Made by a program: the position numbers and the translations under genes
Source of the DNA: Paracyclopina nana
Taxonomy: Eukaryota > Arthropoda > Copepoda > Cyclopoida > Cyclopettidae
Direction: 5' to 3'
NCBI GenBank assembly: GCA_019096065.1
Contig: JAGUCH010000007.1
Location: 146,501 to 210,500, forward strand
Length of the DNA stretch: 64,000 nucleotides
In this document: positions 1-64,000 of the stretch, piece after piece
Position numbering within the stretch: the first letter of the stretch is position 1
How the letters are laid out: each line of letters opens with the position of its first letter
The notes under the pieces: model-generated
What the model was told of the DNA's origin: nothing
Databases searched by the model: none
The model's input: only the letters and a program-made list of their open reading frames with translations

Positions 1-1
1 C

Positions 2-493
2 AATGAGACTGACATACTACTCATTTCTAGAATGAAGACAACTGCATTTTACAATATTTCAGCCAAGGAATGGAGAGAGGGACCAAACATGCAATTCAGA
101 GGGTACAAATCAAGGAGTAGCTCATTCGGGTGTGGACTTCTGTACTTCAATGGGGGCATGGTTGCTGTTGTTGCTGGACGAGGACCCAAGTACACTTTTA
201 CTGAAATGCTAGATTTCAGTGCTCCCATGGGTTACTTGCATTGGGAATTCGGACCCGAGTTGCCAAGTTTCATGTATGACATCAAGATGGTGAGCTTTAA
301 TAAAACAGTTGTGATTGTTGGTGGATATGCGGATGATGGAGCCTCAGCTAAATTGCTCATTTTGAAGTGCATAGATACAATTGTTTCAAACTGCTACTGG
401 GATGAAATGAAACATGAGTTGTCCACAGGCAGATATGGGCATGAAGCTATAATGATACCCGATGAGATGACCAAATGTACATATCCAATTTAA
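2..493 (+). CDS. Kelch-repeat protein, 3' part (kelch copy 1)
   Basis: This is the last coding exon of a gene that begins before the window. The frame is open from base 2 and stops with TAA at 491-493. The visible 163 residues align along their whole length with the end of the complete kelch gene at 3754-5160, including FYNISAKEWREGP near the start and the shared tail MIPDEM-T-CTYPI. Glycine pairs followed by hydrophobic strands (VAVVAG, VVIVGG) are kelch blades. An AATAAA signal lies at 550-555. It converges on the SMYD-like gene ending at 697. I infer an extracellular or lumenal beta-propeller because the full-length paralog has one N-terminal membrane anchor; the ligand is unknown. Confidence 0.8.
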   Translation, partial: NETDILLISRMKTTAFYNISAKEWREGPNMQFRGYKSRSSSFGCGLLYFNGGMVAVVAGRGPKYTFTEMLDFSAPMGYLHWEFGPELPSFMYDIKMVSFNKTVVIVGGYADDGASAKLLILKCIDTIVSNCYWDEMKHELSTGRYGHEAIMIPDEMTKCTYPI

Positions 494-696
494 AGTTTTC
501 AAATCCTACCCAATTTTAAGCAATATAAATATGTTTACCTCTGTGTTGAAATAAAATAGGTGCTAATTGAATTGCACTGTTGTGGTTTAAAATCACATTA
601 TGTGATTGCGATCTAAAAACTGCTTTATTTCTTAATATAGGCCTAAGTATGCCCTTAATTGTATTTCAGTAAATCCTCCTGATTTATGAATGAAAA

Positions 697-3600
697 TCAA
701 ACTTTCATCTTGGCTCCATGCAAAATCCAGCCTACTTTACACATGGTGGTTTCTGCAATTAGATAATAACTGTGTGGCCTGTCAATGGTCTCTTCCAACA
801 GCCTTATAAATTCAGTGCAAAACTTAAAGGCCTTCTTGTAATTTCCAGCCTTTTGCTCTTGACTGATACTAGATCCCAGCTTTTGAATGAGTGCCATTTG
901 CTTCATAAATGAATGTTTGTTAGATGCATCCATTTTCAACTGGTTCTCTTCCATATCATTAAGGCACTTTGGGATTGCTTCCATTGTTGGCCATGCCTTC
1001 AAGCATGGCATGCAATCACATTCAAAAAAGTATCGCTCTTTTAAATAAGCTTGTCTTTCTCCCATGCTTGAGTCAGCATAGGATTGCCCATATGTAATAG
1101 CAACCTGAAAAAGGCCCTTAATGCAGTTTTTCTTAGCTTAAAAACTCAATTAGTAACAAAATCACCTCATCGCCTTCTTGGATGGTTCGATTTGCAATCA
1201 GCATGACACAGTTGCCTTTTTGTATAGCCAAGGTGTTTGGATCACAATTATGATTGAAGAAGGCCAAAGTTGGAAAAATGGCTCCTCCCACTGGCACCAC
1301 AACTCCATCCATAGGATAAGGTTGATCAAAGGCATCATGAAGCAGGTTAATTTCCTGGCAATTGGTGCTAGACACATTCATTAGGTGCATCAATAATTTA
1401 GCAATCATTAACTCCTCATTAGCCAAGCATGAGCCCTGATGGGCTATTAAAACTAAGCCAGCCTTTTGTAGGCATTTCAAATAAAAGTAGGCCACAAAGG
1501 CTTGAAAATGGAGTCTTTCCAAAGGCCAAGCCTCTTTGCAAGTTGACAAATTGACCAGAGACTTGTAACAACTTGAACTGTACACATCTTCAAGATTCAA
1601 GCCATACAAGGGATTGTGGTCCCACAGAAAGGCATTTTCTGGGTTGAGGAAAAATGAAAGAGGCTGGTTCAAAATAGCTTTTAAAGCCACATGCCACTCA
1701 GTCTGAGCTAGTTCTGCTTCACAGAGGCAATCAAGAATGACTGATTCTTTGGCATGGTATGAATCAATAGCTAGGCTCAAGCACTTCTTAGAGCAGAACA
1801 TATCCTAAGGGGAAAAAAAATTTGAGTGAGCCAACAAATGTACAGAATATGAGCAGAGCAAAATTTAATACACTATTATTCCACATTACAATCAATAAAT
1901 ACATTTAAAGCTAACTTTGTAGTTTTCAGATCAAGCTTAAGGTGAATGCACAAGATTTTGAGTGCCATATTGAGTTAAGAAGGTGGGAATGAGAAGAAAT
2001 CAATTCATCCTCCAAGTTGGTTGTCCATGAGTTTATTTTTGAAAAACACTCTGTTCGCATGCCTCAAACCCATCAGTATCAGTGATAGCAAATCAATGCC
2101 TAAGAGAAGGCCAAGGTAGCCTCCAAAATCAGCCCAGAATGAGCCTAAACCATAGACAACATAATCTTCATAGATGATAGACTAATTGAGGGAAAATGTT
2201 ACAGAGTTTCGACAAAAATTTCAAAAGCTTACATAGTCTTGATGTTGGTAAAACTTAATGATCACATTCTTTTGAGGAATTCCTCTTTCTTCAACCATAT
2301 TTGATGTGAGTAGAAACTTTTGCCATGTATGGATGGCACAGTTCCTCTTTAAGCAGCCAAATTTGTCAACAATTTCTTTGTAAGGTGAACTTTCGAGGTT
2401 ATCGGCCATAACTACAAATGTGTTGTAGTCCTCTTGCTCTGAGCAGAGTCTCTGCCCTTCTTGTGGAGGCATCCATGGTAAAGTGCAGTTCAAGTAATCA
2501 GAAAACATCTGATTGAAACAGTCATGTCGTTTCACAGAGTTGCTTTCATCACATGGATACCCTTCCCTATTGACATGGGTGTGCTTGGAGTGGACAAGGT
2601 CATAATTGATGACTCTTCCATTTCCATTGACATCAGCCGTATCATAGTTCACTGCAATCATGGGGATATCTACAAGCCCATTGGTCCTACTTTGACCAGG
2701 CTCATGAATGAAAAAGCCAATAAGTGATGAAGTTGACAATGCTCCATCAAAGGTAACTGTGAAGCGAAGCTGAAAATCATCAGGCAGCAAAGTTTCTACA
2801 GTCTGAATTGAAAACTTTAAGCTTAGAATACAAATTTCATCTTACAGACATTCCTTTCAGATCATTGTTTTGCAGCATAGGTGGGTTGAAAATAAGGCAC
2901 CTGCCAGGTGCAGTGTTTCCATTATCACTGGTTGTATATGTAATCATTGCGTGAGTGTCAGTCCAAATGTCTCTAGCACTGAGGCCAAAATGCTCTTGCA
3001 AATCTTCATTTCTGGACAAGTCAATTTTTTCCCTGAATTCAAATGAGTAGGATAATTTATGTCCAAAAATAATTTGCACTTTGACCCCAACTTACCACCC
3101 ACCATTAGTTATGTTATTTGCATAGAGGTAGGTGGAAAGAAAATGCTGGCGAGGATTGGGCACTTTGGTGGCTGCATCAATTAAAGTGCTCTGATTCAGC
3201 CTCAAACGGACGCCATCTTGGGCAGCAAAGCAAAAAGTCATAGAAGGCAATTGCACATTGGTGTCATAAGTGATTGCAGATGAGATATCCTTGTTCAGAT
3301 CCAAGAAGAAATGGATGACAATTGTCAAAAAGGTGACAGTGAAAAGGATTCTCAAAACTAGAACTAGATCAACCTTCATCATGGCAAAATGGCAACTAAC
3401 TTTTATCCTGTAGTCTGGCAATGGCTGGGATACTAATTGCAATTATAAACCCTTTTTTAGAACAGTAATTTGCCAGACTGGCCTAAAAGTAGGGTCTGAC
3501 CCCAAAAAAACTAAACAAATTTTTGCAAAAAAAAAACTCTAAATTATTGGCAAGAGTTTATTAAATTTTTGGGTCCTTATTTTGCCCACTTTGCTAGGTT

Positions 3601-6600
3601 TTTTAAAAAAAATTTATCTATCCCTGCATAGTGCTAATTAATTGCAAGCCTTAATTGGTCTCTTCAGAAGCAGTTAGCTAATGCTATAAATGTGATTACA
3701 TCAGCAAGGCATATAAAACAAAAATTGCAAACAGTGTTTTGTTGCCAATAATCATGTCAACTACAAGCTTGCAAGCAAGCAATGATAGCACTAAAATGAA
3801 AGCAGAGGATTCTAAGCTGAAATCCCTGATGAGAAGCAAGAAATTTTTACTTGCTCTTTTTCTCTTCATGGCAATAGTGATTATCTGTATTGGTATAGCA
3901 ATATGGCAAATTTTGGACAGCAAGGAAAAGGAAGAGTTGATCCCAGTAATGCCTGTGGCTGAGTTGAATCCACCAAAAAATTACAGTTAAGAGCATCACC
4001 AATCATCTTCTTTCACTTGATCCTAAATTTTTCTTTTTCCTAGCTAAACTTTTGGTGATGGGTGGTCGCACCAAGGATGACTTTTTGAAGTCAACCGAGG
4101 TGTTGGACCTTGCTGACAGTTCTCTCAAGTGTGCACCTTTACCTGATTACCCTCTTGACATAAGTTACTTAACTGGAGATTTGATCAATGACACAACCTT
4201 GCTTTTTTGTGGTGGCTGGGATGGATCCATAGGGTCAGCATGCAAATTTTCCCTCTTTCTTTGATGATCTCATCTAATAGTTCTAACAATGCCTTAACTA
4301 CTTAACTGATAGTATGTGAAAGCATTAGGTTTAACAATCTTTATAGATTTTAAAAGCAATAAGAAGCAAATCACCAAAATAGCGTTTCTCTTTTCTGTAA
4401 CTTCTCATGAAGATTGAGGAGTAAATTTGCATGCCCACCTTGAAGTCAAGCATTCAGCGAATGCTTTTTCATGCAATCAAAAGGGACTTATCAAGCCCCT
4501 TCTTTGCCCTACCAACTTTACTTGGCTGATTCTGTTGCAATCAATGGAAGCCTCTATGTCACTGGAGGTGCAGAGAGAGGCAACCAAAGTGAACTCATTC
4601 ACTCTGTCAGTTCAGAAAATGGTCCTGATTTGCTTGGAGAAGAGCAAGCTCATTGCATGATTCGACTGGATGAAACTGACCTTTTGCTCATTTCTCCTAC
4701 CAGGAGATCTGCATTCTTTAATATTTCAGCCAATGAATGGCGAGAGGGACCTAGCATGCAATTTACTGGGAACAAACTAAAACTCAGCGCATTTGGCTGT
4801 GGACTGATGTACTTTAATGGGGGTTTGGTTGCGGTGGCCAGTGGAAGAGGACCTGATCACACCTTCACAGAAATGATGGACCTCAAGGCTCCCATGGGAT
4901 ACTTGCGCTGGGAAGTTGGACCCAAACTGCCAAAGAAGTTGTATGACTTCAAGATGGTTAGTTTCGACAAGACATTAGTGATTGTGGGTGGAGACTTGGA
5001 TGATGAGGCATCAGCTAAATTACTCATCTTGAGGTGCCCCGATACAATTGTGTACAATTGTATTTGGAAAGAAATGAAACATGAGCTGTCGATTGGAAGG
5101 TATGGCCATGAAGCCATAATGATACCCGATGAAATGACCACATGCACATATCCAATTTAAATTAGTGAAATTATTACCTCTCAGCTTAATTTCATGTAAT
5201 TGAAAAATATCTCTGTGTTGAAGCAATAAATGCTGATTTCTTCTCAAGTATCTCTAATAGTTTTTGCAAAATGATCAAACCACAATTATTTGAGTTCATG
5301 TAAATTGTGCCTTCAGCAACATAAAAATGCAAGCAGTGCAAATAGTATGTACCCATTTTTTTGCAATACAGCTTGCAAAACCAATTGCTACAATAATTAA
5401 CCTCTAGAGATTATTGCAATGAGTAATTGTTCATATTTCTGCCAAAATGTAATTACCTTAATTATTATCTAATGCACAGGAAAACGCAAGGCCTATTTAT
5501 AATTATTGGGGAAGAGGGCTACAATAAAAGATATGGTCAAAGTTCCATTAGACTTTTTTTCATCCATTATTACAGTTTGCTCTGCTCAAATTTGCAATTT
5601 AGGTAGAATTACCTGAGTGCTGAGATGACTTGGAATCATGCCCAGTGAAGGCTGTTGACAATGAGTGCACACTTTGCCCCTAAAATTCAGAGCAGTAAAG
5701 TTGAAGTCACTTTTCTCCACCAAAACAACTTGTCCACATTCAATTCTCCTTGTTGCTATCCCATGTCTTCCCCTTTTGCTAGTGAAAGCAATTTTCACTG
5801 ATTTAGACAAGCTGGGCATTTGAGGATTACATTCATTATTTGTAAATCCAAGGCTCTGATCATCATCATCCTTTTCTTCGCTTTGAAAGTTAGGTAAGGA
5901 GGCTTTTTTCAGGCAAAATTCCAAGCTTGATGTCACTTCTTTGACTAATGTGGACTTTTCTCCCTCCATATAAAGTTTCCCAAACTCTAGGGCTTTTTCA
6001 AATGATTTAACAGCCTCTTGAAAGGCCATCAATTTCAAGTAGCACTTCCCTTTTCTCTGGTACAATTTGTAAGCCAAATGTTTGGGGTAGTTGGACTCCA
6101 AAGCTAGGTCAATGTCAGCAATGCAAGCTTTGAACTCTTCCAATGACAGTTGCACAGCTGACCTACATGAAAATAGGATTTGAAAAAACCTTTAAAAAAC
6201 TTATAAAAGCTTAAGACCTGTTTGCATATGCAAGAGCCAAAACAGAAGGATCTTCAGCATGACAAATTGCCTTGTTGTAGCTTTCAAGAGCAGCCTTAAA
6301 AAAAATTAATTAAAAGGCTGAGATAACTTAAAAAGGCCTTACCTTGTACTGCTTGTTTTGGTAGCATTTATTGCCTTCTTCTCTGAATGTCCTGGATGCC
6401 TCATCACTTTTCTTACTACTCAAGTCACACTTTTCCAATAATGTTTTGAACACATTGGGTGATTCTTGGTGAAAGGATTGCAAAAATTGCATTTGGAGCT
6501 CAGACACATTCTCCTTGGTATGCAAGGTGGTGTCAAAAAATTTGCTCATGATTTCAGGGTGATTGATGCACCAATCCCAGTAGATTTTTTCAATCTTCCC

Positions 6601-6642
6601 CCTGGGTGGACCCAAAAGCTCGGTCAAATTTTTTTTCCCCAT
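697..6642 (-). CDS. SMYD4-like SET/MYND protein A, with a 3.8-kb intron holding two other genes
   Basis: Probable protein lysine methyltransferase of the SMYD4-like group. Exons on the minus strand are 6642-6343, 6294-6218, 6162-5613, 1804-1166 and 1104-697, giving about 657 residues with all phases consistent. Order: TPR-like helices (FREEGNKCYQNKQYK onward), the first part of SET, a partial MYND finger starting CTHC, then the SET core with FFNHNCDPNT and the ITYGQSY end, a post-SET CDCMPC cluster and a helical tail. The MYND finger keeps CTHC and FCSKKC, but the middle cysteine pair is missing. The intron between the two MYND halves matches the position of a roughly 58-bp intron in paralog B, yet here spans 5612-1805 and contains a DEG/ENaC gene and a kelch gene. 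Two separate genes cannot be ruled out without transcripts. The first coding intron of paralog B is absent here. Confidence 0.75.
2005..3382 (-). CDS. DEG/ENaC (pickpocket-like) sodium channel subunit 1
   Basis: Amiloride-sensitive type sodium channel subunit at the plasma membrane. Exons are 3382-3096, 3032-2846, 2802-2233 and 2181-2005, giving about 406 residues. TM1 lies at about residues 5-26, followed by LPSMTFCF, which matches the family's post-TM1 LPSVTIC-type motif. A cysteine-containing extracellular region follows. The last exon carries the pre-TM2 and TM2 signature GLGSFWADFGGYLGLLLG. An in-frame TAA at 3094-3092 falls inside a good 63-bp GT-AG intron, so the gene is not broken there. 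The start was chosen at the MMK pair directly before TM1; an upstream in-frame ATG-type extension is possible. The gene lies inside the large intron of SMYD-like gene A on the same strand, divergent from the kelch gene. At about 400 residues it is short for the family. Selectivity and partners cannot be read from sequence. Confidence 0.82.
3712..3718 (+). promoter_or_regulatory. TATA box of the kelch gene
   Basis: TATAAAA lies 42 bp before the first ATG of the kelch gene, in the 371-bp gap between it and the divergent DEG/ENaC gene. A transcription start near 3742 would leave a very short leader. Confidence 0.5.
3754..5160 (+). CDS. Membrane-anchored kelch-repeat protein (kelch copy 2)
   Basis: Exons 3754-3985, 4044-4233 and 4458-5160 join in consistent phase to give about 374 residues. 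Residues 1-30 are a lysine-rich cytosolic end and residues about 31-52 are one strongly hydrophobic helix, so it should be a type II membrane protein. The rest is a kelch propeller: KLLVMGGRTKDD, LLFCGGWDGSIG, LYVTGGAERGN, GLVAVASGRGP and TLVIVGGD are the glycine-rich second strands. Exon 3 is about 80% like the partial kelch gene at the window start, so the two are recent duplicates. AATAAA is at 5225-5230. The gene sits antisense inside the large intron of SMYD-like gene A. Its binding partner is not known. Confidence 0.85.
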
Positions 6643-7108
6643 TTTTGAAGCAACAAGAATTTTTGACTTGACTGAAATCTCTGAGCTCTCCTCTCGCGGT
6701 CTTTTCCTCCCTTTTACAGGTGCAGCAGTTAAATACTTTGTTCATTAACAAGGCCACACTGGGGCAAACAGGCTGATGAAATTCCCTTTTGCATCCCAAA
6801 CACAGCTTAAAACTACTGGTGAAATTCACTAAGGCAAAATTTTAGAACTTCACAGTATTTTCCCAGGGTGATTAAGGATTGGACATTTGCCAATGAGGTA
6901 AATTCTAAAACATTATAATAAATATGCATTAAGGAAATTCACTTATATGATGATGATGCTATGTAATATTAGTTTGTGAAATAGTTGATCTTTCATAGCA
7001 GGTTGAAAGATTAGAGGTAATGATAAGAGAAACTAGTTGGTGCGGTTTTTAGTCCCTCTCTTCCCACCTCATTTCCACTCTGAATTGTCCACTGATAAGT
7101 TTGAAACA
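6643..7108. other. Intergenic region between SMYD-like A and uricase
   Basis: Divergent spacer holding the 5' ends of two genes. A minus-strand open frame overlaps its left part (6829-6590) and encodes several cysteines (LCLGCKREF, NCCTCK). It could be an upstream alternative exon, but I cannot connect it in frame to the SMYD-like gene. No repeats seen. Confidence 0.5.
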
Positions 7109-8237
7109 ATGTCTGAATTCAAGTTCATTGACAGGGGATATGGCAAGTCCTGGGTGAAGCTGCTCCATGTCAAAAGAGAGGGGAACATTCACCACATTAG
7201 AGAGTATGAGGTCAACACCTTGATTACCTTGGATTCTGACAAGGATTACTTGCAGGTATTCACAGTACTAAAAAAGGGCAGTTTCAACCTTCTTCTAAAA
7301 AACCATTTGTTCTCAGGGAGACAATTCTGATATTGTGGCCACTGACAGCCAAAAAAATACCGTTTACTTACTGGCCAAGAAGCATGGAGTGGGAAGCCCT
7401 GAGCAATTTGCACTTTTGCTGGCAAAACACTTCATGCAAACCTATGACTTTGTCACCAAGGCCGAGGTTACGGTTGAGGCTCTCAATTGGAAGAGAATCC
7501 GCGAAAACCACGTGCACGCTTTTGTGGCTGACCCCAGCGTCACGCGTTGGGCCAAGGTTTGTTTTTGTTTACATTTCAGCCCAGTTGCAACTCTCTAGGC
7601 GCTCTTGGCTGGAAGTCACCAAAAAGTGCCCTTTTTGGCCAGAATACAAAAGTAAGGCTGCAATCTTGCAGGCTTTCATCCAAGGAAGGTATGACTTGCC
7701 TCAAGTCACTTCTGGACTCAAAGGACTGAGGATTTTGAAGACTACCAAGTCAGGCTTTGTCAACTTTGTAAGGGATGCCTACACTTCCTTGCCTGAGGCT
7801 CAAGACAGGATTTTCTCAACTATTGTTGAGGCCTCCTGGACCTACAAGTCTTTGAATGGCCTTGATTTCTGCAAGGCCTTCAACATTGTTGAGGCTGCCA
7901 TCATGGACAACTTTGCAGGGCCAAATGAGGTTGGCCTTTTCTCAGCCTCAGTCCAAAAGACTCTCTATGATGCTCAGGTCTGAATCCAGATTGAGAATTG
8001 TTTGAATTAGAAAAATATGGCTCATTCTTTCAGGTGCAAGCTCTGAGGTCAGTGCCCCAGATGGAGCAAATCTACATTGCCATGCCCAACAAGCATTACT
8101 TCAATGTGGACCTGTCCAAGTTCCCCAGATCTGTGGGAGGTTGCAGTGGCAACAATGAGGTTTTCATGCCTGTGGACAAGCCAGCTGGCTACATCACTTC
8201 CACTCTGGGCCAAAAGGACTTGAAGTCCAAGCTCTAA
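7109..8237 (+). CDS. Uricase (urate oxidase), peroxisomal
   Basis: Oxidises urate to 5-hydroxyisourate with O2, the first step of purine ring breakdown. Exons 7109-7255, 7317-7556, 7585-7977 and 8034-8237 give about 327 residues. Family motifs in order are RGYGKSWVKLLHVKREG near the N terminus, GDNSDIVATDSQKNTVY around residue 50-66 with the catalytic Thr region, NHVHAF, TSGLKGLRILKTTKSGF in the second T-fold repeat, and QIYIAMPNKHYFNVDLSKF. The protein ends in SKL, a type 1 peroxisomal targeting signal. The acceptor of exon 3 is the least certain boundary: 7585 keeps phase and the intron is then only 28 bp, so a different local structure is possible. AATAAA follows at about 8246. Confidence 0.9.
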
Positions 8238-8354
8238 TCAAAAATCAATAAAGCTTTTTGATCACTTTTTGATAAGCACATAATTTTGCTCCTTATCAGT
8301 GGAGGAGAATTTGAAAAGGATTACTAGTTGTTGATAGCAGGAAAACACTTCAAA

Positions 8355-8795
8355 ATGGCAGCTCTAATGGGGAATGATGGGCAGGCAGACTATTCAGCCA
8401 CAGTGACAGCCATTTTTGTGCTTGAAGGACTGGGCATTGGTTTGGGCCTGATTTTCTTACTTGTCACTCTGACTCATCATGTATTCATAGCCAAGCTCAA
8501 CTCAATTTACATTGTCATACAAAGCCAGGTGGTACAAATGTAGCAATTCATATTTTGGCAGCATGTGTGATGTTGATTCTAGGCTTGCCTCATGCTGATT
8601 CTGTCTTCATTCACTATTGGCATGGGCTTTCTGGTGTCACCTTGCAACCCTCTGGAAATTGAAGATCCATCCACATTCAAAACAACTTGTGTGGGCATCT
8701 CAGCATTCCAACTATTTCTCTGCATCTCAACATTTGTGTGGAAAAGCATTGAATCACTGCACATTTGCCACCTTGTGGCCAAGGTAACAAAATAA
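8355..8795 (+). CDS. Small multi-pass membrane protein, unknown
   Basis: Exons 8355-8528 and 8583-8795 give about 128 residues. Three hydrophobic segments are visible: residues about 15-37 (AIFVLEGLGIGLGLIFLLV), 59-78 (CLMLILSSFTIGMGFLV) and 96-112. The layout is reminiscent of claudin- or clarin-like four-TM proteins with one helix missing, but no diagnostic motif is present. A possible 5' splice site (AAG|GTAACA) just before the stop means a further exon cannot be excluded. It lies between uricase (118 bp upstream) and the 3' end of SMYD-like gene B (45 bp downstream, convergent). Function unknown. Confidence 0.55.
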
Positions 8796-8840
8796 TAGTT
8801 TCCAATACTTAAAAAAGTATCAACATTCCATTCCAAGGAT

Positions 8841-11128
8841 CTAGTTTAAAATCCATGCTAATTTGAACAGTGTTTTTTCAGCCATTAAGTAGAAGGCATG
8901 AGGCCTTTCGATAGTCTTTTCGAGCATTTGTATGAATTGTATGCAATATGCCATTGCCTTTTTGTAGTTGCCAGCTTTCTGCTCCAAGCTGATGCAAGAT
9001 CCCAGCTTTTGTACTGCAAGCATCTGTTGCATAATTGATGTACTGGGGTCAGCAGAAGTCAAGTCAATCTTGAGCTGCCCATCAGTGAGGTCATTGAAAC
9101 TTCCTGGCATACTTTCTTTTGTGGGCCATTGTTTTGAGCAGGCAATGCACTTGCACTCGAAAAAGTATTTGTCACTCAAATACTTTTGCCTAGAGGTGTA
9201 GTCATTTTCTGCATAGGTCTCAGCATAGGTAATGGCAACCTAAAAGAAACAATTTTGTATCATTACACTATGAAACTTTTTCCTTTTGTCAGTCAACAAT
9301 TTCAGTTTTGGATACTGAAAGCAAATTGGACATTTGCCAATCTAGTCTCATTAAAAATTCATTTGATTTGAAGCTAAAATCAAAATACATATAGTATAAT
9401 ACCTCTTGGCCTTCATAGATTGTTCTGTTGGCCATCAAAATGGAATTTTTCCCATTTTGATATCTGATTGTGTTTGGATCACAGCTGTGACCAAGCAACA
9501 CCATGGAAGGAGAAAGAGAGCCTCCAACGGGGTAAACTGATCCTTCCATCAAGTTTGCATTATTGTTGTCATCAAACTTGCCAAATTCATGGGCATTCAG
9601 GCTGGCCACATTCATCAAATGCACCAAAACCTGAGAAATTCCAGTAAAGGCCTCTTGCTCCTCTGAGCAATAACCCACTTTTTTGAGGCAATTCAAGTAA
9701 AAAAAGGCCACAAAGGCCTTATAATGAAGTCTGTGAGCAGACCACATTTCTTGAGAGCTTTGTAGGTTGAAAACTGATTTCAAGTCATTGGAGCTGTAAA
9801 TTTGCTCTGGTTTCAAGTGAGCTCCATAAGTTGGATCATGGCTGGACAGATGTTCCATCAAGGATGCCATAGGATGAGCCAAGACTAATCTCAAGGCAAT
9901 ATGCCATTCACATTGACCAATTTCTAGTAAAGCTTCAATGAGTTGAGACTCTTTTGGATGATAAGTCTCCAGAGCTTTTTTCAAGCATAATTGAGAGCAA
10001 AACATGTCCTAAAAAATATCCAATTAATTCTTAAAAAATAATCATGAATTATTATAGAGGTAATACCTTAGTGTTGAGGTGGGATGGAATCAAATCAGGT
10101 TCAGATTTGAGGCAATGTGTGCAAACTTTGCCTCTGAAAGCATTAGAGGGGAAATTGAAATCACATTCTTCAACCATAATGACTTCACCACACTCAATTT
10201 TCCTTGTGGCAACTCCATGTCTTCCCTTCGATTTGGAATGCACAACTTTGACAGCTTTGGAAAAGCTGGGCATTTGAGGATTTTGTCCATGAAGAGTTTT
10301 GTGAGCCTGATCATTTTCATTGAAATTAGTTTTATCATGGCTCTTTGATGGAATAATGTTTGATTTGAGCTTTTCCACTTCCTTCACAAATTGCACTAAT
10401 TTTAGTTCATCTCGAATATTTCTTCTTGCAACTTCAAGTGCTTTTTCAAATTCATCCAATGCATTTGAATAAGCTTTAAGCTTGAGGAAGCATTTTCCCT
10501 TTCTTTCATACAATTTGTGGATTAAGTCCAGGGGGTAACCAGTTTCCAAGGCTCTATTCACATCCCTTAAGCAAGCTTTGGCCTCACCCAGTTGAAAAAG
10601 GACTGCAGATCTGGAAAAAATAAAAGTCAATATAAATAATAAATATCAAGTACTTTTACTACCTGTTGGCAAATGCCAATGCTAAAATGGATTTATCTTC
10701 AGCAAATCTGATTGCTTTATTATAGCTCTCAATTGCTTCCTGAGAAGTTTAAAAACTTGAGTAAAATAATATTCTTATTTAAATTAAACTCCATACTTTT
10801 AATTGCTTTTTTAGGTACCATTGATTCCCTTCTTCTCTGAAATGTTTGGAAGCTTCATCACTTTTTGGCACATTGAAGCATTTATTGAGGAAAGTCTTGA
10901 ACAAATCCGGAGAGTTTTCCTGAAAATCTCTCATAAAAACTTCACTTGTCATTTTGTGATTTTTCCCAGGGTCATTCAAGGGTCCAACCTAGAATGAAAA
11001 TTAATAATTGCATATTACAGTACTGAATCACTTACCAGTTCTGGATGAGTTAGGCACCATTCCTTGTACATTTGTTCAATTCTGCTTTTGGATCCTTTGA
11101 GCAGAAACTCATCCATATTTTCCTCCAT
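8841..11128 (-). CDS. SMYD4-like SET/MYND protein B
   Basis: Paralog of the gene at 697-6642, here in normal compact form. Exons are 11128-11036, 10988-10797, 10739-10663, 10610-10067, 10008-9403 and 9239-8841, about 636 residues. Domains in order: N-terminal helices, TPR-like repeats (FREEGNQWYLKKQLK, AFANRSAVLFQLG, YERKGKCFLKLKAYSNALDEF), SET start (KGRHGVATRKIECGEVI), partial MYND (CTHC then FCSQLC, no middle cysteine pair), SET core and post-SET CKCIAC. The conserved NHSC-type motif reads GHSCDPNT, so the Asn that normally contacts the methyl donor is Gly. Catalytic activity is therefore doubtful. Transcribed divergently from the gene at 11286, with 157 bp between start codons. Confidence 0.85.
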
Positions 11129-11285
11129 TTTTGAAACTTCAGCTCACTCCCCCGCAATTGGGTGCAATAATACTCTTTCACTTTGGCTATGATCCAGCTT
11201 CAAATCTAGTTGAATCCGGATCATGTCAATAATAAGTTGTGAAAGCTCGCAATGACACCTTTCATGACAGGCTTGCTATCAAAGG

Positions 11286-12312
11286 ATGAACAAGGATGAA
11301 TCCAGACTTCCAGCATTGGAAAAAATTGCAGCTTTCAAAGAAGTCAAATTGGAAAGGACTTTTTCAAGGGATCTAGAGACTGAGGTGAAATAAAAAAGAA
11401 CAATTCAAACTAACAAACACATTATGTAAGCTATAATATATTAAATTGTATTAAAGAGAGAAGCTCAAGAGCAAAAAAAGTTGCAGATGCTCAAAGAAAA
11501 CTTGCATGATGAGGCCATGAGAGAAAGAGAGTGGTACATCACAGTAAGTGTAATTATCAAAAAATAATACATGTAATAAAAAATAAATGATTTCAGGTTT
11601 TCTCCAATCCTCATCCTCCTTTGCTATTGGTATTCTTATTTGGATATCTACCAGGATTGTTGGCAGCTTTGATCAGCATTGTCTCAAAAACTTCCATAGA
11701 GTTCCCCCAAAATTTCACTACTGAGGGCTGCAACTGGCGGAACATAACTGGCCTTGACACTTAGTAAAATACTATAATTTTTTAAAATCATGCTAAAATA
11801 TTAACAGCATTTTTCACAGTTGTTGGCCTGGAGTGAATAGTGGCATGGTTTGGTACTTGGTAGCTTTGGTGCCACTTTTCATTTTGGTTCGCACACAAAT
11901 CAAATTTCTTTTCAATTTTAATTTACTCTTTGACTTTTTAGGTGTCAACCTTTTTTCGGGCAAAGGCCATTCAAATGATTCGAATCTTAAAGGGGAACCC
12001 TTTGAAAAACTTGAAAAACCAATCCATGTCCACAATCACCCAGTGGCAAAGGCAAATGTCGTCAGCTCAAGTGGCCACTCAATTTGACGACTTTTACATA
12101 AAATCCTCAGCCTTGACTTTATTCATCATCACTGTGGCTTGGACATTGGGAGTGCTGCACTCCATCTTTGCTTGGGGTAATTAGAATTGATAAAGTGCAT
12201 AAAAAATCATCACTTAGCTTCATTTTCAGGCATGTCCATTCCATTTGGCGTGGTGTGTTTTCTGCAGGGATTGATCCATATGTTGTCACTCGTGAGGAAA
12301 ACAACTCAATGA
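11286..12312 (+). CDS. Four-TM protein resembling TM4-TM7 of an adhesion-type GPCR
   Basis: Exons 11286-11384, 11457-11543, 11597-11763, 11820-11886, 11942-12176 and 12230-12312 give about 245 residues, all phases consistent. Residues 1-60 are charged and helical (coiled-coil-like). Then come four hydrophobic segments: PPLLLVFLFGYLPGLLAALI, SGMVWYLVALVPLFILV, ALTLFIITVAWTLGVLHSIF and PFGVVCFLQGLIHMLSLV. The CW before the second segment and the LQG in the last resemble the second extracellular loop/TM5 and TM7 of class B2 receptors. No TM1-TM3 is visible upstream. It may be a truncated receptor, a half-receptor or an unrelated four-helix protein. The last 7 bp of coding sequence overlap the end of the convergent MICU gene. 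Confidence 0.6.
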
Positions 12313-14418
12313 TAAACATGTTGGCTTTCTTTCATGACTTTGTTGACACATCGCTTGAATTTCACCCAGGAACTTTTGGGGTACAAACTGGCCATCAATC
12401 GCCTTCGTAGCCTGTTTTGCATCACCACAATGAACTCATCGTACCCCAAAAGTCCATCCCCTAAAAATCATTTTTAATTGCTGATTAGTGAATTTAACAA
12501 AAGATTTTAAAACCTTGCTGGTCAAAAAGGTGGAAAACCATGTTGACAAGCCTGTCTGGCAAATTTTCCCCATTGAGGCAGATTTTGGCAGCTCTTTTGA
12601 ACTCGTTTTGGCTCAAGCTTTTCCCAGCTATTGAATACATCCGGACTGCTATGGCAAAGTCCTCCAGATTGTTCAATAGCTTGGTGAAAAGTTCGAATTC
12701 CTTGAAAGTGATGACATCCTCCAAATTGCTGACGCGGCCCAAAAACTCTTGTTTCGCCTAGAAACAAAAAGCTTGAACTTTTCAAGTATACTTAATTCAG
12801 TTTTAATGATCGTACCTTTGGCTTAAGGTTTGTGTATTTAAGGAGGATTTCAGCAAAGTCAATGCTGTCAATGGTCTCTTGTCCTCTGGAATATTCGACA
12901 AACTCAGCCAGCAGCATTTCTCGCTGGAAGTTGAGCAAAAAGGCCGAAAATTGGCTAAACTTGAGGGGCTTGTCCCCTTTGACACCAAAGAAGTGCGCTG
13001 TCAACGTTGTGGTGGGCAAGTGCATATCAATGACAAGTGTCTTGCTGGTCAAGCCCATTTGGCAGAAATTGGCAAATTCTTCTCTGACAATGGTCCCCTC
13101 GGCCGAGGTGTCAATGAGATCGAAAGCGATCCGGAATCCGGACTGAGGTCGAGTTAACAATGACAATAGAAACAAGTACTCCACATACGAAATGAGCCCG
13201 TTTTCGTTCAAGTCTCGAAACAGGGTGGGATTTTCTTCCACAGAGTCCCTTAATTTGGGCACTTGCTCCATCATGGCTTGGTACTGATTTTCATTCAAAA
13301 GCTGGAAAGAAAAATGTGGGATGCTTTTTAATTTTCTGGAAACAATTCGCTATAGAGGGGCAAATATTCGGTATTTTCGACAGCTTGAGCTTGACCAGAT
13401 GGCATCAGGACGGGTTCAACAATGTTGATCTTGACGAGTAGGCGGATGTCTTGACACGAAAATCCGGACAGGATGGACACAGTTTTGGCAGCATTGGCCA
13501 GCCCAATCCGCGGCCATTTGATCAGGGCCAACTTGGCACCAAAGCAGACCTCTTCCACCAGCTTGAACCTGAATGAGCCGAGCAGAGCTGGAGAAGACTC
13601 GTTGACTGGCTCCAATTTGAAGGCGAAACATGGCCGATTCTTGTAGGTGTACGGCTTGGCCAGAATCCTGAATTTGACGGTGACATCATCGCTGAGCCTC
13701 GTGCTGAACTCGTTCGACCTGATGCGATCCGTTTTGGCCAAGCTGGCGAGCAGAGTCTCCCAATCCTTGATCAACCACTCATGGGAGAGTTTGTGCACGT
13801 TCAATTTTGTCACAGTGTGCGTCATTTCTTAATTTTGACTAAATTCTAAAAGCAACGCCTTGCCATTTAACGGAAAATTAAAATAAAATACTTTCATTTT
13901 AACGCGCTCCGACTTGGCGGAAAATATTCTAGCCATTTGGCGGAAAATAAAATAATGACGCGCTCCGATTGGCGGAAAAATTTAATATTCATGCCATTTA
14001 GCGGAAAATCCCTAAAATGTTTGTTTACCTTTCGCTTTATTCTTGGCTTTGGCAAGTCCAAAACAATGCAGTCAAGGAAATCTCTCGGAGTCATGAAAAA
14101 TTGACTCTGGAACTCCACACTGGCGAATTTGTCAAAATGGCTGCGACCGAGCCTCGATTTTCTGCCAGCCTTTTTCTTCGCCGCTTGCTCAACGTCAACT
14201 TTCTTGTCGGAGCTGTCAAGCATGTCATTGCTCTGGGCGCTGATTTTGGAGAAGTAAGTTGAAATCACCAGCATTGGAGTCATCACCAAGATCGCGGGGC
14301 CAATCATGGTTTTCAACTTGCCACCCTTGGTCAATGACAAGTACCTCACGGTGACTTTGGGTGCACTAGTCCTCCATAGCTGCACAAGCTTGGAATGTTG
14401 CAGAAGTATTTTCCTCAT
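12306..14418 (-). CDS. MICU-family mitochondrial calcium uptake regulator
   Basis: EF-hand gatekeeper of the mitochondrial calcium uniporter in the intermembrane space. Exons are 14418-14029, 13301-12816, 12757-12514 and 12460-12306, about 424 residues. The N terminus is basic and hydroxylated, like a mitochondrial presequence, followed by a hydrophobic stretch (GPAILVMTPMLVIS) and a basic KKK cluster. FFMTPRDFLD near residue 110 and NGLISYVEYLFLLSLLT near 165-180 are family hallmarks. EF-hand 1 loop DTSAEGTIVREE starts near residue 194. EF-hand 2 is DQQGDGLLGYDE near 371; its third position is Gln, which may weaken Ca2+ binding. I cannot assign it to MICU1, 2 or 3. Intron 1 (728 bp) contains a separate gene on the same strand. 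Confidence 0.88.
13328..13825 (-). CDS. Possible MATH-like domain protein nested in MICU intron 1
   Basis: Single exon of 165 codons, same strand as MICU and wholly inside its first intron; the stop is 27 bp before MICU exon 2. The start HKLSHEWLIKDWETLL and later YKNRPCFAFKLEPV and FRFKLVEEV have the spacing of the beta-sandwich MATH/TRAF fold, but no BTB partner domain follows. Its GC content is above that of the surrounding intron, and an open frame of this length is unlikely by chance. It might instead be an alternative MICU exon, but its own ATG and stop, and MICU exons that join cleanly without it, argue for a separate gene. The domain call is tentative. Confidence 0.5.
   Translation of the reverse strand: MTHTVTKLNVHKLSHEWLIKDWETLLASLAKTDRIRSNEFSTRLSDDVTVKFRILAKPYTYKNRPCFAFKLEPVNESSPALLGSFRFKLVEEVCFGAKLALIKWPRIGLANAAKTVSILSGFSCQDIRLLVKINIVEPVLMPSGQAQAVENTEYLPLYSELFPEN
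13861..14010. promoter_or_regulatory. Cluster of TTGGCGGAAAA-type motifs
   Basis: Five related copies of a GGCGGAAAAT-type word (at about 13868, 13914, 13939, 13971 and 13999), three preceded by GCCATTT and two by CGCTCCGA. They sit directly upstream of the ATG of the nested gene at 13825. TTTGGCGGAAA resembles an E2F/DP site; that is similarity only. Confidence 0.4.
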
Positions 14419-14908
14419 AGTTATGTTCGCCGATGTTTTTGTTGTCAGCCGCGTCGAGGCATTTACACTGAAGTTGAGATTGCATGCGCACGTGCGCTCA
14501 CCTGCTGAAACTGAAATGCGCGTTCACGGCGAGCCGGACAAAAATTCGGCTCAAAAGGCAAATTTGAATTTATACCCTTTGCTTTAAACAAATCATTTAC
14601 TATTAAATATATATTAGCTAAAAATTATGGGCAGATACAATTTGTAACTGATTTTAACCTCGTTTTTAGATTTTTAAGCATAATTTAAGCAGAGGTAGAG
14701 TTTAACATAAGCGTGTAAATTTCTCGCAATTTTGATCAAAAGGTAATTTTCGATTATGGCTAATTTTTGAAAAGATAAAATTCGATAATCTTGTCGAGTT
14801 GTAGTTTATTTCTGTAGAACAGATAAAAGGTTGGGAATAATGATCGATAAATAGATATAACCACATAATAATAAAAGGACGATTGACTAGTCAATAATAC
14901 GCCAGTTT
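14419..14908. other. Intergenic region between MICU and the GYGQ-repeat gene
   Basis: Holds the MICU 5' flank on the left and the 3' untranslated region of the GYGQ-repeat gene on the right. TTTATT at 14805-14810 is AATAAA on the minus strand and is the likely poly(A) signal of the GYGQ gene. No other gene seen. Confidence 0.5.
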
Positions 14909-16713
14909 TTACGAGTAGGGAGACTTTGTGCTCGAGCTTGGAGATCCACTGTTGTATTGTCCCGTGGATTGCGTTCCGTATCCCGCTTGACTGTTGCCGT
15001 AACTTTGCTGCTGCTGCTGATTGCCGTAGCTCGGCTGAGCACTAGTGTAGCCACCGTAGCCAGAGCTTCCGTAAGGATTTGACGAAGGTGGAGTAGATCC
15101 GTACTGAGAATTGCCGTATCCGCTTTGCTGCCCATAGGTACTCTGACCGTAACCAGATTGTCCGTAACCAGATTGCCCATAGCCGGACTGACCGTAACCA
15201 GATTGTCCATAGTTACTCTGACCGTAACCGTAGCTAGGCTGTCCATAGTTACTCTGACCGTATCCAGATTGTCCGTATCCGGATTGACCGTATCCGGATT
15301 GACCGTATCCGGATTGACCGTATCCGGATTGACCATAGCCAGATTGTCCGTAACCGGATTGACCGTATCCGGTTTGACCGTAGCCATAAGAACTTCCGTA
15401 GTCATCCCTGTCACCGCCGTAGCCGCCGTAGCCGCCGTAACTTTGACCATAAGCACTGCCGTAACTAGGCTGGCCGTATGCACCTCCGTAGGAATTGCCG
15501 TAACCATAGTCATCTCTGTCGTAGCCGCCGCCGTAAGAATTGTAGCCTCCGTAATATCCTGCGTTATTCCCGTAGTAAGGCGTATTGTAAAAGTTGGTCG
15601 GGTACGTAGGAGGTCCCTGAAAACGGAAAAGCCAATAAGATACGTAAAAGTACAAAAAGCGTTAACGGAAATTCTTACGTAGTTGAACTTATTGAGGGCG
15701 TCGACGACAGTCGGACCGTAAAGACCATTTGGCTTCGACGCGGGAGCGGGTTGGGAGTTGAACGCGACGCTGAAGAAGAAATCCTTCTTTCCACGTTTGG
15801 CCAATTTCTGCCCCAAGAGGATATACAGCCTTTCCGCAGTATGAATGCAAGAAGCTACAAATGACATAAATTAAAACATTATCATCAACTAGTGATGATA
15901 TTTGATTACCAGGAATGGTGGGATCAGTTTTGTACCAGAAGCATTGCTTGTCAGCTGAACATTCCGTTTCTCCACGTGGGCAAAGGCATTTCGTCCCATC
16001 AAATTGGCAATATCCGACAGCGCCCTAAAAGCCATAATTAAAGCTAAATTAAGAGTATTAACTAATTAAACTTACTCCTTTGGGATTGGTCTTGGCAACG
16101 CACTCCGCGGCAGTTTGAACATTGGGAACTTCCCTTAGCCGGCAATTGATTGTCACCGGAGTGACAATTCCTATTAAAAAACAAGTAAAACCCACAAAAC
16201 TTTATAGGAAATGCAGAAAATCAAACCTGGGGTAATGGGAGCAGGTGCGGGAAAGCCAGGAATAGCGATGGCAGGTCCTCCACTGAGGGCGGCCAAGAGC
16301 GCGGCTAATCCGGCTGAAGATCCGGAAGACGGATTGTTGATTCCGGACGAAGTGGGCAGCGCAATAGATGGCGCTCCAAGGTTGGTGTTGAGTGCAGATG
16401 CACCCGCGGGCAAAGCAATCGTGGTCAACCCGTTGTTGGCGTTGGCATTGGCATTATTTGCGTTTCCGGAGTTCAAGCTATTCAGCAAGTCGGAGAGGCC
16501 ATCCCGAACTTGTCCTGAAGGCTGAGCCGTTCCCCCTGCTCCTGATCCACCTCCTGATCCAGATCCTGACGCTGATCCAGAGGCTGGCTTGGATTGAGAC
16601 TCGATATCCGCGAAAAGGTCTCTTCTTCCATAGGGAGAGGCAGCATGGCAGCCATCTTGGGAAATGAGGGCAGCAGCAAAAAAGGCCACAACAATTAAAA
16701 TCCTCCTACTCAT
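14909..16713 (-). CDS. Secreted low-complexity protein with GYGQ repeats
   Basis: Exons 16713-16227, 16170-16076, 16024-15910, 15854-15679 and 15616-14909 give about 526 residues. The start [18 protein letters not shown] is a signal peptide. Residues about 45-165 are Gly/Ser/Ala/Asn-rich ([13 protein letters not shown]). A middle segment of about 100 residues holds eight or more cysteines ([42 protein letters not shown]) and may be a folded disulfide domain. The last exon encodes about 236 residues dominated by YGQS(G/N) pentapeptides, rich in Tyr and Gln, like structural, cuticle-, silk- or adhesive-type proteins or prion-like domains. Long open frames on other strands here are shadows of the repeat. 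No known family recognised. Confidence 0.8.
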
Positions 16714-17000
16714 GGCGAGGTCCAAACGTGACTGGAGTCGGAGCAAGACTGAGTTGGCCACGAAATGAGACTTTGGTCATCGCTGAAAAATCAGCCAAAA
16801 ATTCAGCACTTTAATTGCTCCTGCTGCTGAGATCCGAGTTCTTTGCGAGCGGAACAATCTAATGAAAAATCACGCAACCTCGTTATTAAGTCTAATCCGG
16901 GGATTGAGGCCAATGAGAGATTATACCCTCAAGTGGAATTTTGGTGGCATATAGAGGCATTAAATGCTGAAACTTGGCTCAGTATCCAACAATTCGAAAA

Positions 17001-17326
17001 ATGATGAGCAAGCTCCTTCTTTTAGTGGCTTTGATCGTTTTGGGTACCCAAGCCTACCTGCCCGTTCAAGTAAAACACAAAATAGGCAATTCTCTCTTTT
17101 TTCATTTAATTTACTTAGAATGACAACATGCCTTGGAATAAGGAGCCCATGATTGGAGAGCCTGTGGAGGATGGCCCTCTGATCCAGGAGCTGTCACGAA
17201 AGCTCATTTTCAGAAAGCTCTGCGGAAGGTATAGGGAAATTTTTTTAAAAAAACACCTTCAAATCAGTTCAAATTTTCAGGTTCAACTTGATGAGCCATT
17301 CTGCGCTGTGCCGAATGAAAGATTGA
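17001..17326 (+). CDS. Short secreted peptide precursor, perhaps relaxin/insulin B-chain-like
   Basis: Exons 17001-17069, 17119-17228 and 17281-17326 give 74 residues. Residues 1-19 (MMSKLLLLVALIVLGTQA) are a clear signal peptide. The mature part is acidic in the middle and ends RKLCGRFNLMSHSALCRMKD, where two cysteines are spaced C-x11-C behind LCGR. That is the arrangement of an insulin/relaxin B chain, but no A chain follows before the stop. A different acceptor for exon 3 (after AAATCAG at about 17268) would give another frame that stays open to 17424 and lacks the C-x11-C pattern. It lies 180 bp from the convergent end of White. The hormone reading is speculative. Confidence 0.5.
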
Positions 17327-17505
17327 AGGTCAGCCCGATATGGTATGAAGTTAGTAAGTCCCAAAGAGCTCAGCAACATGTACTACTACAGAAGAGTACT
17401 CATCATCTAAATAAATTTGAATAATTATGAATAATGATAACAAAGCACGCACGACAGCCATAATGCTATATTGATTATTATGCAACGATGTGAAAAATAA
17501 AGCCA

Positions 17506-20041
17506 TCATTTGGATTTTCTGTACGTTTTCATGAGGAGTGCGAAAAATCCCAAAAGTCGAAGTCCAACGGCCAAGACGACAAGCATGACAAAGTCGAAAG
17601 CCCAGTTTGCCTGTAAAAAAGCCAAAATTCAGCTCAATTATAAGGCAATTTTCAATATTGAATACATCATCGAATCCATATCTTTTGATGACGTCATTCC
17701 CATTGGCAAAGCAAGGAGCCGCAGTTCCATTCATGACCGCTCCCAAGTCACAGTCCTTGATTGGCACATCTTTCCACTGGTTGATGACGAGGAGCTCATT
17801 GGAGTACAGAAACCAGGAAATGTACTTGATCCACTCCAGGTACACTGGCACAGACCTGCAATGCCAAATTGAAATGATGCCAATGCTCATATTATTTTTT
17901 AATTTTAATTAAATACGAGTTGCTCAGGAAAAATCCTCCGAAGAGCATGACAGGAATGATCAGAGGTGGAGCCAAGGCCAAGGCCATTTGGAGGCTGGAG
18001 GCCACACACGAAATGAAGTATCCAAAGCTGACAACCACCTAACGAAAGTACAGAAAATACACACTAAAAAAATTCAGAGATCATGCTGATTTGTACTTGG
18101 GTGACAAGCAGGATGACAAGGCAGGCGATGAGGAAACGCTCAAATTCACCGTTCATGCCCACCATATAGTAGAAAATGCACACAAACATCACAGGTGTGA
18201 TGAGGAACAAAGGGAGCTCAGCCAATTGCTTGCACAAATAGTACACGTCAGTCCTGTACATCCCGTTGAAATGCTCCCTCAAGAAAATGGGCAATTCCAT
18301 GCAGAAAACCTGGGAAAACCAGGATTTAGGAAATAGTACAACATTAAAAAAAGCTTTTTATAATTACGTTGACCACTGCAAACATGTTGGAAAAAGTGGT
18401 ATTTGTGAGCAGGAGAAAAAGGGCTCCATTGATGTTCATAATGCCATTTTGGTCCTCAGTTTGGCCGAAATAAATGATGCCAAGGACAACAGCAATGATC
18501 TGAAAGAAGTGGAATCAAAATGATGCCAAAAAGATCATGATAACTATAACTCACGATGGTTTGGGCAAATCGGACTTGCATGATCATGGGCTCTTTGATG
18601 ACAGACAAAAAGCTCCTCCACATCAAGGCCTTGAACTGGGCCAGCCATGAAGCCTTGTAAGGACTTCTCCTCTCGGCCAGCCTCAGTTGGGCGTTGGTGT
18701 CAGAGACCACGTGGTCAAGTTGGTACTGGATCTCGTGCTCCACTCGACGGCCAAGCTCGCTCTGGTGAAAGGTCTGGCAAACTTGGCTGATCAAGGCTCG
18801 ACATTCGCCCTCTTTTCCAGGTGTGACAGCCAAAACGTGGATGTAGTGATCGGCAGGGTTGAAGTTGTAAGGACAGGGCAAATTCACCCTTGAAATGTAA
18901 GAGAAAGTGCTGAAAAATGCAGACTAAATATATATTTTTTTGTACTGTTTGAAGAACTCGGTGGCTTCGAAGGTGCTCCCCAGAAAGGCCACGCGGCCTT
19001 CAGCCATCAAAAGGACACGGTCAAACATGGCAAACACTTGTGAGCTGGGCTGGTGAATGGTGCACACAATCGTCTTTCCTTGGCTGGCCAACTTCCTAAA
19101 AATCAAAAATTAAACCAAGATCATGAGAAAGAATAGAAGAGGTTTTTTACTTGAGGACTTCAACTACATTTTGGGCCATGTAAGAGTCGAGGCCAGAAGT
19201 GGGCTCGTCGCAAAACAGCAAAGGCGGATTGGTGAGCACCTCAGAGGCGAATGCCAATCGCTTCATTTCGCCTCCGGAAATGCCCTTGATCCGGCCCTGA
19301 ATGCCAATCAGCGTTTTCTCGCACTTCTTCAGCCCCAATTCCCTCATCACAGACTCGACTCGCTCCATACGCTGGTCGTATGGAATATTCTTGTCCATCC
19401 GGACCGCAGCCTAGAATATGGCAATTTGTAAATTAATCCTGAGGATTAGTAGCACTTTTAAAATACCTGAAAGTTCAAGTGCTCCCTCACGGTCAGAGTA
19501 CCAATAAAGAGATCATCTTGTTGCACATACGCTGAAACTGAGGTCAAGGTATTGGGGCTGACAGGTGCTCCATTGGCATAACGGGACCCGGATTCTACGG
19601 AAAGTCCCGTCAAATTCCGGAATGTCAGTGCATTCAAAAGCGTGGATTTGCCAGCTCCAGAAGCTCCCATGATGGCCAACAGTTCTCCCGGCTTGCAATA
19701 TCCACTAGCTAGCAAAAAAACAAAACAATTTAAAATAATGATCAAAACAATGCGTTGGACGTACCTTTGCTCAAGATCAACTTGTCGGGTTGAGCTTCGC
19801 GTTTTCCAAGGCCACAAAAGCCTTTTCGGCCTTTGGAGCCTTTCACAGCCACAGTGATGTCTTTCCAGCTGAAGGTGAGCTGATTTGACTCATCTGTCAA
19901 GGAGTCGAATCTCTCAATCTGCGCATTGATTTCGACCACATTCGTCTTGGAAAAACCCTTCGGTATGCAAATAAATCACTTGTTAATAGCTGCATTTCTA
20001 CATTTTACCGAATTGGGCAGAAAAACTGCCGTTTCTTCCAT
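17506..20041 (-). CDS. White-type ABCG half-transporter
   Basis: Eleven exons: 20041-20009, 19957-19765, 19708-19467, 19410-19151, 19095-18946, 18888-18555, 18499-18368, 18309-18097, 18038-17917, 17855-17666 and 17610-17506. All phases match; about 657 residues, close to Drosophila White. The nucleotide-binding domain comes first, as in all ABCG: Walker A GASGAGKS near residues 90-97, signature GISGGE near 199-204, Walker [13 protein letters not shown] near 220, H-loop [24 protein letters not shown] is a White-specific stretch. Six C-terminal TM helices follow. White dimerises with Scarlet or Brown to load pigment precursors into granules; it may carry purines or tryptophan metabolites here. 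Orthology against other ABCG copies needs a tree. Confidence 0.92.
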
Positions 20042-21214
20042 GCTTGTCAAAGTATCAAAAATTCAAAATCACAGGTTTGTTTACAAGTTCAAATATTGGC
20101 TGTAATTTGTTGACATGGTTCGATTTGACGGAAAAAATATTCGTCGCGGAATTAAATAATACGCGAACATGTGGGACGTTTTTTCAGTTCTACATTAATG
20201 AATGCCGATTCTAGAGAAGTACTATTGTTAATTTGAACAGGTGTCACAGTCTAAATTCCACCTTTGCAACTCACATTTGTGAATTTACCGGGCAAAGCCG
20301 GCTCAAAGTCGCTTTTGTAGCCTTTATTTTCCATCCTCGCTAATTAGTTGCTTGTCATCTACTGGAGCATAATCATCCAAGTTGGAGCAGTGCTGATAAT
20401 TTATGCTATATAGTGCAAATAGTCTTATCATAAAAATACTGCAAAGAACGTTCACAGCCCAGTGGATGTATTAGAAAATTATTTGGGGGTGATAAAAATA
20501 GATTAAACTTGTCAAGGCTCCTTACTATTCTACATTCAAAATTGAGACTTACTTGGAAAAGGTTCCACACGTCAGAGACTTTCCCAGGAAAGCTCTCCTG
20601 ATGCTGATCCTTGCTCATGATCAGATAATTATCTCTCATTCTTCATTTCAACATTCCATGCCTATTTAGAAACTGTTATGATACAGTGTCACACATTGCA
20701 TGTTTGACTTTCTAGCTTTCTCACTGGAAACCAGAATAGGCCTGATCAAAGGCCATTGCTTCGGTTTTTACCTGATGGCATAACTTTGCATTTCTGCGGT
20801 TGTCCAAAATTGATTAGGGATTCAGCGTAGGTCTAGTAGAAGTAGGTCTACTCAGCAATCAGAATAAAACCATGCAAAATCTCAGTTTACTAAGAGTCTA
20901 CAGAGCTACCAGACGACTATGAAAGAGCCCTTAAACTGGGGAAAATACCGGAACATTTTAATACTGTTAACTGTACCACAATTAAAAACATTACTTTGGA
21001 TCCCATAAAATCCTCGGAAACTCAAAAGCAGAGAAAACAAAGGCAATTAGTCTTATTATTAAAGTGGCGCTTTTGAACATAAAAACACGGTTTTTGTCTA
21101 CTACTCAGAAATAACGCTTCACTTTCGCGCAAAAATTAAATCGACAACAAGAGGCGACGAAACCGCTTTCGCTTTTCAAATTTCAATCTTTCAAGCCAAT
21201 TTAAACTGCAAAAA
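20042..21214. other. Intergenic region between White and the acidic protein gene
   Basis: A 1.17-kb divergent spacer containing both promoters. A 77-codon minus-strand frame at 20639-20406 has no supporting features and I do not call it. A TTTGACGGAAAAAATATTCG stretch at about 20125 resembles the GGCGGAAAAT motifs upstream of the nested gene at 13825. Confidence 0.4.
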
Positions 21215-22195
21215 ATGGAGTCCAACGGTGACAGCCAACCCCTGACGAGGAGCATGAAGAAGAAGCTCAACATTGCCGATGAGGTCATCGAGGTCACTGA
21301 TCATCCCGAGGTTGAAAAGCTGGTGCAGGACCAGCTTTTCCACAATTTTGTCGAGGTGACCAAAAAAATTCGGAAACCGTTTTTTTAACTTAATTTTTGA
21401 AAATTCTCCAGAAAATCGTGGATCCTGATCAGGGTCCCATCAAGGATGATGAGGAGGGCGAGGACTTTGTTCCCGGCGAAAGCTCCATTTTGGAGGCCGA
21501 AGACGGCGGATCTTCCGAAGAGGAACTGGACAAAGAAGAGGAGGAGGAAAATGATGCCAATGAGGATCTGGAGCTGAGCATTGATGGCAAGCCCATTGAT
21601 GTCGTCAAAGGAGTCCCACCTGCCATGGCCCAAGCGTACAAGAAAAGGTTCCCCCAATTCTGGAGGACTCAGCACGGACTGACCATTCACACCGGTCAAT
21701 CCTATGACCAGGAGGAAGATCCGGATTTCGAAGCTCAGGACTCCTCCGATGATGAGGATTCCGACTCTGAGGAAGCCGAGTCTGAAAACAAGGACCAGTC
21801 CCAGGATGAAATCAAGGAGGAGGAAATTGATGCTCTTGCCGTTCAAGTTGAGGATATGATCATCCCGGATGAGCAGCTCAACCTGGAGGCCAATGCAGAT
21901 CTGGAGGAGAAACATGAGGACTCTTCGGACGAGGAGGAGAAAAATGTCGCTCAAGTCATTGAGTAAGCTTCCATTATTGATAATCTTAGTTAAGTACTGA
22001 TACATTGTTGGCCATAGGGAGATCCTGGATGGATACAAGTCTGAAGAGGATCCGGAATTCCTCCTCACTCCGGATGATCTTGCTGAAAATGACGACACCA
22101 TGTCGGATGATTCCTATGAATCTGCTGTCGATGACCATGACACTGATGAAGAAGATGACACCAAGGAGGATGAAGATGCCATGGAGCAACAGTAA
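21215..22195 (+). CDS. Acidic Glu/Asp-rich protein, unknown
   Basis: Exons 21215-21355, 21412-21962 and 22018-22195 give about 289 residues. A basic start (RSMKKKLNIADEVIEVTDHP) is followed by long acidic runs (SSEEELDKEEEEEND, DSSDDEDSDSEEAESE) broken by one less charged segment near residues 105-135 (PPAMAQAYKKRFPQFWRTQ) that looks folded or a binding motif. The second half is also acidic and serine-rich, with many casein kinase 2-type sites. This suggests a nuclear, histone- or nucleolus-associated protein, but I recognise no family. It converges on the RCC1/BTB gene, with 166 bp between stops. Confidence 0.75.
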
Positions 22196-22361
22196 CGTAC
22201 CTTTTATAGTAATCTCAAGACTGCCAAGTTCGATGTGTCAAACCAAAACTAGGTCAATAATTTTTCAATAGACAAACCTTCTTCTAATTTCGCATGATTT
22301 TATTGCTTGAAGTATTGATCAAAAAGTATGATTATCATGATCTATTCAAAAAACCATGGCT

Positions 22362-24011
22362 CTAGCTTGAGCGTTGCTTTGAGAAAATGCTCTTGAACAA
22401 TTTCATGCAAGCCTCCTGATCCAAATAGGAGAAGGCTTCAGTTTCAACATTGTTACCCTTGTTTTTGACCAGATAATGTAGGCAGGCTGTTTCCAATCTT
22501 TTGGCTTTATATTTGAGTGATAAAACGTAGAGCAAGGCTACAGTGTCCTCTGTAATTGCTTTCATCAAAAGCAGTTCACATTTCTCCTTCAGTTCAGGTT
22601 GAAGGTAGGAACGAGCTAAGTACCATAGCTCAAAGATGTCCTCTTCCGATTCCAATTCAACCTCGTCAGTGTACAGGTAGTAAAGGAAGGCTTTGTAGAC
22701 AGTGTAGGACACATCACGGATCTGTATTGGCTGGTCTTTGGTGGTACCTTGCAAACCTTCCTTGGTTCGGAAGTGCTCACTTCGGATCATGAGTACCTCT
22801 CTGAATGCGTACAGTTTTTGTCCATCAACTTCAAAAGTGACATTTGACATTTCCTTGTTGTTGAATGCCCATTTGAAATGAGCCTTAAAAGAGTTGGCAC
22901 TGAAAGTTATCTCACCAGGGTAGGCATTGCATTTTGAGTGGAGCAGAAAAGCCTCTGGGATGCTCATGCACTCGGTTCTCTTGGGTCTATTGACTTTGCC
23001 GTCCCTGGTATCTCCCCAAATGTAGCAAGTCTTGGTTAATTGGCTGATGGCAGCTGATAAGTTTGAGTGATGAAATGCAGCTATGTCATAGAATGGGCCT
23101 TCCTCTTCAGCAATCCTCTTTGGTAAACTAGACTGTTCAAAAGTTCCATTTCCCAATTGACCATCACTATTCTCCCCCCAAGAATAAATGTGCCCAGACT
23201 CTGATAAGTCCAATACATATGTCATACCACATGCAATTTTTGTGTTAGCTAGTCCTCCTAATTTCTCCACATGGCATGGAGTGGGCTCAAATCCTTGCCT
23301 ATGCCCAAGACCCAGTTGGCCAAATCGATTACATCCCCACCCTAAGATTTTTCCAGTGTTGAGACGCATCATGGAGAAGCCAAATCCACTAGCCACTTGA
23401 ACTGGACGAGAATGATCGGATGGCAGTTCAAAATTCACCTGTTTGGGAACCAAAGCATCAATGTTGGTGCCATCGCCTATCTGGCCCAAGTCATTGCTTC
23501 CAAAAGCATAAATCTCACCATCTTCAGTGAGAACCAAGCTATGAAAATGCAATTTGTCACTTCTGAAATAAGGCCTTAAAACAAGCAATTACCTATGTTT
23601 TTCTCCACATTCAATTGAATTGATTCTTTTGCCTTTGAGCGATTCAATCAAAGTTGGAATCAAATTCTCGACTGTGCTGTTGTTTCCCAGTTGACCATTG
23701 CTATTTCCACCCCAAGAAAACAATTTTCCATCCTTGGAAACTGCTAAAACATGACCTAATCCAAAGCTGAAGGTAACAACTTCCTTGTTGCAGAGTGCAT
23801 CAACTCTCCTGGGCTCAGTCGAAGGCTCTTTGTCACCAACTCCATGCTGACCATGTTTATTTTCACCGATTGCGTAAACCTTATCATCAAATGTAATGAA
23901 TAAGGCATTTTTTCCATTGTGACTGAATGAAACCAGCTTGATTGTGGCAAGGAATTCCTTATCTACAGGCTTGAAAATGTCAAAATCTTTCAAGTCCTTA
24001 GGATCCTTCAT
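22362..24011 (-). CDS. RCC1 repeat and BTB domain protein (RCBTB1/2-like)
   Basis: Exons 24011-23593 and 23562-22362 give about 539 residues, close to the 530-550 of vertebrate RCBTB1/2. Residues about 35-330 form RCC1 propeller blades, each with the G-Q-L/H-G-x-G core: GENKHGQHGVGD, GGNSNGQLGNNS, GSNDLGQIGDGT, GCNRFGQLGLGH and GENSDGQLGNGT. A BTB domain starts near residue 365 (NNKEMSNVTFEVDGQKLYAF) and is followed by a helical BACK-like end (YLQPELKEKCELLLM). Such proteins are thought to act as substrate receptors for CUL3 ubiquitin ligases. Here the substrate is unknown. Confidence 0.88.
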
Positions 24012-24169
24012 TGTGTTTCCACAATTTTTGAAGCCTTATCTCCTCGATAGCGGGCAAAAATCTGATGCAAAACTTCTGCAGTCTAAAGGTTTATAAAGCC
24101 ATCAAAGGCCATCAAATATTGACACAAAAAAATCAGAGCAAATAAAGAATCAATTATAGAGACTGTTAG

Positions 24170-25192
24170 CTAATTGACATGAAGGTAATCTATGACATCA
24201 TAGGATAAAGACAAGGCTGAAAATCCCAAGAAGAGGCCAAGGTTGCCACCAAGGCTTGCCACCAGGCCTTCCAGGTCATGAATGAGGTAATTTTCCTCCT
24301 CTTGAACTTGCATTGCCCTGTAGGTGAATGCCAAGGAGTAGAAATCCGGAATGGAGATATTTGCATTGAAGAGTCCATCTTTGGTGGCAGCAAAATGAAA
24401 AGTTGAAGCTTGAGCTTCATACTTTATCCTAAGACAATGCTGGAGACAATCTGAGGAATCCGTCATCAAATCCACCAGTTTATCATAACTTTCTTTGAGG
24501 TCATCAATGTTGAACCTGTTGAAGTTGTCCACGCTCAAATCAGCTTCCACTTTTGGAGTGTTGACAAAATTCATCCAATCTTCATTTTTGCTGGCTTTTT
24601 CATCAAAAATGCACTGTGTATAATTGGTCAAGGTGGCCAAATCATCACACTCAGTGATGGCCTTGAAGGTTTTCTTAGATAGCTCAATGAGTGTTGCAGT
24701 GTATCCATTATCGAGACTTGTGTCAATTTCAAATTTTTCCACTGGAGCAAATGGAGTGATGATGCCCAATTGCAGCCAAAATTCAGATCCTTGATCATGA
24801 ATGAAGACTTTCAGCTTTTGATCCGGATTCAACTTGATGTAGACTTCATCGGTGTACTTTGCCAAGGAGATTGGCTTGAAAGTGTAGCATTTTCCAAGGT
24901 TGGGTGACAAGATGGGTGCCAGAGTCCAGGAATCCTGGAGATGGGACGTGTCAGCCAAAAAGTCTTCCGGATTGAGGAAGTAACGGTTTTCCTTCCCCTT
25001 AAAAAGAAAAGATTTGGAATGGCAAATGGTGACTGAGGGCAACTCCAATTGGTCATGGTCAGCAATTTTCAATTTGACACCAAGCTCACTATTGTAGAAA
25101 TCCTGGATGTTTTTAAATGAGTAGTAAATGAAGCAAGCTGAATACAAAAGGAAAACTCCAACTCTTAAGACCTTAACAAAGCCCATTTTCAT
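24170..25192 (-). CDS. DEG/ENaC (pickpocket-like) sodium channel subunit 2
   Basis: Intronless, 340 residues. TM1 at about residues 8-26 (VLRVGVFLLYSACFIYYSF), then LELPSVTICHSKSFLF, the family's conserved segment after TM1. The extracellular domain has only a few cysteines (TNYTQCIFDE, SSDCLQHCL), and the end GLVASLGGNLGLFLGFSALSL is the pre-TM2/TM2 region with a G-F-S filter. At 340 residues it is much shorter than typical members, with a reduced ectodomain. It is only distantly similar to the copy at 2005-3382, and being intronless it may be a retrocopy. The 23-kb LTR element inserted 224 bp upstream of its start codon, so its promoter may have been displaced. Confidence 0.85.
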   Translation of the reverse strand: MKMGFVKVLRVGVFLLYSACFIYYSFKNIQDFYNSELGVKLKIADHDQLELPSVTICHSKSFLFKGKENRYFLNPEDFLADTSHLQDSWTLAPILSPNLGKCYTFKPISLAKYTDEVYIKLNPDQKLKVFIHDQGSEFWLQLGIITPFAPVEKFEIDTSLDNGYTATLIELSKKTFKAITECDDLATLTNYTQCIFDEKASKNEDWMNFVNTPKVEADLSVDNFNRFNIDDLKESYDKLVDLMTDSSDCLQHCLRIKYEAQASTFHFAATKDGLFNANISIPDFYSLAFTYRAMQVQEEENYLIHDLEGLVASLGGNLGLFLGFSALSLSYDVIDYLHVN

Positions 25193-25415
25193 TCTTTGAA
25201 AGTCTAAACTAGACTAAGTTACTTTCCAAGTTTTCCTGAAAATTAATACTGAAGGCAATTTCTTGAAAAAAAAATGTAAGACTATTTTTCACCCTTTTGC
25301 CATGCTTATTATCTTTTAATTGAAAACTATAAATTATCCAGTTGATTCTTTTTAGGAATCTTCACCCATTGTGAAAATCGAATCCAGTTTAGAGCCAAAA
25401 AAGGATTTACACCCA
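25193..25415. other. 5' flank of DEG/ENaC gene 2, cut by the LTR element
   Basis: AT-rich upstream sequence of the minus-strand channel gene. It ends at the left target duplication. Confidence 0.4.
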
Positions 25416-25422
25416 TAAATGG
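25416..25422. repeat. Target-site duplication, left copy
   Basis: TAAATGG here is identical to 48601-48607 just outside the other LTR. Confidence 0.85.
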
Positions 25423-26344
25423 TGTGCGACGGTCACACCCTCTGAAGCCTAGGATGGTTAGCATCGGCTTCATGGTCGCGGTACCGTTCGCAGCCTCCGG
25501 GTGCTGGCCGGATGTCTACCCGCCTTGGACCCAAAGCCGCAGCCTCGGTGCTCCAACTCCGGCGAGATACATCACATGGCAAGCTTCAGTGCTGTAGACC
25601 TGTGATTGGGCCTCCTACCCACGTCCTCAACGGCCTCAACAGCCTCAGACGAGGATGCATAACTGCCCAGGAAACCTCTATACAAGTTATGGTCGAACAA
25701 AGTCAAACAAGGTTGTCTTATTCACTCAGCTTTTAACACCACACAAATTAATGGCAGCAAATACAAAGAAATAAGTACTGCAGTAAATATTCTTGTGGCC
25801 ATCTTCTTCATGCCTCAGCACACTTTGGAGAACTTTGGTGGGACAATAGCAGGGCAGAGCTCACTCAATGGGCCATGTGCACTTGGTCCATGTCTTGTTT
25901 CTCTGAAGTCCCCCATCGAACTCCCCGAGTCTTCTCCTTCTTCTCCACTTGATGCATCGCAGCAAGTTCCATCAGCTTCCATCTGCTTCTCTCCGTTATC
26001 ATGCAGCTGCAGGTCCTCTCTATGTGGCAGCTAGCAACTCCTCCACACAATAGCTAGCAACTTCTCCACTCAAGGTCAGGTGAATTGCCATAGGTGAGGC
26101 TCAATGCATAGGTAGTAGCAGCAGCAGCAGCAACAATCAGAGAGTTGGAGGAGATGAAAAGGTGTTTTTAAGAAAGGAGGTTTTGTGATTTTGAGGTGGT
26201 GATGTAGCGGTGAATGGGCAACCTTCCGGACTTCTGGCGGCTCCACGGGCTCCACGGTTTCCACAGGTTCCACTGGAGGGGTCCAATCAAGTCCTATTCT
26301 GGTCGTAACGTGCACCAGAGACATGATGTACTTATTGCCCATCA
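25423..26344 (-). repeat. 3' LTR (left copy)
   Basis: 922 bp, TG...CA ends; I saw no difference from 47679-48600. On the minus strand it starts TGATGGGCAATAAG, directly after the polypurine tract. It includes a short AGC/CAG run near 26111. Small open frames inside are shared with the other LTR and not called. Confidence 0.95.
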
Positions 26345-26359
26345 TTCCCCGGCCCTAAC
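26345..26359 (-). other. Polypurine tract candidate
   Basis: On the minus strand GTTAGGGCCGGGGAA abuts the first base of the 3' LTR, the position where second-strand synthesis is primed. It is interrupted by CC. Confidence 0.6.
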
Positions 26360-26447
26360 TTTTTCAGCTTTTGAAATAGTTTTAAGCTCTAAAAGTATAA
26401 AAAAGGTGTCATTGATCGCTTACATCACATTAATGTTGATACAGTTA

Positions 26448-28334
26448 TTATACTAACGTCGCGCCTCCCAGGCCACCCATTCGCACAGTAAGGCGCTGAT
26501 TTTGATCAGCATCTTTCTTGCGATCTCCTCTATTGTAACGAAGCCGTGAGCGGGACGTATTAGGTCTCACATAGCCTCCATCATCATAACATCGGCTGCA
26601 TACTCGCCGCCTTTTCCAAATCAATATGCCCATACACGTGAATCCTAGTGCTGCAGACAATAGGCTCACCGTCAGGATTATTTCCCAATTATTGAATAAA
26701 CCTCCAAGTTCATCTTCAGGGAATTTTGTAAAGAACTTCACCATATCACTTTCCCAAGGAGAGTCCTCGTATCCAGTACTTTGAGTTCCAAGGGAAACCT
26801 TACAATTGCTAAGGATCTGATAGGATCCTGGTTCCAATACCATCGAGTTCTTGAAGTCATTTAAACAAGTCCTATTAATCATTGCACTTGAGACCAAATT
26901 TAAGAACCCTTTATAATTAGCACATCCCACATCAGTGAGCGTGTTAGTTTTAAGTGGCTCTAATTCACAGGCGTCAAAAGGGTCACCCAGAGCTAGCCCT
27001 AAAAGTACTTTAGCACAGTGTTGGCCCCCTTCTGTCAAGTCAAAGTCCTTGTTTTCACACACAGTTAAATTATGGTCATGAACGAAGCAATCACTATAGA
27101 TGGGTATTTCTCGAGACACAAACACTAGATCATTTCGGCGGGTCAAATACCTATCATGCAGTAAGAATCCGTTTTTGCTTCGTGACACAATATGATATGT
27201 GACCTCAGGGGTAGGGTCCATTTCTTTATACTTAACTATTCCCTGAGTGACAAAGTCTCCACTCTGCTCAGTGTTCGCCAAAGGTTCATAAACATTAGTA
27301 ATAGTGGCCGCATTTCTGTCACTATTATGCGCCAGAGTTGGTATGCTGAACCGTGTGCCTGCCTGTCCAAAATTTCTGGCAAATTGCACAACTGTGTCAG
27401 CATATGACAATACTTGCTGCAGATCATTTGGTATTAATCCAGACTTCAAAAAGACCTTGCTAAAACCTTTCAATAGTCGAAAGGCCAAAGAAACTTTCGG
27501 TGGTACTCTCAGTGGAGTGGTATTTGCTATCATGCCATCGGTGAATTTTGTCGATTTACCTGATTCTGCTAGGGCCATCACGGCGTTGTAGGCTTTTTCA
27601 AGGAAGCTTTTCCTCCCAGACAATTCAGATTTGACAAAGTCCTTATGGGTGATGACAAAGTCATTTTGGACACATATTGTTGCCTTCCCATCACTGTGTG
27701 GTGCATGGGCTTTAACTGACGTCATGGTCCTCGGCCCTTGTCCCACAGTGAAATACCCCGTGATACACGGGTAACCTGCAATTATCTCATCATCCGGTTT
27801 TTTCTCATACCCCACTTGAGGAAATGTGGTTTTCCCATCCAAGGACATAGGTACCTCATTGACGATCCGAAACTTTACACATAAAGTTACCTTAGTGGCA
27901 AGAGGGCTTTCCTTTGCCGTATAACGTAATAGTTCTAGAAAAACGTCCATGTCTTCATAAGTTTTAGGGGCAAATGGTACAAACCCTTGACGTTTGGAAC
28001 AAGCTTTGTCGATGGTGTTAGGGGTACTCTCTTCGCCAACTGCCAACATATTCCCAATATGGACCAAGTCCTCCTTGTCCTTAACTTCTTTTACCACGGT
28101 GTCAATATTATTCAGGACGCCAATTGTTGATTGCAAAAGGCCACTGTAATCCTTCGTATCTAACACCATAGCCTTTTTCACCATTCTAGGATGATGGACC
28201 ACTCTAACTGGAACTAGGGCATGTCCGGAATGGCAAAGTGCATCATCCAGTACGAACTGAGTATTTGGGTAGTTGGACAGGCCCCAAGTGCCAGACCCCA
28301 AAAGGGTGAGTGTGAAGACCAATTCAAACGACAT
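26448..28334 (-). CDS. Envelope-like type I membrane glycoprotein of the LTR element
   Basis: One uninterrupted frame of 628 residues, the last sense gene before the 3' LTR, where retroviral env genes sit. Residues 1-18 are a hydrophobic signal peptide. A large ectodomain follows with about a dozen cysteines and several N-x-S/T sites (NTT, NLT, NRT). A single hydrophobic anchor lies near residues 555-578 (ILTVSLLSAALGFTCMGILI), then a basic cytoplasmic tail. I recognise no specific fusion-protein family and see no strong furin site. The name rests on position and topology, not homology. The frame shows no breaks. It may allow cell-to-cell spread, but that is inference. Confidence 0.7.
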   Translation of the reverse strand: MSFELVFTLTLLGSGTWGLSNYPNTQFVLDDALCHSGHALVPVRVVHHPRMVKKAMVLDTKDYSGLLQSTIGVLNNIDTVVKEVKDKEDLVHIGNMLAVGEESTPNTIDKACSKRQGFVPFAPKTYEDMDVFLELLRYTAKESPLATKVTLCVKFRIVNEVPMSLDGKTTFPQVGYEKKPDDEIIAGYPCITGYFTVGQGPRTMTSVKAHAPHSDGKATICVQNDFVITHKDFVKSELSGRKSFLEKAYNAVMALAESGKSTKFTDGMIANTTPLRVPPKVSLAFRLLKGFSKVFLKSGLIPNDLQQVLSYADTVVQFARNFGQAGTRFSIPTLAHNSDRNAATITNVYEPLANTEQSGDFVTQGIVKYKEMDPTPEVTYHIVSRSKNGFLLHDRYLTRRNDLVFVSREIPIYSDCFVHDHNLTVCENKDFDLTEGGQHCAKVLLGLALGDPFDACELEPLKTNTLTDVGCANYKGFLNLVSSAMINRTCLNDFKNSMVLEPGSYQILSNCKVSLGTQSTGYEDSPWESDMVKFFTKFPEDELGGLFNNWEIILTVSLLSAALGFTCMGILIWKRRRVCSRCYDDGGYVRPNTSRSRLRYNRGDRKKDADQNQRLTVRMGGLGGATLV

Positions 28335-28573
28335 CTTACCAGCACAAATTCTGATCAGAAACTATTTGGGCCCCAAGACCGCTAACTTTCCTTATAAACC
28401 CAGACAAGTATGGGCACGCCACCTTACTATGTCTAGACACTCTTTGCTTTTTTTCCATTGGTTTTTTATTATCATAGCATGTCGACATGTATGGTAAAAG
28501 GTTAAGAGTATTGGCCCACAACCAAGTATTTTATCAATATGTACAATTCGATTCTGAAGGGTAATTTCATTTT

Positions 28574-28714
28574 TTAGAACTGCCCGACAAATCCATTAAT
28601 CGCCTCAGTGAATACCTTGATGTCGCTGGGGGTCATTTCCTCCATTTTAGCCTGAAGGAGATAGTTCACACGCTCCTTATTCTTATCGACTTTGGAGCGC
28701 TTAGCGTGCAACAT
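28574..28714 (-). CDS. Small overlapping frame at the end of the uncharacterised element gene
   Basis: A 46-codon frame from ATG at 28714 to TAA at 28576-28574, overlapping the last 49 bp of the 427-residue gene in another frame. The peptide is charged and helix-like (KNKERVNYLLQAKMEEMTPS), more protein-like than the last 16 residues of the longer frame. It may be reached by frameshift, by splicing, or be a separate small protein. Confidence 0.4.
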   Translation of the reverse strand: MLHAKRSKVDKNKERVNYLLQAKMEEMTPSDIKVFTEAINGFVGQF

Positions 28715-29949
28715 GTCTGGTCCATTCGTTCCTGCGCCAAAGGGCGCCCACGCGCTACATCGGCGTACAGTCTAGGTCCTCGCCTTGGTTTTTGTTGCCA
28801 AGACTTCTCCACAAACGCGGCTAGTTTTTGGGGCCTGGCCCCGGCTGTGTACCTCACGCATTGCGGATATGTTCCAATGGCTCGATCGACAAACTGGGCT
28901 ACCATGGTAGGCAGGAGTGCGGTCATATCGATCTTCACGTCCAATTTTCGTGGTGCTTGGGCCACGCCATTGTTAAGGCAGGACGGCGGTCCCACATACA
29001 GTTGCAAGTAAGGCGACGTCAAATCATGGAACATCCGCGGATCCCAAAATGATGAGTCCAATGTTGGCATGATCTGAATGCAGCCTCGCTTGGTATAATG
29101 TTTGGAGACTACTACAGGGAGTTGAGCTCCACCCTGTCCACGGATTCCATGAACATAATACCCAACAGCTGTTGGGCTCTGGACGGCAGACCAACTCCTG
29201 ACATTGGCCAACTTATGGACATTCTCGTCATATTCCATCTTGTCAGGCAAATTGTAGACTGGTAGATTGTCTAGCATCGGAAATATAACAAGAAAATCGG
29301 GAATCTCCCCTCCTTTACTCACTGGCTCGATAATCAATTCAATGCAGTCAAAGTTTTTCACCTTCAATGGCCTACGAGGCTCGGTCCGTTCATAGGGTTC
29401 TCCATTTATCCTAATCGTTAGGTCAAAAGGCACCTCCTTTCCAACAGTCATGACCTCTTTCGTAGCTATCTTCAACAGGCTTGCATCATAATGCTGCTGT
29501 ATAGTAGCTCTGGTCCGGCTCGCCTCCCTCGCATAGGCCTGTAGACCCTCCATGTGGGGAGGCCTGATCAAATCCTCAAATGGCAATGGGTACCCCAAAC
29601 TGGAGGATACCCTTTCCAATGGGACCTCGAGGGGTTCCTCTTGGTCCTGGTGCCTAGTCGTCTGATTCTGGGCTTGGTTCTCAATATTGACAGCAGGCAT
29701 GTTGCGATCCATAACTGGCTCATCATCCTTTAGGAGCTCACTAACCTCTTGTTCGTTGAACTTTCCAGTCTTATCAGTCTCCATCATAGAGACCAATGCA
29801 GATTCTCCTTCCATGGATTCGGTGATCAGAGACATCCTTAGATTATCGAGGCTATTCAAGCTATCGCTCATTTCCAGACTGTTGCTGTAAGGCCGTAACC
29901 TGCCCTTTTTATACGCATCTTTACAGGTATGCCCCACACTCTCGGGCAT
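28666..29949 (-). CDS. Uncharacterised element protein upstream of the envelope-like gene
   Basis: 427 codons on the sense strand of the element. The first 140 residues are Ser/Glu/Gln-rich and look disordered. Residues about 150-380 look folded, with beta-type segments such as PFDLTIRINGEPYERTEP, CIELIIEPVSKGGEIPDFLV and KLDVKIDMTALLPTMV. The end is basic (QQKPRRGPRLYADVARGR). No transmembrane segment. I recognise no family; a structural or nucleic-acid-binding protein is possible but not shown. A second frame overlaps its end and continues another 90 bp, so the true C terminus may differ. The gap to the envelope-like gene is about 240 bp. Confidence 0.65.
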   Translation of the reverse strand: MPESVGHTCKDAYKKGRLRPYSNSLEMSDSLNSLDNLRMSLITESMEGESALVSMMETDKTGKFNEQEVSELLKDDEPVMDRNMPAVNIENQAQNQTTRHQDQEEPLEVPLERVSSSLGYPLPFEDLIRPPHMEGLQAYAREASRTRATIQQHYDASLLKIATKEVMTVGKEVPFDLTIRINGEPYERTEPRRPLKVKNFDCIELIIEPVSKGGEIPDFLVIFPMLDNLPVYNLPDKMEYDENVHKLANVRSWSAVQSPTAVGYYVHGIRGQGGAQLPVVVSKHYTKRGCIQIMPTLDSSFWDPRMFHDLTSPYLQLYVGPPSCLNNGVAQAPRKLDVKIDMTALLPTMVAQFVDRAIGTYPQCVRYTAGARPQKLAAFVEKSWQQKPRRGPRLYADVARGRPLAQERMDQTCCTLSAPKSIRIRSV

Positions 29950-30235
29950 TTAAATGCGTGGGTTGTCCCTTTTAAAAAACCCAAGGTCATTTTTTGTCTA
30001 GGTAAAAAAGAACAGGGTAACAGGACTTATACCACTTCCTTATAAGATGGGCGCGTGCGCGCACGCTCCTCGTCGGGTTGCACGGACATTTTTGACTTCC
30101 TAGGTCGTGAAACGTAGCGAGGGTGCAACAGGCAGTTGCAACTCTCAGCTTTCACTTAATGTTGATCATTCTCCCATCGGACTTCGTCCAAGCTGGTCAC
30201 TTTTCTAGAGATATTCCAATCCCAATCAAATCGCG
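29950..30235. promoter_or_regulatory. Divergent region between sense and antisense gene sets of the element
   Basis: 286 bp between the start codons of the minus-strand gene at 29949 and the plus-strand gene at 30236. It contains a GC-rich near-palindrome (GGGCGCGTGCGCGCACGC) at about 30048-30065. Its position makes a bidirectional promoter plausible; no clear TATA box seen on the plus strand. Confidence 0.4.
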
Positions 30236-31287
30236 ATGGTCATTTTAGCCTGGGTTTCTCTAACTCCAGAGGGCAGCTCTACAGAGGCTCCCACTGAGGT
30301 TCCAATCCAGCCATCAACGGTGGATCCTGCGCTAGTGGATTCTCAAACCACGGGCCCAGTAGGTCCTACTGTTGCTATTCCTGAGAGTGGCATTTCTGAA
30401 GCCGAGGGTGGACCTGGATTTGGTCCAGCTCCTGTCGACCCCTTTGAAGTGGAGGTGTTTGACCCCCGAGATTTAATGCCAGCGGTACCAAATGGTTATC
30501 GTCCCATTGCCCCTCAGAGGGACTGGATCGAGGAAATTTTCAATTACCACCGATACGGTGTAATGGGATGGATCGGTCTTGGAGCGTCCATTGGGATGGC
30601 TTTGGTAAGTTCAACCTTATAGCTGGTTTTGCAACTATGGCCAAACTTTTATTTACCACCTTCTTTCTTACAGATTTTGCTTGGCATGTTGGTGTACTTC
30701 TGCGTGTGGACGTCACGATGGTGCCGAAGGTTCGTGGCCACGTTTCGAGCTATTCGTACGGAGTCATCGACTGCAAGTGGAGCCATGCAAATGCTTCCAA
30801 CAAAGGCCCCATCAGAGCATGCAGCGGTATTTCACTGCTGTACCCCAGAGGTCCGAGCTTTGCCACCAGCCCCGATTATGCGTGACCCTGATGTCCATTC
30901 GCTCCAAATGGCAATGGCTGCCATGGACCCCTATGGAACACTACGCCGGAATCCCAGCATCATGTCCGGGCTGGCCCACATCTATGACGTCCCTAATCCC
31001 AAGGGCTGGGTAAGGACCTATCAATTTATGAACTGTAAACAGGTTGCTCATGTACTCTTTTTCATGCACCTTTTCAGGTACCTGTTACTGAAGGGTGCGG
31101 ACCGCGGACTTTGAAGAGACGATCTCGCCGGGCTCGAGCCCGAGATAACCGTCGCTTGGATTCGGCAGCGGAGTCCATTCTGGACAAGGACGAGATCACT
31201 GAGGCTGAACCTCTCTCAATCGCAGATGAGGACCAGGATTCCGCCGGGTCAAAGGCTTCCCAGGACGTGAACAGCGATGCCAACTAA
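30236..31287 (+). CDS. Antisense spliced gene 1 of the element: single-pass membrane protein
   Basis: Exons 30236-30604, 30674-31009 and 31078-31287 join in phase 0 with perfect GT-AG sites (69- and 68-bp introns), giving 304 residues. Residues 1-110 are rich in Pro, Thr, Glu and Val. One transmembrane helix at about 113-135 is built across the first splice junction (WIGLGASIGMAL | ILLGMLVYFCVW). The rest is a tail of about 170 residues with an arginine-rich stretch (LKRRSRRARARDNRR) and an acidic end. AATAAA at 31588-31593. The gene runs opposite to the retroelement's transcript, which explains how introns survive copying through RNA. No family recognised. An accessory or envelope-associated role is conceivable but unproven. 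Confidence 0.75.
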
Positions 31288-31768
31288 GGATCGCCACAGA
31301 CTTAAAGACGAAGAACGCTTTCTGTTCGCATGTATTTAAGCGCGTTTTCTGTAACTTTTCGCACTTTGTACTTTCATCGCGTTGCAACTTTCTCACTTGA
31401 TAACTCGCACTTTTCCGCAGTCTTCGCGGACTTTTCCACTTTTTCAAGGACTCGCAGACTTTTCGAGGCCTCGTAGACTTTTTTAAAGCCGGCTTTTTGC
31501 ATTTGCACTCGTCTTGTTTTTATTTTGATCTCAAAGCTTCCAATATACTCGAGTATATACTATAGTACTTGTATTCTATATATATGTAATAAAGAATTCG
31601 AATTCAAGTGGGGTAGCAGGTATTAGCGAAGCCGTTACCTTCATCTGACAGCGCTCCCAGACTTTACGTAGAAGCGCGTAATAAAAAGAGGCTTTTTTAC
31701 ACGAAATTTGGCCGATTTCAGACCGGATTTTTCTGGTAGCGCGCCTTGTTTACTAAAAAGTCCAAAAC

Positions 31769-32304
31769 ATGGCGGGCTTCCTACACGGCTTGTTCGTAAG
31801 TTTTTATTTCGATTAAAATCCGGTGAATCCTTTCGTTAAACTGTATCTTTTTCATTGGGAATGCAGAATCCTTCTACAACAACGGTGGCGCCAGCCACCG
31901 AGGCTCCCGTAGGGGCGCCCCCCGCGGCCGAGTCCGCGGCGGGGTGGCCCCAGCCACCTGCGGCCCCGCCCGCAGCCCCCATGGGCCACGAGGAGTGCCC
32001 TCCCTGCCCCGTTCAGGGCTTCGTAAGTGCATTATTCGTTATCTATTTGGTCAAAGCTCGACTTTTTCTCGTATTACAGGCCGAAGAGATCCTCTAGGGC
32101 GTGGCCCTGAACGTGGCAGGGGCCGCGGCCTATTATTTGGTGGCCCTCCCTGCCCTCGCCTGGGTCCACCGGGCAAAACCCCGGGGCCTCTACCGGCTAG
32201 TCAGCCGGGTTTGGGCCGAGCCGGAGGACCTCCCCCGGGTTTCGGCCTGGGTCCTCCGCTGCATGGGCGTGGCGGAGGCGGACCCCCTCGAAGGAGTCGT
32301 CTAG
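31769..32304 (+). CDS. Antisense spliced gene 2 of the element: small GC-rich membrane protein
   Basis: Exons 31769-31795, 31867-32022 and 32098-32304 give about 129 residues. The start MAGFLHGLF is followed by a Pro/Ala-rich segment and a CPPCP motif, then a hydrophobic helix (GVALNVAGAAAYYLVALPAL) and a basic tail. I place the second acceptor at CTCTAG before 32098. An alternative acceptor at 32080 would meet that same TAG as a stop. A GTAAGT donor overlaps the stop codon at 32304; splicing there would still end the protein at the same residue. AATAAA at 32468-32473. Exons 2-3 and the following exon-like block are strikingly GC-rich compared with the rest of the element. Layout (Pro-rich segment, one helix, basic tail) echoes antisense gene 1. 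Confidence 0.6.
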
Positions 32305-32473
32305 TAAGTCTAACTTATTCACTTAAGCCATCACAGCTTCACTATATTCATCTTGTCTTTTACAGAACTCGTCGTGTTCCCGGTAGGCCACCGCACCGGC
32401 CAGGGCTGGCCCCAACGTGGCCCAAGGCCAGCCCGCCCCCCTCGCCTGGAGGCCTCCCTTACGGGACAATAAA

Positions 32474-34117
32474 GTCCACGTTCATTGTACTTTTGTGTCT
32501 ACTGTGTTTACCGCAACTCATTTCGCGTTTACCTCAGCAGATAGCTCAGCCTTATGAAGCTCAGCACCTTTCTAGTCAAGTTCAGCAGTTCATTATCATA
32601 GCCAAGCACATTTCGAGTCCAATTTTTTACATTTCATGGCCAAAAGGACCGTAGACCATATCTCAGGTGTCAAGAATTGCATTTTAATTGCATAATTAAT
32701 CATTAGCGAATCATTAGCGGCCCAAATCCACAGATTCGGGCCTGTAAATAAGCTAGCATTCCAGCTCGGCCTTGACGGCCTTGACACTGCAAACGATGCT
32801 TCAATGTTCAAGAAAAGCGTTCACTATAGCCCTGCATTCCAGCTCGGGCTTGATGCAGCACCATATTTGAGTGTCTGCGATTACTACCGGCCAAGCGTTG
32901 GTGCTTATGGGCTACCAATGCCAATTTGGCATCCTTTTTTCCTTGGGCATTCCGGCTCGGCCTTGAGTGCGGCGAAGGAAACGTAGTCCCTACAGGACTG
33001 GAAAACCGGCCGTATGTCATTGCACATAGCAAAAGCAAGCTCAAGCACTAGGCAATGGCACAATATTCTTTTCCATATCAGGCTAGAAGACGTGTATTTT
33101 TCATTTTCTCACATGTCAGTCTACAATGTGTGCTGACCTAGCTTGTTTTGCTAGTGCTGTGTTTAGCGTAAATTGAATTCTCCACCAAAAAAGAGGGGAT
33201 TCATGTGGCAACTGCAAGATAGCCACATTTCAGCACTTCTTTTATTTAACAATATGCCTAATCTTTGTGCACTTTGAACCTTCTCTTCTGTTAGTCCATC
33301 TGGCGATCATTAGCGGTATCATTATAACATTAGTCATTTTCATTCTCTTGACTTTTATGCAACGTTTGATTTTATTCCTTGTACCCGCATAATAAATCCC
33401 GGAATTTGGGTCACCACTCGAGCCAAGTATGGCCATTTTTGAGTTTAGATAAGTTCAAAAACCTTCCCAGGTGAATTGTAGGTGCACCGGCGGTTCCAAT
33501 CTTCATTGTTCGTTTTAGCCTTGGGCAAAACGTTTTTAGTTTGTGGTTAGGCGCGTGGTGGCGCCACCATTCTACATCTCCAAGCGAAGCCGCTCAAACT
33601 GGATTTTTCTAGTGTGGGAGCGTCTCTGGATTTTTGTTCCATAACAACTTTTTGCCCCCCTTGGAGTCGGGTATCTGTTCAACAGAAACTGGCTCAGCGT
33701 CTTTGCGCCATGCAACTCACATTTCAGTCTATCTTGCTCAAATGTTTTTTGTCTAGCCATTTTGAACAGACTCATCGATTACGTTTTTATCTGTTATCAC
33801 TGAATTGCATAGCTATTATAGCTCTGCATTCCAGCTCGGTCTTGATGCGTGCATCAAGTTCGGGTGCTCATAACCGAAATTAATTTAAAAGATTGAGGTT
33901 ATCAGCACCGATCTTTTCAGCTAATTTCGGTTAGCACTAATAATAAGATCCATAAAGCAAATTTTGCACCTTTATGTGCTAGTGTTCAGATTTATAGTTT
34001 TTGTGGCACTTTGCCATTTCCAGTTTTATCTAGAAATTTTGTTTACAATACTTTCTCAGAGCGCGAGTGCGCTCAAAATTTGTGAAATTTTTGGGGCGCA
34101 GGCTGCATTTCCTGCGG
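32474..34117. other. Element spacer with repeated GCATTCCAGCTCGG motif and hairpins
   Basis: No convincing gene. GCATTCC(A/G)GCTCGG followed by (C/G/T)CTTGA recurs at about 32757, 32834, 32947 and 33826; the second and fourth copies match over about 30 bp. A perfect 8-bp inverted repeat with a 2-bp centre (CTTGATGC GT GCATCAAG) is at 33841-33858, and a longer interrupted hairpin at 33864-33937 pairs GTGCT...AACCGAAATTA with TAATTTCGGTTAGCAC. Confidence 0.6.
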
Positions 34118-34193
34118 CTACGTATATATACTCCCCCCTCCACAATTTTCTGCATTTTGTGGGAACTGTAGTGAGCAGTCACACAAAATTCAG
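34118..34193 (+). promoter_or_regulatory. Likely promoter and non-coding first exon of antisense gene 3
   Basis: TATATATA at about 34124, then about 60 bp later a strong donor TTCAG|GTAAGTATG at 34193/34194, just ahead of the coding exon at 34271. This suggests an untranslated first exon starting near 34150. Confidence 0.45.
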
Positions 34194-34270
34194 GTAAGTA
34201 TGTTTTCGAATCTTTAACTATAAAAGATTTAGCAGCTAGGCTAATTTTATTCAATTTTTTTATTTGAACT

Positions 34271-34591
34271 ATGGCGCCCGTGGGCACCCTCCATGATATC
34301 AAAAACCTAAATCGTGCCACTGTAAGGAAGGAAGGTCGGCACATACTAAATTTTTAGAATTACGATTTCCAAAACAAGTTCAGTTGTCACACATAGACTG
34401 TTGTGGCAATCGAACTTAAAATGGTATTTTATGGGGAAACACTTGTTCAACCCCCAAAATACCCCAGTGGTATCCAAAGCCGAAGAATTCACCAGCATAT
34501 AGGATTTTTGTTGTCTTTATTAGCCACAAGGGAGCGGCCTATTCCAATAGAGAGTGGGTCCCCACATATTGTTGAGGCAAGAAGGCCATAG
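34271..34591 (+). CDS. Antisense spliced gene 3 of the element: small protein, unknown
   Basis: Exons 34271-34321 and 34397-34591 (75-bp GT-AG intron, phase 0) give 81 residues beginning MAPVGTLHDIKNLNRAT and ending HIVEARRP. The second exon has balanced, globular-looking composition (IELKMVFYGETLVQPPKYPS). No signal peptide, TM helix or known motif. A nearer acceptor after TTTTTAG at 34357 would give a 36-bp intron and an early stop, so I prefer the one above. It is on the strand opposite to gag-pol. Confidence 0.5.
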
Positions 34592-35335
34592 TTTGGGCTG
34601 ATTATTCGCCCAGGCACAAAGCTGTACTTAGTATTTCAAAATCCCTTTTAGGGAGATGAATCCCATTTTTGTACAGATTTCCATGTTCCATTCTACTCAA
34701 AGTCCGGAGGCGCCACGACCAGGCCTGCAGTTCGAACCAGGTCATGGTCGAGACACTCTGATATTATAGGCACAGTAGTCGCTACACCCGAGTTTTTATT
34801 TCGTGGCATGTACTACTATGATATTGGTATCGTTTCCATGACAGAACAATTTAAATTCATAGTCATTCTTTTTATCAAAGCTCATTCCTCATTTCGGAGG
34901 GTGGCCAAGTTTTTCTAAATTCTTCTGAGAGTTTCGAAGATCTTTCCAAGATTTTATAAAGTAATGCGGCCAACACAAGTCTTCTCACGTATTGTGAGGT
35001 TTTATTGTGTCCCACTTGCACAGTGCCTAGGGCCAACTCTTGCTGTACTAAGGTACGAATGTCCCAGTAACTATCGACTCACGTGAGGCGTGGAGTGGAT
35101 AATGGTTCTTGGACATAGCTCAGTGGAGCTTTAACCATAGTTTTCAAAACATACCTATTCAGATGGGGCATTTGCCCCTCTGGTATTACGCCCATCTGCA
35201 ACTTCCCTCTTGCATGGCGTGCTTATAGTACTTTACTTTAACTAACAGTCAAACTTTATCCAGGCCAATCGGCCCAGCGAAGGCATTTTAACTTTATTAA
35301 AAACTAGTGTAAGTCTAACCCCCTACTATAGTAGT
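34592..35335. other. Element spacer without recognised gene
   Basis: About 740 bp with no convincing open frame or repeat. A GTAAGT donor-like site at about 35309 (AGT|GTAAGTC) could belong to an untranslated exon of the plus-strand frame that follows. Confidence 0.4.
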
Positions 35336-35836
35336 ATGGGGCAGAGACACGTAAGTACCGAGCAAAGCTCGATTTGCATCGGTATTTGTCAGGAAACAGG
35401 ACGGAATTATTTGTCCCATCAATATTGTAAAAATAACCTACGCAAACTTTATTTATTTTGTCAAAGCAAGCGAGGTTTGGTTTGTTGTTGGATTGAACAA
35501 TCCCTGGAGGAAGTCCAAATCCAGTGCCTTGTGGCTTCCATGATTTTTATACATACTTCTAGAACCGCTAACGAACTGCAGAGAGTATGTTTCGTTAGTT
35601 GTTTTCTTGCTGTCAATGTACTGTTCAGCAACTTATCACCTTTATGCATATTGTACCTTACTGGCGGGCATGTGAAGAGACATTGCCCGTTCGTATCCAT
35701 TTCTATGATCTTTTTGGCAAGTGGCCAAATTCAGGTCCGCAATCGACATTTTGCATTAACTTACTTTTGGGTGCGCTTGATTGGTAAAACGGTGCGCCCA
35801 TATTGGACTGACAAAGTAAAGGTAGTGACCCCATAA
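35336..35836 (+). CDS. Possible antisense gene 4 of the element
   Basis: A 166-codon plus-strand frame ending 48 bp before the convergent end of the integrase-tail gene, a tight fit typical of real neighbours. It is rich in Cys, Phe and Ile with no clear topology. A strong donor (CAC|GTAAGTACC) after the fifth codon and an acceptor (AAATTCAG) at about 35732 suggest a spliced form: MGQRH joined to VRNRHFALTYFWVRLIGK and the rest. Both versions stay in frame. No family recognised; may be spurious. Confidence 0.35.
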   Translation: MGQRHVSTEQSSICIGICQETGRNYLSHQYCKNNLRKLYLFCQSKRGLVCCWIEQSLEEVQIQCLVASMIFIHTSRTANELQRVCFVSCFLAVNVLFSNLSPLCILYLTGGHVKRHCPFVSISMIFLASGQIQVRNRHFALTYFWVRLIGKTVRPYWTDKVKVVTP

Positions 35837-35883
35837 AATATGGGCACTACGATTACCGTCATCACGTCCTTTCTTACGAATCT

Positions 35884-38568
35884 CTATTTAAACTTCTTAA
35901 AAGCTAGCTTGTATAGGTCATCATAGGTGAGACGCAGCCGCTTCATTTCATTTATGTTGCTATCATCTTGGTGATCCATGCCAGTCGCTTTAAGAAACTG
36001 AATATAATCAGGGACTGCAGCCATGTTTTTATTCAGTTTCCAATTAGGAATTACCTCTTCTAGTAACTCTCTCTCCTTTTGGTCTGGCCTTTCTTTCGTA
36101 TTTGTAAACCTAACACGGGCGAATTCCTTGTCCTCCCGATCTAAAGGAGCTATTCGTGGAATATTAGGAAAGTATTTTTGTTCTTTACCAACTTTGCTTT
36201 TCTCTTTCCCATACTTTCTTATTCCCGCTAACTCCCTGTAATTTACAGTTCCCTTTCTCTCCCGCAGTTGTCGTCTGGGAAGGATCCGTAATGGAGTGGG
36301 CTCACTAATTCCGGGATCAACTGCTGGTTGAGCAGCGGCCGAGGCCTCTGGTTCGTTTGGTCCAGCAAATGGTGTGGCAGACGAGCCAATTGGTTGGTCC
36401 GAGGATGCCACAGCTTGAGGAAGACTTGTATCATGTTCAACTGTCAATGCTACTTCCGGATGAGTCAATGCTTCCGGAGGAACAGGCTGAGCAACCGCAG
36501 GAGAACTCACAGGTACATTGCTTTTATTATACTCCCGAAACCCTGCCAAGGCGCGGTAGTTAACGTTTTTTCTCCTCCTTAGGTTATGAGGGAGAAAACG
36601 TAATGGAGACAACTTTTCTGGTTCATACGGAGCCCGTACAACAGCCTCAGGTGGCTTCTGAGTACCCGGTTGTGGAACTACCGGGCCAGTTTGCCTGACA
36701 GTGGGGTGTGCAACCCCAGGAGTAGCTTGATGAGCAATGTGCTCCTTTTCAGTCATAGCCAGGTCACCCAAAGGTGTAACCTTTGCCGAAAAGTGCTCAA
36801 GTACGTTTGTGCTTGGCACAGTTTGTGGTACTCCCGCATTTGGTAACTCACTATTTCTTGGTTGCAAATCAGGTTTTCTGACCGGACTTTTCATTATAGT
36901 ATACCGAACTTGAGGCTCCCCTCCTTCAGCTCCATAAATCTCCGGTTTCGGGGCACTGGGCCCTTCCATAGGATTATCGATTGGTGGAGAGGGAGGCCGT
37001 TTACGTGGTGAGAGTTCTAACTGGCGTCGTACAATATCGATTGCTTTTTGAACATTCTGTTTAATGCTTTTTGTCAGCGGTGTACGCCGCAGATTTTTAC
37101 GAGCAGTATAATAAATTGTGGTTGTGTCATCACTATCACTACTTTCATTTTCATCGTCGTGTGTATTTCCGCCGAATGGATCAGTAGGCAGTGCTAATTG
37201 CATACTTTCCAGGCCAGCAGATAAAGATTCTAGGTCAGTGTCAAATTTGGAAGGTGCGATGAAAGATGCTGCTTTTTCAACAACCTCCTCTATTTTATCA
37301 TTGTCCTTATTAGGAGTTGCGGACATACTTTGGTCAGGAGTGTGATATTTCTCCGGACTTTCAGGTATATCTGGCACACGTTGATCACGGTATTGGCCAC
37401 GAAAGGCCCACTTTACAGGGCTGACCCCTGCAAGTGTCCCTTCACTGACGTTCGAGCGATCAGGAGTACTAATATGGTCAGGTTTGACACTTGGTAAATT
37501 CGGGTATAACCGTTCTTGTTGGGCCATTTCAGCAAAAGTCGGAGGGCCACGTTGGCTTAAGGCCAGCATGTCCTCATAAAATGCTTCATTGGGCCCTGTA
37601 TTTGCACTTAGTGCAATTGCTTGTTCAATAAAATCATCAGTGTCAGTCTCCGACAAAGATGCACTCGTATCTTTTTGCGCATTGTTATTAACGGCATTGT
37701 TAGCTAGGTATTTTTCTTCTAACTTTTTACGATCATATTGTTCCCATTGCTTTTGCACGAGTTGCTTATTTTCCTCCTGTATTCGCAAAATATCTGAGGG
37801 CTTAAACAAGCTCGCTGCCTTTTGCATGAGAATAGAACCAGAGCGCTTATAGGTTTGGTGAATCGCACTTGGCTCTGTGTCCATTGATGTGGACTGTGAA
37901 ATCAATGAACTTTGCGAGGCCACTATACTAGAGGCCTTTGTATGACCCCGCAAACTATAATCATGACTTTCAGGGGCTGCCCCTTCAAGAAATTCAATAA
38001 CCTCATTCCTTGCTTTTTTACGTAGAATTTCTTCCGGAGTGTAAGGTCGTTTCAAGAGGTTGGACAACTTTTCCGGAAGAAATCTATATAGTTCATGGAA
38101 TCGGTATAACTTTACATGATCTAAGCTTACTTCACGAGTAAGCCCATCATAAAGATACGGCTTTACAGTCACAGTTGAATGCTGTCCAATGTCTATGACT
38201 TCAAATAAATCATCCATAAATTTATACCGTTGTTTATTTATGGGGTGTTTTATAACCAAAACTAAAGATCCAATCTCAGGTTTAAAGGAAGGCCTTTCAG
38301 TAGCCTTCATTTTTTCTAAGTGGAACTGTTCTTCTAGATCATATTCGCGCATGCGTTGACGCCATTCAGCTTTATGAATTTTGTCCTCGCTTTCACTAAG
38401 TATTTCAAACACATCCCGTCCTAAGTGATAGAACGGCATTTTGTCGAAAAATAATGAGAAAGGGGTGGGGGTGATCTTCACCCCTTTATCATCAGTATAT
38501 GCCAAATAAGTAAGAGGGCGGTTATTTATTGCGTAAATAGAAGTCTTAAACACATCGCATAACTTCAT
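35884..38568 (-). CDS. Integrase C-terminal part and Pro-rich tail of the element
   Basis: Open for 894 codons from the first ATG, and open upstream in the same frame to the amber codon that ends the pol frame at 38640-38638. The first 30 or so residues continue the integrase core (TYLAYTDDKG), followed by a C-terminal domain-like segment (SLVLVIKHPINKQRYKFMDDLFEV). The remaining 600 residues are a disordered Pro/Glu/Ser-rich region containing two diverged copies of a basic motif (PLRFLPHNLRRRKNVNYRAL and PLRILPRRQLRERKGTVNYR). The tail is far longer than in usual integrases and may bind chromatin or nucleic acid, which is inference. How it is translated past the stop is unknown. Confidence 0.75.
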   Translation of the reverse strand: MKLCDVFKTSIYAINNRPLTYLAYTDDKGVKITPTPFSLFFDKMPFYHLGRDVFEILSESEDKIHKAEWRQRMREYDLEEQFHLEKMKATERPSFKPEIGSLVLVIKHPINKQRYKFMDDLFEVIDIGQHSTVTVKPYLYDGLTREVSLDHVKLYRFHELYRFLPEKLSNLLKRPYTPEEILRKKARNEVIEFLEGAAPESHDYSLRGHTKASSIVASQSSLISQSTSMDTEPSAIHQTYKRSGSILMQKAASLFKPSDILRIQEENKQLVQKQWEQYDRKKLEEKYLANNAVNNNAQKDTSASLSETDTDDFIEQAIALSANTGPNEAFYEDMLALSQRGPPTFAEMAQQERLYPNLPSVKPDHISTPDRSNVSEGTLAGVSPVKWAFRGQYRDQRVPDIPESPEKYHTPDQSMSATPNKDNDKIEEVVEKAASFIAPSKFDTDLESLSAGLESMQLALPTDPFGGNTHDDENESSDSDDTTTIYYTARKNLRRTPLTKSIKQNVQKAIDIVRRQLELSPRKRPPSPPIDNPMEGPSAPKPEIYGAEGGEPQVRYTIMKSPVRKPDLQPRNSELPNAGVPQTVPSTNVLEHFSAKVTPLGDLAMTEKEHIAHQATPGVAHPTVRQTGPVVPQPGTQKPPEAVVRAPYEPEKLSPLRFLPHNLRRRKNVNYRALAGFREYNKSNVPVSSPAVAQPVPPEALTHPEVALTVEHDTSLPQAVASSDQPIGSSATPFAGPNEPEASAAAQPAVDPGISEPTPLRILPRRQLRERKGTVNYRELAGIRKYGKEKSKVGKEQKYFPNIPRIAPLDREDKEFARVRFTNTKERPDQKERELLEEVIPNWKLNKNMAAVPDYIQFLKATGMDHQDDSNINEMKRLRLTYDDLYKLAFKKFK

Positions 38569-38637
38569 ATTGTATGAGTTCGAGTTTAAGACTAATGCAC
38601 TCCTTATTATTCGTATAGCATTTTCAGCGTAAGCGTT

Positions 38638-41600
38638 CTACTGCTTGTATGGCGATAAAGTTCGGTAATGACATAACTCCTTAATTTTATAACGATCAAC
38701 AAGGCGTTGGAGGGCCTTATTAGTCGTTAGCTGGGCACCATTATCTGCAAGTAATGTTTTTGGCACCCCAAACAAAGAAATTACTTCTTCCATAGCATTC
38801 GCTACCTGCTTATATTTAGCATCCAATAGTGGTTTAGCAATTATCATCTTAGAATAAACATCGACAAATACTAACAGGTCTTTTGCGGAAGACCCTTTGA
38901 CTAAAGTGTCATCGAACTTGGCCAAATCAATCATTACCAATTCCCATGGCTGAGTCGGGATGCGGAAACGCCCCTTCCCAACAAACCTAGTATTAGCTTG
39001 GCGGTATAAAGCACAATGCATGCACGCACCAATAATAATACGACTGATTCTGGCTGAGTAAGTTGAATACATAGATTGAGTAAAAAGGGTATTGGTCTTT
39101 TTACTCCCCAAATGGTTATGTAACAGATGAATACATGCCATAAGGTACACACAGTTAGGCATACTCATATACACTTTTGTATTAGTAGCAACACTGAAGG
39201 GTAACTTTACATTCTTGCGTATAACCAACAAGGCACCATCAAGAACTCGGTATTTTACCGCAACATCTAATGGTACTTTCTCAGGAGGCGAAAGCATAAT
39301 TAAATTTATTATCTTTTGTGTTTCTTCACAATTTTGTTGCAACTTAATGAGTAGGTTGCGTGTAATTCCTGGTAAATGTGGCGATATTTGCCGTTTAACA
39401 GTTACTGTATCTACTCTTAAGTTATTTTCTATATGATTTACTGGTGAGTCAAAATCAGCTTCCCCATGAAACGAATGAGATAGTTTTGAAAGTATCTCGT
39501 CCTCAAGAAATTCATCATCATCATGTTTTGCTTGAAGTAAGGTTGACGTGTCGTCGTGCACAAATGGCGGCTTCGTGCCGATCATGTCAACCCATTTGTC
39601 ATTTAGGCAATGCAACCTTTTCTGGAGTAGAGTCTTACTCATAGTTCCAGAATTCACAAGTGTATCATACACGTGTGTAAGTAATTCCTGGGTTGTAAGC
39701 ACCTTATCTTTGATCGCATCGGGTAGAGGGTATTTATTTGAATAAATATCCTTAGTAATCTGTCCCGCAATAGAGTAAGGCGCATAAAATACAGTTTCAC
39801 CTTCTGGTGTTTGATGGTATTTATTTAATAATACATCAACTACTTCTACCTCTGTGCGAGGTACAGCCCTTAATTTCCATGCTACAGGCAGGGAATAAAT
39901 ACGAGCTGCTAATCTATGAGTAAATGCATCTTTACCAGTAAACGAACTAGCAAGTACGCTAGCGATAGATAAGCAATCAGTAACTATTACCAACCGCTCA
40001 TAAGCGAATAGTATGCTTTTAAAATGGTTTATCATTGTTAAAACTCCTAATGCTTCACGTTGAAATGAGTGGTATGAGAGGCAAACCGATAGAGGAAAGC
40101 GTGCGCTGTGTGCACCAACACACACAGCTTTCCCATCCTCATTCACCTCCATTAATAAGGCTGAAGTACTTATTACCCCAGAATCAACCACTAAATAACC
40201 TTCTTTAAAACGTGGTAGTGCCAACGACATACCCGTTTTAATCTCGTCTATTACTTTATAGAAACATTTTTCCTGGAAAGCAGTGAAAGTGAATTTTCCT
40301 GCTTTTCCTTGCGCTGTTTGTAACACATCTAGCAATGGTGCCGTGTAAGTAGCCATATTGGGGCAGTATTGGCTTAACCAGTTTGTCATCCCAATAAACT
40401 TTTGCAGCTGTTTCTTTGTTGTGGGCATAGGGAAATCATCAAATGCAGACCTGAATTTATCGGGCATTCGCATAGTCATAATCCCATTTTCATCAATAGA
40501 TATTAGGTGCCCTAAGACTGTAGCTTCTTTAACACCTAATTGCGTCTTTTTAATTTGTAATAGGGCATTTAAGTCCTTGAGGCTTTGAAACAACTTCCTC
40601 AAATCACCTAAATGTCGTATGTAATCGTCCAATGTAGCAGGCCTAGGCTTGCCAGGGTTCTTACAGGCCACGACCAAATCGTCTACATATACACATGTAA
40701 AGGGCAATATCTCAGGGTTAAGGGCCTGTTGGAGGAGCTCTGCGAACATTCTCGGAGCAATGGCGATCCCTTGTAGGCATGACTTACTTTTCAAAAAGAC
40801 TGATCTATATATACTGCGAGGGGACGTTACTGCGAAGCAGCACATATCAGCACTATCGGAGTCCACAGGTAAGTTATCGTATCCGGATGTCACATCAAAA
40901 GATGACATCAAACATGAATTAGATAACATCCCTAGCAAGGTAGGGATAGGTGGCACTATGTGCTCTGAAGTCGTAAATATCAGATTTTTATTAAAAGATG
41001 TTAAGTCAACCAATAGCCGAGGCTTGCGTTGCTTCATGGGCAGCTTTTCATCATTTGGCCTTGAAGTCAAGAAACAAGGGCAAGCCGAGTACCTATTAAG
41101 TGACTTATCCACAATCTCAATTAATCCAGATGACAGCATTAATGCTATTTTACGGTCAACCTGCGTAGTTTCATACTCCGACATGTTAAATACTTTTGGC
41201 ACCAATGGTTTATCATCCTTTAACTGGAACTTCATGGGTTCGACATTCCATAGCCTATATGATCTAGGATCCTCCGAGAATATAGTCTTATATTCTATTA
41301 AGAGGTCCCTAAAGTCTTCTCTGACCTCATCCGGAATGTGTTCTAGATCCATGTTCAAGATCGTTTCTGGTTTCAATGGAAATGTGTAACCTGCTACTCC
41401 ATTTAAAACACGGAGAGGGTCAAATTCACTAGGGAATTTCAGAAGGAGATTATAAACCTCATCATATAGTTTTTGGTTATTTTTCTCATCCTTAGAGAGC
41501 TCCAGGCTAGCTGATACAAGGTCTAGTTCAGAAGGACTTTTCAGGACTGTTTGCCTGGTACTGGTATCAACAATAGGACCTTCATAAATAGTAGTGAAGC

Positions 41601-43860
41601 TTTTAAGTGGCACTTTGATGCCCATGTTCTTTGCCAAGCAAGGCTTACATGAGCAACCATGCGGTTCAAGTACAAATGGTATAAATTTACCAAATTTTGT
41701 CTTTATATCCTCTTTGGTAAGGTCATCAGGGTACATTTGTAACCCAGATAACACTAGCAATGCAGCAGTGGTTGCCATACAAAGTGGGTCACCTACATGC
41801 ACGTCACCATCCATAAGTGTTCTAATCCACACATCGTCAGCTACATTTTGGTATCGTAATTGACCAATTATTATGTACATAAGTGTGGTTAGGTAGCCAA
41901 CATTCTCTGCATGTTCGCTAGGGACATGGAATATTAACTCAACATTGTTGGACAACTTAAACATGATACCATGAGCTCCAAGAACGTTTAGTTCAAAATA
42001 CTTATCTAGTTCATTTCTTTGATAAGCAAGTGGGTAATTCTCATACTCATGTATCATCATAGTTATTATGACCCTATCCATCCCAGTGAGGTAGGATTCA
42101 ATAGGACACAAGGCAATGGTCATACATGGTGGGCAAATATACTTATATTTTAGCCATACTACTTTAAGTTTATCCACCATCATATTCATCTTTATTACAA
42201 TGCGCTTTTGTTCGCCAGACAAAAGTTTATGTCCTGGGACAATAACAGCCCACGGTAATTCATCCCATTTTTCTCGTTTCATAAATTTGCTAATTATCAC
42301 ATCAGTTATCTCTTCGTAACCGTCACTTTGGTTAGCTGAGATAAATACGTAATTTCCTTTCCTACTAATCATAGGCTTGTGGCTTCCCCTTAATGGCTCA
42401 TAGGCATTGAAAAAATGCATATCAGTAAAGGAAAGTCCATTTATATCAGTAAACTGCACAATTACGTGCGAATCTAAATAATTGCAGTAACATGACTCCA
42501 TTTCATGCTCCAGGGCCTTTAAACTAATGTTAGCCACATGGGCTGCAACCGTACTCTTAAATTTCTGTTTCTTGACAATCCTGGCTCGCCCAATCACTGC
42601 ATGTGCATTTAAGTAGATGGGATCCTCAGTATTGTTCCCAATATTTACTGGGAAAGTACCTTTACGAGTGACAGCAGTAAGTGCCCCCTCAGAGGTCACT
42701 CCGCGGTACTCGTTACTAGGCATAAAGTTTAAGTACTTATCCACCAATCCGGAATAGACATTTTTCTGGTGATGTGTACGACCAAGGTCGTCATCTTCGT
42801 CAGAGTCAGAATCTATTTGAATGTCATTACTGATGACAGGTAAATCATGAGGTAAACTAGCCATGGTGGTCACTTCTTCCCCAGGGAGTAGGGTGATCCC
42901 TTCATTTATTGCCACTGGGTAGAAGGCCTCTTTTGATAGTAATAGTGGAATTTTCTTATGCTTAGATTTTCCAGGGAAATCCATAAAGTGCTTTCCATCT
43001 TTACTAGTCATCCGGACATTATTGTCCACTAATAACGAGTTTCCTATCATTAATAGTGTATCGCAATCAGATACAAGGAAAACAGCCTGTCTGATTAAAA
43101 CACGATTCCCAAATGCAACTTGGATAGAGACAGCTTCATTCCCTGGGAATTCTTCCCCATTAAAGTTCTTAATTACATAATTAGTTTCGACCCGAGGTAG
43201 AGTGTAACCAATTTTGTCTTCGATCAGTTTTACAAGAGTGCGTGATATTATCTGCACCATTGCTCCACTGTCAAATAAAGCATGCAAACGTATTTTTCCA
43301 GTTATTTCTACTGGTATAAAATACCTTTCACAAACATTATGTAGTTTTAATGAGTATATACTCAGTACGTCATCTTCAAGTTCCGGATTCGGTAAAGGTT
43401 CAAAATGTGTTACTGGCTCTGCTTCATTAGCATTTACTGAGGCCAGATGTGTAACGATACCATCATTACTACAAGTTTTTTGCTCATCACTCGTGCTACC
43501 TTTTACAAAGTAGTACCATAAAGCTATTATTGCTCCACTACAGATTACTGTAATTGGCCAATAATCCCAACCAAATAAGCAATATTGACATATTGTTATT
43601 GCAAACAGTATTATGCCAATCTCAATTACAGTCATAGTATGCTGATGGACAAACCGACTTTTTCTACCCCTTATTGCAAGGACCAGAGCCTTTTTGTCCT
43701 CACTTCCACGAGTCATAATTTCGGCATTTTTCACAGATTGCTCCTTTAAATAATCAAAGTAAGCTCGTCCTACTTCTTTGTTACATTCTCCCCTCATAAA
43801 TGAAGGCAAGATGTAACTATCTTTATCATTCTTATTGGGAGTTTTTGTACTTGGTCCCAT
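38638..43860 (-). CDS. Pol polyprotein of the element, ending at an amber codon inside integrase
   Basis: 1740 residues. Two adjacent hydrophobic helices lie at about 77-95 and 101-118, unusual for Pol. An aspartic protease follows with LFDSGA (Asp near 197). The region from about 300 to 880 is unassigned. Reverse transcriptase has FDVTSGYD near 988 and YVDD at 1058-1061, and the LGHLIS connection follows. RNase H starts about VVDSG with later E and D. The integrase zinc region (HLLHNHLG ... CMHC) is near 1590-1620, and the first two catalytic aspartates are near 1650 and 1706. TAG at 38640-38638 comes before the third acidic residue, which is encoded just after the stop. The start ATG overlaps the gag stop as TAATG, suggesting translation by re-initiation. 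Otherwise intact. Confidence 0.88.
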   Translation of the reverse strand: MGPSTKTPNKNDKDSYILPSFMRGECNKEVGRAYFDYLKEQSVKNAEIMTRGSEDKKALVLAIRGRKSRFVHQHTMTVIEIGIILFAITICQYCLFGWDYWPITVICSGAIIALWYYFVKGSTSDEQKTCSNDGIVTHLASVNANEAEPVTHFEPLPNPELEDDVLSIYSLKLHNVCERYFIPVEITGKIRLHALFDSGAMVQIISRTLVKLIEDKIGYTLPRVETNYVIKNFNGEEFPGNEAVSIQVAFGNRVLIRQAVFLVSDCDTLLMIGNSLLVDNNVRMTSKDGKHFMDFPGKSKHKKIPLLLSKEAFYPVAINEGITLLPGEEVTTMASLPHDLPVISNDIQIDSDSDEDDDLGRTHHQKNVYSGLVDKYLNFMPSNEYRGVTSEGALTAVTRKGTFPVNIGNNTEDPIYLNAHAVIGRARIVKKQKFKSTVAAHVANISLKALEHEMESCYCNYLDSHVIVQFTDINGLSFTDMHFFNAYEPLRGSHKPMISRKGNYVFISANQSDGYEEITDVIISKFMKREKWDELPWAVIVPGHKLLSGEQKRIVIKMNMMVDKLKVVWLKYKYICPPCMTIALCPIESYLTGMDRVIITMMIHEYENYPLAYQRNELDKYFELNVLGAHGIMFKLSNNVELIFHVPSEHAENVGYLTTLMYIIIGQLRYQNVADDVWIRTLMDGDVHVGDPLCMATTAALLVLSGLQMYPDDLTKEDIKTKFGKFIPFVLEPHGCSCKPCLAKNMGIKVPLKSFTTIYEGPIVDTSTRQTVLKSPSELDLVSASLELSKDEKNNQKLYDEVYNLLLKFPSEFDPLRVLNGVAGYTFPLKPETILNMDLEHIPDEVREDFRDLLIEYKTIFSEDPRSYRLWNVEPMKFQLKDDKPLVPKVFNMSEYETTQVDRKIALMLSSGLIEIVDKSLNRYSACPCFLTSRPNDEKLPMKQRKPRLLVDLTSFNKNLIFTTSEHIVPPIPTLLGMLSNSCLMSSFDVTSGYDNLPVDSDSADMCCFAVTSPRSIYRSVFLKSKSCLQGIAIAPRMFAELLQQALNPEILPFTCVYVDDLVVACKNPGKPRPATLDDYIRHLGDLRKLFQSLKDLNALLQIKKTQLGVKEATVLGHLISIDENGIMTMRMPDKFRSAFDDFPMPTTKKQLQKFIGMTNWLSQYCPNMATYTAPLLDVLQTAQGKAGKFTFTAFQEKCFYKVIDEIKTGMSLALPRFKEGYLVVDSGVISTSALLMEVNEDGKAVCVGAHSARFPLSVCLSYHSFQREALGVLTMINHFKSILFAYERLVIVTDCLSIASVLASSFTGKDAFTHRLAARIYSLPVAWKLRAVPRTEVEVVDVLLNKYHQTPEGETVFYAPYSIAGQITKDIYSNKYPLPDAIKDKVLTTQELLTHVYDTLVNSGTMSKTLLQKRLHCLNDKWVDMIGTKPPFVHDDTSTLLQAKHDDDEFLEDEILSKLSHSFHGEADFDSPVNHIENNLRVDTVTVKRQISPHLPGITRNLLIKLQQNCEETQKIINLIMLSPPEKVPLDVAVKYRVLDGALLVIRKNVKLPFSVATNTKVYMSMPNCVYLMACIHLLHNHLGSKKTNTLFTQSMYSTYSARISRIIIGACMHCALYRQANTRFVGKGRFRIPTQPWELVMIDLAKFDDTLVKGSSAKDLLVFVDVYSKMIIAKPLLDAKYKQVANAMEEVISLFGVPKTLLADNGAQLTTNKALQRLVDRYKIKELCHYRTLSPYKQ

Positions 43861-46424
43861 TATTGTTTACGAGCAGGTCGTGTCTTCCAACACTGTTCTC
43901 CCCTAAACTCAAGGTGCAATCCTTTACACAACGGGCACAATGTGCCATCGTTTCTAATTGAGGTCAAATTCGTGTTTGGGTAATTTGTACACTGTGTAGC
44001 GTAATGCATTTGGTTGCAGAACAAGCACCCATTAGTCTGAAGAGGGTTTCCTTCAGGCAACTTAGATGTATCTATGTTAAAAGTTTTTCCCAACCTATTT
44101 ATTTTCTCGGATGGTGATTCAGCTTTCATCATAGCTACTTCAACAGCTTGCCTACTCAACTCAAAATTTGCTCGAGCCAACTCGCTTTGTAGCTCATTTA
44201 TTATTTTAGCACTTCGTTGGCTACGGCCAGAGGCTGCTGACATAGTGCTAGCACTGTCTAACACCTCTTCTTCAGTAGCTTCAACCATAGCAATTCTAGG
44301 TTTGGCACGCATATTGGGTACCATTGGCAGCCTCTCCTCTTTATGAGCCCTATCCAGGTCCCTTGGCACATAGGTACCTAGGTCACTGCCAATCAAGTTC
44401 ATCATGATATTGTAGGCGTGCAAACTCCTAGCAGGTATATTCGCTCTCAGCAGATAGTCATTGTATTTATTTACTAATGACTGGTAATTCTGAGGCCAAT
44501 GACGTCCTAGGAGTGCAAAACCATCAGAGATGGCTTCAGAGACTGCATGAGCATCTCCGCCATCTCCAATGGTTGTGCTATGTATCTTCATTCGCAGTCG
44601 AAGAATTGCCTTCAGTGTGGCAGTGAAGCACTCAGTAGGCCTCCGGATCATCTCCTGAATGAGGAAATATGGATCCTCTTTACGCACAAACTGCGTGTAG
44701 TTAAAGATATCTTGCCATAGCAATTCCATACCATCTTTTCCTTCTCCAGCCATCCCCTTAAAATACTCACTAGTATTCTGGGATGAAGCCTCACACATGG
44801 CTGTTAACAAAGCTGCATGAGACCAATGCTGTCTGCCAGCCTCGTTTGCCATATAGTCCAGAAAATTTATTATATTCTCAGCAGTTAATGAGGAACTATG
44901 TAAATCAAACTTTTTAGTATATTTGTGCCTAATCTCCTTCATTGACTGTGAGCTTGCATACTTAACATGGCCATTCGTAGGTGCAGCGATGTAACCTCTC
45001 ATGGTGGTCGGATCATAAATGCTCCTAGAAGTGTCAGCGGATACTCCAGCGGCCACACTTATTTCAGGGGTCTTCAAGTAGCCCTCTGCCAATATCTGCT
45101 TTTGGAGAGAAGTAAACTCGTCCCTCGTGCTAAGTACACTAAAGAGCTTCTGCATCTCAATCAATTTCTTTCCTGAGGATAAGTTAGGGTCAACCATCTG
45201 AAGGATTACTCGTCTGGCTGATTCCACATCCTTAATCTCATCAGTGTTAATTAACTTAATCCTCTCTGAAATTGGAGCAGACTCATCATAGATGACGTCA
45301 GTTTCCGGCACCATTCTTTCCTTCGTCGCAGCATCTACTATGCTTAAGGTTCTTTCTAAATTCTTACTGAAGATAGACTCTACTTTTGCCCCAACCATGT
45401 GCTTAGCTGTGATTTGTGCAGAGGCAATAATTTTATTTGCCGTGCTTGCATCATGCATTTTCGTGTAGTAAGCTTTTACCGTGTTTAATTCCTGAATATT
45501 CAAATGGCCTCCTGACAACATCTTTTGTACCATCCTATGTACAATTTCCATTGGAGGAAGCGTGACAGAATTAGTCAAGTTGTGCAAATCACGCGGATTC
45601 ATTTTAGTCGAAGTTAGGACTGACTTATTATGGACATTCAGGTCAGCTCCAGTAGTGAACTCGTGATGGTTAGTCCCAGGTGGACTTGCTATCGAGGACA
45701 TATCTGGAACAGCATTACTCGTCTCATTGTTTGGAAAATGTACACTCTGGCCTGAAGTTTTCTGTGGCTTCAGGTTAAGCGGCTCATTTAGGAAATAATC
45801 GATTTGTAGGCCATAAAGCCTTGCTACAATAGAAAATCCATCTCCAAATGCCCGTATCTTTAGCCAATTCCTGGATATCAATGTCGCAACCATTTCATGC
45901 GTCCCTGACATTGCGTAGGTCATGGAGCTTCCATCAACTTCTTGGATACGCTGCAGATCTTTCTTTTCCTCAATACGAGTTAGGAACTCATCCAGACCAA
46001 AACAAATGCATAATAAAGCACATGTCGTGCTTGTCAATGAATTAGGGTCAAGTGCATCAATGTATTTAACCACATTTACAACCTGGCCTACTGGATCTTT
46101 AAGAGGCATAGTACTAATGATTGCCGTAATATGATCATCCAACGGTCTAATTGGCTCCCTGGGAACAATTACTATTCGAGTCCTATCCCATACAGCTGCT
46201 ATTTGTGCTGGGGTTACCGTAACAAACTCTAGTGCTTCAGGGTAAGCAACGTGTGGCAGAAATCTTTGCAAGACAGTCCTGCTGGTCCCATTTGGGTGGC
46301 ATTGGGATAAGTACCCTTGAAAAGTGTCCTCACTAATCCCAAGATGGTGCAACAATCGCTCCTTGACTTTCGTAACTTCCTCAGCCAGAGTAGGTCCAGC
46401 GATCCTAGAATCCTGATTTGCCAT
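43860..46424 (-). CDS. Gag-like structural polyprotein of the element
   Basis: 854 residues, first gene after the leader. The body is mostly helical with no TM segment and is about twice the usual Gag length. The C terminus has two zinc-knuckle-like clusters: CLFCNQMHYATQC (C-x2-C-x3-H-x4-C) and CPLCKGLHLEFRGEQC (C-x2-C-x3-H-x7-C). These would bind the genomic RNA during particle assembly. A coiled-coil-like stretch precedes them (RSAKIINELQSELARANFEL). The TAA stop shares its last base with the ATG of pol. No breaks seen. Confidence 0.82.
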   Translation of the reverse strand: MANQDSRIAGPTLAEEVTKVKERLLHHLGISEDTFQGYLSQCHPNGTSRTVLQRFLPHVAYPEALEFVTVTPAQIAAVWDRTRIVIVPREPIRPLDDHITAIISTMPLKDPVGQVVNVVKYIDALDPNSLTSTTCALLCICFGLDEFLTRIEEKKDLQRIQEVDGSSMTYAMSGTHEMVATLISRNWLKIRAFGDGFSIVARLYGLQIDYFLNEPLNLKPQKTSGQSVHFPNNETSNAVPDMSSIASPPGTNHHEFTTGADLNVHNKSVLTSTKMNPRDLHNLTNSVTLPPMEIVHRMVQKMLSGGHLNIQELNTVKAYYTKMHDASTANKIIASAQITAKHMVGAKVESIFSKNLERTLSIVDAATKERMVPETDVIYDESAPISERIKLINTDEIKDVESARRVILQMVDPNLSSGKKLIEMQKLFSVLSTRDEFTSLQKQILAEGYLKTPEISVAAGVSADTSRSIYDPTTMRGYIAAPTNGHVKYASSQSMKEIRHKYTKKFDLHSSSLTAENIINFLDYMANEAGRQHWSHAALLTAMCEASSQNTSEYFKGMAGEGKDGMELLWQDIFNYTQFVRKEDPYFLIQEMIRRPTECFTATLKAILRLRMKIHSTTIGDGGDAHAVSEAISDGFALLGRHWPQNYQSLVNKYNDYLLRANIPARSLHAYNIMMNLIGSDLGTYVPRDLDRAHKEERLPMVPNMRAKPRIAMVEATEEEVLDSASTMSAASGRSQRSAKIINELQSELARANFELSRQAVEVAMMKAESPSEKINRLGKTFNIDTSKLPEGNPLQTNGCLFCNQMHYATQCTNYPNTNLTSIRNDGTLCPLCKGLHLEFRGEQCWKTRPARKQ

Positions 46425-47654
46425 TCTTATCTTGTAAAAGGCGTGACGGAGTCACACTGAGTATTTCTTATCTCTTAGAGGTGCAACGGAGTCACACGCA
46501 ATATTCTGGTCTTAGTACACTACTGTGTGTACTAAATTCGGCAATACCGAATTAAAAGCTATACGCTGTTCAAAGCACAGGGAAGCTTATCCTAGTTACT
46601 ACGCCGCGTCAAGTGACACAGAGAAAAAGGTTGCAATTGCTAAGCTCGTTTATTTATTTTTTGTCAAGGCTATGAGCGGCCAAGACAAAACACACACTCA
46701 CACACACGCACAAATATACTCACTTATTATGTTATAAAGAAAGGTTTAGGGTTTAGCACTACTGGTGCTACAGGTGGTAGGGTTTTTCTTCTAAGTCTCT
46801 GAAACAAAGGTGCATCAACTTTTTTACGCAAAAAAGGTATGCCACTTCGCCAACCAGTGTCGACTCAGTGAATGAAAGAATTTTTTAGGTTTGCCCACTC
46901 CTCCTCGAGTTGCGGGCCGGCCAACCTTCCCTGTGCCCTCGGCAACTTGTCCAAGGTTAGCCAGTTTTTTGGGCCCCAAACACGCATTTTCCTTTGTGGC
47001 TCCCACTCTGGCTCCACGCGTGGCCTATTTGGGGTTCATTGACTCGCAAGTCATAGATTACATCATCTTCTTCCATCTGTGTGGCCAAACCCACGGACGA
47101 GACCCACTAGTGTCGCAACACTCTTGCGCTCACTCGCCCCATTATGGATAGGCAACAGAGGCTCAGGTCGCAACCTGCACCTTGGCTGGCTTTCCGGCTG
47201 CCATGGCACCCATACTCCAAGCTATGCCATGCGGAGCCTGCACGCATGCATTCACCTCCGGGAAAGACAGTGTCATTGTTACTTTGTGTAGGCCCATCAT
47301 CATAACAATGGTCAATGGAAGACATCATCAACGGGCTGGTGGTACGTCACGGCCTGTACCTTCTTGCACTCCCCGCGCGCCAGTTCCAACCCGCCAACGG
47401 CATCAATGCGCAATTTGGGTCTAAGGGAATCTAAAGCCTACGCACCACATAGGCCCAAATGCCATCGGAGTGACCCCCATCGGCTCGTCAGCCTTCGGGA
47501 TTTTTCTTTTGTACTGTAGTAGACACACCCTGATCGCAATCAGCATGCGGCCCAACCTGCGCCGCAGAGCAGGAATCCTGATCCACACCAAGACATTTTC
47601 CGGGACTTCATGGGGTTTTGGTTATCAAACCTTTAGGAGAGAGAGTGGCCTTCA
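46425..47654 (-). other. 5' leader of the element
   Basis: About 1.2 kb between the primer-binding site and gag with no long open frame. It contains a CA-rich microsatellite at about 46690-46713 and a GC-richer half nearer the LTR. A GGAGTCACAC sequence is repeated at about 46449 and 46488, just upstream of gag. It could hold a packaging signal or a splice donor for subgenomic mRNAs; neither can be read directly. Confidence 0.5.
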
Positions 47655-47672
47655 ATCCCTCCGGGGCCTCCA
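47655..47672 (-). other. Primer-binding site candidate
   Basis: On the minus strand TGGAGGCCCCGGAGGGAT lies 6 nt inside the 5' LTR. It begins with the TGG expected to pair with a tRNA CCA end. I could not match it to a particular tRNA. Confidence 0.45.
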
Positions 47673-47678
47673 AAATGG

Positions 47679-48600
47679 TGTGCGACGGTCACACCCTCTG
47701 AAGCCTAGGATGGTTAGCATCGGCTTCATGGTCGCGGTACCGTTCGCAGCCTCCGGGTGCTGGCCGGATGTCTACCCGCCTTGGACCCAAAGCCGCAGCC
47801 TCGGTGCTCCAACTCCGGCGAGATACATCACATGGCAAGCTTCAGTGCTGTAGACCTGTGATTGGGCCTCCTACCCACGTCCTCAACGGCCTCAACAGCC
47901 TCAGACGAGGATGCATAACTGCCCAGGAAACCTCTATACAAGTTATGGTCGAACAAAGTCAAACAAGGTTGTCTTATTCACTCAGCTTTTAACACCACAC
48001 AAATTAATGGCAGCAAATACAAAGAAATAAGTACTGCAGTAAATATTCTTGTGGCCATCTTCTTCATGCCTCAGCACACTTTGGAGAACTTTGGTGGGAC
48101 AATAGCAGGGCAGAGCTCACTCAATGGGCCATGTGCACTTGGTCCATGTCTTGTTTCTCTGAAGTCCCCCATCGAACTCCCCGAGTCTTCTCCTTCTTCT
48201 CCACTTGATGCATCGCAGCAAGTTCCATCAGCTTCCATCTGCTTCTCTCCGTTATCATGCAGCTGCAGGTCCTCTCTATGTGGCAGCTAGCAACTCCTCC
48301 ACACAATAGCTAGCAACTTCTCCACTCAAGGTCAGGTGAATTGCCATAGGTGAGGCTCAATGCATAGGTAGTAGCAGCAGCAGCAGCAACAATCAGAGAG
48401 TTGGAGGAGATGAAAAGGTGTTTTTAAGAAAGGAGGTTTTGTGATTTTGAGGTGGTGATGTAGCGGTGAATGGGCAACCTTCCGGACTTCTGGCGGCTCC
48501 ACGGGCTCCACGGTTTCCACAGGTTCCACTGGAGGGGTCCAATCAAGTCCTATTCTGGTCGTAACGTGCACCAGAGACATGATGTACTTATTGCCCATCA
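47679..48600 (-). repeat. 5' LTR (right copy)
   Basis: Same 922 bp as 25423-26344, read as identical. It should carry the promoter of the minus-strand transcript. Confidence 0.95.
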
Positions 48601-48607
48601 TAAATGG
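48601..48607. repeat. Target-site duplication, right copy
   Basis: TAAATGG, identical to 25416-25422. Confidence 0.85.
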
Positions 48608-49080
48608 TAAAATGTGTAAGGCAAACACTGAGAAATCCAGATAGTTTCAGTATTTCTTTAGAACAAAAGAAAAGTTGAGTCATGCACTAGCTTCTAAATG
48701 TCAGAATTGATACAGAGTGTGCAAATACGCCACTCTTTTAGAACAATTTGCCATATGAATTTAATAGACATCAGTACCATAACAAACACATGCCATCTAC
48801 TGACAATTTGAAGAAACACTTGGGTGTTGTTCATTTGTAGCACTGATAAGACTCGAGTCCCATCAGTGACTAAATAAATGAGGACGGCCTGCACTGATGG
48901 GACGTACTGATGGGACCTCAAGGGAAAGTTGGGTCAAATGAGTTCCTGAGGTCAGTAGAATTCATTTGATACCAAATACTTGAAAATGGGTGGTTTGTCC
49001 CATCAATGCCATTAGCCATCAGAACGATGACCACTCCCTAATTTCATTTTTTGAATTATCTCGCAACCTTTCCCGATTAG
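48608..49080. other. Spacer between the LTR element and the satellites
   Basis: No gene supported. Contains several CCCATCAGTG/CACTGATGGG words in both orientations (about 48858-48918), the same word found on the far side of the satellite block near 55700. Confidence 0.5.
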
Positions 49081-49211
49081 GAGTGGTCATTTCTTGGCCA
49101 TCAGTGAGTGGTCATTTATTGGCCATCAGTGAGTGGTCATTTTTGGCCATTAGTGAGTGGTCATTTTTTGGCCATCAGTGAGTGGTCATTTTTTGGCCAT
49201 CAGTGAGTGGT
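49081..49211 (+). repeat. 25-bp minisatellite, about five copies
   Basis: Unit GAGTGGTCATTTTTTGGCCA plus TCAGT, with small changes between copies. The GAGTGGTCA core also appears in the 242-bp satellite and in the 55630-55690 flank. Confidence 0.9.
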
Positions 49212-49271
49212 CAATGTCCTTCAAGGAGTGGTCAGTTATTTCAGCTCATTTTATAGGCAGATCCACTGCAC

Positions 49272-50595
49272 TTGACTTTGCCTCACATTTTAGGTCAAGT
49301 TGACTCAAACTATCAGCTGCAACTGACATTTTGACTGAAATTTGACTCAGTCAAGAATTTCGCGTTTTCATAGCAGTCATCTAGTAGTATAACGCGATGC
49401 GCAAGTTTCGGCATTTGCGAATTCAAAAAGTGTCATAAGTTTGACTTTGCCTCACATTTTGAGTCAAGTTGACTCAAACTTTCAGCTGCAACTGAAATTT
49501 TGACTGAAATTTGACTAAGTCAAGAATTTCGCGTTTTCATAGCAGTCATCTAGTAGTATAACGCGATGCGCAAGTTTTGGCATTTGCGAAATCAAAAAGT
49601 GTCATAAGTTTGACTTTGCCTCACATTTTGAGTCAAGTTGACTCAAACTTTCAGCTGCAACTGACATTTTGACTGAAATTTGACTAAGTCAAGAATTTCG
49701 CGTTTTCATAGCAGTCATCTAGTAGTATTACGCGATGCGCAAGTTTTGGCATTTGCGAAATCAAAAAGTGTCATAAGTTTGACTTTGCCTCACATTTTGA
49801 GTCAAGTTGACTCAAACTTTCAGCTGCAACTGACATTTTGACTGAAATTTGACTCAGTCAAGAATTTCGCGTTTTCATAGCAGTCATCTAGTAGCATAAC
49901 GCGATGCGCAAGTTTCGGCATTTGCGAATTCAAAAAGTGTCATAAGTTTGACTTTGCCTCACATTTTGAGTCAAGTTGACTCAAACTATCAGCTGCAACT
50001 GACATTTTGACTGAAATTTGCCTCAGTCAAGAATTTTGCGTTTTCATAGCAGTCAGCTAGAAGTATAACGCGATGCGCAAGTTTTGTCATTTGCGAATTC
50101 AAAAAGTGTCAAAAGTTTAACTTTGTCTTACATTTTGAGTCAAGTTGACTCAAACTATCAGCTGCAACTGACATTTTGACTGAAATTTGCCTCAGTCAAG
50201 AATTTCGCGTTTTCATAGCAGTCATCTAGTAGTATTACGCGATGCGCAAGTTTTGGCATTTGCGAAATCAAAAAGTGTCATAAGTTTGACTTTGCCTCAC
50301 ATTTTGAGTCAAGTTGACTCAAACTTTCAGCTGCAACTGACATTTTGACTGAAATTTGACTAAGTCAAGAATTTCGAGTTTTCATAGCAGTCACCTAGTA
50401 GCATAACGCGATGCGCAAGTTTCGGCATTTGCGAATTCAAAAAGTGTCATAAGTTTGACTTTGCCTCACATTTTGAGTCAAGTTGACTCAAACTTTCAGC
50501 TGCAACTGACATTTTGACTGAAATTTGACTAAGTCAAGAATTTCGAGTTTTCATAGCTGTCATCTTGTAGTAAAACGCGATGCGCAAGTTTTGGC
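49272..50595 (+). repeat. 169-bp satellite array, about eight copies
   Basis: The ACGCGATGCGCAAG landmark recurs every 169 bp (49392, 49561, 49730, 49899, 50068, 50237, 50406, 50575) with no length change. Each unit has two short palindromes, GAGTCAA-G-TTGACTC and TTGACT-C-AGTCAA (the second decayed in some units); both contain TGACTCA, the bZIP AP-1 core. Units differ by a few percent. Confidence 0.95.
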
Positions 50596-50734
50596 ATGTC
50601 CTTGTAAGAAATGGTCAAGGTTCTATCAAAGAGTGGTTAATGTTCCATTTGGAAGAGGTCAATGTCACATTAGCAAGTGGTCACTCTGTTTTGTCTTATT
50701 AACTACGCCACGTTTTCAGTCCAGACTGATTTTG

Positions 50735-50998
50735 TAAAGCGCGATGCGCAAGTTTCAGCATTTGCAAATTCAAAAAGTGTCATAAGTTTGACTTTGCCTC
50801 ACATTTTAAGTCAAGTTGACTCAAACTATCGACTGCAACTGACATTTTGACTCAAAATTGACTTGGTCAAGAATTTTGTGTTTTATAAGCAGTAAAGTAG
50901 AAGTACCGCGCAATGCGCAGGTTTTCTCTCTTGCGAATTCAAAATAAATTTCAAGTTTTCATAGCTGTCATCCAGTAGTAAAACGCAATGCGCAAGTT
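50735..50998 (+). repeat. Diverged 169-bp satellite copies
   Basis: One and a half degraded units in the same orientation as the array, separated from it by about 140 bp containing AGTGGTCA/GAGTGGTTA words. Confidence 0.8.
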
Positions 50999-53900
50999 TA
51001 CCAAGCTTAGCCTAATAAGTTTTCATGGACTCATTTACTTAAAGCATTGCTTTTGAGTCCTAGCAGAAGTCATACAAGTCTTTGTTATGACTAGACTTAG
51101 CCTTGGGAGCCAAAGTCTCATCAAGGAGTGGTCATTTTTTCAATCAAGCTTGGAAATCTGTCTGGCTAGGAATAAATCCTATTAAAAGTCTCCTATAAAC
51201 AGTCCCATCAAGGAGTGGTCATTAGCAAAAGTCAAGTCCAGTTCTTAGTAACTTAAGAAAGCTTAGCCAAATAAGTTTTTGTGGACTAATTTACTTAAAG
51301 CACAGCTTTTGAGTCCTAGCTTAAGTCATTCAAGTCTTTGTTATGACTAGGCTTAGCCTTGTGAGACAAGGTCTCATCAAGGAGTGGTCTTTTTTTCGCC
51401 CAAGCTAGGAAATCTGTCTGGCTAGGAATAAATCTTATTAAAAGTCCCATCAAGGAGTGGTCATTAGCAAAAGTCAAGTCCAGTTCTTTGTAACTTTAGA
51501 AAGCTTAGCCAAATAAGTTTTTGTGGAGTAATTTACTTAAAGCACAGCTTTTGAGTCCTAGCTTAAGTCATTCAAGTCTTTGTTATGACTAGGCTTATAC
51601 TTTGGAGACAAGGTCTCATCTAGGAGTGGTCTTTTTTTTGCCCAAGCTAGGAAATCTGTCTGGCTAGGAATAAATCCTATTAAAAGTCCCATCAAGGAGT
51701 GGTCATTAGCAAAAGTCAAGTCCAGTTCTTAGTAACTTAAGAAAGCTTAGCCAAATAAGTTTTTGTGGAGTAATTTACTTAAAGTACAGCTTTTGAGTCC
51801 TAGTTTAAGTCATTCAAGTCTTTGTTATGACTAGGCTGAGTCTTGTGAGACAAGGTCTCAACAAGGAGTGGTCTTTTTTCGCTCAAGCTAGGAAATCTGT
51901 CTGGCTAGGAATAAATCCTATTAAAAGTCCCATCAAGGAGTGGTCATTAGCAAAAGTCAAGTCCAGTTCTTAGTAACTTAAGAAAGCTTAGCCAAATAAG
52001 TTTTTGTGGAGTAATTTACTTAAAGCACAGCTTTTGAGTCCTAGCTTAAGTCATTCAAGTCTTTGTTATGACTAGGCTTAGCCTTGTGAGACAAGGTCTC
52101 ATCAAGGAGTGGTCTTTTTTTCGCCCAAGCTAGGAAATCTGTCTGGCTAGGAATAAATCTTATTAAAAGTCCCATCAAGGAGTGGTCATTAGCAAAAGTC
52201 AAGTCCAGTTCTTTGTAACTTTAGAAAGCTTAGCCAAATAAGTTTTTGTGGAGTAATTTACTTAAAGCACAGCTTTTGAGTCCTAGCTTAAGTCATTCAA
52301 GTCTTTGTTATGACTAGGCTTATACTTTGGAGACAAGGTCTCATCAAGGAGTGGTCTTTTTTTTGCCCAAGCTAGGAAATCTGTCTGGCTAGGAATAAAT
52401 CCTATTAAAAGTCCCATCAAGGAGTGGTCATTAGCAAAAGTCAAGTCCAGTTCTTAGTAACTTAAGAAAGCTTAGCCAAATAAGTTTTTGTGGAGTAATT
52501 TACTTAAAGCACAGCTTTTGAGTCCTAGCTTAAGTCATTCAAGTCTTTGTTATGACTAGGCTTATACTTTGGAGACAAGGTCTCAACAAGGAGTGGTCTT
52601 TTTTCGCTCAAGCTAGGAAATCTGTCTGGCTAGGAATAAATCCTATTAAAAGTCCCATCAAGGAGTGGTCATTAGCAAAAGTCAAGTCCAGTTCTTAGTA
52701 ACTTAAGAAAGCTTAGCCAAATAAGTTTTTGTGGAGTAATTTACTTAAAGCACAGCTTTTGAGTCCTAGCTTAAGTCATTCAAGTCTTTGTTATGACTAG
52801 GCTTATACTTTGGAGACAAGGTCTCAACAAGGAGTGGTCTTTTTTCGCTCAAGCTAGGAAATCTGTCTGGCTAGGAATAAATCCTATTAAAAGTCCCATC
52901 AAGGAGTGGTCATTAGCAAAAGTCAAGTCCAGTTCTTAGTAACTTAAGAAAGCTTAGCCAAATAAGTTTTTGTGGAGTAATTTACTTAAAGCACAGCTTT
53001 TGAGTCCTAGCTGAAGTCATTCAAGTCTTTGTTATGACTAGGCTTATACTTTGGAGACAAGGTCTCATCTAGGAGTGGTCTTTTTTTTGCCCAAGCTAGG
53101 AAATCTGTCTGGCTAGGAATAAATCCTATTAAAAGTCCCATCAAGGAGTGGTCATTAGCAAAAGTCAAGTCCAGTTCTTAGTAACTTAAGAAAGCTTAGC
53201 CAAATAAGTTTTTGTGGAGTAATTTACTTAAAGCACAGCTTTTGAGTCCTAGCTTAAGTCATTCAAGTCTTTGTTATGACTAGGCTTAGCCTTGTGAGAC
53301 AAGGTCTCATCAAGGAGTGGTCTTTTTTTCGCCCAAGCTAGGAAATCTGTCTGGCTAGGAATAAATCTTATTAAAAGTCCCATCAAGGAGTGGTCATTAG
53401 CAAAAGTCAAGTCCATTCTTTGTAACTTTAGAAAGCTTAGCCAAATAAGTTTTTGTGGAGTAATTTACTTAAAGCACAGCTTTTGAGTCCTATAAGTCAT
53501 TCAAGTCTTTGTTATGACTAGGCTTATACTTTGGAGACAAGGTCTCATCTAGGAGTGGTCTTTTTTTTGCCCAAGCTAGGAAATCTGTCTGGCTAGGAAT
53601 AAATCCTATTAAAAGTCCCATCAAGGAGTGGTCATTAGCAAAAGTCAAGTCCAGTTCTTAGTAACTTAAGAAAGCTTAGCCAAATAAGTTTTTGTGGAGT
53701 AATTTACTTAAAGTACAGCTTTTGAGTCCTAGTTTAAGTCATTCAAGTCTTTGTTATGACTAGGCTGAGTCTTGTGAGACAAGGTCTCATCAAGGAGTGG
53801 TCTTTTTTTCGCCCAAGCTAGGAAATCTGTCTGGCTAGGAATAAATCCTATTAAAAGTCCCATCAAGGAGTGGTCATTAGCAAAAGTCAAGTCCAGTTCT

Positions 53901-55230
53901 TAGTAACTTAAGAAAGCTTAGCCAAATAAGTTTTTGTGGAGTAATTTACTTAAAGCACAGCTTTTGAGTCCTAGCTTAAGTCATTCAAGTCTTTGTTATG
54001 ACTAGGCTTAGCCTTGTGAGACAAGGTCTCATCAAGGAGTGGTCTTTTTTTCGCCCAAGCTAGGAAATCTGTCTGGCTAGGAATAAATCCTATTAAAAGT
54101 CCCATCAAGGAGTGGTCATTAGCAAAAGTCAAGTCCAGTTCTTAGTAACTTAAGAAAGCTTAGCCAAATAAGTTTTTGTGGAGTAATTTACTTAAAGCAC
54201 AGCTTTTGAGTCCTAGCTTAAGTCATTCAAGTCTTTGTTATGACTAGGCTTATACTTTGGAGACAAGGTCTCATCAAGGAGTGGTCTTTTTTTTGCTCAA
54301 GCTAGGAAATCTGTCTGGCTAGGAATAAATCCTATTAAAAGTCCCATCAAGGAGTGGTCATTAGCAAAAGTCAAGTCCAGTACTTAGTAACTTAAGAAAG
54401 CTTAGCCAAATAAGTTTTTGTGGAGTAATTTACTTAAAGCACAGCTTTTGAGTCCTAGCTTAAGTCATTCAAGTCTTTGTTATGACTAGGCTTATACTTT
54501 GGAGACAAGGTCTCAACAAGGAGTGGTCTTTTTTCGCTCAAGCTAGGAAATCTGTCTGGCTAGGAATAAATCCTATTAAAAGTCCCATCAAGGAGTGGTC
54601 ATTAGCAAAAGTCAAGTCCAGTTCTTAGTAACTTAAGAAAGCTTAGCCAAATAAGTTTTTGTGGAGTAATTTACTTAAAGCACAGCTTTTGAGTCCTAGC
54701 TTAAGTCATTCAAGTCTTTGTTATGACTAGGCTTATACTTTGGAGACAAGGTCTCATCAAGGAGTGGTCTTTTTTTTGCCCAAGCTAGGAAATCTGTCTG
54801 GCTAGGAATAAATCCTATTAAAAGTCCCATCAAGGAGTGGTCATTAGCAAAAGTCAAGTCCAGTTCTTAGTAACTTAAGAAAGCTTAGCCAAATAAGTTT
54901 TTGTGGAGTAATTTACTTAAAGCACAGCTTTTGAGTCCTAGCTTAAGTCATTCAAGTCTTTGTTATGACTAGGCTTAGCCTTGTGAGACAAGGTCTCATC
55001 AAGGAGTGGTCTTTTTTTCGCCCAAGCTAGGAAATCTGTCTGGCTAGGAATAAATCCTATTAAAAGTCCCATCAAGGAGTGGTCATTAGCAAAAGTCAAG
55101 TCCAGTTCTTTGTAACTTTAGAAAGCTTAGCCAAATAAGTTTTTGTGGAGTAATTTACTTAAAGCACAGCTTTTGAGTCCTAGCTTAAGTCATACAAGTC
55201 TTTGTTATGACTAGGCTTAGCCTTGGGAGC
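50999..55230 (+). repeat. About 242-bp satellite array, about 17 copies
   Basis: Successive GTCCCATCAAGGAGTGGTCA landmarks (51444, 51686, 51927, 52169, 52411, 52652, 52893, 53135, 53377, 53615, 53857, 54099, 54341, 54582, 54824, 55066) are 241-242 bp apart, except one 238-bp unit. Each unit holds two CAAGGAGTGGTC boxes and an AAGCTT site. The first unit is diverged. Variants differ mainly in TTAGCCTTGTGAGAC versus TTATACTTTGGAGAC and in CATCAAGG, CATCTAGG or CAACAAGG. Confidence 0.95.
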
Positions 55231-55545
55231 AAAGTCAAACTTTTGATTCATTTTGAATTCGCAAGAGAGAAAACTTGCGCATCGTGCGGTACTTCTACTT
55301 TACTGCTAATAAAACACGAAATTCTTGACCAAGTCAATTTTGAGTCAAAATGTCAGTTGCAGTTGATAGTTTGGGTCAACTTGACTCAAAATATGAGGCA
55401 AAGTCAAACTTTTGATTTATTTTGAATTCGGAAGAGTGAAAACTTGCGGATCGCGCGGTACTTTAACTTTACTTCTTATAAATCACGAAATTCTTGACCA
55501 AGTCAATTTTGATAGTTTGGGTCAACTTGACTCAAACTATGAGGC
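55231..55545 (-). repeat. Inverted copies of the 169-bp satellite
   Basis: About two diverged units in reverse orientation relative to 49272-50998 (GAATTCGCAAGAGAGAAAAC; TTGACTCAAAATATGAGGCA), so the 242-bp array is bracketed by inverted 169-bp units. Confidence 0.85.
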
Positions 55546-55548
55546 AAA

Positions 55549-55581
55549 GGCTCATTATCTTATCGTGGAAGATAATGAGCC
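55549..55581. repeat. 13-bp perfect hairpin
   Basis: GGCTCATTATCTT, loop ATCGTGG, AAGATAATGAGCC, at the right edge of the inverted satellite copies. Confidence 0.85.
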
Positions 55582-56120
55582 AAAGTCAAACTTTTGATGT
55601 GCCTTTGGCCTTGCTGTTAAAAGAGGCTTTTAAAGGTCTTATTATGGAGTGGTCATAGCCATTCATGTCTCATTATGGAGTGGTCTTATTGCATGTCCCA
55701 TCAGTGTATAATAAGATAGGAAAAGTCAGACTGAGTCCCATCAGTGTATAATAAAACCAAAAGGTCCCATCAGTGTATAATAAAAATAGAATGTCTCAGA
55801 ATTTGATGAAACTTGGCAAAATGATAGATTTTAGGGTCTAGTTTCAGAAAAAAATTACCCCAGCTCCCTCTGATCACCAGGAGCTGAGAAATCGCCGAGT
55901 GGTCAATTTGTCCATCAGTGCTACATAACGTCCTTCCTTTAACCACTCGTCCTATCAGTGCTACAGTGCGCACGAATATATGAGTTGAGCTCAAAATCAA
56001 CTTTCATTTCTATCAAGCTGCTCGTTGAGGGCGAGTTATTATTATATATGATTACTTTTAATTTACTTAAAAGCTTAGCATCAACTTAACTCCTTGATAT
56101 CAAGTATCTTATGATGATTA
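55582..56120. other. Right flank of the satellite block
   Basis: No gene. Contains ATTATGGAGTGGTC twice (about 55643, 55672) and CCCATCAGTGTATAATAA-type repeats three times (55690-55790). Confidence 0.6.
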
Positions 56121-56122
56121 TA

Positions 56123-56330
56123 CAGTCTGACCGTTCAAAATTGGACAGTATGGGAATCCAAACTTTTTGTCACGTATTCAAGAAATACAGGTCTTTTAAA
56201 TGATATCTTTGGAAAGATTGAGCCTTTTCCCATCTTTTTTTTTGTAAAAGTAGAAAAAGTCAATTTTAAGAGGAAAAAACCAGGAAAATTCAATTTTCCT
56301 AACACATCAACCTGAGGGCTACTGTAACCC
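56123..56330 (+). repeat. Dispersed repeat, Tc1/mariner-like end (copy 1)
   Basis: Starts TACAGTCTGACCGTTCAAAA and matches, with changes and small gaps, the segment at 60717-60850 (TTGGAC, GGGAATC-AAACTT, GAGCCTTTTCCCATCTTTTT). TA followed by CAGT is typical of Tc1/mariner termini. Confidence 0.6.
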
Positions 56331-56759
56331 AGAAAAAATTGCCCACCCAAAATATGTTCATATTCTGAAAGCTTATGCAATGGGGGTTTGTATGTAGTGA
56401 AGGGTGAATGTAGTCAAGAATGGCTTTGAATGCAAGGCTCGACAGAAAAAGGCTAATGACAAAGCCAAACGAATAGATCCATTTTGAGTCCAGCATCTTT
56501 GCTGCTCTCGCATGGACTGAGTACTTTTATGTGATTGTGACTTGGTCTCAACCAACTGCAAATTGTAGGGTACTTGATATAACGAGGTTTCCTCTCATTA
56601 CACCAACATTATCATGAGCGAGGCCCAGCTCTGCTTAAAATGATGATGATGTTGGCCTCATTCTCTTAGCTGATGCCAATTACTGGCTAGCTACTTTCAT
56701 TTTAAATTGCATAGCCTAATGCATGCCTTTCTTAGTTTAAAGGCTATCGTGGAAGTGAT
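56331..56759. other. 3' flank of tectonic
   Basis: No supported gene. A minus-strand AATAAA overlaps the last codons of tectonic (TCAATAAATG) and may be its poly(A) signal. Confidence 0.4.
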
Positions 56760-59302
56760 TCAAACATTTATTGAAAGCTTGCATAGTAAGAAGAAGAGTG
56801 CCACTCTAAAAAACTTAACATTACACTTAATTTGTGGAGAACTTGAAGTCGACATTTCGGAGGGTGAATAGACAAAAGGATAGAAGAAGTCATGAGGAAG
56901 TTTGGCTTCTAGGACAGGCTTTTCCCTGAAGAATTCCAATGCTGGCTGGGTCATATCCAAGAAAGCAACCGAAGTTGAGATCTCAATAGGCTGAGACGAA
57001 TTCGGTTGCCTGCAATTGAGTGCATGGCAGTTAAAGAAGATGTCTTTTGGAGTAGCAAAGATGCAATGAACACCAATGATTTTGGCTTGAGGATTTGCTT
57101 GAGAGCCAACATTGGCATAGTAAATGTCAATGTGCATGCTTGTCACTACATCTTTGCAACCACCAGCATTGTTAGAGTTGTGAATGTTGGTGGCTTCATC
57201 ATATGATGGGACATTGGTAAGCCCAACTTTGATCCAGTCCTGGGGGTTGGTACTTTTTGAATTGCCAAATGTGGCTACCCTTTGCTTGATTAGAAGTTCC
57301 AAGCCATAGTCCTCCAGAGAATTCCTGCCGTTTCTTCTGTTTCTTTTCAAGCTCATTTGGTTGCCAACTAGGGTATCCAAAGCTTCTTTCCTTACCTGAT
57401 GGCAGGACTTGGAAAGTTCTTTCCTTGTTTTGAAAATGACACAACCAACCCTGGTATTGATTCCAAATTGAATTTTTTGCCTGAAACAACATATACTCAT
57501 TTTACTATTTTAAGCACTTAGGCTGGCTAGCATCCTACTCTAATGGCTGTTAACTGTAGGAGCATACTATACAGCCTGAGTCTTCAAATACTTTACACGT
57601 TACAAATACTTTTAGATTGAAAGTGTGTAAAGTATTTGACGACTCAGGCTGTATATATGAAATTTGTACCTTTGTACTTGATTGCAGCTCTTGGCACTAG
57701 TTGGACTCATGATAGTCAGGAATTGTGACATTTCATCATATCCTCTATCAATCAACATGTCTGATTGGATTAGAGAACTCATGGTTGACTCATCATTTAA
57801 GCTCTCTGAATCTTTGTGGGACAAGACGCCAGCCAGGATCGGCTTGCCAACAATGTATCCTGGATTCCCACTCCTTGCTTCCAAAATGGTTGTCTGGTTT
57901 TCAGTAGCCCAATAGTGAGTATAGCCAAACGTTTGGCTCACAACAATTTTTTCTCCCAATTTTGGGGAGAAGTTGGTCATTTCAACCAATGCTTTGATGC
58001 TAATGATCCCCTCTACCCCACCATGGTAGATTTCATACTTTAACTTGGTCAGAACATTTTCACAGGCCTTTATAAAATTCGCAAATGTAGCATTAGATCT
58101 GCCCAAATACTTTTTAGATTAAATACCTTTGTAGGCTCAGACAAAGCCTCGTTTAGTTTTGTTTCCACGCAAACAGTTTCTTCATGGTCTAGGTTGATGC
58201 ATACTTCGGGCTTGACAATGACCAGTTCCTGGGTCATTTTGGCCACATCATCAATGCTGTTGTTCATCAGGGTGTTGAGGCTTTTCAACACCCTAAATCC
58301 AGCCACATAATTTACAGCATTGATCTCGGGAATTGCAGTGCAGTCTGTGAAGTCTTCAAGGACAACATTGCAAGAGTACTCTTTATCCCCAAGGAATGGA
58401 ACGGGAGAAAAGGCTCCACATCTTGAACCGAAAATTGGCACAGGCAGACTTAAATGGCTGATTTGAGCTTCATCAGTGATGACAATGATCGGATCTCCAG
58501 CTTTGTAACTTGCGTTGAAGCTTGGGCTCTCTTTGGCGGAGTTGGAAGTTGAAGACCAAGCAAAGGCCTTGTGCCTGGACTTCATTTCCTCAAAGTAGGT
58601 TACGTTCTCAATGGGCTCCCTGTCTAAGTAAGTGAACCCCTCCATCATGTTGGCATTGGTGATGCAGAAAAGCGGATTATCCTGGTTGACTTTCTCCATC
58701 AGGTACTGTGTGTTGTTATCAACCACGATTTCAGTCTTGTAGCAATACCTTGGGCTTAAATTGTTGGGCTTGACAACTTTGCACTCGGAAAACACCTTTA
58801 TGTCTTGGATGGAGCAATCGATGTCACAGCAGCAATTGACATCGCAAGATCTTTGAGTGAGGTCACATGTGCAAAAATGCCCTAGCTCTAATTCGGACCG
58901 GTTGAATTTGAAGCCTTCAGGCAACATATTGTCCATGGAGGAGTTTTTGGTGCTTGAAGAAGGTACAGATTGTGTAGACAGTTCTAAATTGAATAAAATA
59001 TCTATCATCTCTGTGCTTCCTTTGGATAAATTATTTTACCTAGAGTTGAATCTGGTGTTGTAGGTTCGGTCGACACCATAGTGTCCTCTCGCCCTTGAAG
59101 GACATTAATTTGATTTAACTTATAAATGTCTACATCATTTCTCACCTTGAGTTGAATCTGGTAGCATAGTGTTTGTAAAGTTGGTGTAATCTAGCGGCTG
59201 AGTGGTGATCTCTTCAAGGGTAGGCAAATCAGTGGCATTGTCTTGACCAAGGGCAAAGCTGATCAAGGCCAAAATGAAGACCTTTTCAGCACTCAATGCC
59301 AT
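56760..59302 (-). CDS. Tectonic (TCTN), ciliary transition-zone protein
   Basis: Component of the MKS/B9 complex that gates membrane proteins into cilia. Exons 59302-59146, 59093-59040, 58983-58127, 58067-57670 and 57480-56760 give about 728 residues. The first 19 residues (MALSAEKVFILALISFALG) form a signal peptide. The diagnostic cysteine block CTCDLTQRSCDVNCCCDIDC is near residue 105. The following Tectonic domain has many conserved features (SPRYCYKT, FAWSS). The C terminus is a hydrophobic helix (FFRVALFFLLC), so it should be membrane-anchored. The start codon lies inside the end of B9D2, in another frame. Intron 4 contains an 80-bp MITE-like element. The DEG/ENaC and kelch families are absent here. 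I cannot assign TCTN1, 2 or 3. Confidence 0.9.
57572..57651. mobile_element. 80-bp MITE with TA target duplication
   Basis: Inverted ends CAGCCTGAGTCTTCAAATAC...ACTTTACAC and the matching GTGTAAAGTATTTGACGACT...CAGGCTG, about 28 bp each, flanked by TA on both sides. Tc1/mariner-type ends; sits in tectonic intron 4. Confidence 0.75.
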
Positions 59303-59873
59303 ATTTATCAAAGTTTCTCTGTATGATTCCCAACTGAATGTGGACTTTGCCCATAGCAGTCGTGGTCAGCCTGAACCTGTCAGAGCTGGAGGAGAGTAAA
59401 TCTGGATTCCGAAGTTGGTGGCTTCCACCCACGTAGTACTGTGCAATGGTTTCTCTAATGCTGCCAGAAGGCCTCCAAGTGGCAATTTCTATATTGTGAA
59501 AGCCTGGCGAGGTGGGAATATGGCAAAAGCCGTAGGCTATCAGCTCGTTTCTTCCAAAGCTGTCCTGGTTGTAGACTTGAAAGTGAATCTTTGGCCAACC
59601 CTGCAGTCCCCTGGTAGCAAAATGCACATCTACTGGATGACACCAAAATGCAGTCTCACCCACAGAGGGGTTGTCAACTTGGGTTTGGCCTTCTCGAAGA
59701 CCTTGCAAGACCTTCCAAGCTCCCCCTGAGTGAACGCTCCACTTGCAAAATAAACTCCTAAAATGATCTGTTAATAAAACTTCTCGGAATTCTCATAAAA
59801 AATTTAGCTTATACTTGTATGGATAAAAGTCAGAGGCCCCTATAATTTGCCCGATAATGTGAAGCTCAGCCAT
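59286..59873 (-). CDS. B9D2: B9 domain-containing protein 2 (B9D2)
   Basis: Ciliary transition-zone protein of the MKS complex, a C2-like B9 domain that binds B9D1 and MKS1. Exons 59873-59815 and 59757-59286 give 176 residues (human 175). The match runs end to end: AELHIIGQIIGASDF at the start, SLFCKWSVHSGGAWKVL across the intron, GLREGQTQVD, WCHPVDVHFATRGLQGWPKI, QDSFGRNELIAYGFCHIP and the invariant tail NFDKYGIEC. The stop TGA is at 59288-59286. The ATG of tectonic lies 17 bp before the end of this frame, so the two genes overlap and probably share a transcript. Confidence 0.96.
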
Positions 59874-60300
59874 GAAGCTGCAATTGTTCCATTTATGATT
59901 AAGACACAGGTAGAGCAAAAAGTATTGATATACTATACTATATGCTTTTAAATCCAGGTAAGCTTTATAGCAAGGCCTTTCTACTCCACTTTGGGCTTTC
60001 CTTAATTCCATTCAGAGTTATCAACGGTGGTCGAAAACGACCAAAGTGGTTGTTTATGACTGACTTTGGTCGGAAAAAAAATTGGTGGTCGGTGGTCGGA
60101 AAAGTGGTCGTTTTTGAAACTGACCAAAACGTACTTAGGGCCTCCTTATACTCATGTGCATCTATCACTTCAGTAGAACTCATCTCTTTAGTGAGATACA
60201 ATGAGCGAATCGGGACTAATTTTAAGCGTAGAAATAAAGAATTTTCTTTCTAGAAAAAATAAAAATACTGATTTCTTGTAAACATTTTCCTAAGGGAATA
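59874..60300. other. 5' flank of B9D2
   Basis: No gene supported. A GGTCG/CGACC-rich stretch at 60030-60125 (GGTGGTCGAAAACGACC and variants) forms small inverted repeats. I looked for a clear RFX X-box and did not find one. Confidence 0.4.
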
Positions 60301-60421
60301 TACTAAAATGCGCGACATGCGCGACATACGCGACAAGCGCGACATGCGCGACAAACTACTAAAATGCGCGACATGCGCGACTACTAAAATGCGCGACAAG
60401 CACCACAGGTTACTAAAATGC
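60301..60421 (+). repeat. GCGCGACA minisatellite, forward block
   Basis: TACTAAAATGCGCGACATGC and shorter GCGCGACA units repeated. The reverse complement block lies at 61591-61735. Confidence 0.9.
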
Positions 60422-60716
60422 AAAAAAAAATGTTTAGTTACCACTTCTTGAAATATTTTTTCTATTTACTGTTACTGATTAATTGTTATGCTTTTTCATA
60501 AATATTACATTTAAGTAGCTCACTCTGCACTGTTCACCTATGGTTATGGCCGAAATTATGGCATAGTTTTTTATCAGAGAGGAGATAAAACAATGCAAAA
60601 TTTTTAGAATTGAAAAAAAAGTAAGAATTGAAAAAATTGCTATGTTAGACTTGAAAAAAATTACAATGTTAGACTTAAAAAAGAATTATCATTCTTTTTG
60701 CCTGTTATTTATTATA

Positions 60717-60850
60717 CAGTCTGTACTCGTCCGTTCAATATTGGACGGTGTGGGAATCTAAACTTGGGGTTTCATAATCCAGAAATACTCATTGGAAAGC
60801 TGGAGCCTTTTCCCATCTTTTTTGTCAAAATAGAAAAAATAGTTATTTAT
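60717..60850 (+). repeat. Dispersed repeat, Tc1/mariner-like end (copy 2)
   Basis: TA then CAGTCTGTACTCGTCCGTTC, with the same downstream words as copy 1 at 56123. A CAGACTG followed by TA at 61558-61566 might be the far end of a non-autonomous element. Confidence 0.5.
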
Positions 60851-61123
60851 TTCGAGCTGGGGCACTAGTAAAGCTGTACTCGAGTTTTCCCATTTTAAAA
60901 TCCTCGCTCAGCTATTTAATGACCCTACTTTACGTGCCCCAGCTCGGAATATACAATTTTATATTCTGTAATACGATTTTTGAGTGTTTTAATGAAGTTA
61001 CCGGGCTGGCCCGTGCCCTTGAAAATGCTGCTCGGTTTTTAGTTGCTTCACTGGCTCTCATGCGCTAGCATCCTGTGGTTTGGGAGCAATAAAATAGACT
61101 TTTAAGATTCATTTTTGCAGTTG

Positions 61124-61207
61124 TGCTCCTATGGCACAATGGTTAGAGTGCTGGGCTCTTAACTCAGTAGTCTAGGGTTCAAACCCCAGTCATACCCTAA
61201 CTTTTTT
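61124..61207 (+). pseudogene. tRNA-Lys(CTT)-like sequence, likely SINE or tRNA pseudogene
   Basis: A-box-like TGGCACAATGGTTAGAGTGC, anticodon arm CTGGG-CTCTTAA-CTCAG with anticodon CTT, perfect B box GGTTCAAACCC, then a T7 terminator. The acceptor ends do not pair, so it is not a functional tRNA as written. Confidence 0.6.
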
Positions 61208-61271
61208 TATTTCTTTATCTGGCATAAGTCATGGTAAAGTCCTGTTCATAGCATGCAATTTTCATGATGTT

Positions 61272-61350
61272 TCCATAGCTCAGTGGTAAGAGAATTGGAA
61301 TGTTGATCCATCTTTTTGTGGTTCGACTCTTGGATGATCCTCTCTTTTTC
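61272..61350 (+). pseudogene. tRNA-Asn(GTT)-like sequence, degenerate
   Basis: TAGCTCAGTGGTAAGAG D-arm and TTGGA-ATGTTGA-TCCAT anticodon arm with GTT, a poor T arm around GGTTCGACTC, then a CTTTTTC terminator. The acceptor pairs at only four or five positions. Confidence 0.5.
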
Positions 61351-61590
61351 TAACTTCTTTGGAATTTGGATTAGTTCCATGGAATATGAGGGGCATTAAA
61401 TTACTTAAAATCCCTCAAATTTGATTCAAGGGCTGTTAAGTATTTAATATCCCCCAAATTGCTTAGAAAGAACTGTGATATAAAAGAGCTGAGTCGGATC
61501 GGTAAACTGAATTATAACACGAGGAAATCGTATTACAGTATATAAATACTTTAAATTCAGACTGTATATTTGGTTGTCCCATAATTTAAT

Positions 61591-61735
61591 AGTCGCGCTT
61601 GTCGCGCATTTTAGTAGTCGCGCATGTCGCGCATTTTAGCAGTTAGTCGCGCATGTCGCGCATTTTAGTAGTCGCGCATGTCGCGCATTTTAGTAGTTTG
61701 TCGCGCTTGTCGCGCATGTCGCGCATTTTAGTATA
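61591..61735 (-). repeat. GCGCGACA minisatellite, inverted block
   Basis: Reverse complement units TGTCGCGCATTTTAGTA, about five copies. With 60301-60421 it brackets 1.2 kb that includes the tRNA-like sequences. Confidence 0.9.
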
Positions 61736-61790
61736 TACATTTTAGTGACATATTTTTGGGATATACTAAAATGCGCGACATGCGCGACAA
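61707..61790. repeat. 29-bp perfect inverted repeat
   Basis: Arms 61707-61735 and 61762-61790 are exact reverse complements (TATACTAAAATGCGCGACAT...), with a 26-bp spacer. The stem could form a strong hairpin or mark an element end. Confidence 0.85.
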
Positions 61791-62084
61791 ACAACTAAAA
61801 TTAGTTGTCATTGTCACAATTGAGTTACTCAATTTAAAATTTCAATATAAAAATTGCCAAATTGTAGCATTTTTAAATAATTTTCAACGGAAGAGCCATT
61901 TAAAGATGATATTAATTTTTTGAGGCATAAGCAAAAACTTTAAGCAAAGTTGAAAAATAAGCGTTAACGATGCTTCCTTGATGTTTGAAAACGCACGTAC
62001 ACGGTCCGAAAGTATATACCGCCAGCTAGGATTCGCTCGTGACTCGTAGTACACGGAACACCATAAAAATTGTAATCACATTTT
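61791..62084. other. 3' flank of the ligase gene
   Basis: AT-rich, no gene or clear repeat seen. Confidence 0.4.
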
Positions 62085-63720
62085 TTATTTGTAAATGTAC
62101 TTGTCAATAGGCTGTCGTCGTTGATTTACAATCGAATCTAAGAGCCATTTTTCTGACACCTGAGGAGCTTTCTTTTTTGCCAGTAGGCCAAACTTTTTCA
62201 CCATTGGCTGTTCCTTGAAACCCTTATGCCTAACGATGAGATTTGCATCTTCAAATTGCGTCTCGGTCACCACCTCTCCACCATACGAGATGATGTATCG
62301 TGTCAGCTCCTCCATTTTGTCCATGCCTGCTTGCAGAAAGATCTTGTCACCTGCAAAAACATCAGGCAGGCCCTGAAAGCTCAGACTCTGCTCTTTCTCG
62401 TTTTTGAGTAGCGTCAATTTCCCTTCAGCTAAGTCCAATACTGGGTAACTTCTGGGCTTTTTGGCACCACTAACATGCTCCTCTTGTTGCAACAAAGACC
62501 TTTTAGCTGCTTGATCCTCTTCTTGGCCGAGACTGTAAACGGTAATCTTGATGTTGGTGTGTAAAAATACATTTTTAAGCAGGGTCCTCACTGCATTCCA
62601 TTCAAGTTGGTCAAGGCCACAGCCAATTTTGGGCATGGCAATTTTCTTCACTTTATTTTCTGCTGCATGATCCCTCATAGCCACAAGGCTTTGTCTAAGG
62701 CTCTCGTAGGTAGGCTTGTCACTATACTTGGCCTTGGTCACCAAATTATAGATGAACCGCGCCCTTTCCTTTAAAACAGCAATTTCTCCTATGTCTGCTT
62801 TGGCCTTCTCCAATTCGTCAATTCTGCCAAACTTTTGGCGAAACAACTTGGCAACACCTTTACCTAATTTCATGTCCCGACTGACACAATGTGCCAAACT
62901 GGTCGTTGGATCCACGGAGAAAAGGTCACCGTGCACGACAGAAATCTCAAATTCGGAGGCGATGGATGATATATGAACTTTGTCAAACGATCTGCCACTT
63001 GAGCCAAGTTTAACTTGCACTAAGTTCCCGACCAGTCCATCATTGGAGCTGTGCTCGAGCTTTTTTGGACTTGTAGCAAATTCAGCAGCGTTTTTCTTTT
63101 TCTCCTCACTGTTTGTCTTTGAAAGCTTTGCGTCTGAGCTTTTCTCAGATTTCCTCCTACTTTTTGAAGTCGTTTCGCCGTCCATATTTTTGAACGGAGT
63201 TGCTTTTGACTCCTCTAACTTTCTCTTCTTTTTAGGGGTGAGATCTTCGCTGTCCTCCATAGCGCTGTTTTTTCCTTTGTAGTCCAAATCAATGTTGCTG
63301 GTGCTCTTTTTTGACTCTTCAAACAAAACTTTGAGCTCCTTGAGTGATGTTGCAGTTTCCCAACTTTTATCCTGGCGAATTTTTGTGACTCGCGGAAATC
63401 TAATTGAGATTCCATCTGCAGAGTGGATCTCAGCCTTCGAAAACTCTGCGCCGGTTATCTCCCAAATGGGCGAACTTTTTGGGTCCTTAACCACAAAGTC
63501 AGGTGCCATGGTGCGAGAACAGTCCAACCAGGGAGGGATGCGATCATAGTTTTGCTTGATTTTCTCCATATTGGGAGCGAGCTCCCTCTGCAGCCGCTCC
63601 AACGTATCGTCGTCATGCCCAGTGTGTACCTTGGTCACAGTTTTCCACTTGTCTCTATCGTGGTCGTAACAGCCCATGAGAAAGATGGACATGATGCCTC
63701 CTTTTTGCCCGGATCCAAAC
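62085..63720 (-). CDS. LIG3: DNA ligase III, 3' exon, with TARG1-like macrodomain and BRCT
   Basis: One long exon of about 545 codons; earlier exons lie beyond the window. It opens with the end of the ligase catalytic core (GSGQKGGIMSIFLMGCYD, PSSPIWEITGAEFSKAE-like segment, HSADGISIRFPR), the OB-fold part of LIG3. A Lys/Ser-rich linker of about 110 residues follows. Then comes a macrodomain matching TARG1/OARD1: GDLFSVDPTTSLAHCVSRDM, GKGVAKLFRQKFG, NLVTKAKYSDKPTYESLRQS and MPKIGCGLDQLEW, keeping the Lys and Asp used for removing ADP-ribose from glutamate. The end is a BRCT domain (ITRYIISYGGEV-type core, KWLLDSIVNQRR), the usual XRCC1-binding end of LIG3. The enzyme would seal single-strand breaks in PARP-dependent repair. 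Confidence 0.92.
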
Positions 63721-64000
63721 CTTAAACAGAGCAATTTTCCAAAATGAAGCAGCATTATTTAACACAGTATCAGAAATAACATCAAACACAGAATTATTCA
63801 TGGTATTGGCTTTACATTAGCACACAAAGCATAATGCATTGGATAGCAGCAGCGGAGATTGCTTTTCCAAGGAAAAATAAGAAAGCTAATAGGCTTAATA
63901 ATATTGGCAACAGCTCTGCTTTAAAAAAAAGCTTTTTATCCACACACACACACACACAAAAGAATTCTCTGGCGAAATGGTTTCTCTACAAATCTTAACA
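63721..64000. other. Intron of the ligase gene with CA microsatellite
   Basis: The exon acceptor (TTTAAG|G) is at 63721. The rest of the window appears intronic, with a (CA)n run at about 63940-63958; the donor is outside. Confidence 0.6.

What the first reader, a model, noticed from the sequence alone, without database searches (positions are those of the whole stretch)
30236..34591. Spliced, intron-containing genes carried antisense inside a retroelement
Three plus-strand genes have exact GT-AG introns in consistent phase (two 69/68-bp introns, two introns, and one 75-bp intron), and two have AATAAA signals. A retroelement's introns are lost when its RNA is copied unless the gene runs opposite to the genomic transcript. 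Antisense placement thus lets these genes keep introns through transposition. HTLV-1 HBZ is the known parallel of a spliced antisense retroviral gene, but a set of three or four would be new as far as I know.
Basis: partly seen in the sequence, partly recalled or inferred. Interest (0 to 1): 0.93.

Follow-up and report, generated by a model that had tools for sequence, protein, structure and literature searches.

The report
Two intron-bearing antisense genes in retroelement
A very large virus-like jumping element in an animal genome carries two genes on its opposite strand, each cut by introns, whose readable form many copies have kept although introns are normally lost when such elements copy themselves through RNA.

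Summary
The window holds a 23.2-kb, env-bearing, gypsy-like LTR element on the minus strand (25420-48600; identical LTRs). Between pol and the env-side genes, two plus-strand genes are real. Gene 1 (30236-31287, 3 exons, 304 aa) and gene 2 (31769-~32490, 4 exons, about 129 aa) each encode a predicted single-pass membrane protein and are followed by an AATAAA.

In 37 gene-1 and 33 gene-2 sequences every intron keeps GT-AG. Substitutions pile up at third codon positions in exons, not in introns, and within-family dN/dS is 0.09-0.35. Gene 2 recurs in related families down to 51% RT identity. It is antisense to RT in all 76 places that could be paired with an RT.

Antisense placement explains why introns and internal poly(A) signals survive copying through RNA. 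Gene 2 also holds a conserved UAG just after an acceptor, suggesting a tandem acceptor or programmed readthrough.

Antisense ORFs in plant LTR elements, HTLV-1 HBZ and HIV-1 ASP are precedents. A conserved pair of multi-intron antisense membrane-protein genes was not found in my searches. Transcription was not tested.

The parts
25420..26344 (-). 3' LTR of the element (925 bp, TG..CA on the plus strand)
   Evidence: Identical to the other LTR, 0 of 925 differences; 4-bp target duplication TAAA
47676..48600 (-). 5' LTR of the element
43860..46424 (-). gag-like ORF (854 aa) with a C-x2-C-x3-H-x4-C motif near its end
   Evidence: ORF; no Pfam match at its cut-off; motif seen by eye in the translation
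38638..43860 (-). pol: protease, RT, RNase H, integrase (1740 aa open in this copy)
   Evidence: Pfam RVT_1 6.8e-13 above its cut-off; rve 3.8e-7, RNase H and Ty3-peptidase matches below theirs; other copies have longer open frames, up to 2669 aa
35884..38568 (-). C-terminal part of pol (integrase C-terminus and long tail)
   Evidence: 35% identity to residues 1784-2198 of the single 2574-aa pol P0001
30236..30604 (+). antisense gene 1, exon 1 (Pro/Thr/Ser-rich N-terminal part, first half of the membrane helix)
30605..30673 (+). gene 1 intron 1, 69 bp, phase 0, inside the membrane-helix codons
   Evidence: GT-AG in 37 of 37 copies
30674..31009 (+). gene 1 exon 2
   Evidence: 56 copies in the genome, my count of the 62 rows
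31010..31077 (+). gene 1 intron 2, 68 bp, phase 0
   Evidence: GT-AG in 37 of 37 copies
31078..31287 (+). gene 1 exon 3 (basic then acidic tail, stop TAA)
31588..31593 (+). AATAAA of gene 1
   Evidence: present in 28 of 28 sequences examined
31769..31795 (+). antisense gene 2, exon A (9 codons)
   Evidence: codon positions 2/0/17; ATG in 33 of 33
31796..31866 (+). gene 2 intron A, 71 bp
   Evidence: GT-AG 33 of 33
31867..32022 (+). gene 2 exon B (Ala/Pro-rich)
   Evidence: codon positions 24/14/62
32023..32079 (+). gene 2 intron B to the proximal acceptor (57 bp); to the distal acceptor it would end at 32097 (75 bp)
   Evidence: both AGs and the UAG at 32095-32097 in 33 of 33
32060..32123 (+). 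near-invariant block over the end of intron B, the UAG and the start of exon C
   Evidence: 8 changes in 64 sites, against 0.58-0.82 per site in exon B, intron B and exon C as wholes
32080..32303 (+). gene 2 exon C (membrane helix, C-terminal domain); the stop codon is split by the next donor
   Evidence: codon positions 38/29/104 from 32098 on; homologues in families 2 and 4
32304..32365 (+). gene 2 intron C, 62 bp; splicing recreates a stop (TA|A)
   Evidence: GTAAGT at the donor and AG in all 33; TAA in 32, TAG in 1
32366..32490 (+). gene 2 exon D, 3' UTR with AATAAA at 32468-32473; the 3' end is approximate
   Evidence: AATAAA in 33 of 33; codon positions 31/15/27, p 0.054
28666..29949 (-). 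sense ORF of 427 aa between the antisense genes and env
   Evidence: ORF, no Pfam match
26448..28334 (-). env-like ORF of 628 aa (N-terminal hydrophobic stretch, C-terminal membrane helix, both seen by eye)
   Evidence: ORF; 72 matches in the genome; no relative found in Pfam at its cut-offs, PDB or viral contigs

Best explanation
The element is a giant env-bearing gypsy-like retroelement. It carries, between pol and the env side, an old accessory module of two complete genes on the strand opposite to its genomic RNA. SHOWN: both genes are multi-exon, with introns, reading frames and internal poly(A) signals conserved among copies; the module travels with the element; gene 2 recurs antisense in families with RT identity down to 51%; in the one copy read of each of families 2 and 4 a gene-1-like gene with an intron inside the membrane helix lies upstream. 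FOLLOWS from how LTR elements replicate: the genomic RNA holds these genes as their complement, so their splice and poly(A) signals are not read in it, the introns cannot be spliced out of it and it is not cut short; the same genes in sense orientation would lose introns and truncate the genome. INFERRED: each gene is transcribed from its own promoter in the integrated DNA and spliced by the host. The two products are single-pass membrane proteins that act in the host cell as retroviral accessory proteins, most likely at the membrane where Env and particles assemble. Gene 2 probably makes two products, a short form ending at the conserved UAG and a membrane form made by using the downstream AG or by reading through the UAG.
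For: Splice sites invariant: 37 of 37 gene-1 copies, 33 of 33 gene-2 sequences. Third-position excess in all six coding exons (p 1.2e-6 to 2.2e-27) and not significant in introns, flanks or 3' UTR (p 0.054-0.97). dN/dS 0.09-0.29 in 15 gene-1 pairs and 0.10-0.35 in 10 gene-2 pairs. Gene 2 antisense to RT in 76 of 76 places that could be paired, 3 of 79 unpaired (positions). Same architecture in families 2 and 4, with the membrane-helix intron at the same place. UAG in 33 of 33 and in the family-2 and family-4 pieces; an open frame of exactly the exon-C length, so beginning right after that point, in 13 of 13 family-2 rows without an inner stop and 6 of 7 family-4 rows. AATAAA kept: gene 1 28 of 28, gene 2 33 of 33. 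Minus-strand ORFs across 30000-32500 are at most 83 aa.
Against: No RNA data could be consulted, so transcription, splicing and promoters are not shown. Only 24 of 37 gene-1 copies keep the whole frame (3 more stay open but lack the window's stop; 10 are broken) and 27 of 33 gene-2 sequences do (my counts), as expected for decaying copies. Between families 1 and 2 the first 60 codons of gene-2 exon C give dN 0.225 and dS 0.52, a ratio of 0.43, weaker than within the family. Family 3 (RT 66-69%, 7 matches) shows no gene-2 match, so the module is not universal; its DNA could not be read. Gene 1 has no sequence match outside family 1 except one weak hit (E 0.048); its link to the family-2 and family-4 genes rests on position, intron place and architecture. 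The membrane role is a prediction from hydropathy. No signal peptide was tested and no N-glycosylation motif lies before the helix. Copies are related and recombine, so the p values are indicative only.
Confidence: 0.85

Rival explanations
1. The plus-strand RNA itself is what matters: antisense transcripts regulate the element (dsRNA, small RNAs, interference) and the reading frames are incidental.
For: Antisense non-coding transcripts are known in other elements (micropia, TART; cited in PMC7264820, passage seen). A conserved TATA-like box plus donor lies at 34120-34200.
Against: Codon-position bias and low dN/dS in the coding exons and not in the introns; in-frame indels. RNA function does not predict these. 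It could act in addition.
Confidence: 0.08
2. Recently captured host genes, or a nested mobile element, that happened to land antisense and ride along.
For: Genes with introns and own poly(A) signals look like cellular genes; LTR elements do capture ORFs between pol and env (PMC6431247, passage seen).
Against: Same order and orientation in three families down to 51% RT identity; of 79 gene-2 places in the own genome only 3 have no RT nearby; no relative of gene 1 at E 1e-3 among about 5.8 billion proteins. An ancient capture remains possible.
Confidence: 0.1
3. For gene 2 only: the UAG is a true end, so the product is a 66-residue peptide and exon C is not translated from this mRNA.
For: The proximal acceptor has the better pyrimidine tract (0.76 against 0.44) and the UAG is invariant.
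Against: Exon C keeps strong codon-position bias in the same frame (38/29/104) and is recognisable as a protein across families, so it must be translated by some route.
Confidence: 0.05

Closest known systems
Antisense additional ORFs (aORF-3R) of plant gypsy-type elements: Grande gene23, RIRE2, Retand TRP28 (PMC7264820, PMC11963269; passages seen)
   Same: Antisense to gag-pol, between pol and the 3' LTR, in most copies and old; a promoter just upstream of gene23 is reported; function unknown.
   Different: Here an animal genome, an env-bearing element, two tandem genes with 2 and 3 introns and own poly(A) signals, predicted membrane proteins. The passages seen describe antisense ORFs with in part nuclear or predicted DNA-binding products; the word intron was not found in either main text.
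HTLV-1 HBZ and relatives in deltaretroviruses (PMC1459196, PMC8622228; passages seen)
   Same: Antisense, spliced, polyadenylated retroviral gene.
   Different: HBZ transcripts start in the 3' LTR and have an intron of 1.4 or 1.54 kb; here the genes lie about 4 kb from the LTR, each with its own AATAAA, introns of 57-71 bp (75 with the distal acceptor), and no Pfam domain.
HIV-1 antisense protein ASP (PMC3182985; passages seen)
   Same: Antisense, predicted membrane protein with a proline-rich part.
   Different: ASP is antiparallel to env (PMC4335690, start of abstract) and has two predicted helices; here the genes have their own space, one helix each, and introns.
Giant gypsy-like elements: Burro (planarian), Ogre (plants) (PMC6431247; passages seen)
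   Same: Size class: internal region here 21.3 kb, over the 20-kb line used in that review; extra coding capacity.
   Different: The word antisense was not found in that review, and the passages seen do not discuss genes on the opposite strand of LTR elements.

Membership tests
Ty3/gypsy-type LTR retroelement | Two LTRs, TG..CA, 4-6 bp target duplication | tested here: met
   925-bp identical LTRs, TAAA duplication
Ty3/gypsy-type LTR retroelement | Domain order protease-RT-RNase H-integrase | tested here: met
   Pfam order along pol, with only RVT_1 above its curated cut-off; relative P0001 collinear
Ty3/gypsy-type LTR retroelement | RT placed with gypsy in a tree of reference RTs | not tested
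Ty3/gypsy-type LTR retroelement | tRNA primer site after the 5' LTR | tested here: inconclusive
   A stretch beginning TGG three bases after the LTR resembles a tRNA 3' end (reading by eye); the host tRNA was not identified
[quoted passage not shown]
   56 copies of gene-1 exon 2; gene 2 antisense to RT in 76 of 76 paired places
Plant aORF-3R class | TRP28 or other known domain | tested here: not met
   No Pfam match for gene 1 or for gene-2 exons B and C at E up to 1
HBZ-type antisense retroviral gene | Spliced antisense coding RNA | tested here: inconclusive
   Conserved splice sites and frames; no RNA data
HBZ-type antisense retroviral gene | Promoter in the 3' LTR | not testable with these tools
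   The genes lie about 4 kb from the LTR with own poly(A) signals; transcription start unknown
HBZ-type antisense retroviral gene | bZIP domain | tested here: not met
HIV-1 ASP-type | Antisense frame overlapping env | tested here: not met
   env-like ORF 26448-28334, genes 30236-32490
HIV-1 ASP-type | Membrane protein | tested here: inconclusive
   One hydrophobic helix in each product (mean hydropathy 1.7-2.6); location not testable

The most novel reading that the evidence does not exclude
A clade of animal retroelements has an ambisense genome plan: structural genes and env on one strand, and on the other an ancient, self-contained module of two host-style genes (own promoter, introns, poly(A)) that only antisense placement makes compatible with life as an RNA. 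Gene 1 exists as old, strongly different alleles that recombine into elements with near-identical pol, like a specificity determinant. Gene 2 is set by a conserved UAG/tandem-acceptor switch between a short peptide and a membrane protein.
Probability: 0.35. Interest if true: 0.88.

Novelty: new variant of a known kind. Interest (0 to 1): 0.78.

Why it matters
Retroelements are expected to lose introns, and internal poly(A) signals should cut their genomic RNA. This element shows a stable way round both limits, with comparative evidence of selection on the genes. It makes a question left open for plant elements testable: PMC7264820 asks for attention to antisense and spliced transcripts (passage seen). 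It offers many copies, one with identical LTRs, and old alleles, to test what antisense accessory genes do. It also suggests that plain ORF listing misses such genes: no single ORF or 6 shows either gene whole.

Tried and rejected
Gene 3 (34271-34591) and the 166-aa frame 35336-35836: no codon signal; rejected as coding genes.

Coding on the minus strand across genes 1 and 2: ORFs at most 83 aa; rejected.

Outside relatives: gene 1 among about 5.8 billion proteins, 1903 candidates, none at E 1e-3; viral contigs with pol, env, gene-2 exon C and gene-1 exon 2, none; Pfam for gene 1 and gene-2 exons B and C and PDB for gene-2 exon C, none; env against PDB only E 1.2. Gene 1 was not searched in PDB, gene 2 not in the protein collection. 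Rfam over 20000-50000 at gathering scores: none.

RNA structure near the UAG: folding z-scores -1.35 and -1.0 (window), -4.7 (family 2), -1.2 (family 4); not consistent, no claim made.

Host identity: RCC1/BTB gene 32-37% to named vertebrates and wasps (E up to 1e-60); only 'an animal' can be said.

Literature: 20 of 26 papers listed; 8 of 115 listed; none. No paper on spliced antisense gene pairs in an animal LTR element showed in these listings; most subscription papers and bioRxiv are not held.

Full report
WHAT IS THERE. The window lies in a 92-Mb genome of an unnamed animal (neighbouring genes include an ASC/ENaC-type channel, tectonic, RCC1/BTB and DNA ligase 3). On its minus strand is an LTR element at 25420-48600, 23.2 kb. 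Its LTRs are 925 bp, identical and TG..CA, with a TAAA target duplication. In sense order it has a gag-like ORF, pol with protease, RT, RNase H and integrase, a 6-kb stretch, a 427-aa ORF and a 628-aa env-like ORF. In this copy pol is open for 1740 aa and continues in a separate 894-aa ORF. Other copies have longer frames of up to 2669 aa, and a relative from an ENA contig is a single 2574-aa protein.

THE ANTISENSE GENES. In the 6-kb stretch, on the plus strand, gene 1 has exons 30236-30604, 30674-31009 and 31078-31287. Its 304-aa product has a Pro/Thr/Ser-rich N-terminal part, one strong hydrophobic helix and a charged tail; both introns are phase 0. Gene 2 has exons 31769-31795, 31867-32022, 32080 (or 32098)-32303 and 32366-~32490. 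Its longer product is about 129 aa: Ala/Pro-rich part, one helix, short C-terminal domain. Each gene is followed by AATAAA.

ARE THEY REAL GENES? I compared copies from the same genome. Exon 2 of gene 1 is found in 56 places (my count of the 62 rows). 37 copies were aligned (window plus 36), including eight chosen because they are the most divergent (52-84% identical exon by exon). All 37 have the ATG and GT-AG at both introns. Parsimony changes by codon position are 112/83/248, 99/44/211 and 53/68/154 in the three exons. Chi-square p values are 1.5e-23, 2.2e-27 and 8.5e-15 for exons and 0.085-0.97 for introns and flanks. Changes are not fully independent, and recombination disturbs the tree, so these p values are indicative. 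NG86 dN/dS is 0.09-0.29 in 15 pairs (the pairs with L067 are near saturation). 24 of 37 copies keep the full frame, 3 are open but lack the window's stop, 10 are broken (my count). For gene 2, 33 distinct sequences (from the window and 46 loci) all keep the ATG and the sites of all three introns. Codon positions are 2/0/17, 24/14/62 and 38/29/104 in exons A-C (p 1.2e-6, 4.4e-9, 1.7e-13). Intron A (12/19/25, p 0.077), intron B (p 0.76) and exon D (31/15/27, p 0.054) are not significant. dN/dS is 0.10-0.35 in 10 pairs; between families 1 and 2 exon C gives dN 0.225, dS 0.52. 27 of 33 keep the frame (my count).

THE THIRD GENE FAILS. Over 20 copies (window and L041-L059, 89-100% identical over this stretch) the proposed gene at 34271-34591 has codon positions 21/18/23 (p 0.74). 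Its acceptor AG is lost in L045 and L048-L052, and stops lie in the first 70 codons of 18 of 20. The frame 35336-35836 has 30/31/33. A TATA-like box (CGTATATATACT) and a donor (TCAG|GTAAGTA) at 34120-34200 are nevertheless the same in 20 of 20 (three copies lack the base before the box, and a run of C after it varies in length) and remain unexplained.

OLDER THAN ONE FAMILY. RT searches show groups at about 94-100% (family 1; some decayed pieces lower), 85-88% (family 2), 66-69% (family 3) and 51% (family 4) identity to the window's RT (89 of 377 candidates scored, so counts are lower bounds). Gene-2 exon C is found in families 1, 2 and 4, at 60-74% in family 2 and 44-45% in family 4. Pairing each of 79 gene-2 places (one weak fragment of the 80 rows left out) with the nearest RT within 20 kb gives 56 family-1, 13 family-2 and 7 family-4 pairs, all on opposite strands; 3 have no RT near. 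Family 3 shows no gene-2 match. I read one piece each of families 2 and 4 (L069, L068). Both have a gene-1-like gene upstream whose intron splits the membrane helix at the same place (MGWIGLGASIGMAL|ILLGMLVYF; QDWIGLATTITVIL|VLLILTTCL; GIFGTISFGVWII|IILSALAW), and then gene 2 with the same exon plan (27/162/227 and 21/69/245 nt; introns 56-70 bp). Family 4's gene 1 differs in its other intron (234 bp, further 5'). These exon limits in families 2 and 4 are my reading of single copies, guided by family 1.

TWO CURIOUS DETAILS. (a) Gene 2 has a UAG in frame 15 nt after the proximal acceptor in families 1 and 2 (AEEIL*) and 9 nt after it in family 4 (GFD*). It is in 33 of 33 family-1 sequences. 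The open frame has exactly the exon-C length, so starts right after that point, in 13 of 13 family-2 rows without an inner stop (two more rows have one) and in 6 of 7 family-4 rows. The AG of the UAG would itself serve as an in-frame acceptor. The surrounding 64 nt barely vary (8 changes): at this acceptor 4, 2 and 2 changes in the last 20 intron, first 20 exon and next 24 nt, against 12-24, 14-23 and 5-36 at the other four acceptors. The proximal acceptor has the better pyrimidine tract. I cannot decide between a tandem acceptor and readthrough. (b) The last donor of gene 2 lies inside the stop codon (TA|GTAAGT), and splicing restores a stop in 33 of 33 (TAA 32, TAG 1); the family-2 and family-4 pieces do the same.

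MOSAIC ELEMENTS. Copies L063-L066 carry gene-1 alleles only 66-77% identical to the window's over exons 1 and 2 (150-nt bins), yet gene 2 next to it is 86-100% identical, with the change between about 31136 and 31436, and RT in these four elements is 99-100% identical in protein, one of them over part of the query. So gene 1 is exchanged between lineages. This fits recombination by template switching; the cause is inferred.

MECHANISM. An LTR element copies itself from an RNA read off the gag-pol strand. Introns and poly(A) signals on the other strand are not signals in that RNA. This is established biology, not a measurement made here. It explains why multi-exon genes with own AATAAA persist. 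That the genes are transcribed and spliced is inferred from selection on sites that matter only if they are. That the products act at membranes is inferred from one hydrophobic helix each; no homologue gives a function.

WHAT IS KNOWN. Plant Grande, RIRE2 and Retand carry antisense ORFs between pol and the 3' LTR, and a promoter upstream of gene23 of Grande is reported (PMC7264820; PMC11963269; passages only). The first of these asks that antisense and spliced transcripts be looked for. HBZ transcripts are spliced and start in the 3' LTR (PMC1459196; passages). ASP localises to the plasma membrane (PMC3182985; passages). Giant elements and capture between pol and env are reviewed in PMC6431247 (passages). 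In the listings (75 returned none; 53 and 57 listed only part of their papers) I saw no report of two multi-intron antisense genes in an animal LTR element; this is limited to that library. I therefore call it a new variant of a known kind.

Noticed in passing
   Followed up: partly
window 32095-32097 and 32060-32123: In-frame UAG conserved across families inside a near-invariant block of gene 2; tandem acceptor or readthrough.
   Followed up: partly
L060 and L062-L066 against window 30086-32786: Gene-1 alleles about 66-80% identical sit beside gene 2 at 86-100% and RT at 95-100% (some RT matches partial): mosaic elements. L061 has no RT match within 20 kb.
   Followed up: partly
window 32756, 32834, 32947, 33826: A 20-bp motif (GCATTCCAGCTCGGCCTTGA, 95-100%) occurs four times in the non-coding stretch of the element.
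   Followed up: no
window 49272-55512: Two satellite arrays, 169-bp and about 242-bp units, with inverted matches between their ends, right beside the element.
   Followed up: no
window 62085-63755 (-): One 556-aa ORF with DNA ligase 3 C-terminal region, a Macro domain and a BRCT domain, an unusual combination as far as I recall.
   Followed up: no
P0001 (ENA contig of 25,934 bases): A 2574-aa pol, 38% identical over 1776 alignment columns to the window's; the contig is long enough to hold an antisense module but could not be read.
   Followed up: no
G000 family-3 elements, e.g. C6:1149518: RT 66-69% identical but no gene-2 match, although the more distant family 4 has gene 2.
   Followed up: partly
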